A DNA stretch of 33,119 bases. It comes from Bacteroidales bacterium (GTDB taxonomy: Bacteria; Bacteroidota; Bacteroidia; Bacteroidales; UBA932). This document shows, one piece after another, positions 1 to 33,119 of this stretch. The DNA is taken from assembly GCA_017423025.1 (NCBI GenBank), contig JAFPGC010000048.1, positions 1 to 33,119 of the forward strand, given 5' to 3'. Position 1 is the stretch's first letter, and every line of letters starts with the position of its first letter. Made by a program: the position numbers and the translations under genes. Below the pieces are notes generated by a model. The model was not told the DNA's origin. It saw nothing but the letters and a program-made list of their open reading frames with translations, and did no database searches.

Positions 1-488
1 ATCCCTGCCCCTGCGGGTATTACGGAGAAGGGGACCGCTGCACCTGCACGGTGGGCCAGCGCCTGGGTTACCTCTCGAAATTATCAGGCCCCTTGATGGA
101 TCGCATTGATATTCAGCTGGTTGTCAAAAGTGTCGAAACTTCTGCGCTGGTGCGGGGCGGGAAGGGAGAGCCCTCGGCCGCCATTGCCGAAAGGGTACAA
201 CGGGCGCGGGAAATCCAGCAGAAACGCTTTGCCGGAAGCGGCATTTTCACCAATGCCGAGATGTCCTCCAAACAGCTGGAGGCCTTCTGCCCCCTGGACG
301 AACCCTGCAAGGAGCTGCTGGAGAGGCTTATCGACAAGATGGGCCTCAGTGCCCGTGCCTACACGCGCATCATCAAGATAGCCCGCACCATCGCCGACCT
401 CTCAGGAAGCCCCGACATCGGCCCCGCCCATCTGGCCGAAGCCGCCAGCTACCGCTTCCTGGACCGAAGGAATATTATGGATTTGTAG
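1..488 (+). CDS. ComM/YifB-family Mg-chelatase-like AAA+ ATPase, 3' part
   Basis: This is the C-terminal part of a gene whose 5' end lies outside the window. The frame is open from base 3, and bases 1-2 finish the preceding codon. The first residues, PCPCGYYGEGDRCTCT, match the conserved cysteine-rich segment of the YifB/ComM family (usually N-PCPCG followed by a second Cys cluster). The next part, LSGPLMDRIDIQL, is the family's arginine-finger region. The C-terminal Mg_chelatase_C helical domain follows (SARAYTRIIKIARTIADL). ComM is a hexameric helicase that promotes branch migration during natural transformation; whether this protein does so here is inference from the family. A GTG at 51 could be mistaken for a start, but homology continues upstream of it. 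The gene ends one base before the -7 box of tsaE. Confidence 0.9.
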   Translation, partial: PCPCGYYGEGDRCTCTVGQRLGYLSKLSGPLMDRIDIQLVVKSVETSALVRGGKGEPSAAIAERVQRAREIQQKRFAGSGIFTNAEMSSKQLEAFCPLDEPCKELLERLIDKMGLSARAYTRIIKIARTIADLSGSPDIGPAHLAEAASYRFLDRRNIMDL

Positions 489-496
489 TATCTTTG
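489..496 (+). promoter_or_regulatory. -7 box for tsaE
   Basis: TATCTTTG matches the Bacteroidota -7 consensus TAnnTTTG exactly and begins one base after the comM-like stop codon. Only four bases (CAAC) separate it from the tsaE ATG. With the last G at -7, transcription would start at about 503, inside the start codon, so a leaderless or near-leaderless mRNA is predicted. No TTTG -33 element is visible 19-20 bases upstream. Confidence 0.6.
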
Positions 497-500
497 CAAC

Positions 501-926
501 ATGAAGCATGAAATCGTTATCAAAGGTCTGGAGGACCTGGACAGGGCTGCGGAGGCGTTCCTGAAAGAGATTGGGGACCATACGCTGGTAGCGTTCTATG
601 CGCCGATGGGAGCAGGAAAAACCACTTTTACCACCGCCATCTGCAAGGCTCTTGGCGTGGAAGAAGACGCCATCAGTTCACCCACCTTTGCCATTGTGAA
701 CGAGTACCGTGGCGGCAATGGGCGGCCCATCTTTCATTTTGATTTCTATCGCATTGACAAACCGGCCGAGGCGTTGGACATCGGCCTGTACGACTATCTG
801 GATTCCGGGGAACTTTGCCTGATGGAATGGCCGGAGAATGTGGAAGACCTGCTGCCGGAGGAAACCCTGAAGGTGCAGATTCGCGTTCAGGCCGACAATT
901 CCCGCATTCTGAGCTGGGAGGACTAG
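501..926 (+). CDS. tsaE: tRNA threonylcarbamoyladenosine biosynthesis ATPase TsaE
   Basis: This 141-residue protein belongs to the TsaE/YjeE family, the P-loop ATPase that works with TsaB and TsaD in placing threonylcarbamoyl on A37 of ANN-decoding tRNAs in the cytoplasm. The Walker A motif GAGKTT lies around residues 38-43. Family motifs SSPTFAIVNEY (about 59-69), FHFDFYRI (about 78-85) and the LMEWPE segment (about 107-112) are all present. Length is normal for the family, and about 35 residues precede the P-loop, which supports the ATG at 501. The start codon directly follows a -7 promoter box. At its 3' end the gene converges on the GH30 gene: the two stop codons share the bases CTAG (923-926), leaving no room for a terminator between them. 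Confidence 0.95.
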   Translation: MKHEIVIKGLEDLDRAAEAFLKEIGDHTLVAFYAPMGAGKTTFTTAICKALGVEEDAISSPTFAIVNEYRGGNGRPIFHFDFYRIDKPAEALDIGLYDYLDSGELCLMEWPENVEDLLPEETLKVQIRVQADNSRILSWED

Positions 927-2401
927 TCCTTCCAAAGCACTGACTGAATAGCTTTGGCAGGCACTTTCAAAGGCACGGAATTCTTCCCGCTGATTACATT
1001 CACCATGACTTCGGAGGTTCCTTCGTTCAAAAGGAGAAGGGCCTGACTGCCATCGGGATTCACGTACCACTGATAGGCGAGACCTGCTGTCTGGAAACCC
1101 TTGGTCCCTACACGCACTGCACCGGGCTGCAGAACCTTGGAACAATGGGCCAGGTTGTAATAATGGGAGTTTCTGGTAATGGTTTTGTGATCCTGGGCCG
1201 ACAGGGTAACCGCACCGTAGCAGGTACTGCAGCCACCAGGACGAAAAGGCTTGTTCTCGCTGTCCAGCATCAAGTTCCAAAGCGTGACGCCCTTGCCGAA
1301 ACGGCCCAGCGTACCCAGGAAAATGTCTCGGAAATCATTGATAAGGCAGCCCTCGAAGGTATAATTCCATTCGCCGATGGATGCCTCCGTGAAATAGATT
1401 TCTTTCTCCGGGAAACGGGAGTGGATTCCCTCCAGCACCGTCACGCTGCCCCCGTAGTTATGCCAGGCAGACCCGGCTACGTACTGTGACGCTTCCTCGT
1501 CTTCCAGGATGTGAACCGGATAGTCTTTCTGGGAAAGAATGCCGTCATAGTTGTAATTATGGTCGAAAAGGAGGATCTTGGTTTGGATGCCGGCCGCCCG
1601 GAAGGAAGACCCTATGGCCTGCTTGATGAAATCCAACTGGTCTTCCCAAGGCATATACAGTGACATGGAATTCCCCCTGTTCAGCGGCTCATTCTGTAAG
1701 GTGACGGCATAAATGGGATAGCTCCGGCTCTCCATCTCCTGAATCCACCGGACAAAGTAGGAAGCATAGTCCTGATAGTGGAGCGGATTCAATCGGCCTC
1801 CGGTCCAACTGTCGTAAGGAATGGTTTTTCCGTCTTCCGACATCTTCATCCACCTGGGACAGCTCCAGGGAGAGCCGATGATCTTCACCGACGGGTTAAT
1901 CTGGAGAATCTGGTCCAGGATGGGGAACAGATATTGGCTGTCCGACGTATGCACCGCAAAGTTCTCCATTCCAGGCTTGTCGCACCAGGTAAACTCATCC
2001 AGCGAGAAGTCCGACCCGCCTATGCATACCCGGATCAAGGACAAGCCCAGTCCTTCCTCACGGCTGAAGATCTCCTTCAGGAAGGCCGTGCGGTCTGCTT
2101 CCGGCATCTGCAGCAGGTTGTAGCAACTGGCCTGGGTTATGGCTACTCCAAACCCGTCTACAGCCTGGAAGGAATCTCCTGTTCGCTCCACTTTGTAGAA
2201 GTTCACTTCTTCGGCTTTTCCAAGATTCACGGTAGTGCTGGAGAATCGGGACCCGGTGGTAGTGGTAGTATATACCATGGCCTGTTTTACCTCAACAGGA
2301 GGGGTGGGCGGCTGGGGCCGGGGTTCGGGATCCGGTTTAGAACCGGAACAGCATAACAGCACGGCGGCAAAGGCAGGATATAGCAAATGGATGGATTTCA
2401 T
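923..2401 (-). CDS. GH30-family glucanase lipoprotein, last gene of the PUL
   Basis: This 492-residue protein is a clan-A retaining glycoside hydrolase of family GH30. The N-terminus is a lipoprotein signal with Cys17/Cys18, followed by a proline/acidic linker (about 19-40). The catalytic barrel starts near residue 75 with VDGFGVAIT, the typical GH30 opening. The acid/base is Glu238 in TLQNEP and the nucleophile is Glu339 in IYFTEASIGEW. SPWSCPRWMK (about 177-186) is also typical. A C-terminal beta-sandwich (about 420-492) completes the fold. Known Bacteroides GH30_3 members are endo-beta-1,6-glucanases acting on yeast beta-1,6-glucan or laminarin branches; the neighbouring GH16 and GH3 enzymes make that activity likely here, but subfamily is inferred. 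It starts 3 bases after the CotH-like gene. A 7-bp hairpin (2331-2347) lies just after the signal-peptide codons. Confidence 0.88.
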   Translation of the reverse strand: MKSIHLLYPAFAAVLLCCSGSKPDPEPRPQPPTPPVEVKQAMVYTTTTTGSRFSSTTVNLGKAEEVNFYKVERTGDSFQAVDGFGVAITQASCYNLLQMPEADRTAFLKEIFSREEGLGLSLIRVCIGGSDFSLDEFTWCDKPGMENFAVHTSDSQYLFPILDQILQINPSVKIIGSPWSCPRWMKMSEDGKTIPYDSWTGGRLNPLHYQDYASYFVRWIQEMESRSYPIYAVTLQNEPLNRGNSMSLYMPWEDQLDFIKQAIGSSFRAAGIQTKILLFDHNYNYDGILSQKDYPVHILEDEEASQYVAGSAWHNYGGSVTVLEGIHSRFPEKEIYFTEASIGEWNYTFEGCLINDFRDIFLGTLGRFGKGVTLWNLMLDSENKPFRPGGCSTCYGAVTLSAQDHKTITRNSHYYNLAHCSKVLQPGAVRVGTKGFQTAGLAYQWYVNPDGSQALLLLNEGTSEVMVNVISGKNSVPLKVPAKAIQSVLWKD

Positions 2402-2404
2402 ACA

Positions 2405-4042
2405 TCAAAGGGTGTTGGCAATGACGGAAAGTCTTTCTTCAAAAATAGCGATCAGACGGTCTACGGCGTCGTCGAAACTCATGGCCTCGTCGCCGTTCAC
2501 AATTTGGCCGCCGTTCATGGACGCATCCAGGACGGGGTTCCACATTTTGAAATTCAGCGTGGCCGACGGCCGGAGTTGTTCACGAGTCTCCTCCATATAG
2601 GCCGGGATGGTCTGCAACAAGGGTAACAGTTCGCGGAAACGCGACCGGGCTTTCTCCCGGAAAGAAGGGTCTTCGAACAAACGGTCATACCAGATGGATT
2701 TCAAGTTAATGAGTCCGGTCTGCGCATGAGGAGAGGTTTTGTAAGAGAGAATCCCCCAGTCAAAGTCCCAGCAAGGACCAGCCTTGAGCTTTCCTCCCCG
2801 GTCTTTGTGGAAAAACACGCTGCCGGGGTTGCCCAACTCGTGGTTCCCCATCACTTCGAACACCAGCCAGTAGTCTATGAATGAATCCACATCCAGGTAT
2901 GCCGCATAGCCCTTTTCCGGATCTGCAAAACCCGCTCCGTAGAGGGCTCCTGCAGCCATGGAAATGAATCCCTGGATATAACTCAACTGTGACGGCGTCA
3001 GGTCATCCGGGTCGGGATATTTGACCCCGAAGGGAATGGAAGCCTCAAAACCGGCCTGGTAACCGTGCCCGTGAGGGTCTTTCCACTGCACCTCATTGTC
3101 ATAGTGGAAATCCAGTTCCAGCAGATAGCCTCCCGTCAGCGCTTCTCCTTCATTGTCTTCCGGAGTCATTTCCGTGACGGGCACCCGGTTCTTGTCCACC
3201 CGGACCTGTTCGATGAGCAGATAATTACCCACATGCTTCCCGTTCAGGACCAGCTCTATGCTCCGGCAACGGGGGGTCCAGTCCAAACCGGTCATGGATG
3301 CTACTCTCATGGATACCAGGTTGCGCATAAGGGTGCGGTCCATGAAATTGGCCAGCAAAACCCAGCGTTTGTGTTTGGGCATCCCCAGGAGGGACTCCTT
3401 CTTGTCCAACTTGATGAGATAGGGCTTCTTGGGCCACTCCCAGGTGGTATTTCCCCGGCCCCGGACGGAACACACCGTCTCTCCCAACCGCTCGAGGGGA
3501 TCTTCGCTACGGATGGAAAAGACCGCCGGAACATAGTCTTCCTTGGATACAATAGATGCCGCCTGATCCGTATCCAGGTACATCACGGGAAGGCCGGTGT
3601 TCAAAACCACGCCGTGGGTTCCGGCATTCTCCCCTTTCACCACGAACGCCTGGGAAAAGACATACGCGTCCTTCCCGGCTTCCGGACGGATTCCCAGCCG
3701 GAGCTCCAGATTGTACTCATTGTCCCCACCCTTGTCGGACAAAAGGGCCGAATAGGTCCCCTGCTCCGCCTCTGGGCGCACATCGGAAAGGCGTACCTCC
3801 GTAGGCGTTCCGGGGGAAAGGGTGAATAGCACCACTCCTTCCGTGAGACTGAAGGAAAAATCGGGGGCTTCCACGGAGAAATGGATGCGGGCCGATCCTC
3901 CCTGCGGCAAAACCACCCGGGACTCCTGGACCGACACGCTTGTGAGCACGGCGGCAGGCGGCGACGGCACAATCGTCTCCTTCTTGCAGGAACAAACTGC
4001 AAGAAGGAGGACCATTGTGACGGCTACCTGACGTAGCATCAT
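2405..4042 (-). CDS. CotH-kinase-family lipoprotein in the PUL
   Basis: This 545-residue exported protein carries a CotH domain. A lipoprotein signal ends near Cys17/Cys19. An N-terminal beta-sandwich (about 30-140) precedes the CotH region (about 150-440). Family signatures are VRGRGNTTWEWPKKPY (193-208), KRWVLLANFMDRTLMRN (225-241), NGKHVGNYLLIEQVR (267-281) and GPCWDFDWG (422-430), whose Asp426 and Asp428 are the likely metal/ATP-binding acids. CotH proteins of Bacillus spores and Rhizopus are secretory-pathway protein kinases; CotH genes recur in Bacteroidota glycan loci and cellulosomal systems, where their role is not settled. The gene sits between GH3 (9-base gap) and GH30 (3-base gap), so it is co-expressed with the glucanases. 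A perfect 13-bp hairpin lies in its signal-peptide codons (3977-4009). Kinase activity is not demonstrated by sequence. Confidence 0.85.
   Translation of the reverse strand: MMLRQVAVTMVLLLAVCSCKKETIVPSPPAAVLTSVSVQESRVVLPQGGSARIHFSVEAPDFSFSLTEGVVLFTLSPGTPTEVRLSDVRPEAEQGTYSALLSDKGGDNEYNLELRLGIRPEAGKDAYVFSQAFVVKGENAGTHGVVLNTGLPVMYLDTDQAASIVSKEDYVPAVFSIRSEDPLERLGETVCSVRGRGNTTWEWPKKPYLIKLDKKESLLGMPKHKRWVLLANFMDRTLMRNLVSMRVASMTGLDWTPRCRSIELVLNGKHVGNYLLIEQVRVDKNRVPVTEMTPEDNEGEALTGGYLLELDFHYDNEVQWKDPHGHGYQAGFEASIPFGVKYPDPDDLTPSQLSYIQGFISMAAGALYGAGFADPEKGYAAYLDVDSFIDYWLVFEVMGNHELGNPGSVFFHKDRGGKLKAGPCWDFDWGILSYKTSPHAQTGLINLKSIWYDRLFEDPSFREKARSRFRELLPLLQTIPAYMEETREQLRPSATLNFKMWNPVLDASMNGGQIVNGDEAMSFDDAVDRLIAIFEERLSVIANTL
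3977..4009 (-). repeat. Perfect 13-bp hairpin inside the 5' end of the cotH-like gene
   Basis: CTCCTTCTTGCAG (3977-3989) and CTGCAAGAAGGAG (3997-4009) are exact reverse complements separated by 7 bases. On the mRNA the hairpin begins about 33 bases after the A of the start codon, in the signal-peptide codons, with loop UUUGUUC. A similar structure sits at the same place in the GH16 gene. Regulation by attenuation, RNA processing or translational pausing is inference. Confidence 0.75.
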
Positions 4043-4051
4043 CTAACCAAA

Positions 4052-6292
4052 CTATTTTACACTAAACGTTAGGGGCTCTCCAGAAGCGCTGTCTCCGGCC
4101 ACCCATAATTGGAATTCGCCGGTTTCAACCTTCTTGGTCCCGTCCAGGCCCCAAAATGCCAGTTCCTGAACGGGAATCTGAAGGGTGACAATGCGGTTTT
4201 CGCCGGGGTTCAGCTCTACTCTTTCAAAGCATTTGAGCTCTTTGACAGGGCGGGTAAGGGAACCAACCAAATCCCTTACATACACCTGTACAACCTCGGT
4301 TCCTCTGCACTCACCAGTGTTGGCAAGCGTAAAGGAAACCGCAATCTGGTCTTCTTTGCCGTATTCCTTTTTATCCAGTGACACGTTGGAATACTCAAAG
4401 GTCGTATAGCTGAGACCATATCCGAAGGGGAACAGCGGATAGGCGCCATAATCCAGATAGTAGGACGTATTGCCCAGCGACGTCTGCCCGGCTTCCAGGT
4501 CAATGTCGGCCAGCAGGGTTTCGCCCTGGTAAGGCCTTCCCGTCATGTTGTGGTTGTAGTACAGGGGAGCCTGTCCCACCGTGCGGAGGAAGGTGATGGG
4601 CGTTTTGCCGGAAGGGTTGACCTCACCGGTGAGGAGGTTGGCCAGGGCCGGACCACCCATGGTTCCGGGATGGAAGGAATACAACACGGCATCGCAATTG
4701 GGAAGGTCGCGCTCGATGGTGAGCGGGCGGCCGGCCAGGATGGTGGCCACGACGGGCTTGCCGGTAGCCTTGAGGGCGGCCAGCAGCTCACTTTGGGAGC
4801 CGATGAGGTTGAGGTCGGCCAGACAATGGGCCTCACCGGAGAGGATGGATTCCTCGCCCAGGAAGGCCAGGATCACATCGGCCCCGCGGGCGGCAGACAC
4901 AACGTCGTCAAAACGGTCCCTCTTTTCGCGGCTGAAGCGCAGACCGGGGACATAAGTCACCTGGCCGGGGAAACGCTCCTGCAGGGCCTTCAGAGGGGTA
5001 ATCGTATGCTCTTTCTGGCCGTCGAAGCACCAGGTTCCCAGCTGATCCCAGGGGGCATCGGCCATGGGCCCGGTGACCAGGATACGGCTTTGTCCCTTCA
5101 GCGGAAGGATGCCGTTGTTCTTGAGGAGGATGGCCGATTCTTCAGCGGCCTTCTGCGCGGCAGCCAGGTGCGTAGGGGCATACTGGACAGCCTTCGCCGC
5201 CTCAACGTCCACGTACGGATGCTCGAACAGGCCCAGCATGATCTTGACGCGGAGGATGTTGCGGACAGCGTTGTCAATGGTCTTCTCCTTGACGGCCCCG
5301 CTCCTGACCAGTTCTTCCAGATGGGAAAGGAAGCCGTAGGTCATCATATCCATGTCCACGCCTGCGTTTGCAGCCTTTTCGGCCACATCCTTGCGGTCTT
5401 CACCGAAGCCGTGGTTGATCATTTCTCCCATGGAGTTCCAGTCGGTCACAACCAGGCCGTCGAAGCCCCATTCTCCGCGAAGGATGTCCTTAACTACGAA
5501 AGTATTACCCGTAGAAGGGACGCCGTCGTTGTCGTTGAAGGAGGTCATCAGCGTCATGGCTCCGGCCTTGATGGCGGCCTCGAACGGAGGCAGGTAGAAG
5601 TTGCGCAGCTGGCGCTCCGTAAGGAAGGTGCTGTTGTAGTCCCTTCCGCCTTCTGCGGCACCGTAGCCCACGAAATGCTTCACACAGGCAGCCATGGAGG
5701 TGGTATCGGCCTTACGCCCCTGGTAACCGTATACCATGGCTTCGGCCATGCGGGTGTCCAGATAGGTGTCTTCTCCGCTGCCCTCGGCGATGCGGCCCCA
5801 ACGGGGGTCGCGGGCAATGTCCAGCATGGGCGAGAACGTCCAGCGCACGCCCTGTGCCGTGGCTTCCAAGGCAGCTATGCGGGCTCCCTCCTCTACAAGG
5901 GCGGGGTCAAACGTAGCGGCCAGACCCAGCGGAATGGGGAAAATGGTATGGAAACCGTGAATGACGTCGCGGCCCACCAGCAGCGGAATTCCCAGGCGGG
6001 TTTCTTCCACCGACAGACGTTGGAATTCGTTGATTTTCACGGGATCCACCTCGTTGAGAATAGAACCCACCTGGCCTTTGCGGATGGCGTCGGCGTAGTT
6101 GGATACGTCTCCTCCGGCCGAGACCTGATTCATCTGGCCGATTTTCTCTGCCAGAGTCATCTTTCCCAGCAAGGCTTCCACACGGGCTTCCACGGTCTCA
6201 TCGGCCCCGATGGTGCCGGCCTTTTTTTGCCCAGTACAGGCAAGGGCAAGCACCACGACAGCCGATAAGGATAGGTATTTAATACAATTCAT
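4052..6292 (-). CDS. GH3 beta-glucosidase, BglX type, lipoprotein
   Basis: This 746-residue enzyme has the full BglX-like architecture. A lipoprotein signal (Cys19) is followed by the TIM-barrel domain (about 35-370), the alpha/beta-sandwich domain (about 385-610) and a fibronectin-III-like C-terminal domain (about 650-740). KHFVGYGAAEGGRDYN (205-220) is a GH3 substrate-loop motif. The nucleophile is Asp284 in VVTDWNSMG. The acid/base is likely in FLGEESILSGEAH, with Glu487 the best candidate. GH3 members of this type release glucose from the non-reducing end of short beta-1,3, beta-1,6 or beta-1,4 gluco-oligosaccharides, here presumably products of GH16 and GH30. Length is normal (E. coli BglX has 765 residues). 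Gaps are 3 bases after GH16 and 9 bases before the cotH-like gene. The gene has almost no TTA, CTA or TCA codons. Confidence 0.94.
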   Translation of the reverse strand: MNCIKYLSLSAVVVLALACTGQKKAGTIGADETVEARVEALLGKMTLAEKIGQMNQVSAGGDVSNYADAIRKGQVGSILNEVDPVKINEFQRLSVEETRLGIPLLVGRDVIHGFHTIFPIPLGLAATFDPALVEEGARIAALEATAQGVRWTFSPMLDIARDPRWGRIAEGSGEDTYLDTRMAEAMVYGYQGRKADTTSMAACVKHFVGYGAAEGGRDYNSTFLTERQLRNFYLPPFEAAIKAGAMTLMTSFNDNDGVPSTGNTFVVKDILRGEWGFDGLVVTDWNSMGEMINHGFGEDRKDVAEKAANAGVDMDMMTYGFLSHLEELVRSGAVKEKTIDNAVRNILRVKIMLGLFEHPYVDVEAAKAVQYAPTHLAAAQKAAEESAILLKNNGILPLKGQSRILVTGPMADAPWDQLGTWCFDGQKEHTITPLKALQERFPGQVTYVPGLRFSREKRDRFDDVVSAARGADVILAFLGEESILSGEAHCLADLNLIGSQSELLAALKATGKPVVATILAGRPLTIERDLPNCDAVLYSFHPGTMGGPALANLLTGEVNPSGKTPITFLRTVGQAPLYYNHNMTGRPYQGETLLADIDLEAGQTSLGNTSYYLDYGAYPLFPFGYGLSYTTFEYSNVSLDKKEYGKEDQIAVSFTLANTGECRGTEVVQVYVRDLVGSLTRPVKELKCFERVELNPGENRIVTLQIPVQELAFWGLDGTKKVETGEFQLWVAGDSASGEPLTFSVK

Positions 6293-6295
6293 TGC

Positions 6296-7429
6296 TTATT
6301 GTTTCTTAAATGCGCGCACGTACGCTACTTTCATGGTACAAGGGAGGGCCGATTCATCCACGCCCTGGCTTCCGCCCCAGTCTCCACCCCAGGCCAGATT
6401 CAGGATGAGGTAGAAGTTCTTGTTGAAGGGCCAGGTGTCGTCGTTGCCCGTATTGTCGTTGGCAAAGGTGAAATGCAGCTTGCGGTCTACATAGAACTTG
6501 AGGGCGTCCGGCGTCCATTCCAGCGCATAGATATGATATCCGTCCTCGGCACCGGCCGTGAGTTGCTCGTGGGTTTTCTGGGTGCCGATGGCATGGTAAT
6601 ACTTCATGCAGTGGATGGAGGAGGAGGTGTAGTTGGGGTGGTAGCCCACCTCTTCCAAGATATCTATCTCACCACAACCCGGCCACCCGCGGCTGAAGTC
6701 GTCGGGCATCATCCAGAAAGCAGGCCAGGTGCCTTTTCCCTTGGGAAGCCAGATGGCGGCTTCCATATAGCCGTACGTCCAGGATTTCTTGGAATACATA
6801 CGGGCCGATATGATGTCCTTCCCTTCCTTGATGGCACGGATGTTAAGGACGCCGTCCTCGATAAAGGCGGTGCGGACACCGTTCCGGCCGCCGGCCACAT
6901 AGGTTTGCAGTTCGTTGTTCACCCAGCCGGCAGGCTTGCTCTCAAAGCGCCACTTGTTGGCATCGGGCATGCTGCCGTTCTCCTGTTCGAATTCGTCGTT
7001 CCAGTCCAGCACGTAGCCTTGGGGAACCACCATCTCGTCGGGAGCAACCGGATCTACGGGTTTCTCCTTTCCGGTCTGCGTCACCGCCACGGCAAGGGTT
7101 TTTCCGTCATAGCGGAAAGTGATGGTGTTGTTGCGGGTGTCGTAGGTTTTGTTCTCGTCCACCTTGACCGTCACCGTCGACGTTCCGCTGATGCCGCCCG
7201 ACGGGGACACGTGGCACCATTCCTTGTCCTCGGCCGATACACCCCAGTCACAATTGGATGTGACAGAGAGCGTTACTTCGTCCTTCGCATCTGTGAAAGA
7301 GAGGGTGGAGGCCGATACGGAAAGGGTGCCCACGGGGTCCGGCACCGGCGGCTTGGAGCCGCACGCACTGGTTAAAAGGGTTGCTGCACAAAGCAGCAGC
7401 AACCCTTTTCTAAGTTCACGAAAAGTCAT
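6296..7429 (-). CDS. BACON-GH16 laminarinase (endo-beta-1,3-glucanase) lipoprotein
   Basis: This 377-residue protein has three parts: a lipoprotein signal with Cys23 in TSACGS; a BACON domain (about 35-120, with CDWGVS, WCHVSP and ITFRYDGK); and a GH16 beta-jelly-roll catalytic domain (about 138-377). The catalytic motif is GEIDILEE: Glu254 nucleophile, Asp256 and Glu259 acid/base. The ExDxxE spacing is the bulged form found in laminarinases and related endo-beta-1,3 or mixed-linkage glucanases rather than agarase variants with altered surroundings. GTWPAFWMMP and SSSIHC are also typical. BACON domains are thought to place the enzyme away from the membrane or bind ligands. Its ATG overlaps the stop codon of the upstream gene (TAATG), which implies translational coupling. 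A perfect 14-bp hairpin (7374-7409) lies in the signal-peptide codons. Confidence 0.94.
   Translation of the reverse strand: MTFRELRKGLLLLCAATLLTSACGSKPPVPDPVGTLSVSASTLSFTDAKDEVTLSVTSNCDWGVSAEDKEWCHVSPSGGISGTSTVTVKVDENKTYDTRNNTITFRYDGKTLAVAVTQTGKEKPVDPVAPDEMVVPQGYVLDWNDEFEQENGSMPDANKWRFESKPAGWVNNELQTYVAGGRNGVRTAFIEDGVLNIRAIKEGKDIISARMYSKKSWTYGYMEAAIWLPKGKGTWPAFWMMPDDFSRGWPGCGEIDILEEVGYHPNYTSSSIHCMKYYHAIGTQKTHEQLTAGAEDGYHIYALEWTPDALKFYVDRKLHFTFANDNTGNDDTWPFNKNFYLILNLAWGGDWGGSQGVDESALPCTMKVAYVRAFKKQ
7374..7409 (-). repeat. Perfect 14-bp hairpin inside the 5' end of the GH16 gene
   Basis: AAAAGGGTTGCTGC (7374-7387) and GCAGCAACCCTTTT (7396-7409) are exact reverse complements with an 8-base loop. 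On the mRNA the structure begins about 20 bases after the start codon and ends in UUUU. It lies just past the junction between the glycan-binding gene and the first enzyme gene, where it could lower read-through or stabilise processed susCD mRNA. The function is inference. Confidence 0.8.
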
Positions 7430-9861
7430 TATTTTTCTTCCATTAAGACTACGTCATCCGCTACAATAGTCGAGCCAATGGGGCTGCGGCCAAAGTCGAA
7501 GATAAGCATTGCGTTCTCGCAGGATTCGGCCTGGGTAAGCCCTCTCTTGATGTAAGTGAGGGGTTCTCCGGCGCTCAGCTTCACCTGGCCGTCGTAGAAG
7601 AAGGAATGCAGGTCGCCCTCTCCTTCCGGGTTGCCGGTGAGCTTGATGGTCACGGTCATATCCTCATCGGCCGTCAGGGTCACGCTGAAAGCATAGGTCT
7701 TCTCGCTGGAAGTGGCCACGGAACTGATGAGCTTGGTCTGACCCATCCATTCGCTGCCGCCTACGCCATCGGGAATGGTGACCTCCACGCCGCCCTTGGC
7801 GGTGATGGAAGCATCCGGAGTAATGCCGCCAGACCAGTCGCCCGGGGAATACCAGGTCTCGAGGGTGAGGCCTTCGGCCGTCCAGAGATTGCCGTCCTTG
7901 TGCTCCTGGAGCAGGATGTCGGAAGCCGCGATGGTGGAACCGACAGGGCTGCGGCCGAAGTCAAAGATGAGCATGACATTGTCGCCGGAAACACTCTGCT
8001 TGATGTTGTGCTTGCGGTATACGAAAGGCTCGCCGCCCGTCAGCTTCACCTGTCCATCGTAGAAGAAGGAGTGAATGTCGTCACTTTCCTCGGGATCGTT
8101 GGTGAGCTTGATGGTCACGGTCATATCCTCATCGGCCAGGAGGGTGACGCTGAAGTCGTATTCCTTATCGGCCGAAGTGGCGATGCCGCTCTTGAGCTTG
8201 GTCTGACCCATCCACTCGCTGCCGCCCACGCCGTCGGGAATGGTGACAATGATGCCGTTGCCAGCCGTAACTTCGTAATCGGGAGTAAGTCCACCGGACC
8301 AGTCGCCAGGAGAATACCAGGTCTCCACGTCGAGTGTTGCGGCTTTCCAGAGGTTGGTGTCACCGTTCACGTCGTAGTCGGTGGGATCCAGCGGCTGCTC
8401 GGGATCGGGTTCCGGCTGAGGATCCACCTGACCGTCCTTCGGGCGGTAGATGAACTGCCAGGAAATACCTTCGAAGTTGGCCACCACAAAGAGCTTCTGG
8501 GGAGTCAGTTCCTTGATATACAGGCGGTTGGGCTCCGTAAGCACCTGAGGCTTGGGAATGTAGCCATACAGAACGCCGGCCGGGATTTCGATGTAGTCGC
8601 CTATTTCGTCCGTGCCCTGGATGTAGGTAGATTCCATAAGCTCGGCGGGAGCGTCATAGTCGGTGCTGCCGTCGCCGGAATAATAGCCGTCGGGACGCCA
8701 GCCGGACTCCCAGTTGCAGTAGACCATACCGTTTGCACCGGGATCGAAGACATACTTGCCGTTGGCAAAGAAGGTGAGTTCGTCGTCAATGAGGGCGAAA
8801 CCGTCCTTCTCGTGAGGAGCGGCGCTCCACCAGCCACCGGAATTGCCGAAATCGGGACCACAGCCCATATAACCGGCGCTTTCGTTGTCCAGAATCCAGA
8901 CCTTGCTCTCCTGACCGTAGAGCGGATCAGGCTCACCCACCACGGACCCCTTGGGAACAAACTCGTAGTACCAGGAGATACCGTCGGGATTGTTGGGGGT
9001 GTATACGGTGGACATAAGCTTGAGGGTCTTCTTCATATCGGCCGGCTTGGAGTCCATCACCAGGAAGCGGGGATCTTCCACAGCGCTCTTGTGGGGCACG
9101 TAGGAGAGAATGCTGCCTTCTTCCAGAACCAGATAGATTTCCTCGATACCGGCATCGTTCCAGTTGTTTTCGAAGGTGTACTTGGTGGTCTTTACCTCGG
9201 CCGGGAACAGGTAGTCTTCGCCTTTGTTGTATTCCGGCATATATTCGGAACCGGTGTTGGCATAGGCCATACCGTCTTCCGGAGTGAAGGTATACAACCC
9301 TTCGGCATCGAAGGTCATCACGTCGTCATACAGGAAGCCCTTCTTACCGTTGGCTTCGCAGGACCACCAGGCCAGCGGATCGCCCACGGGGCCGCAGCCG
9401 AAGTGACCGTTAACGGTGCTGTTCCACACCCATTCCTGGGTAGTTCCGCCGGAAATGGCGCGGACGTACGGGCTGGGATCGAAGGGATCGCGGTAGGTAT
9501 TGTTCAAGGTGAAGGTCTTCACCTGGGAACCCTGGGAGAGACCATCCTTATTATAGGCTTTCACCTCAACGGTATACACACCCGCGTCACGGAAACGCAG
9601 GGAGACATTGTTTTCGGTATAGGCGTAGCGCTTGGAGGCTTTTCCGTCAATCTTCTGATCGCCGAAAATCCACACCGGCACCATTTGCTTGTTGTTCATC
9701 ACGAACGTGACGAAGTTAGTTTCCTGGTCCACGGTAATAACCACGTCCAGTTCAGAGGCCTGCGGCAGTCCGCTGGCGTTGGGAATCTCGTATTGCGGGG
9801 TGCAAGCGGCAGCGAAAACAGCCATTGCCGCGATTGCGATATATTGCCAGATTCTTTTCAT
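7429..9861 (-). CDS. Modular surface glycan-binding lipoprotein (SusE/F position)
   Basis: This 810-residue lipoprotein (Cys20 in FAAACTPQ) follows susD, the usual position of SusE/F or SGBP-B proteins, which hold glycan at the cell surface. Visible modules: a PKD-like beta domain (about 35-120, ending AGVYTVEVKAYN); two related domains (about 141-305 and 317-475) sharing a Gly-Cys-Gly-Pro...WW motif and a DVMTF/DELTF strand; an acidic proline linker (476-500); and two nearly identical CBM4/9-like domains at 503-653 and 658-808, offset by exactly 155 residues, each with TWYSPGDWSGG and IPDGVGGSEWMGQTKL. CBM4-type folds bind beta-1,3-glucan, xylan or related glucans; the assignment to that fold is from appearance only. 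No catalytic motif was seen. Four putative binding modules suggest multivalent capture of the polymer. Gap to susD is 12 bases. Confidence 0.85.
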   Translation of the reverse strand: MKRIWQYIAIAAMAVFAAACTPQYEIPNASGLPQASELDVVITVDQETNFVTFVMNNKQMVPVWIFGDQKIDGKASKRYAYTENNVSLRFRDAGVYTVEVKAYNKDGLSQGSQVKTFTLNNTYRDPFDPSPYVRAISGGTTQEWVWNSTVNGHFGCGPVGDPLAWWSCEANGKKGFLYDDVMTFDAEGLYTFTPEDGMAYANTGSEYMPEYNKGEDYLFPAEVKTTKYTFENNWNDAGIEEIYLVLEEGSILSYVPHKSAVEDPRFLVMDSKPADMKKTLKLMSTVYTPNNPDGISWYYEFVPKGSVVGEPDPLYGQESKVWILDNESAGYMGCGPDFGNSGGWWSAAPHEKDGFALIDDELTFFANGKYVFDPGANGMVYCNWESGWRPDGYYSGDGSTDYDAPAELMESTYIQGTDEIGDYIEIPAGVLYGYIPKPQVLTEPNRLYIKELTPQKLFVVANFEGISWQFIYRPKDGQVDPQPEPDPEQPLDPTDYDVNGDTNLWKAATLDVETWYSPGDWSGGLTPDYEVTAGNGIIVTIPDGVGGSEWMGQTKLKSGIATSADKEYDFSVTLLADEDMTVTIKLTNDPEESDDIHSFFYDGQVKLTGGEPFVYRKHNIKQSVSGDNVMLIFDFGRSPVGSTIAASDILLQEHKDGNLWTAEGLTLETWYSPGDWSGGITPDASITAKGGVEVTIPDGVGGSEWMGQTKLISSVATSSEKTYAFSVTLTADEDMTVTIKLTGNPEGEGDLHSFFYDGQVKLSAGEPLTYIKRGLTQAESCENAMLIFDFGRSPIGSTIVADDVVLMEEK
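7438..7890 (-). repeat. Second copy of duplicated CBM-like domain (DNA level)
   Basis: This encodes residues 658-808 of the glycan-binding lipoprotein. It aligns without gaps to the block at 7903-8355 at an offset of 465 bases. Long runs are shared at both DNA and protein level, for example the segments encoding HSFFYDGQVKL and LIFDFGRSP. It reflects an internal duplication of one module. Confidence 0.85.
7903..8355 (-). repeat. First copy of duplicated CBM-like domain (DNA level)
   Basis: This encodes residues 503-653 of the glycan-binding lipoprotein and pairs with 7438-7890. The two copies differ mainly in the segment before VTIPDGVGG and at the C-terminal strand, which may tune ligand preference. 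Confidence 0.85.
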
Positions 9862-9873
9862 GATTGCCTGGTA

Positions 9874-11379
9874 TTAATAGTTGTTCTGCTCGAGGGCCGG
9901 ATCCTTGTCAATCTCGCCCTGAGGGATAGGCCAGTACTTTTTATTCTCGTTCCAGTCGTTCTGGCGGTACTCGTGATTGGCCGCCTTGAGGACGGTGGCA
10001 GCAAGGCCGCTGCGGACCAGGTCCCAATAACGCTTGCCTTCACCCACGAACTCCTTATGGCGCTCCTGGATGATATCTTCACGGGAGGTACCGGTGTCGT
10101 GGCAGTTGGCGCGGTCGCGAACCTGCTGGAGGTAGCTGGTGCCATCCTGTCCCAGAAGCAGAGACAGTTCTGCGGCGTTCAGCAGGGTTTCGGCATAACG
10201 GTAAATGCGTTCGTTATTGCCGTAGTTCAGGTTATCGGAGGCCTTGTAACCGTGGTTTCCGCCTTCGCGGGCGATGTATTTAAGGTTCCAGAAGCCCGTA
10301 TCCTGCCAACGGGGAGTGTATTCTGCTCCGGGGTGGGATTCGGCGTACTTGGCAAAGTTCAAAATGCCGCCATCCTTGCGGATATCGTCATCGTCATACA
10401 TGTCGTATGCACTCTTGGCGATGGTGCCGAAGCCCCAGCCCTCGTGGTAGTCGGGAACATTCTTGGGCGAAGGAATACCGGTAAGGATGGAGTTAACCTG
10501 ACCACCGGCAGCGATGGAGTTGCCCCAGTCGCGGATACCGCCTTCAGACATGTAGTTGATCTCCCAGATGGATTCGGGACCCCATTCACCGGTCTCTTCC
10601 CAGATTCCGGCAAAATCGGCTACCAGGGAATACTGGTTGCTGGAGATGATTTCCTTCATGTAGTTCAAAGCCGTCTGGTAACGGGACTGGTCGTTCTGAT
10701 ACATCACGGCCTCGGCATAAAGCATGTAAGCCATGGCCTTGGTCACGCGACCCTCGCTGCCCACAGGAGCCTTCATGGGAAGGACGTTAAGGGCGATGGC
10801 ATCCTCGATGAGCTTGATGAAATTGGCATAGACCTCGTCGTGGCCCAGCTGAGGAGCGAAATAAGGGGCCTCCAGGAGTTCCTCCCAGTAAGGGATGTTG
10901 CCCCAGAGTTTCCACAGCATATTGTAGTAATAGGCCATAAGAACCTTGGCCTCGGCCACATAGAGCTTCTTGGTGGCATCATCCACACCTTCGGCCGAGT
11001 CAACATACTTGATGAGGGTGGCGGCACGGTTGATACCGGAATAGTTAACCGTCCACATCTGGTTGCACACGTCGGTAGAGGTGGCGGTATAATAGTGAGT
11101 CTTCACGATGATGGGCTGGTCACCCTCGTTGGAACCTCCGGCATAAACGTCGTCGCCCATCACATCGAAGATGAGGTGGAGATTGTCGTACTGGCCGAAA
11201 GCATAGTCGTACCACTCCAGCGGGTCGTAAGCGGCCACCAGGCACTGGAAGAGACGCTCCGGGGTATTGAAATACTCGTCAAGCGGTTCGGAGCTGTTGT
11301 GCTTGGGATTGATGAAATCCTTGGAGCAAGCAGACAGAACAGCGGCAAGGACGGTAAGTGCAAAAACTATCTTTTTCAT
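9874..11379 (-). CDS. SusD/RagB-family nutrient-binding lipoprotein
   Basis: This 501-residue protein is a SusD homologue, the lid that closes over the SusC channel in the outer membrane and captures oligosaccharides. The lipoprotein signal ends at Cys18 (LSACSKDF). The N-terminal SusD-like region has LFQCLVAAYDPLEWYDYAF and the helical TPR-like core includes NRAATLIKYVDSAEG. The C-terminal RagB/SusD domain shows the typical NNERIYRYAETLLNAAELSLLLGQ segment, then RDRAN and a closing ...WPIPQGEIDKDPALEQNNY, which is close to the family's conserved C-terminal motif (YPIPQxEI...NPxLxQNPGY). Length is normal. It follows susC by 12 bases. Through the whole gene no TTA, CTA or TCA codon is used, which leaves the antisense frame open. 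Confidence 0.97.
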   Translation of the reverse strand: MKKIVFALTVLAAVLSACSKDFINPKHNSSEPLDEYFNTPERLFQCLVAAYDPLEWYDYAFGQYDNLHLIFDVMGDDVYAGGSNEGDQPIIVKTHYYTATSTDVCNQMWTVNYSGINRAATLIKYVDSAEGVDDATKKLYVAEAKVLMAYYYNMLWKLWGNIPYWEELLEAPYFAPQLGHDEVYANFIKLIEDAIALNVLPMKAPVGSEGRVTKAMAYMLYAEAVMYQNDQSRYQTALNYMKEIISSNQYSLVADFAGIWEETGEWGPESIWEINYMSEGGIRDWGNSIAAGGQVNSILTGIPSPKNVPDYHEGWGFGTIAKSAYDMYDDDDIRKDGGILNFAKYAESHPGAEYTPRWQDTGFWNLKYIAREGGNHGYKASDNLNYGNNERIYRYAETLLNAAELSLLLGQDGTSYLQQVRDRANCHDTGTSREDIIQERHKEFVGEGKRYWDLVRSGLAATVLKAANHEYRQNDWNENKKYWPIPQGEIDKDPALEQNNY

Positions 11380-11391
11380 ATCCGTTGTCTG

Positions 11392-14300
11392 TTAGAAAGT
11401 TAGATTGAGACCAAAGGTGACGGTTCTGTTCTGGGGATAGACGCCACGGTCCACACCCACTTCGCGGAAACCGCCGGACACTTCCGGATCGCAACCGGTG
11501 TATTTGGTGAGCGTAAAGGCGTTCTCAACCTGTGCATAGAACCTCAGGCGGGAGATGAAAGCCTTCTTGGTAATGTTGGAAGGCAGAGTGTAACCCAACT
11601 GGATGTTGCGGGCGCGCAGGAAGGAGGCGTCTTCCATCCAGTAATCGGATACGCGGTAGTTCTCGTTGGCCGAATCAAAGGCGAAACGGGGATACTTGTT
11701 GGTGGAACCTTCGCCGGTCCAGCGGTTCAGGATGGACTTGGGCAGGTTGATGTAATAGAGGTCGGTACGACGGGTCACGTTGAGCGTCTGTGCACCCAGC
11801 TGGCCCTGGAGGAGCATCGAGAAGTCGAAGCCCTTCCAATCCATGGTAATCGTAAGACCGAAGGTCCAGTCGGGAATACCCTTGCCCAGTTTGGTGCGGT
11901 CGTTATCGTTGATGACGCCGTCGCCGTTGATATCCTTCCAGCGGAAGTCGCCGGGCTGGGCGTTGGGCTGGATAAGACCGCCCTCGCTGTTCACATAAGA
12001 GTTGACCTCGTCCCAGTTCTGGAACACACCGTCGGTCTTCCAACCCCAGAAGTAAGGGAATACTTCACCCACTTCGCCGCGGGTCAGGGAGCCAATCTTG
12101 TGCGAGGAGGTAATGATGTAAGAGGAGTCATCGGCCAGCTTGGTGAGCTTGTTCACGTTGTAGGAAGCGTTGGCCTTGATGCCATAGTTGAAATCGCCGG
12201 CGGAACCACGGTAACCCAGGTCGATCTCGACACCGGAGTTGCGCATGGTACCGACGTTGCCGGTAGGAGCGGAGTCACCTGCGTAGGTGGGCACCTGCAT
12301 CTCCATGAGCATACCGGAAGCGTCCTTGATGTAGTAGTCTACGGTAGCCGTGAACCGGTTGCCCCAGAGGCCGATTTCAGCACCGAAGTCGGTCTGGATA
12401 GACTGTTCCCACTTGGCGTTGGGGTTGGCCAGGCCGGAGGCCTTTACACCGATATTGACGCTTTCCGTAGCATTGGCACCGGAACCGAAGATATAGTTGT
12501 TACCGGACTGTGCGTAAACGGCATACAGGAAGTCGCTCAGGTTGTCCTTACCGTTGATACCCCAGGAAGCACGGATCTTGGCCAGGGAAATAACCGGGTT
12601 GTACTTGAGGAACTCTTCGTTCTTCAGGTTCCAGCCTATGGAAGCAGACGGGAAGGTACCCCACTTGTTGTTGGGGCCGAAGTGAGAGGAAGCGTCCCGG
12701 CGGACGGTTGCCTGGGCCAAGATACGCTCGTCAAAGTTATAGGTAACACGGCCGAAGTAGGACAGGATGCTGTAAGGAATGGAATTCCAGCTTCCCCAGC
12801 CGTCACGGTCACCGTCGTTCGCCTGACCCAGCGTATTGTTTACGCTGATCTTCCAGGGATCGTCGGGATAGATGAGACCCTTGGCGGAAGCGCCCAGGGA
12901 GGCGGAAGAGGACATATAGGCCGACTGACCCAGCACCACGTTAAGGGAATGCTTGCCAAACACCTTGTCATACACAAGGGTGTTTTCCACCTGGTAGCTG
13001 TAGTAACGGTACATGTTCTGCCAGGCGGAGGAACCGTAGTTCGTCTTCTCAACTGTGGAGGGATTGCCCTTGGAGTCGTACACCGTGGAGGTAGTGACCG
13101 TATCGTAACTGTAGCTCTTGGAGGTCAGGAAATACGGAACTGTATAACCGTGCTGATACACATAGGAAAGGTCCAGGCTGAGAGCATTGCGGAATTTGAG
13201 GCCGTCAATGAGCTGGAGCTCGGTATTCAATGCGGCAACAATCTTATCGGTGCTGCTGTAGCTGTGAGGACGGTCCAGCATGGCAATGGGGTTGGCCTGC
13301 TCATTATAGGTACCACCATCGGCAATGAAATAGGCCACGCCTTCGCTGTTGCGGATGATATAGGGATATCCGGCCGGATAGAGGGACTGGTAGCGGGCCT
13401 CTTCGGCAGCGTCGGCATAGATGGGATCCAGAGGGGACATACCCAGGGCAGAACCCAGCGGGGAGGCGTATTCAGAGTTGGCCGAGATGCTGGCGCTCTT
13501 GATATGGGCGTAAGAAATCTGGTTGCTGAAGGTGAGCTTGTTGAGCCAGTTGCGCTCGGCCGACTGGTCAAACAGGGTGACACCTACATTCTCGCGCAGC
13601 GTCATTCTGTCATAATAGGACTGGTCGAAACGGCCACCGATGGTACCTTTCGTGGAAAGATAGCTGCCGGAAATGCTGTAGTTGACGCGGGAGGTTCCTC
13701 CGGAGACGTTGAGGTCGTGCTTGATGATAGGTGCGTTCTTGTCGAAAATAGCATCTACCCAATCGGTACCTTTACCCAGGGAATAGGGATCATCGTAGAT
13801 GGGAGCGCTGCCCGCATTGAGCATACCCTCGTTCATCATGATGGCATATTCCGTAGCGTTGAGCACGGACGGCTTGCGCCAGGGATTCTGCATACCATAG
13901 GAGAAGTCGTAATTCACGACCGTTCTGCCTTCCTTACCCGATTTGGTGGTGACCAGCACAACACCGTCAGCCGCACGGGCACCGTAAACGGCAGCGGAAG
14001 CGGCGTCCTTAAGAACGTCGATGCGCTCGATGTCGTTGGGGTTGATGTAGTCGATGCTGCCGGCCGGCATACCGTCTACAATATAAAGCGGAGATGCGTG
14101 GTTGATGGAGCCCACACCACGGACAATCACCGTAGAACTGGCGCCGGGAGCACCGGAGTTCTGGGTGACCTGGACGCCGGAAGTCATACCCTGGAGCATG
14201 TTGTCCACGCGGGTCTGGGACTGAACCTTCAAGTCATCGGCGGTAACCGAGGAGATGGAGGCCGTAACCACGGATTTTTTCTGTACGCCGTATCCGATGA

Positions 14301-14610
14301 CGACGGTTTCTTCGAGCATCTGGGCATCATCCACCAGGACAATACGCAGATTCTGCTCTCCATTGTTTACGATTACCTGCGTCACGTAACCGATACAGGA
14401 CACCTCCACAGAGGCGCCACGGGCGGTGGTAAGCGCAAATGCGCCGTTCTCATCGCTCATGGTACCATTGGTGGTTCCCTGCTCAACTACAAAAGCGCCG
14501 ATAACCGGCTGGTTGGCACTGTCAAGTACGACACCCTTGAAGGTGACGCCCTGCGCCATTGCCACCAGGCTCAATCCTAATGCAAGGATTAAGGAAGCAA
14601 TTTTTTTCAT
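11392..14610 (-). CDS. SusC/RagA-family TonB-linked outer membrane transporter, first PUL gene
   Basis: This 1072-residue transporter imports oligosaccharides through the outer membrane with energy from TonB. The order is: signal peptide (1-19, cleavage after AMA), carboxypeptidase-regulatory-like domain (about 22-95), TonB-box-like segment ETVVIGYG (101-108), plug domain (about 110-225, with LYIVDGMP and DIERIDVLKDAASAAVYGARAADG), and a 22-stranded barrel ending in FGLNLTF. No extra STN domain or FecR interaction domain is seen, so control through an anti-sigma factor is not suggested. It heads the operon and is preceded by a -7 box at 14683-14690 and by the terminator of the regulator gene. 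It pairs with the next gene, susD. Confidence 0.97.
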   Translation of the reverse strand: MKKIASLILALGLSLVAMAQGVTFKGVVLDSANQPVIGAFVVEQGTTNGTMSDENGAFALTTARGASVEVSCIGYVTQVIVNNGEQNLRIVLVDDAQMLEETVVIGYGVQKKSVVTASISSVTADDLKVQSQTRVDNMLQGMTSGVQVTQNSGAPGASSTVIVRGVGSINHASPLYIVDGMPAGSIDYINPNDIERIDVLKDAASAAVYGARAADGVVLVTTKSGKEGRTVVNYDFSYGMQNPWRKPSVLNATEYAIMMNEGMLNAGSAPIYDDPYSLGKGTDWVDAIFDKNAPIIKHDLNVSGGTSRVNYSISGSYLSTKGTIGGRFDQSYYDRMTLRENVGVTLFDQSAERNWLNKLTFSNQISYAHIKSASISANSEYASPLGSALGMSPLDPIYADAAEEARYQSLYPAGYPYIIRNSEGVAYFIADGGTYNEQANPIAMLDRPHSYSSTDKIVAALNTELQLIDGLKFRNALSLDLSYVYQHGYTVPYFLTSKSYSYDTVTTSTVYDSKGNPSTVEKTNYGSSAWQNMYRYYSYQVENTLVYDKVFGKHSLNVVLGQSAYMSSSASLGASAKGLIYPDDPWKISVNNTLGQANDGDRDGWGSWNSIPYSILSYFGRVTYNFDERILAQATVRRDASSHFGPNNKWGTFPSASIGWNLKNEEFLKYNPVISLAKIRASWGINGKDNLSDFLYAVYAQSGNNYIFGSGANATESVNIGVKASGLANPNAKWEQSIQTDFGAEIGLWGNRFTATVDYYIKDASGMLMEMQVPTYAGDSAPTGNVGTMRNSGVEIDLGYRGSAGDFNYGIKANASYNVNKLTKLADDSSYIITSSHKIGSLTRGEVGEVFPYFWGWKTDGVFQNWDEVNSYVNSEGGLIQPNAQPGDFRWKDINGDGVINDNDRTKLGKGIPDWTFGLTITMDWKGFDFSMLLQGQLGAQTLNVTRRTDLYYINLPKSILNRWTGEGSTNKYPRFAFDSANENYRVSDYWMEDASFLRARNIQLGYTLPSNITKKAFISRLRFYAQVENAFTLTKYTGCDPEVSGGFREVGVDRGVYPQNRTVTFGLNLTF

Positions 14611-14682
14611 ACGCGTTTGGATTTGTTGTGCGTTTTTGGTTATTGTTTAATTAAATGAGGTTTTTCGACACTAGGTCTGGTG

Positions 14683-14690
14683 CAAAATTA
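14683..14690 (-). promoter_or_regulatory. -7 box of the PUL operon promoter
   Basis: On the minus strand TAATTTTG matches TAnnTTTG and is followed by CACC, a common context. The predicted start is near 14676, giving a leader of about 66 bases to the susC ATG. No good TTTG lies 19-20 bases upstream, which fits a promoter that needs an activator such as the adjacent DUF6377 regulator (inference). Confidence 0.6.
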
Positions 14691-14740
14691 TCCGGAATTT
14701 TCACAGGTGCTTTTCTTAGGAAAACAAAAGTAGCAAACAT

Positions 14741-14772
14741 AAAAAGATAACCGCCACAAAATTAGGCGGTTA
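14741..14772 (-). terminator. Intrinsic terminator after the PUL regulator gene
   Basis: TAACCGCC (14765-14772 on the mRNA strand) and GGCGGTTA (14748-14755) form an 8-bp perfect stem with a 9-base loop. On the minus strand it is followed by TCTTTTT. It begins about 40 bases after the regulator stop codon. The opposite side also carries a T-run (GTGTTTTT). Confidence 0.75.
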
Positions 14773-14811
14773 GTGTTTTTAAGGGTATGTGTAAAAGTAG
14801 TGGCCGATGAG

Positions 14812-16443
14812 CTACTTACCTAGGGCTTTTACCCGTTCCTCGAAGGTTTCACGCTCTCCGAGACTAGCATTTTTTATGGCTACTTTGTAATTATAGATGG
14901 TACTTACAGAGTAGTCCAGCATGGAAGCGATTTTCTTGCTGTCGTCCACGCCCAGGAGAATGAGGGCGAACACCCGCTGCTCCGTGGTAAGCTTTCCTTC
15001 CGGCGGAATCACCCGGGCATCCGGCTGCAGCAAAGCGTTGAACTGAGCCACAAAATCCGGATACAGGGCCAGGAAAGTATTGTCAAAGGTTTCGTAGAAC
15101 TCCTCGCGGGCCTTTTCCGAGCGGCCGCTGATGGAAAGTTCTTTCAGCAACTGATCAGCCTTCCCCTGCTTGAGCAGGTTGCGGAAGCGGTTGTCCTCCG
15201 TACGGATGACGGAGATTTGGGCCGATAAGCCCTGGAGGAAGTTCACAATGTATTTCTCCTTGACCCGGCTGGCGTTCGAAATCTGGCGGTTGAGGTCGTT
15301 GAGCGTGGCATTGGCCATGGCCAGGGATTTGTTGCTCTTCTCCAGTTCGCGGCTCATCTTGGCCAGTTTGCGGGAGCGCCGCACCCAGATGCGGGCCAGG
15401 ATGGCAAGGATTACCGTCAGGACCGCCAAAAAGACGGCCGCAATCTTGTTGGTCCTGTTGACTCCATCCTGCCGCGTGGAATAGGCATCCTCCACCTCCA
15501 TGAGGAAACGGGAGATCTGCCAGGGGCGGAGCTTGGCATTATAAAACAGGGCGTCCTCCTGCGCTATCCGAAGGTATCGGAAAGAACGGTCCACGTCGGA
15601 AGGGAGGATGAGCTGGGCCACCATGGTCAGGGAAGCGTAGTCCCTCACCGCATTGATAAGGTCGCATTCGGCCGATTTCACCAGCCAGTACAGGCGCTCG
15701 GCCTGGTCTCCCCTCAGATTGGCCAGTTCCGACTGGAAAAAGGCGTGGATGGCAAAGTCGCGGTCTTCGGGCTTGACGCTCTGAACCAGCAAAGTGCTAA
15801 CGCTATCGGCCAAATCTAACTGTCCCTCATCGATGTACTGGTCTCTAAGCAGGGCCCGGTAGCGGTCCGAGGAAGGAGGAAGCAGTTGGTACAAACGGGC
15901 ACGGAACGAAGCCGCCGGAGGGATGGACATCCGTTCCACCATACCGGAATTGCCGGCCATGTCCTTGCTGTAATCGTACAGGGTCCAGAAATACTCGGCC
16001 TTCAGCTCCTCCGACAAGGCGTTTGTATCTATTTGGTTATAAAGAATTTGCGTGGCCTCTAGATAGTTGCCGGCCTTGTCGTACAGATGCCCCAGCATAA
16101 CGGAGGCCTGGTTAAGGCGCTCCTCGTCTTCTATTTGCCGGGCCAGCGACTGGCAGCTCTTAAGATAAGACTGGGTGGAGTCGAAGTTGAAGGCGAAATA
16201 CTCTTCCGCAGCCAGCATTTCCAACTCATAGCGCCGGGCCGGGTCCGTGGTGGCCTGGGCCAAATTACGGTATACGTCCAGCTGGTTCTGCTTTTTGGCG
16301 GCATAGGCTTCCCTCAGGGCCAGATAGCCGTCCAGCTCATCCATGAGCTGGCGGGTCTTTTTATCCAGGCTGGGAGGTGCGATGCAGGAGGCGGCCATCA
16401 GGGCCGTCAGCGCCAAAAGAGATATCCCCCTGCGAAAACTCAT
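14812..16443 (-). CDS. Membrane-spanning DUF6377/SusR-like transcriptional regulator of the PUL
   Basis: This 543-residue protein has the layout of Bacteroidales SusR/DUF6377 regulators. The N-terminal export signal ends near Cys20 (MAASCIAPP), followed by a periplasmic all-helical TPR-like region (about 25-320), one transmembrane helix (about 333-353) and a cytoplasmic coiled coil (about 355-400). The DUF6377-like segment (about 400-480) includes EKYIVNFLQG. The C-terminal LuxR-like helix-turn-helix (about 485-530) has SKKIASMLDYSVSTIYNYK. Such proteins sense a glycan breakdown product in the periplasm and activate susC promoters. Its position directly upstream of susC in the same orientation supports that role. 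A terminator separates it from susC, so the two are not co-transcribed. Its own -7 box lies four bases from the ATG. The family name is from memory of architecture. Confidence 0.82.
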   Translation of the reverse strand: MSFRRGISLLALTALMAASCIAPPSLDKKTRQLMDELDGYLALREAYAAKKQNQLDVYRNLAQATTDPARRYELEMLAAEEYFAFNFDSTQSYLKSCQSLARQIEDEERLNQASVMLGHLYDKAGNYLEATQILYNQIDTNALSEELKAEYFWTLYDYSKDMAGNSGMVERMSIPPAASFRARLYQLLPPSSDRYRALLRDQYIDEGQLDLADSVSTLLVQSVKPEDRDFAIHAFFQSELANLRGDQAERLYWLVKSAECDLINAVRDYASLTMVAQLILPSDVDRSFRYLRIAQEDALFYNAKLRPWQISRFLMEVEDAYSTRQDGVNRTNKIAAVFLAVLTVILAILARIWVRRSRKLAKMSRELEKSNKSLAMANATLNDLNRQISNASRVKEKYIVNFLQGLSAQISVIRTEDNRFRNLLKQGKADQLLKELSISGRSEKAREEFYETFDNTFLALYPDFVAQFNALLQPDARVIPPEGKLTTEQRVFALILLGVDDSKKIASMLDYSVSTIYNYKVAIKNASLGERETFEERVKALGK

Positions 16444-16447
16444 ATCG

Positions 16448-16455
16448 CAAAGATA
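16448..16455 (-). promoter_or_regulatory. -7 box for the DUF6377 regulator
   Basis: On the minus strand TATCTTTG is followed by CGAT and then the ATG. The predicted start falls inside the start codon, so a leaderless mRNA is expected. No -33 TTTG is visible. Confidence 0.6.
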
Positions 16456-16464
16456 GTAAAAGAA

Positions 16465-17049
16465 TTACAGACTTCTAACGGCGGCCTCTATTTCCTCTTC
16501 GCGGCCCTCCGGAATCACCGGAGAGAGGAAGGAGAGCATCTGGAGAGTACGGGCTTCGGCCTCGGGGATGCCGCGCGAGCGCATATAGAAGAGCTCGTCG
16601 GCGTTGAGCTGGCCCACGGTGGCGCCGTGCGAGCACTTGACGTCATCGGCATAAATCTCCAGCTGGGGCTTGGTAACCACCTTGGCTTCCTCTGTGAGAA
16701 CGATGTTGTGGTTCTCCTGATAGGCTTCCGTCTGCTGGGCGTCCGGCGCTACCACGATGGTGCCGTCGAAGCGGACATCGGCCTGCCCGCCGGCTATGCC
16801 GTTGATGAGCTGGGTGCTCTTGCAGCCGGGGGCCTTGTGGTGCATCACAATGCGGAAACGCACCTTTTCGGTGGCCTTGCACAGATACAGGGCCTTGATA
16901 TGCGCCTCTGCGCCGGGACCCACCAGATCCACGCTTATCTCGATGTCCCTGGATTCCCCCGGCAGCACCACGTACTGCAGGTTCAACACCTCCCCGGCCT
17001 GAACCTGGTATTGTCCTTGTGAAGGTGCTATATACTTACCGTGGCCCAT
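16465..17049 (-). CDS. sufD: SufD-family Fe-S scaffold protein, short form
   Basis: SufD partners SufB and SufC in the SufBC2D complex that builds iron-sulfur clusters in the cytoplasm. This copy is only 194 residues; typical SufD proteins have 420-450. It holds the beta-helix core and the C-terminal helical part, with the conserved LEIYADDVKCSHGATVGQL (130-148), where His141 corresponds to the His that faces the SufB scaffold cysteine, and LFYMRSRGIP (153-162). The N-terminal alpha domain is missing. The ATG at 17049 is preferred over an upstream start in the same frame because it lies one base after the sufC stop codon and the earlier codons overlap sufC without resemblance to SufD. Since the junction is clean and the remaining core well conserved, this looks like a stable short form rather than a decayed gene. 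Confidence 0.88.
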   Translation of the reverse strand: MGHGKYIAPSQGQYQVQAGEVLNLQYVVLPGESRDIEISVDLVGPGAEAHIKALYLCKATEKVRFRIVMHHKAPGCKSTQLINGIAGGQADVRFDGTIVVAPDAQQTEAYQENHNIVLTEEAKVVTKPQLEIYADDVKCSHGATVGQLNADELFYMRSRGIPEAEARTLQMLSFLSPVIPEGREEEIEAAVRSL

Positions 17050-17050
17050 G

Positions 17051-17794
17051 CTAGAACTGGTCAAATCCCTGAGCCTCAATGGCATCTATGAGTTCGCGGC
17101 CGCCGGTTTTCACTATGCGGCCGGCCTTGAGCACGTGCACCACATCGGGCTTCACATACTCCAGGAGCTTGTGATAATGCGTAATGATGATGGCCGATTT
17201 CTCCGGGCTGCGAAGGGTATTCACACCGTCGGCCACAATCTTGAGGGCGTCTACGTCCAGGCCGCTGTCGGTCTCGTCCAGGATGGAGAGAACCGGATCC
17301 AGCAGGGCCATCTGGAAAATCTCGTTGCGCTTTTTCTCGCCGCCGGAGAAGCCTACGTTCACTTCGCGTTTGGCGAATTCGGGCTTCATCTGTACCAGGG
17401 CCATCTTTTCCTTCATGAGTTTGAGGAAATCGCCGGCCTTCATTTCCGGCTGCCCCTGGGCCTTGAGCTTGGCGTTGACCGCAGCCTTCATAAAAGCCGT
17501 GATGGTGACGCCGGGAATCTCTATGGGATACTGGAAACTCAGGAACAGGCCCGCCCAGGCACGCTCCTCGGGGCTCAGGGCCAGAAGGTCCTGCCCCTTG
17601 TAGAGGATGCTGCCATCCGTGACCTCGTAGTCCGGGCGGCCGGTGAGCACGGCGCTGAGGGTGCTCTTTCCCGCTCCGTTGGGGCCCATGACGGCATGCA
17701 CCTCGCCCGGCTTGATGTCCAGGTCGATGCCCTTCAGGATTTCCTTGTCGCCGATTCTGGCGTGCAAATTACGTATTTCCAGCAATTTATCCAT
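17051..17794 (-). CDS. sufC: SufC, Fe-S cluster assembly ATPase
   Basis: This 247-residue ABC-type ATPase drives conformational change in the SufB-SufD scaffold. Walker A is GPNGAGKST (about 38-46); the signature is VGFSGGEKKRNEI (about 147-159); Walker B is SILDETDSGLD (about 170-180), with the SufC-specific ETDSGLD form; and the H-loop is IIITHYHKLL (about 203-212). Length is normal. Its ATG overlaps the end of pnuC by eight bases, and its stop is one base from the sufD ATG, so the four genes form one transcriptional unit with coupled translation. Confidence 0.97.
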   Translation of the reverse strand: MDKLLEIRNLHARIGDKEILKGIDLDIKPGEVHAVMGPNGAGKSTLSAVLTGRPDYEVTDGSILYKGQDLLALSPEERAWAGLFLSFQYPIEIPGVTITAFMKAAVNAKLKAQGQPEMKAGDFLKLMKEKMALVQMKPEFAKREVNVGFSGGEKKRNEIFQMALLDPVLSILDETDSGLDVDALKIVADGVNTLRSPEKSAIIITHYHKLLEYVKPDVVHVLKAGRIVKTGGRELIDAIEAQGFDQF

Positions 17795-18419
17795 TTTTCC
17801 TATAGAGTTTCATCCAGGTAGCCAGCGACCAGAGGCCGTTGATCAGGTACAGGGTGCAGACAATGGGCATGAAGACGTTGCCCACGCTCAGGTGCAGAAT
17901 GATCTGGGTCACATTCACGGCCAGCCACACAATCCAGCAGTCCCACTTCTTGAGGGAACTGAGCAGCTGCGCCAGCAGGATGAGCGCGGTGACCACGGAA
18001 TCCAGATAAGGGTGAGGATCGGCCGGGAACAACTGGTCCAACAGCCAGCCCCAGGCAAAGGCCACCAGCAGGACACCGAAGAGGCACATAAAACGCTCCT
18101 GGCCATTGAGCATGGTCACCCGGAGGGAATGATGGTCTTCGGCGCTGCGCTCCGAGCTCTTGGGATGTGTCCAGCGGTAGTGGCCCAGAATATTGATAGC
18201 CAGCGAAACCGGCTGCAGCAACAGGTTGGCGTACAGGTTCTTGTTCCAGAACAGGAGGAAAAGCGCGGCCGTATACAGGTAGCCCACCCAGAAGTTATAT
18301 TTGGAGTTGCGCCCAGCCATAAACACGCAGATGAGGCCCAGCAGCGAACTTACAAAGTCTATCAAAAGGACCGGACGTCCGGCCAGTTCAAAAAGAATTA
18401 TATCTAAATAATCCATCAT
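17787..18419 (-). CDS. pnuC: PnuC-family nicotinamide riboside transporter
   Basis: This 210-residue integral membrane protein belongs to the PnuC family, which lets nicotinamide riboside (or a related vitamin) diffuse into the cell, where phosphorylation traps it for NAD synthesis. About seven hydrophobic segments are visible. The family pattern appears in NLYANLLLQPVSLAINILGHYRW (two segments, about 60-82) and in KKWDCWIVWLAVNV (about 156-169), which carries the Trp/Asn residues that line the substrate site in known PnuC structures. Substrate is uncertain because close relatives move thiamine or riboflavin. The gene lies between sufB (13-base gap) and sufC (8-base overlap), an unusual site that suggests co-expression of vitamin uptake with Fe-S assembly. 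Two adjacent ATG codons (18419 and 18416) could serve as start. Confidence 0.88.
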   Translation of the reverse strand: MMDYLDIILFELAGRPVLLIDFVSSLLGLICVFMAGRNSKYNFWVGYLYTAALFLLFWNKNLYANLLLQPVSLAINILGHYRWTHPKSSERSAEDHHSLRVTMLNGQERFMCLFGVLLVAFAWGWLLDQLFPADPHPYLDSVVTALILLAQLLSSLKKWDCWIVWLAVNVTQIILHLSVGNVFMPIVCTLYLINGLWSLATWMKLYRKNG

Positions 18420-18432
18420 AATCTAATCACAA

Positions 18433-19875
18433 TTAACCCACGGAACCCTCCAAGGAAACCTGCAGCAGTTTTTGGGCTTCAACGGCAAACTCCATAGGCA
18501 GGCGGCTCAGGACCTCACGCGCATAGCCGTTCACTATAAGGCCTACGGCCTCTTCCGGGCCGATTCCCCGCTGGTTGCAGTAGAAGAGCTGGTCTTCACT
18601 GATCTTGGACGTGGTGGCCTCGTGCTCCACCGTAGCGGTGGGGTTCTGGGACTGGATGTCCGGGAAAGTATGGGCTCCGCAGCGCGAGCCTATGAGGAGG
18701 CTGTCGCACTGGGAGAAGTTGCGGGCATTCTGGGCTCCTTTGGCCATACGCACCAGGCCGCGGTAGCTGTTCTGGCTCACGCCGGCCGAGATGCCCTTGG
18801 ACACGATGCGGCTCTTGGTGCCCCGGCCCAGGTGGATCATCTTGGTGCCCGTATCGGCCTGCTGATGGTTGTTGGTGACGGCCACCGAATAGAACTCCGA
18901 GCTGCTATAATCCCCTTTCAGGATGGTGGAAGGGTATTTCCAGGTGATGGCGCTGCCGGTTTCCACCTGCGTCCAGCTCAGATGGGAGCCGTCGCCCTTA
19001 CAGATTCCGCGCTTGGTTACCAGGTTCAGGATGCCGCCTTTGCCCTCGGCGTCGCCGGGGTACCAGTTCTGCACGGTGGAATACTTGACATCGGCCCCTT
19101 TCTCTACTATGATTTCCACGACGGCGGCGTGGAGTTGCTGCTCATCGCGCATGGGGGCGGTGCAGCCTTCCATGTAGCTGACGTACGAATCTTCATCGGC
19201 CACTATGAGCGTGCGCTCGAACTGGCCCGTGCCCCGTGCATTGATGCGGAAATAGCTGCTGAGCTCCATGGGACAGCGAACACCCTTGGGAATGTAACAG
19301 AAGGAACCGTCGGAGAAGACGGCGCTGTTGAGGGCGGCGAAGTAGTTGTCGCTGGCCGGCACCACGGTGGCCAAATACTTGCGCACCAGGTCCGGATGCT
19401 CTTTCACGGCCTCCGAGAAGGAGCAGAAGATGATGCCTTTTTCGGCCAGGGTCTTTCGGAAGGTAGTAGTGACAGACACCGAGTCGAAGACGGCGTCCAC
19501 GGCCACCACGCCCGCCAGCACGTCACGCTCCTTGAGGGGAATGCCCAGCTTGTCGAAGGTTTCGGCCAGTTTGGGGTCAATTTCCTTGGGCCGATCTTTG
19601 TCTTTCTTGGGGGCAGCGAAGTAGATAATATCCTGAAAATCAATCTCCGGCATATCCAGGTGCGCCCAGTCCGGCATAGGCATGGATTGCCATTTGCGCA
19701 GAGCGTCCAGGCGGAATTCCAGCAGCCACTCCGGTTCCTCTTTGCGGGCCGATATCATCCGCACAATCTCCTCGTTCAATCCCTTGGGGATGAACTCCTG
19801 CTCTACATCGGTCACAAAACCCTCTTTGTACTCGCCGGAAGTAAATGCCTGTATGATTTTCTGGTCTTCGGACAT
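18433..19875 (-). CDS. sufB: SufB, Fe-S cluster assembly scaffold
   Basis: This 480-residue protein is the scaffold subunit on which the iron-sulfur cluster forms. Conserved blocks include [18 protein letters not shown] (about 205-222), [17 protein letters not shown] (about 240-256), [19 protein letters not shown], which carries the cysteine equivalent to the E. coli scaffold Cys405, and [18 protein letters not shown], with the His-Glu pair near the SufD interface. Length is normal. The ATG at 19875 is chosen over an in-frame TTG at 19884 because the TTG lies inside the -7 promoter box and the downstream ATG gives the usual SufB N-terminus. It is the first gene of sufB-pnuC-sufC-sufD. No sufS or sufE lies nearby. 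Confidence 0.96.
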
Positions 19876-19881
19876 ATCATG

Positions 19882-19889
19882 CAAAGATA
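19882..19889 (-). promoter_or_regulatory. -7 box of the suf operon
   Basis: On the minus strand TATCTTTG ends six bases before the sufB ATG. With the last G at -7, the +1 position is 19875, the A of the ATG, so the mRNA would be exactly leaderless. No -33 TTTG is visible. Confidence 0.65.
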
Positions 19890-19925
19890 CTGCTTTTTCC
19901 CGAATCCAGGAAAAGTCACCGTGGC

Positions 19926-20819
19926 TTATTCCTGCAAGGCCATAACGGCGCGTTTGTAGTACGTGCGGAAGGGGTCATCTACCACCACGGAAGCACGGGC
20001 AACGGGGCAGGCGGCAAAATAGCCCAGCACCCGTTCTCCCCGGATATTGGTTGGATAGTTGGCCGGTTGGGTCGAGAAAAGAGGGATGGATGCCTGGCCA
20101 CCCTCATACACAGAGAATAGAAAATCAAAAAAACCTCTGTCGACGGACCAGATCTCCAGGGTAATGACATCTCCTTGCTCCAGATATTTGTAGCAGTCCC
20201 CGTACTGTTTCCAGTTGTCTGCAATCTGGAAAAAAACCTCAACGGGGAAAGCCACGACGTTATGGTCATTGAAGTAGACGTCCTGTATCAAGAGGGACTT
20301 TTCAAAAGGTTCATATAACCCGTTAACAGCATGGGTAACAATATAATTGGACTCCAACTCTTTTTCAATCCCCCACAGGCCGATGGTCCAAACGCTATCG
20401 CTATCCATGGTCTTTCCTCCGCCCCAGGCATAGTCGATGGCCTCTATCTCAAACCCCCGCTCCGGCATCTGCGCATCGGCCTCATATTCTTCTCCGTCGG
20501 GAAGGCGGATCTGCAGGTGGTAATTTTCCAGAGGCTGGCAGCAGAAGCCCATGGGTGCCACATAGACCCCGTCTTCCATCTCCTTGAATATGGTATTGTT
20601 AACCTGGACCGAAGCCCCTTTTACCATAGGTTGCTTCTCTTCGTGGAAATAGGAAATGGTGCGGGAGAGGACCACTTTCTGGGGCTCGTCGGCCCGGTCG
20701 TTCAGCACGGCCTGTACCGCCAGGAAATCCTGGTACTCCGACCGGGACCGGACATCAATCTCTTCCGAGCAGGCGACGCCCAGAAGCAGCAGGAGGGAAA
20801 AAAGAAGGATCTTTTTCAT
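19926..20819 (-). CDS. DUF4249-family outer membrane lipoprotein
   Basis: This 297-residue lipoprotein starts [20 protein letters not shown], with the lipid-modified Cys17 followed by acidic residues as in Bacteroidota surface lipoproteins. The frame stays open upstream to 21197, but those 126 codons overlap the receptor gene and look like no known protein, so the ATG at 20819 is used. The pattern fits DUF4249: early strands with [20 protein letters not shown], a Gly/Asp-rich [15 protein letters not shown] segment, and a C-terminal [23 protein letters not shown], where the N-x-x-G-G/R-x-G-x-F form is typical. DUF4249 genes nearly always follow a carboxypeptidase-domain TonB receptor, as here (4-base gap), and probably form its surface partner, comparable to SusD. 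The ligand is unknown. Confidence 0.85.
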
Positions 20820-20823
20820 CGGC

Positions 20824-23199
20824 TTAGAACTTGATGTTACAGGAAATGGACGGAACAATGGTGAACAGATAAACTTTACGCGCCTCAGCCTTTTCCTTCT
20901 CCCAGTTATAGTTGAAACCAATGGACCAGGCATTGTGCCGGGAATAAGCGTTGTACAGAGATAGATTCCATTCGGAGGACCAGCGTTTATCGGCCACGCG
21001 GCGGGGTGTCCGGAACGTGAGGGAGAGGTCCATCCGGTGGTAGTCAGGCAGACGGTCTTCGTTGCGGCTGGAATAGACGGGAATCCAGGAGCCCGAGAAA
21101 TAGTACCGGCCGATGGGATAGGTAGTGGGAGCGCCACTGTAGTATACCCATTCGGCAGAAGCAGACCACTGCTTGGTAAAGTCGTAGCTAAGGACAAAAT
21201 TGATGGCGTGCTCGTGATTCAACGGGGAAGGGTACGGCTTCCCGTTATTGATTTCGGGAATTTTATACCTGGACCGCGACCAGGTATAAGCCAGCCAGCC
21301 ACTCCAGCGTGCGAACTCATACTTTAACATCACTTCCGCACCGTAGGCCCAGGACTTTCCGGTACGGAGTTTTCCTTCACGGTCAAGGTCTGCTATCACC
21401 GAACCCGGTTTGTCTATGAAATCTACGGTGTTCCGGTTGTCTTTGTAAAACCCTTCCAGGGACAGCGTCAAAGCCTGATTGAGAAACAGGGCGTTGACAC
21501 CCAGTGAATACTGGTCGGAACGCTGTGGTTTCAGGTTGGGCGAAGCGGTAAACCAGGCGTCAACGGGACTTCCTGTGATGCTCACGCGGGCTTGCTGGAG
21601 ATACTGGAAGCTGCGCATCCAGGCGGCCTTGAAGGAGAGGTCGTCCGTGGCGGAATAAGACACGGACACACGAGGCTCAAAACCACTGAACGTTTTGATG
21701 ATTTTCCCCCAGTGAATATCTTTTATCTCAGTCAATTCGTGCGTATCGGGGTCAAAGTACCTCTGCTGCGTGGGACCATAAGTAATGAAAGACGCGAAAC
21801 GGGCACCATACCGGAGAGTGAAGTCGCCCAGTTTCTGTTCATTCTGCAAATAGATAGCCGGCTGGAAGGCGTGAGTGGTCGAAAACGTAACTTCATCCAT
21901 CAAAGAACTCTCGCTTCTGGGCTTAACCGCGCCCGGAAAAACACCATACCAGGTCGTCTGGACTCCCGCCTTAATTGTATTGAAATGATTCAGATACCAG
22001 GTCCATCCGGCCTTCACACCGAACTCCCGGATTTGCTGCTGCATATCGAAATCGAAACTCTCCATCCACGTGGAAATGTCGTTCTGGAACAGGGAGTTGT
22101 AGAGAATCACGTCCGAAGTAATCTTGGGGGAATATACGTGGTTCCACCGAAGGGTCTGGGTGTGGTTGGCAAAGCCGAAGACCATTTCATCCAGATTAAA
22201 TTCCTCCATGCTTAATCCGAATACGTCCTTACCGCTGAAGGCACTCAGGTAAAGCCGGTCTTTCTCTCCGATAATCCAGCTGAGTTTGGCGTTAAGGTCG
22301 TAAAAGTACATCTGGGTCTTGTCCGGAATCTTTTTCCCGAACAGCGGGAAGAACAGATCCATATAGGTTCGACGGCCGGCCAGCATGAAAGAAAGCTTCC
22401 CGGGCAAGATGGGCCCTTCCAGAAAAAGTTTGGAAGTAATGAGGCCGATGGAAAAATTGCCGCCGAAGCTCCGGTTGTTTCCATCCTTGGTAGAAATGTC
22501 CAGCACCGAAGAGAGGCGCCCTCCGTAAGAAGCGGGAAAATCGCCCTTGTACAGGTCTACGCCACGGATGACGTCTCCGTTGAACATAGACAGGAAGCCC
22601 AGGAAATGGCCGCTGTTATACACCGGAGCCCCATCTATCAGGACGAGGTTCTGGTCCAGGCCACCGCCTCGCACGCTGAAGCCGGTGGAGCCTTCGCTGG
22701 GCGTCTGTACGCCCGGCATCATCTGGATGACTCGGATGACATCGGCCTCTCCCAGGAGGGTGGGCATCTTTTTGATAACGGCGGCGTCTACGCGCTCCAG
22801 CCCCATCTGGGGAAGCCGGATTTCTTCCCTCTTGGAGCGGGAGAAGATGGTGGCGGCTTCCAACTCACTCTGGTCCGTCTTCAAATCGAAATCCAGCCGG
22901 ACCTGTTTGTTCACCGTCATGGCCACTTCTTCCGTCACATACCCGAAATACGAGCATAAAATCGTGTGCTCGCCAGTTGTAACCGAGAAGGAATAGAACC
23001 CCACGGCGTCGGTCGCGACGCCCGTTTTCTTGTCTTCCAGGAACACGACGGCCTGCTGAAGCGGCTCACCGGTCTCCGCATCCCGCACATAGCCGGACAC
23101 GACGACCTTCTTCACCTGTGCCTGGGTGAGGAACGAAATGAGGAGAAAAGCTCCGGCAAGGAGCCTTCTGCCATATTGGGCCGCCCTTCTCGTCTTCAT
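20824..23199 (-). CDS. TonB-dependent outer membrane receptor with carboxypeptidase-like N-domain
   Basis: This 791-residue protein has a signal peptide (about 1-28, ending TQAQ), a carboxypeptidase-regulatory-like beta-sandwich (about 30-110, SGYVRDAETGEPLQQAVV), a plug domain (about 125-240, with GVQTPSEGSTGFSVRGGGLDQ shortened here to its GFSVRGG core, then LVLIDGAPVYN and GRLSSVLDIS) and a barrel ending in Phe (SISCNIKF). The FYKDNRNTVDF and MDLSLTFR strands are typical of the FhuA/FecA-like Bacteroidota receptors that pair with DUF4249 proteins. It is shorter than SusC and has no SusD neighbour, so it may import a peptide, siderophore or small ligand rather than polysaccharide. A -7 box lies 26 bases upstream of its ATG. 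The substrate cannot be read from sequence. Confidence 0.9.
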   Translation of the reverse strand: MKTRRAAQYGRRLLAGAFLLISFLTQAQVKKVVVSGYVRDAETGEPLQQAVVFLEDKKTGVATDAVGFYSFSVTTGEHTILCSYFGYVTEEVAMTVNKQVRLDFDLKTDQSELEAATIFSRSKREEIRLPQMGLERVDAAVIKKMPTLLGEADVIRVIQMMPGVQTPSEGSTGFSVRGGGLDQNLVLIDGAPVYNSGHFLGFLSMFNGDVIRGVDLYKGDFPASYGGRLSSVLDISTKDGNNRSFGGNFSIGLITSKLFLEGPILPGKLSFMLAGRRTYMDLFFPLFGKKIPDKTQMYFYDLNAKLSWIIGEKDRLYLSAFSGKDVFGLSMEEFNLDEMVFGFANHTQTLRWNHVYSPKITSDVILYNSLFQNDISTWMESFDFDMQQQIREFGVKAGWTWYLNHFNTIKAGVQTTWYGVFPGAVKPRSESSLMDEVTFSTTHAFQPAIYLQNEQKLGDFTLRYGARFASFITYGPTQQRYFDPDTHELTEIKDIHWGKIIKTFSGFEPRVSVSYSATDDLSFKAAWMRSFQYLQQARVSITGSPVDAWFTASPNLKPQRSDQYSLGVNALFLNQALTLSLEGFYKDNRNTVDFIDKPGSVIADLDREGKLRTGKSWAYGAEVMLKYEFARWSGWLAYTWSRSRYKIPEINNGKPYPSPLNHEHAINFVLSYDFTKQWSASAEWVYYSGAPTTYPIGRYYFSGSWIPVYSSRNEDRLPDYHRMDLSLTFRTPRRVADKRWSSEWNLSLYNAYSRHNAWSIGFNYNWEKEKAEARKVYLFTIVPSISCNIKF

Positions 23200-23231
23200 T
23201 TTACCTGTTTATCTCGTTTAGAATGAATTTA

Positions 23232-23239
23232 CAAAGTTA
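23232..23239 (-). promoter_or_regulatory. -7 box for the receptor/DUF4249 operon
   Basis: On the minus strand TAACTTTG matches TAnnTTTG. The predicted start near 23225 gives a leader of about 26 bases. A clear -33 element was not found. Confidence 0.5.
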
Positions 23240-23313
23240 CGGATTATTTTTCAATATTTGACCCGAATCGGCTTCTTATTGCCACGGGTGGCGGTTTAAA
23301 TGGAGTTTTTTAC

Positions 23314-23321
23314 TATATTTG
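23314..23321 (+). promoter_or_regulatory. -7 box for the propeller-GH2 operon
   Basis: TATATTTG matches the consensus, with a predicted start near 23328 and a 14-base leader to the ATG at 23342. It is divergent from the receptor promoter 75 bases away. No clear -33 TTTG was seen. Confidence 0.5.
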
Positions 23322-23341
23322 TTCACAAATGAACTGCTGAT

Positions 23342-24268
23342 ATGAAAAGACTCCTTGTGGTTTTCCTGGCGGCCGTGGCGTTCTGCGCCTGCGGAAGGAA
23401 AACAATTACGGGCGTAGCTTTCCCCGAACCGCCCATTGAGATTGCCTGCAACGAGGATTTCGGGATGGAGCTGATCAATTATTTCAACATTATCCAGCTC
23501 CCGGGAGGCACCTACCGGATGTATTTCTCCGGCAATGAGAAAAACGGCATCGCCGAGGACGAATGGAGTCAGAATCTCTATTGGGCCGAATCGGCCGATG
23601 GTTTCCATTATGAGCTGAAAGGCAAGGTCATGGATGCGATCATCGAGCAGTCGGTATGCCGGGTGGAGGACAAGGAGTGGCCTTTCCGCCTGGTAGGCAA
23701 CCAGATAGTGGACGGAAAGCACTGCATGTTTCTCTGGAAATCGAAGGACGGAGTAACTTTTACCGACCCCGTCCTGCTTCATCCGGACAAGCACGACACG
23801 CAGAATGTCATGGTTCCCCGGGGCCGGAAGATGAAACTCTATTCCCGCGTAACGCAGGAACACTATAAGAACCGCAGGATTACCCTGACCGAGTACGACC
23901 TTGACGGAAAGCAGCTTAGCGCTTCCGAGGTTCTGGCCGGGGACTTCCTGTATAATAATGCCGCCTCCGCGGCGGACCAGCGCTACGATTTGCTCTTCCC
24001 CACTTACTACAATACCCACGGAGGCACCACCGACGCCTGCTTTTTCCGGTGTTACCTGGCCGACGGCCCCTTCGTGCGGGAACTCCCCTGTGCGCTGAAC
24101 CGCTGGATAGAGGCCGATGAGCATTGGTTCCTGGCCGCCCCGGGCTTCGTTATCATTGACGGAGAACGTTATCTGGCCTTCAACACCCGCACCGAATCGC
24201 ACGAAAACAGCCATACCGGCATGGTAAGTAAATACAAGCTTGTTAAAACCGTCCTGGAATACCGATGA
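23342..24268 (+). CDS. Beta-propeller lipoprotein, glycoside-hydrolase-like (GH43/GH32/GH130-type fold)
   Basis: This 308-residue protein has a short lipoprotein signal (Cys15/Cys17 in AFCACGRK). The rest shows repeated strand motifs of a five-bladed propeller: GTYRMYFSGNEKNG (about 56-69), LYWAESADGFHYELKGKV (80-97), CMFLWKSKDGVTFTDPVL (130-147) and MKLYSRVTQEHYKN (about 160-173). The aromatic-plus-ADGFHY form resembles glycan-active propellers such as GH43, GH32 or GH130, but I do not see a full catalytic triad that would fix the family. Its stop codon overlaps the ATG of the GH2 gene (ATGA), so the two are translationally coupled and probably act on the same glycan. It could also be a binding protein rather than an enzyme. 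Confidence 0.6.
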   Translation: MKRLLVVFLAAVAFCACGRKTITGVAFPEPPIEIACNEDFGMELINYFNIIQLPGGTYRMYFSGNEKNGIAEDEWSQNLYWAESADGFHYELKGKVMDAIIEQSVCRVEDKEWPFRLVGNQIVDGKHCMFLWKSKDGVTFTDPVLLHPDKHDTQNVMVPRGRKMKLYSRVTQEHYKNRRITLTEYDLDGKQLSASEVLAGDFLYNNAASAADQRYDLLFPTYYNTHGGTTDACFFRCYLADGPFVRELPCALNRWIEADEHWFLAAPGFVIIDGERYLAFNTRTESHENSHTGMVSKYKLVKTVLEYR

Positions 24269-26970
24269 GAACTGAACTCAAAAAGGCCCTGCTCCTGCTG
24301 AGCATCCTCCTTCCCTTTGCGCTTTCTGCCGCAGTATCGCCCAACAATGCCCGCAAAGCCAACCGCATTTACTTTGATTCCGTGAAAGGTCACGGCGGCA
24401 CGGCCGATTGGAAAATGTGCCGCCTGGACCAGGTGCCGGTATCGGCCGAAAAACTCTCGCAACCGGGCTTTGACGACGCTGCCTGGCTTAGCGCCCGCGT
24501 CCCCGGCACCGTCCTCACCAACCTGGTAGAGAACGGCCAGCTTCCGGACCCGTATTTCTCCGACAACAACCGCCTTACCAAAGGCCTCATCCCGGACATC
24601 AACGAAGTGGGCCGGGGCTACTACACCTACTGGTTCCGCACGGAATTCGACATTCCGGCCAATTTTGCCGGCAAAAAGGTGTGGCTGCACCCGGAAGGCG
24701 TCAATTACCGGGCCGAATTCTGGGTGAACGGACACCTTTTCAGCACCCTCACCGGCATGTTCCGGGATGACGACATAGACATCACCGAATTCGCCAACAT
24801 CGGCGGGCGCAACGCCCTGGCTGTGCTGGTGTATCCCGTAGACTTCCCCGGCCGCCCCGGCAAGAAGACCTGGGGCGCCCCCGGCGAGTACAACAACGGC
24901 GGCGACGGGAATATCGGCCTTAATTCCACCATGCTTATGAGCGTGGGCTGGGATTTTACCTTCTGGGATGCCGTCCGGGACCGCAATACCGGTATCTGGC
25001 GCAGCATTTCCCTGTATTCCACCGGCGGAATGACGGTGCGCCATCCTTTCGTGAAGGCCGATCTGGCGCATCCCAACTACGATGCCGCAGACCTCAACGT
25101 CAGCGTAGAAGTGAGCAGCCGTTATGTGGACAGTCCCAAAACGCATCCGGCACGCGTAATAGGCGAGATTACCGGCCCCGGTCTGGACAGCCCCATTACC
25201 TTTGAGAAGACGGTGGAGCTCTATCGTGAAGAGGATCAGGAGGTTAGTTTCGAGCCCGTCCATATAGACCATCCCGCCCTCTGGTGGCCCCTGGGCAAGG
25301 GCGAGCATCCGCTCTACAACCTTAAAGTGGAGGTGTACGACGGTGACAAGCTCAGCGACACGGCCGAAACCACCTTCGGCATCCGGGAAATCGTCGCCAC
25401 CCGCGAAACGCCGGACCAGAGCAAACTCTTCGTCGTGAACGGCAAACCCATCTTCGTCCGCGGCTCCAACTGGATTCCGGAAGCCATGCTCCGGGACAAC
25501 GACAAGCGCATGGCGGCTGTCCTGCGCATGAGCGCCCAGTGCGGATTCAACCTCTTGCGCCTCTGGGGAGGCGGTATTGTGGAAAGTGATTACTTCCACC
25601 AGCTTTGCGACGAATACGGTTTCCTGGTGTGGGAAGAGTTCTTCATGACCGGCGACACCCGCCATCCGCACGACAAGGCCACCTACTTCGCCAATGTGGA
25701 ATCCAGCGTCAAGAGAGTGAGAAATCACCCCTGCGTAGCCTTCTACGTGGCCTCCAACGAGAGCACCGAGGTCAGCGGAACGCGGGAATTGATAGAAAAA
25801 CTGGACGGCACACGCCCGTGGCAGCAGCAGAGCGAATGCGACGGCATCCACGACGGCAGCCCCTATGTCCAGGTGAACCCCATGTTGCATTATCTGGACA
25901 AGGCCTCGCCCCGCGGCAGCCGTGTCAACGGCTTCAACCCCGAATACGGCTTCACCGGAATGCCCCACTACACCTCCCTCCAGCGCTTCCTACGCCCGGA
26001 AGAAATATGGCCGATGGACAAGTACGTCTGGGACTACCTGGACGGCAGCGGCTTCGGCAAGGTAACCACCACCGTCAAGGCCCTGGCCGATGAATATGGC
26101 GAATCCAGCTCCATCAAGGAGTATGGCTGGAAAACGCAGCTGCTGGGCGCCATGAATTCCAAGTCCATCTGGGACGTCTGGAACTACAACAAGCTGGAAT
26201 ACGGCGACCGCTTCTGCTCCGGAACCCTGTTCTGGAGCCACGCCAGCCCCATTCCCATGATCAAGAACCACATGTGGGACTGGTATCTGATTCCTACGGC
26301 TTCGCTCTATCACACGATGCACGCGCTGGAGCCCATCCACGTGCAGTTCGATTACTTGAAAAACACCGTTTCGGTATATAACGACAAGCTTTGTCCGCTG
26401 GAGGGCCTCTCCGTTACGGCCAAACTTTACGACCTCAACAGCAAGAAGTTAGACTCCTGGACGGCTCGCAGCGTAGTCGTGCCGGCCGATGGTGTCGCCT
26501 GCGATGTGCTGCAACTCTCCATTCCGGAAGCCATCACCCCGGTGCATTTCATCGCACTGGAGTGCCGGGATGCCAAGGGCAACCTGCTGTCCTCCAATTT
26601 CTACTGGAGATCCTGCGACGAATACACGCCCGGCACGCTCACCGGCCCCTGCGCCTCAGGTTTCCAGAGCCTGCAGGACATGCCCTCCGCCACCGTCAGG
26701 ACTACTTTACGCAAGAGGGCCGATGCCGAAAACCTCTATTTTGACGTAACGCTGAAGAACACCTCCAGCAAGATTGCCTTCTTCAACGAGGTGCTCCTGC
26801 TGGGAGACGACGGCCTGCCCATACCTTACACTTTCACCACCGACAACTATTTCACCCTTCTGCCCGGCGAAGCCCAGACCATCACCCTGGAAATTGCTCA
26901 CGCCGACGCTCCCTCCAAGCCCGTCATCCATGTAGAGGGCTGGAATGTGGCAGAGAAGACCCTTAAATAG
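24265..26970 (+). CDS. GH2 beta-mannosidase / exo-beta-glucosaminidase-type enzyme
   Basis: This 901-residue exported protein has a signal peptide (about 1-22), a GH2 sugar-binding jelly roll (about 45-225), an immunoglobulin-like domain (about 265-385), the TIM barrel (about 390-680) and C-terminal beta domains. The acid/base is Glu499 in VASNEST and the nucleophile is Glu560 in GFNPEYGFTGMP. NPExG...GMP, the tryptophan-rich WDWYLIPTASLYHTMHALEPIHVQ region and GSNWIPEAML resemble plant-type mannosylglycoprotein endo-beta-mannosidases and CsxA-like exo-beta-glucosaminidases more than beta-galactosidases. The usual G-N-E before the acid/base is S-N-E here. The likely substrate is a beta-mannoside or beta-glucosaminide, possibly from N-glycans or chitosan; this is not decidable by eye. 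It overlaps the propeller gene by four bases. Confidence 0.88.
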   Translation: MRTELKKALLLLSILLPFALSAAVSPNNARKANRIYFDSVKGHGGTADWKMCRLDQVPVSAEKLSQPGFDDAAWLSARVPGTVLTNLVENGQLPDPYFSDNNRLTKGLIPDINEVGRGYYTYWFRTEFDIPANFAGKKVWLHPEGVNYRAEFWVNGHLFSTLTGMFRDDDIDITEFANIGGRNALAVLVYPVDFPGRPGKKTWGAPGEYNNGGDGNIGLNSTMLMSVGWDFTFWDAVRDRNTGIWRSISLYSTGGMTVRHPFVKADLAHPNYDAADLNVSVEVSSRYVDSPKTHPARVIGEITGPGLDSPITFEKTVELYREEDQEVSFEPVHIDHPALWWPLGKGEHPLYNLKVEVYDGDKLSDTAETTFGIREIVATRETPDQSKLFVVNGKPIFVRGSNWIPEAMLRDNDKRMAAVLRMSAQCGFNLLRLWGGGIVESDYFHQLCDEYGFLVWEEFFMTGDTRHPHDKATYFANVESSVKRVRNHPCVAFYVASNESTEVSGTRELIEKLDGTRPWQQQSECDGIHDGSPYVQVNPMLHYLDKASPRGSRVNGFNPEYGFTGMPHYTSLQRFLRPEEIWPMDKYVWDYLDGSGFGKVTTTVKALADEYGESSSIKEYGWKTQLLGAMNSKSIWDVWNYNKLEYGDRFCSGTLFWSHASPIPMIKNHMWDWYLIPTASLYHTMHALEPIHVQFDYLKNTVSVYNDKLCPLEGLSVTAKLYDLNSKKLDSWTARSVVVPADGVACDVLQLSIPEAITPVHFIALECRDAKGNLLSSNFYWRSCDEYTPGTLTGPCASGFQSLQDMPSATVRTTLRKRADAENLYFDVTLKNTSSKIAFFNEVLLLGDDGLPIPYTFTTDNYFTLLPGEAQTITLEIAHADAPSKPVIHVEGWNVAEKTLK

Positions 26971-26997
26971 CCTTTTTTGAGGCGGGTGCAAAAAAGG
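26971..26997 (+). terminator. Putative terminator after the GH2 gene
   Basis: CCTTTTTTG (26971-26979) and CAAAAAAGG (26989-26997) are exact inverted repeats separated by nine bases and start immediately after the stop codon. The stem is AT-rich and no T-run follows, so strength is uncertain. Confidence 0.45.
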
Positions 26998-27018
26998 TGA
27001 CAAAAATTTGCCGAATAA

Positions 27019-27050
27019 TTTGGTTTATAATGTAAACTTGTTTATCTTTG
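27019..27050 (+). promoter_or_regulatory. Promoter of the membrane protein/winged-helix operon
   Basis: TTTG (27019-27022) and TATCTTTG (27043-27050) are separated by 20 bases and fit the Bacteroidota -33/-7 consensus. CACC follows the box. The predicted start near 27057 gives a leader of about 101 bases. Confidence 0.75.
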
Positions 27051-27157
27051 CACCAGATTCAAAGCTGAACGGTGCGCAACGGACGGCAGAGAGTCGGCAA
27101 GGGACGCCTTGCGATGGATTATTATTATAGGTAAAATTTAAAAAAACACCATCGGTT

Positions 27158-27772
27158 ATGGAAAACCTTTCTGCTGAAAACAGCCTCCGCATCATTACGG
27201 AAACCCTCGAACGCAGCCGCAACGCGATTGCGAAGAATACTGGAAAGCCCCTCATCCTCTGGGGCGCTCTTGTCACTCTCACCTCGGTCGTCATCTGGGC
27301 CCTCTGGGCCAAATCCGGCAGCCCCATGTGGAATATGCTCTGGTTCGCAATGACCATCGTCGGCGCCATCGGCACCTATTTTATGACGCGCAATCAGGAA
27401 AAAGTGCCCGAAAGCGAACCCAAACGCATCCTGGGCTGCGTCTGGAAATGGTTCGGCTTCTTTGCCATCGGCCTCTATGTCCTGCTCTGGGTGACGGCTT
27501 TAATCCTCTATGCACAAGGCAACGAGAGCGTTGTAACCATCAACCTTTCCCTCATTCTTTCTCTGATGATGGGGCTCTGCGGGGCCATTTCCGGCGCCGT
27601 AATGAAGATGAAGTCCGTTACGGCAGCTGCCGTCGTGGCCACCATCCTGGCCGTGTTGCTGGTACTGCTGGTCCCCAACGGTTCTCCCCTCCAGATCTTG
27701 AGTTTTGCCATCCTAGGCGTCGTGGCCCTCATTGTGCCGGGCGTTATCTTCCAGAAGAAAACCGCAAAGTAA
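27158..27772 (+). CDS. Polytopic membrane protein of unknown function
   Basis: This 204-residue protein is mostly hydrophobic, with about six membrane helices: near 31-50 (ILWGALVTLTSVVIWALW), 57-76, 95-118, 126-148, 152-171 and 175-197. The first 28 residues are amphipathic and charged (SLRIITETLERSRNAIAKN), a start I have seen in Bacteroidales proteins of this type. No enzymatic motif is visible. It is followed after six bases by a small winged-helix regulator, an arrangement common for membrane proteins controlled by, or signalling through, a MarR/PadR-like partner. The function is unknown; a stress or antimicrobial response is a guess from the pairing only. A consensus promoter lies upstream with a leader of about 100 bases. 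Confidence 0.8.
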   Translation: MENLSAENSLRIITETLERSRNAIAKNTGKPLILWGALVTLTSVVIWALWAKSGSPMWNMLWFAMTIVGAIGTYFMTRNQEKVPESEPKRILGCVWKWFGFFAIGLYVLLWVTALILYAQGNESVVTINLSLILSLMMGLCGAISGAVMKMKSVTAAAVVATILAVLLVLLVPNGSPLQILSFAILGVVALIVPGVIFQKKTAK

Positions 27773-27778
27773 CCTGCC

Positions 27779-28078
27779 ATGAACGAAACCGTCAAATCCT
27801 TCCAACCGCTTGATCCTCTGCTCCATTCGGAGCTCAGGCTCGCGGTGATGTCGGTCCTCCTCGGCGTCCCGGAAGCAGACTTCGTCTTTCTGAAAGCGCA
27901 GACCGGCGCCACTTCCGGAAACCTGAGCGTCCAGATTGACAAACTCGAGCAGGCCGGCTACATCGAGGTCACCAAGGGCTTCAAGGGAAAGATGCCGCAG
28001 ACCATCTGCCGCATCACCGACCAGGGCCGTGACGCTTTCGCGGCGTATGTCGAGGCCCTCCGCAGCTACATCAGCTAA
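27779..28078 (+). CDS. Winged-helix DNA-binding protein (HTH_34/MarR-like)
   Basis: This 99-residue protein is a single winged-helix domain. It begins with LDPLLHSELRLAVMSVLLG (about 11-29), the helix-1 pattern of the HTH_34 group, then FVFLKAQTGATSGNLSVQIDKLEQAGYIEV (helices 2 and 3, about 37-66), and a basic wing (KGFKGKMPQT) followed by CRITDQGRDAFAAYVEAL. Such proteins are usually dimeric repressors of the neighbouring gene. It follows the membrane protein by six bases and the pair ends at a strong hairpin, so it is the last gene of a two-gene operon. The ligand is unknown. Confidence 0.85.
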   Translation: MNETVKSFQPLDPLLHSELRLAVMSVLLGVPEADFVFLKAQTGATSGNLSVQIDKLEQAGYIEVTKGFKGKMPQTICRITDQGRDAFAAYVEALRSYIS

Positions 28079-28099
28079 TGTCCGTTCGACAGAACAAGA

Positions 28100-28127
28100 G
28101 AACGCCTGGCCTCTTGGCCAGGCGTTC
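28100..28127 (+). terminator. Strong hairpin between convergent operons
   Basis: GAACGCCTGGCC (28100-28111) and GGCCAGGCGTTC (28116-28127) form a perfect 12-bp stem with loop TCTT. It lies between the end of the winged-helix gene (28078) and the end of the oppositely oriented propeller gene (28167), and could terminate both. No T-run follows on either side. Confidence 0.7.
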
Positions 28128-28166
28128 CTGTGTCTAAAGCGGGGAAACCTTAATTTTATTCATGAA

Positions 28167-29246
28167 TCAGTGCCTGGCTACCGACTGCGGGTTGTTTACC
28201 AAGGGAATCCGGGCCAGATAGATGCCAGCGCGGGGGCGGCCGTCGGGACGGGTGAGCTCGTGGGAGGAGTAATACACTACCTTCAACTCGCCATTCTCAA
28301 TAAGAAAGCCGGGATAGCTGTTATCGCCACCCGAGGGGAGGGTTTTCCATAATTCAACGTCTCCATCGGCATTCTCCTTCCAAAGGCAGGTTTTGGTGAC
28401 TCCGTTCTCTAAATAGGCCCGTCCGCCGATGAGAAGCGACCCGTCCGGCAGCACCGCGAGCTCGGGTCCGCCGATCTGGAATGGCAGCGGCTTAAGCTGC
28501 CAATTGGTATAGGGAGGTTCACTCACGCCCAAATAGGCCCTCCGGTCCTCCTTTTCGCGGCGGATCAGCAGCACCATCCTTCCGTCCTGGAGGAAACGTA
28601 CCGTGGTCTCGTTGGGAAAGCCGTCCAGGGCAATGTTGGTAATCTTTTCGAAGTGCAGTCCGTCGGTGGTTTTGAGCAGCTCCAGCTTGTTTTCATCGGC
28701 CTCGCCGTAGTTGACGGTATAGCCGATGCCCTCGTGCCAGGTTACCCGCCAGAACCAGGCGAAGGGGCCGGAATCTGGATAATCTACCGGCTGGGGCGCG
28801 CTGAAGCTGAGGCCATCGGCACTGAAAGACACCTGCGGAATGCGCCTTTCCAGCTTTTTGTCTATGTAAACCGAACCGCCCTGGATTACCATCAGGCGGC
28901 CATCGGCCGTAACGGACAGCTTGGGATCACGCAGGTCGTACCCCTCTTTCTCGAGAAGCGCAACGCTCTCCCAATGCTCACCGTCGGTGGAACGCAGGAT
29001 GCGGGTCTTGCCTGCGGCAATCCCATTTTCGTCGAAAATATGGCTCACGCCTTCGCGGAAACTAACATACAACGCGCCCCCGTAGCGAACAATCGAAGGG
29101 AAAGCACTGTAATCGCGGTCCCAGATCCGCTTTACCCTAATTTCTTCCTTACAGGCCGATTCATCGGCCCTTGTCTGGCTGAACCCGGGAAGTACTGCGC
29201 TCAATAACAGACAGATAGCAAAGGCGTGTTTCATATGTGGTTTCAA
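28167..29246 (-). CDS. Exported sialidase-like beta-propeller protein
   Basis: This 359-residue protein has a Sec signal (cleavage near GFSQTRA, about residue 24; a second ATG at 29234 would also serve). The mature part shows six-bladed propeller repeats: SAFPSIVRYGGALYVSFREG (about 47-66), ILRSTDGEHWESVALL, LSVTADGRLMVIQGGS, VSFSADGLSFSAPQPV, LLKTTDGLHFEKI and LAVLPDGSLLIGGRAY. STDG-x-HW and SADG-x-SF are Asp-box-like elements of sialidases and related proteins. The FPSIV...FREG start resembles the Arg-containing first blade, but a complete sialidase triad cannot be confirmed by eye. It may be a hydrolase or a binding protein. It stands alone between a convergent operon and the repeat-rich region. 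Confidence 0.7.
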   Translation of the reverse strand: MKPHMKHAFAICLLLSAVLPGFSQTRADESACKEEIRVKRIWDRDYSAFPSIVRYGGALYVSFREGVSHIFDENGIAAGKTRILRSTDGEHWESVALLEKEGYDLRDPKLSVTADGRLMVIQGGSVYIDKKLERRIPQVSFSADGLSFSAPQPVDYPDSGPFAWFWRVTWHEGIGYTVNYGEADENKLELLKTTDGLHFEKITNIALDGFPNETTVRFLQDGRMVLLIRREKEDRRAYLGVSEPPYTNWQLKPLPFQIGGPELAVLPDGSLLIGGRAYLENGVTKTCLWKENADGDVELWKTLPSGGDNSYPGFLIENGELKVVYYSSHELTRPDGRPRAGIYLARIPLVNNPQSVARH

Positions 29247-29328
29247 TTTTCTCTACGAAAATACGAAAATTACTGAAAAATCCCCGCTGTAAGGCCGATA
29301 ATTCCCGCTAAGGCACAATCTTTCCGGA

Positions 29329-29415
29329 GGCCGAAGGCCGACAGGGCCAGCAGGCCCGCACCGCCGCTTCTGCGGCGAGTCCCTCCCCCGAGGGGAGGGA
29401 TTTAGGGAGGGGGTT
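29329..29415. repeat. Cluster of four consecutive hairpins (REP-like intergenic repeat)
   Basis: Four perfect short inverted repeats follow each other: GGCC-GAA-GGCC (29329-29339), GGGCC-AGCA-GGCCC (29344-29357), CGCCGC-TTCT-GCGGCG (29362-29377) and TCCCTCCCC-CGA-GGGGAGGGA (29380-29400), then a second purine-rich run (29404-29413). The block is very GC-rich beside AT-rich flanks. From memory, similar multi-hairpin sequences are dispersed between genes in Bacteroidales genomes; this should be searched. It abuts the truncated AraC-type gene. Confidence 0.7.
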
Positions 29416-29862
29416 GAGCAGCCAAGGGAAGAGCTTGAAAATCTGCCGGACCTGGGGGCGGTGCTGCCCATGAACCGAACCTACCTTTCCCAGTTTATCA
29501 AGGCGGAATACGGCTGCACGTTTTATCAGTTTGTGAGCCGGTATCGCGTGGCAGAGGCCAAACGCTTGAAACTGGAGCAACCGGATCTGAAAATGGACGA
29601 GATCGCTGCGCGCTGCGGCTTCTCTTCCCGCACGGTTTTCTCCAACGTGTTCACCCGCGAGGAAGGCGTTTCGCCCCGCGAATGGTTTAAAAAAGGCTAT
29701 CCGAAATATCTGGTTGAATATTTCTTGGCTGACACTTTGTTTGGAAGTGGGGTATGGTTGGATTTGTATCACCCATGCTTCATAAGTTTTTTGTTGTTTC
29801 ACACGTTCCAAACCCATGTTTCAAAACGCGAAAAACCTACTTTGCGTAAATTTTTGCATTGA
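29413..29862 (+). pseudogene. AraC-family regulator remnant (C-terminal DNA-binding domain only)
   Basis: The frame encodes the C-terminal half of an AraC-type regulator: LPMNRTYLSQFIKAEYG (first HTH), FYQFVSRYRVAEAKRL, then MDEIAARCGFSSRTVFSNVFTREEGVSPREWFKK (second HTH). Resemblance to AraC proteins seems to begin near 29413 with QPREELENLPDLGAVLPM. The ligand-sensing or membrane part is missing, replaced upstream by the hairpin repeat cluster. After the domain (about 29703) the frame runs on for about 50 residues without family likeness (YLVEYFLADTLFG...), as if the original stop was lost. GTG at 29461 or ATG at 29470 could still express a two-HTH fragment. I judge it a remnant created by deletion or repeat insertion. 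Confidence 0.7.
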
Positions 29863-29888
29863 TTTCTTGACTTTACGTCAAATTTTAT

Positions 29889-29928
29889 CCCCCCCCATTG
29901 TTTTTTCGTATCGTTTACTCTATTTTTG
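29889..29928 (+). promoter_or_regulatory. Promoter of the small-protein/fimbrillin operon with adjacent C8 tract
   Basis: TTG (29898-29900) and TATTTTTG (29921-29928) are separated by exactly 20 bases. Directly upstream lies a run of eight C (29889-29896), one base from the -33 element. The predicted start near 29935 gives a leader of about 52 bases. A homopolymer here could alter promoter strength by slippage (inference). Confidence 0.7.
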
Positions 29929-29986
29929 GCTTTATTGTGTTTGTCCCCAAACCCAAGGATTATAACAATAACTTTAAATAATAACC

Positions 29987-30121
29987 ATGACAAAACAAAA
30001 AGAACTTTACGAAGCCCCCACAATTAGCGTGGTGGAGATGAAACAGGAAGGCGTCGTCTGCCAGAGCCCTGCTGGTGCCGGAGTCAATGACTACAACTGG
30101 AACGAGCCGGTAATCGAGTAA
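29987..30121 (+). CDS. 44-residue protein preceding the fimbrillin gene, unknown function
   Basis: ATG at 29987 opens a 44-residue frame ending TAA at 30121. The sequence begins MTKQKELYEAPTISVVEMKQ and continues EGVVCQSPAGAGVNDYNWNE with a PVIE end. There is no signal peptide or membrane segment. It has one cysteine (Cys25 in GVVCQSP) followed by a Gly/Asn/Asp-rich acidic tail. The pattern Y-E-x-P-x-I-x-V-V-E-x...G-V-x-C-x-S resembles short Bacteroidales proteins that I have seen next to fimbrillin or cell-surface genes, but I know no function. It is the first gene after a good promoter, six bases before the fimbrillin-like gene, so it is very likely translated. Candidates are a pilin-assembly accessory peptide, a secreted peptide precursor, or a leader peptide. 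Confidence 0.7.
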   Translation: MTKQKELYEAPTISVVEMKQEGVVCQSPAGAGVNDYNWNEPVIE

Positions 30122-30127
30122 CAACCC

Positions 30128-31621
30128 ATGAAAACGAAGAAAGCAATGAAAAAGATTACACATATCGGCATGGCCGCCCTCGTTGCCATGGGCGTTATCG
30201 GAGCCGCCTGCTCCAAGATTGAGAGCCCGGAGATTGAAACTCCTGAAACTCAGAAAGAAAACATCGTCACCCTGACCACCACCGTGGGCTTCGCTGCGGA
30301 CGGCACCAAGGCACTGACCGGCACCGGCGTGAAGACCTTCGCCGCTGGCGAGACGATGGCCCTGGTGTATAAGAACACGGGCGGCTCGACCGTGAAGGTA
30401 GTGAGCGCGGCCCTGACCGATGGTGACATCACTGGCGAGGGCAAATCGGCCACGTTCACCTTCGAGCTGACCGACCCCGACAAGACGAAGGAGGTAACCT
30501 ACATCTACCCCGCAGCAATGGCCAACGCCGACGGCACGGTGAACTACAGCGCCCTCAACTCGCAGGACGGCACGCTCACCACCCTCAGCAGCAACCTGGA
30601 CTACTGCACGAAATCAGGCGCCTGGAACGGTGACAACCTGCCCACGCTGACGCTGGAGAACCAGCTGGCCATCCTCGCCATTACGCTGAAAAATAGCGAC
30701 GGCAGCAGCGACATCACCGGCACCATCACGGGCATGACCCTCAGTGACGGAGAGCAGTCTTGCACGGTTACCCGCTCGGCCGCTTCCGGCCCCATCTATG
30801 TGGCCATTCCCCCTATTAGCAACAAGGACATAGAGATTACAGCCACCAGCGACGGTAAAGGCTACTACAAGACCTTGACAACCAAGACCTACGAAGCCGG
30901 CAACGGCTATCCTGTAAGCTGGAGAATGCACGAGGTCACACTTGCCGATGTCTTCACTGAAGGCGCTAAGGTCAATGTGAAAGTCAATACTGCTAATAGT
31001 TGTTGGTTCAATGCCGCAGGAACATACAGTTCCGGCAGCTACACTGGCGTTACTCAGACCAATAATGTTGGGAATGAGGGTTATAACAAAGGAATAAGCA
31101 TGACTAAGGATGGCAACAATCTGGTGGTGTGGATGAAAAATTCTTTTAACGAAATTACCATTACGTTCAACACCACTAATAATACTTATACGGTGACTGC
31201 GGAAGAGAATGAATATCCTTACAGAATGACCACTTTCAATTCCATTACCATCAATGGCGTGGACATCACCAGCCTGCTGTCAGAGTACGTACCTCCGATG
31301 GAGACCATTACATTCTCTGGTGATGGTTACGATATTGAATTCACTGGTACGCATTTCAAAGTAACAGTTAGGAACGTATCAGATGGTTCAGTCCATGTTA
31401 ACAATTCCAAAAATATGGTAATCAGCGCAACTGACGGAAAGACCATTACCAAGGTTGTATTCAGCTATGAATGGAAAGCAAATCTTGGAAATTTGGCGTT
31501 CAGTTCCGGCACTTTCGACGGTAACGCGACGGTTAACAACGTGAATGCCTCCACGCTGACGGTCACATCCAGCAGCCCCGCCGGCACCAGATACAAAGGT
31601 GTCACGATATATTACGAGTAA
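30128..31621 (+). CDS. Fimbrillin-like (Mfa/FimA-type) lipoprotein
   Basis: This 497-residue lipoprotein has a signal ending at Cys28 (VIGAACSKIE); the second ATG at 30146 gives an equally good 22-residue-Cys start. The N-terminal part fits fimbrillin family proteins: VTLTTTVGFAADGTKAL (about 47-63), FAAGETMALVYKN (about 70-82), YIYPAAMANADGTVNYSAL, the LENQLAILAITLK strand (about 176-188) and PIYVAIPPISNKDIEITA. In this family the lipoprotein is matured by protease cleavage and polymerised by strand exchange. From about residue 270 the resemblance stops and a different beta-rich segment (270-497) follows, encoded by clearly more AT-rich DNA. A strong terminator follows. It could be a tip or anchor subunit or an adhesin rather than a shaft pilin, because no other pilus genes are near. 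Confidence 0.75.
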   Translation: MKTKKAMKKITHIGMAALVAMGVIGAACSKIESPEIETPETQKENIVTLTTTVGFAADGTKALTGTGVKTFAAGETMALVYKNTGGSTVKVVSAALTDGDITGEGKSATFTFELTDPDKTKEVTYIYPAAMANADGTVNYSALNSQDGTLTTLSSNLDYCTKSGAWNGDNLPTLTLENQLAILAITLKNSDGSSDITGTITGMTLSDGEQSCTVTRSAASGPIYVAIPPISNKDIEITATSDGKGYYKTLTTKTYEAGNGYPVSWRMHEVTLADVFTEGAKVNVKVNTANSCWFNAAGTYSSGSYTGVTQTNNVGNEGYNKGISMTKDGNNLVVWMKNSFNEITITFNTTNNTYTVTAEENEYPYRMTTFNSITINGVDITSLLSEYVPPMETITFSGDGYDIEFTGTHFKVTVRNVSDGSVHVNNSKNMVISATDGKTITKVVFSYEWKANLGNLAFSSGTFDGNATVNNVNASTLTVTSSSPAGTRYKGVTIYYE

Positions 31622-31653
31622 TTCGGAGTTCAACTTAACCTCTTTATCCATTA

Positions 31654-31689
31654 ACAACATGAGCGGCCCTCCGGGGCCGCTTTTGTTGT
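31654..31689 (+). terminator. Intrinsic terminator after the fimbrillin-like gene
   Basis: GCGGCCC (31663-31669) pairs with GGGCCGC (31674-31680) around loop TCCG. TTTT follows, and an outer stem ACAAC/GTTGT (31654-31658 with 31685-31689) extends it. It lies 33 bases after the stop codon. Confidence 0.85.
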
Positions 31690-31707
31690 ACAACCATGTA
31701 AGCGACT

Positions 31708-31996
31708 ATGGATAAACCTACAACTCAACTCCAATTATACCATCACTTCCTCAGCTTCTTTCTTCCCGAGGCCATGTTGGACTTCTTTGAACTGGTCTGG
31801 ATGGAGACGGAGCCTCTTACGTCCATGGAAAGCAAGAAGGACATCTTGTAGACCGGGACGCTACACATCTGGACGAACGCGATAACCGCACAGCGGAGAT
31901 GCAGGATCTTCGCCCCAATGGGTTCACGGAGGAGACAGTCATCAGTGATTTTCCTGTCCGAGACAAAAAACTGACCTTGCACATCCGCCGCCGCAG
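31708..31996 (+). pseudogene. Frameshifted ISAon1-type transposase N-terminal-region gene
   Basis: From ATG 31708 the frame reads MDKPTTQLQLYHHFLSFFLP and on to MLDFFELVWMETE, then stops at TAG 31849. The family resumes in another frame with MQDLRPNGFTEETVISDFPV and KKLTLHIRRRRWLTPEGK (31899-31992). The LP-x-x-x-LDFFEL...RPNGF...I-x-DFPVR...LHI-x-RRRW order is that of the short first gene in ISAon1-type elements. At least one frameshift lies between 31850 and 31899, so the gene is dead. Confidence 0.8.
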
Positions 31997-32248
31997 ATGG
32001 CTTACGCCGGAGGGGAAAAGCTGCACGGCTGGTACAAGACCGTCAACCGATGCACTATACGTGAGGTCAAGTCGGCAAGGGATGCCATCAAGTCCAGGGA
32101 GGACAACGTCCTGAATTACTTCATCGCTCGCTCAACGAATGCTTCAGCAGAGTCACTCAACTCCAAGATGAAAGCCTTCCGTGCTCAACTCAGAGGAGTG
32201 TCAGATCTGCCCTTCTTCATGTACAGAGTCTGTCAAATCTTTGGGTAG
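31997..32248 (+). pseudogene. C-terminal fragment of ISL3-type transposase
   Basis: The frame encodes GWYKTVNRCTIREVKSARD and then LNYFIARSTNASAESLNSK, MKAFRAQLRGVSDLPFFMYR and VCQIFG. The N-Y-F...R-S-T-N-A-S-A-E-S-x-N-x-K-x-K-x-F-R segment carries the last catalytic Glu of the DDE_Tnp_ISL3 domain. The first ~250 residues, including the other catalytic acids, are absent, so it cannot transpose. Confidence 0.88.
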
Positions 32249-32282
32249 TCATACCCGGAACTTTGCGGGTGAGCCGGACTTT

Positions 32283-32304
32283 CCAACCAGAAATTTTGAC
32301 CAGC
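32283..32304 (+). repeat. IS end-like motif, copy 1
   Basis: CCAACCAGAAATTTTGACCAGC lies 35 bases after the transposase fragment, here shown as core CCAACCAGAAATTTTGACCA. It is repeated in the same orientation at 32536 and 32636. It is probably the right terminal repeat of the element. Confidence 0.65.
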
Positions 32305-32535
32305 CCCGTTCTTTGGCGGCGAAGCCGCCTTGAAGGCGCGGGCGCGAAACGAGAAAAGCCGCCACCTGGCCAGGTAGACGGCTCTCGGGGCAACTGTCTT
32401 TAAGGCAGGGCGCATCGCCCGAACATCCTGCCCTTGGCCTGTTATCAAAGTCCATTGGTCCGCGTGTCACAACAGGCTCCGGAAACACCACGGTGGACTC
32501 CGGTATGGCAAAATTCATTCTCACATCGTCACTAT

Positions 32536-32557
32536 CCAACCAAAAGTTTTGACCAAC
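32536..32557 (+). repeat. IS end-like motif, copy 2
   Basis: CCAACCAAAAGTTTTGACCA differs from copy 1 at two positions and has the same orientation. It is followed by a 9-bp inverted repeat AAAGGGAGG/CCTCCCTTT (32561-32569 and 32591-32599) enclosing a partial motif, CCAACCA at 32581. Confidence 0.6.
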
Positions 32558-32635
32558 AGCAAAGGGAGGGTGCGGCTTTTCCAACCACATCCTCCCTTTC
32601 ACCGAAGTAAGATATCTATCTCTTCAGAGAGAAAT

Positions 32636-32651
32636 CCAACCAGAAATTTTA
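32636..32651 (+). repeat. IS end-like motif, copy 3 (partial)
   Basis: CCAACCAGAAATTTTA matches the first 15 bases of copy 1 exactly and then diverges. Its orientation is the same as the other copies. Confidence 0.55.
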
Positions 32652-32721
32652 TTTACCCTAATAATGATTTCCTATGGCGTAATAGAGCGACATAGGGCGA
32701 CATGTTATGCAGTGCATACCA

Positions 32722-32752
32722 TTTGTTATTCTGCGCCTTTTTGCTATATTTG
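32722..32752 (+). promoter_or_regulatory. Promoter of the last gene or of a small RNA
   Basis: TTTG (32722-32725) and TATATTTG (32745-32752) are separated by 19 bases, a full -33/-7 match. The predicted start is near 32759, 222 bases before the next start codon. Confidence 0.75.
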
Positions 32753-32758
32753 CATTGT

Positions 32759-32980
32759 GCATCAAGAGTCTCCCCAGAGGACTCGAATAAACGAAGTAAC
32801 CGTAACCGCAACAGAAGTCGCGTTCGTTTCATAAAACAAATTTTACGAAAAATGGTGGAATCTACCCCTTGGGGCGGCCTTTCGGAGGCTATTTCCCCCC
32901 TTTTGGGTGGTGCTTTTTTGGCCAAGAAAACGCAAATTTGTGAGAAAGAAACGCTAAGCTATTGACAAAACCAAACGAAT
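32759..32980 (+). other. Long structured leader or small RNA candidate
   Basis: This is the transcribed but untranslated stretch between the promoter and the ATG at 32981. It holds a hairpin with arms GAGTC/GACTC (near 32766-32785), an outer pair AAACGAA/TTCGTTT enclosing an A/C-rich loop, and near its end a C-rich/G-rich stem followed by six T (about 32897-32920), which looks like a weak terminator. No known riboswitch was recognised. Confidence 0.4.
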
Positions 32981-33119
32981 ATGAAAAAACTATTGCTCTC
33001 TGTCGCCGTCCTGGCCATGGTTTGCGGGACGGCCGATGCCCAAAGTTTTTTGGAAAGACTGGGTGAAAAAGCCAAAAACGCCGCCGAACAGAATCTCGGC
33101 CAAAAAGTGGAAAAGGGCG
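32981..33119 (+). CDS. Exported protein, 5' part
   Basis: The gene begins with ATG 32981 and runs off the window after 46 codons. The first residues are MKKLLLSVAVLAMVCGTADA followed by QSFLERLGEKAKNAAEQNLG and QKVEKG. A Sec signal peptide with cleavage after ADA is clear, and an amphipathic Lys/Glu/Ala-rich helix follows. Bacteroidales have many exported proteins starting in this way, some with OmpA-like or DUF-type C-termini, so the family cannot be set from this piece. A long leader separates it from its promoter. Confidence 0.8.
   Translation, partial: MKKLLLSVAVLAMVCGTADAQSFLERLGEKAKNAAEQNLGQKVEKG

Follow-up and report, generated by a model that had tools for sequence, protein, structure and literature searches.

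A hairpin in signal-peptide codons at the transport/enzyme boundary of a Bacteroidales sugar-utilisation operon

In a sugar-utilisation operon of uncultured ruminant-gut Bacteroidales, the first enzyme gene carries a perfect 14-bp hairpin in its signal-peptide (SP) codons. Comparison with relatives shows that selection maintains this hairpin in the sense mRNA, at the junction between the susC-susD-binding-protein genes and the first enzyme gene. It probably helps to set the relative amounts of the transport and binding products, on one side, and of the enzyme products, on the other. These operons pose a basic question: how SusC/SusD and the enzymes come to be made in different amounts from a single transcript. 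A search of the open-licence literature found no paper on susCD/enzyme polarity in Bacteroides, nor any study of hairpins in SP codons at junctions of this kind.

The window, the whole stretch of 33,119 nucleotides that was analysed, contains an operon in the order susC, susD, binding protein, GH16, GH3, CotH-like, and GH30, with a DUF6377 gene ahead (Table 1). Pfam bears out the gene names: GH16, CotH, SusD, TonB-dependent receptor plug (SusC-like), GH3, GH30, and DUF6377. For the binding protein it gives sub-threshold PKD matches only, and the SGBP label rests on operon position, not on a family match. The locus is probably regulated by the DUF6377 protein. The GH16 gene's ATG and the TAA stop of the binding-protein gene have one base in common; the initial annotation had pointed out the overlap, from which we infer co-transcription across the boundary.

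Table 1. Operon genes, hairpins, and the gene overlap in the window
Feature	Position	Strand	Remarks
GH30 lipoprotein	923..2401	-	z 0.6, best stem 7 bp
CotH kinase-like lipoprotein gene	2405..4042	-	start 9 nt past GH3 gene
Second hairpin, 13 bp, 7-nt loop	3977..4009	-	lipobox codons (LLA..CKK), CotH-like gene
GH3 lipoprotein	4052..6292	-	z -1.6, best stem 6 bp
GH16 lipoprotein with BACON domain	6296..7429	-	operon's first enzyme gene
Junction hairpin, GH16 SP codons	7374..7409	-	exact inverted repeat; kept in relatives
3' arm (mRNA sense)	7374..7387	-	
Loop	7388..7395	-	
5' arm (mRNA sense)	7396..7409	-	
TAATG	7427..7431	-	binding-protein stop overlapping GH16 start
SusE/F-position surface binding lipoprotein (SGBP)	7429..9861	-	no strong SP hairpin, z 0.2
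SusD-like lipoprotein	9874..11379	-	no SP hairpin, z -0.2
SusC-like TonB-dependent receptor	11392..14610	-	
DUF6377 protein	14812..16443	-	probable regulator

The arms are 14 nt each, complementary at 14 of 14 positions, with an 8-nt loop between them; on the coding strand the hairpin reads AAAAGGGTTGCTGC-TGCTTTGT-GCAGCAACCCTTTT. Within the GH16 gene it takes up bases 20-55 (the A of the ATG being base 0), and its stem begins 19 nt past the binding-protein stop codon and 20 nt past the GH16 ATG. The exact arms, the loop, the place in the gene, and the UUUU at the end of the mRNA form had all been described in the initial annotation, and all were recovered; the UUUU is part of the stem, and the tail after the stem is AACCAGTG.

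No longer perfect stem (loop 3-20) occurs in the window. When the window was shuffled 1500 times with its dinucleotides preserved, stems of at least 14 bp arose at 0.0020 per shuffle and stems of at least 13 bp at 0.0093, in line with the few per thousand first estimated for a 13-14-bp hairpin. The window holds two stems of at least 13 bp; none of the 1500 shuffles did. The hairpin is real and unlikely to be due to chance. A fold of positions 7330-7450, plus strand, gives z = -3.9. The next strongest hairpin of the window, which the initial annotation did not mention, lies in SP codons of the same operon, at bases 33-65 of the CotH-like gene, and has z = -4.5 against synonymous recoding; the best stem of the GH30 gene is 7 bp. 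Rfam returned no match at or above a family gathering threshold across the window, and chance-level matches only at 7300-7480. The third-longest stem of the window, a perfect 12 bp with a 4-nt loop at 28100-28127, lies between two gene ends and has no T-run in the stretch shown. Elsewhere in the genome, L052:13992-14026 is the third 13-bp SP hairpin, in a 434-codon gene that clusters with the CotH family.

Pairing is kept in GH16 relatives from the genus, a check that had been proposed at the outset. The motif type comprises 22 distinct GH16 genes sharing K-G-L-L..A-A-T-L: 20 were picked by this protein motif, and L203 and L216 were put in by hand once their folds were known. The arms are AAAGGGTTGCTGC and GC[A/G]GCAACCCTTT, and the loop is 8 nt in 14 genes and 11 nt in 8. 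Because a MAFFT alignment misplaced a gap in the repeat TGC, pairs were counted on motif-anchored arms. The 242 core cells (11 pairs in 22 genes) divide into 219 Watson-Crick, 19 G.U, one A.C, and three other, so that 238 are paired. When the genes are recoded synonymously, keeping their own codon usage, 140 pair (sd 5.5, maximum 158, 500 trials). With the arms slid out of register, 84-172 core cells pair. Being inherited, the motif type does not supply 22 independent genes, and a single pair accounts for 12 of the 19 G.U cells.

Two-sided changes occur in L216 (pair 8), L086 (pair 7), and three sequences at pair 3, and compensatory changes are found in L216, L086, and L258. However, the arms are nearly invariant, and little weight can therefore be placed on covariation alone: when whole 3' arms were dealt among species, a mean of 236.1 cells paired, and 238 was reached in 10 of 2000 trials. 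Codon conservation was ranked over 76 columns in which a 4- or 6-fold residue is conserved. The top six are the stem codons GGG, TTG, CTG, GCA, ACC, and CTT; a seventh stem column, Ala GCA/GCG, ranks lower and varies only between A and G opposite U. The usual codons elsewhere in the gene differ (for example, GGC rather than GGG), which places the conservation at the nucleotides and not in the protein alone. From these comparisons the structure is almost certainly selected.

A palindrome acting at the level of DNA, as an operator or cruciform, was also considered. It is weakened by strand bias: mismatches in the motif-type core are mostly G.U in the sense RNA (19, versus one A.C), and among 488 SP genes z < -3 is found for 41 in sense and 15 in antisense. 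Counts of stems of at least 12 bp show a modest trend in the same comparison, sense versus antisense (6 versus 3, 12 versus 6, and 4 versus 2).

SP composition could in principle generate such hairpins without any function, either because Leu, Ala, Cys, and Lys codons self-pair (the codons for LLA and CKK are natural reverse complements) or because SPs tolerate inverted repeats left by template switching. Recoding makes this scarcely credible. In a 382-kb sample of the window's own genome, window included, a first gene caller gave a best stem in the first 100 nt of at most 8 bp for 62 of 65 SP genes, and of 13, 13, and 14 bp for the other three. The longest stem in 2366 interior 100-mers was 10 bp, and when those SP proteins were recoded by SP codon usage, about 0.006 of 65 genes had at least 12 bp. 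That caller favoured long antisense ORFs and misjudged neighbours; the junction statistics rest on a later caller.

Five groups were then compared for SP stems of at least 10 bp, with expectations from recoding that leaves the proteins unchanged: 3/80 in the own genome (expected 0.07); 14/278 in the same genus (0.42); 8/94 on named public contigs (0.17); 4/62 in the same family (0.15); and 0/66 in other families of the phylum (0.10). Interior gene stretches showed no stem excess in these groups, and non-SP starts gave 1/172, 4/411, 0/126, 0/65, and 0/115. The named relatives are uncultured Bacteroidales, mostly ruminant-derived, and their group overlaps that of the genus by at least four loci (L225/L249, L228/L250, L229/L157, and L230/L155). 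With 66 SP genes, 22 of them tight, the other-family control is a small one, and it is lower in G+C; z < -3 is found there in 0/22 tight SP genes and in 4/31 at mid or far distance. A mutational origin, moreover, predicts no sense-strand G.U bias, no dependence on junction or module, and no codon conservation.

All sequences are genome assemblies, mostly of uncultured organisms, with gene starts from our own caller; loci L246-L248 were left out. SP regions were merged when more than 85% identical for the stem and junction counts, and when more than 92% identical for the later family counts (490 genes left). The gene families are related, and counts are accordingly not independent.

Strong structures are concentrated at tight same-strand junctions, those of at most 20 nt. 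Among the 488 SP genes left after merging at 85%, z < -3 is reached by 36/259 at such junctions, versus 4/178 elsewhere and 1/51 with unknown neighbour (Fisher 1.4e-5). Removing the 14 flagged motif-type GH16 genes leaves 28/245 tight versus the same count elsewhere (2.9e-4). Sampling of families points the same way: with one gene per family (195 families, mean of 300 draws), z < -2 is found in 15.2 of 89.6 tight genes and 2.4 of 87.7 others, and the 170 single-member families give 13/79 and 2/77 (p = 0.005).

An export-related RNA element, serving targeting or the timing of SP translation, would agree with the location in SP codons and with the scarcity of structure in tight non-SP genes (z < -3 in 1/128; other non-SP classes 0/52, 1/140, and 1/109, with z computed only for the first 150 non-SP genes of the own and genus groups and baselines slightly negative, -0.3 to -0.45). 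It is nevertheless very unlikely. SP genes away from tight junctions are rarely structured, SP structure is lost in gapped orthologs, and among tight genes z < -2 is found in 48/103 enzyme genes, versus 0/59 SusD and binding-protein genes (SusD 0/40, binding protein 0/19). Export cannot by itself explain the structures, nor can tightness, since SusD and the binding proteins are lipoproteins that are exported and whose genes sit at tight junctions. On these counts, what accounts for them is the position of an enzyme gene after the transport module.

By family, the tight genes with z < -2 number 26/34 for GH16, 9/17 for CotH, 10/35 for GH3, and 3/17 for GH30. In GH16 genes outside the motif type, this place is often taken by strong structures of unrelated sequence (for example, L265; L160; L255/L262; L141/L143/L237). 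Among non-tight genes, z < -2 is found in CotH (2/8), DUF6377 (6/20), SusC (6/36), and binding-protein (2/10) genes; the structured CotH, DUF6377, and SusC cases make the boundary rule less than strict. Of 41 strong cases, 32 have the 5' edge of the structure 18-44 nt into the gene and 6 have it nearer than 18 nt, so the start codon is generally spared.

Two of these families deserve separate mention. Relatives of the DUF6377 gene have structured SP codons in 7/24 (tight 1/4, the rest not tight), unlike non-tight enzyme genes. The susC gene of the window has a short 6-bp stem (AATCCTTGCATTAGGATT) in its SP codons, at 14573-14590 on the minus strand; SusC relatives at L141, L142, L241, L258, and L265 have similar stems (ATCCT..AGGAT), with z < -2, and are distant from their upstream genes.

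The GH16 junctions themselves allow a closer comparison. An upstream gene was identifiable for 39 GH16 genes of the 490-gene set, and it is a binding-protein relative in 38. These 38 junctions comprise 33 tight (at most 20 nt) and 5 gapped (35-78 nt); z < -2 against synonymous recoding is found in 26/33 tight versus 0/5 gapped (hypergeometric 792/501942 = 0.0016). A looser family set, which includes L169 (behind another GH16) and the more distant L076, gives 26/34 versus 0/7 (p = 0.0003). Three of the seven tight junctions not below z = -2 still have a 9-13-bp stem. Moreover, three of the gapped orthologs carry a hairpin in the gap: L233 (13 bp), L240 (10 bp), and L242 (11 bp), starting 14, 24, and 17 nt past the stop codon, respectively. 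The remaining two gaps hold no stem longer than 6 bp. In the motif type, the stem starts 19-23 nt past the stop in 13 of the 14 genes of the 490-gene set, and at 32 in L224 (L158 and L251 were left uncounted, perfect stems elsewhere being listed there); other types of coding hairpin start about 36-54 nt past it.

That three orthologs have their hairpin in the gap speaks for a role tied to where the upstream gene ends. By analogy with Escherichia coli, the likeliest mode of action, to which we give an even chance, is chiefly that of a 3'-protective structure. The transcript would step down at the transport/enzyme boundary: the poorly translated enzyme part of the mRNA would be cut or end early; 3'-5' exonucleases would digest back and halt at the hairpin; and the susC-susD-binding-protein segment would outlast the rest, so that surface transport and binding proteins would outnumber enzymes. 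SP codons may have been chosen because they tolerate synonymous and conservative change and adjoin the junction, and a stem about 20 nt past the start codon need not block initiation of the enzyme gene. Comparison shows the hairpin housed in SP codons where the genes abut and, in three of the five gapped orthologs, a hairpin in the gap.

In the E. coli study (Dar and Sorek 2018, PMC5927463), 34 boundaries had an upstream gene that was stabilised, and at 26 of them the RNA ended just past a hairpin. Of these 26 protective structures, 17 are in the downstream coding sequence; they have no U-tract, show wobble conservation, and average 107 nt into the gene. The present hairpin resembles these structures (malE-malF type) in being a stable hairpin at an operon boundary, often within downstream coding sequence; wobble-position conservation there is likewise evident in the GH16 comparison. 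On the U-tract the picture is mixed: the E. coli structures usually lack one; in the window hairpin UUUU is part of the stem; five or more T in the 8-nt tail were found in none of 22 strong SP hairpins; and T tails follow the gap-borne hairpins. There are several differences. The structures described here belong to Bacteroidales sugar-utilisation operons and sit in SP codons, mostly 18-44 nt into the gene, a nearer placement than in E. coli that counts against protection. They also have long perfect stems, sequences unrelated between species, and, in some orthologs, placement in the gap.

The main rival to protection is reduced coupled translation: a hairpin past the coupled start would lower reinitiation or early elongation, giving fewer enzymes, with mRNA stability secondary. 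We consider this somewhat unlikely, although several observations suit it. The stem begins near +20, outside the initiating ribosome, and tight junctions are favoured. A review states that structure just past the upstream stop correlated negatively with coupling efficiency (PMC12548453), and initiation in Bacteroidota is reported to be tuned by local structure (PMC6847099). The structure described in PMC12548453 is likewise a hairpin just past a stop/start overlap; here, however, the start codon is outside the hairpin, and the hairpin is tied to the transport/enzyme boundary. Coupling by unfolding of structure over the start region does not describe the window stem, given its distance from the ATG. 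The lack of structure in tight SusD and binding-protein genes counts against a brake, but would also fit if only enzymes were braked. Gapped GH16 orthologs are harder to accommodate, because they lack SP structure and three of them hold their hairpin upstream of the start, beyond the reach of a brake on elongation.

A weak intrinsic terminator, open under close-following ribosomes, could instead act as an attenuator by stopping some polymerases before the enzyme genes. The likeness lies in the GC-rich stem and short U-run of two forms: the GH16 motif type, which ends in CCC-UUUU or CCC-UUCU, and the gap hairpins of L233, L240, and L242, which are followed by TTTAACTT, TTTTTAAA, and TTTTAACG (short T tails). 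Yet the U-run is short, often within the stem, and broken in several motif-type genes; the CotH hairpins, the other GH16 types, and the other SP hairpins examined are without one. A terminator scan of 900-16500 did not return 7374-7409, and none of 22 strong SP hairpins (stem of at least 8 bp) has five or more T in its 8-nt tail. The pairing of GC-rich stem with U-rich tail was thus not found in the coding form, for which an intrinsic terminator was rejected as the common denominator. Attenuation is, overall, improbable; the gap form of the three orthologs may qualify as an intrinsic terminator, and partial termination may occur there.

The initial annotation had proposed that the junction hairpin could set polarity between susCD and enzymes by attenuation, RNase processing, or translational control. 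That proposal is supported in part: it gains from the conserved pairing, from the recurrence of unrelated hairpins at this junction in other species, and from the restriction, at tight junctions, to enzyme genes as opposed to SusD and binding-protein genes, which agrees with a step between the modules. Attenuation by an intrinsic terminator finds little favour for hairpins in coding sequence; protection related to RNases and control of translation may each still account for the hairpin. A precedent for RNA-level control of PUL operons is FopS/RbpB in Bacteroides thetaiotaomicron (PMC11697453); there FopS works in trans, close to where the first gene, mostly susC, begins, whereas the hairpin described here is in cis at an internal junction.

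More broadly, module-boundary hairpins that change freely in sequence, and reside in SP codons or, in some orthologs, the gap, might form a general device for setting transporter:enzyme ratios in this Bacteroidales lineage. We regard such generality as plausible, if short of an even chance. If hairpins do set the step in expression, the ratio would be encoded in synonymous SP-codon positions and predictable from genomes; coding-embedded mRNA protection, known from E. coli, would reach a phylum that initiates without Shine-Dalgarno sequences; and SP codon choice would not be free when such enzymes are recoded.

A separate pair of hairpins also came to light. L039:218-245 and L046:871-898 have the same 11-bp stem (AGTCTCCGGAT) with differing loops, one near an ORF start and the other at a second site; a search with a shorter 9-bp pattern found only these two among 268 loci. 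The ORF at this stem presumably encodes a seryl-tRNA synthetase-like protein, to judge by its N-terminus.
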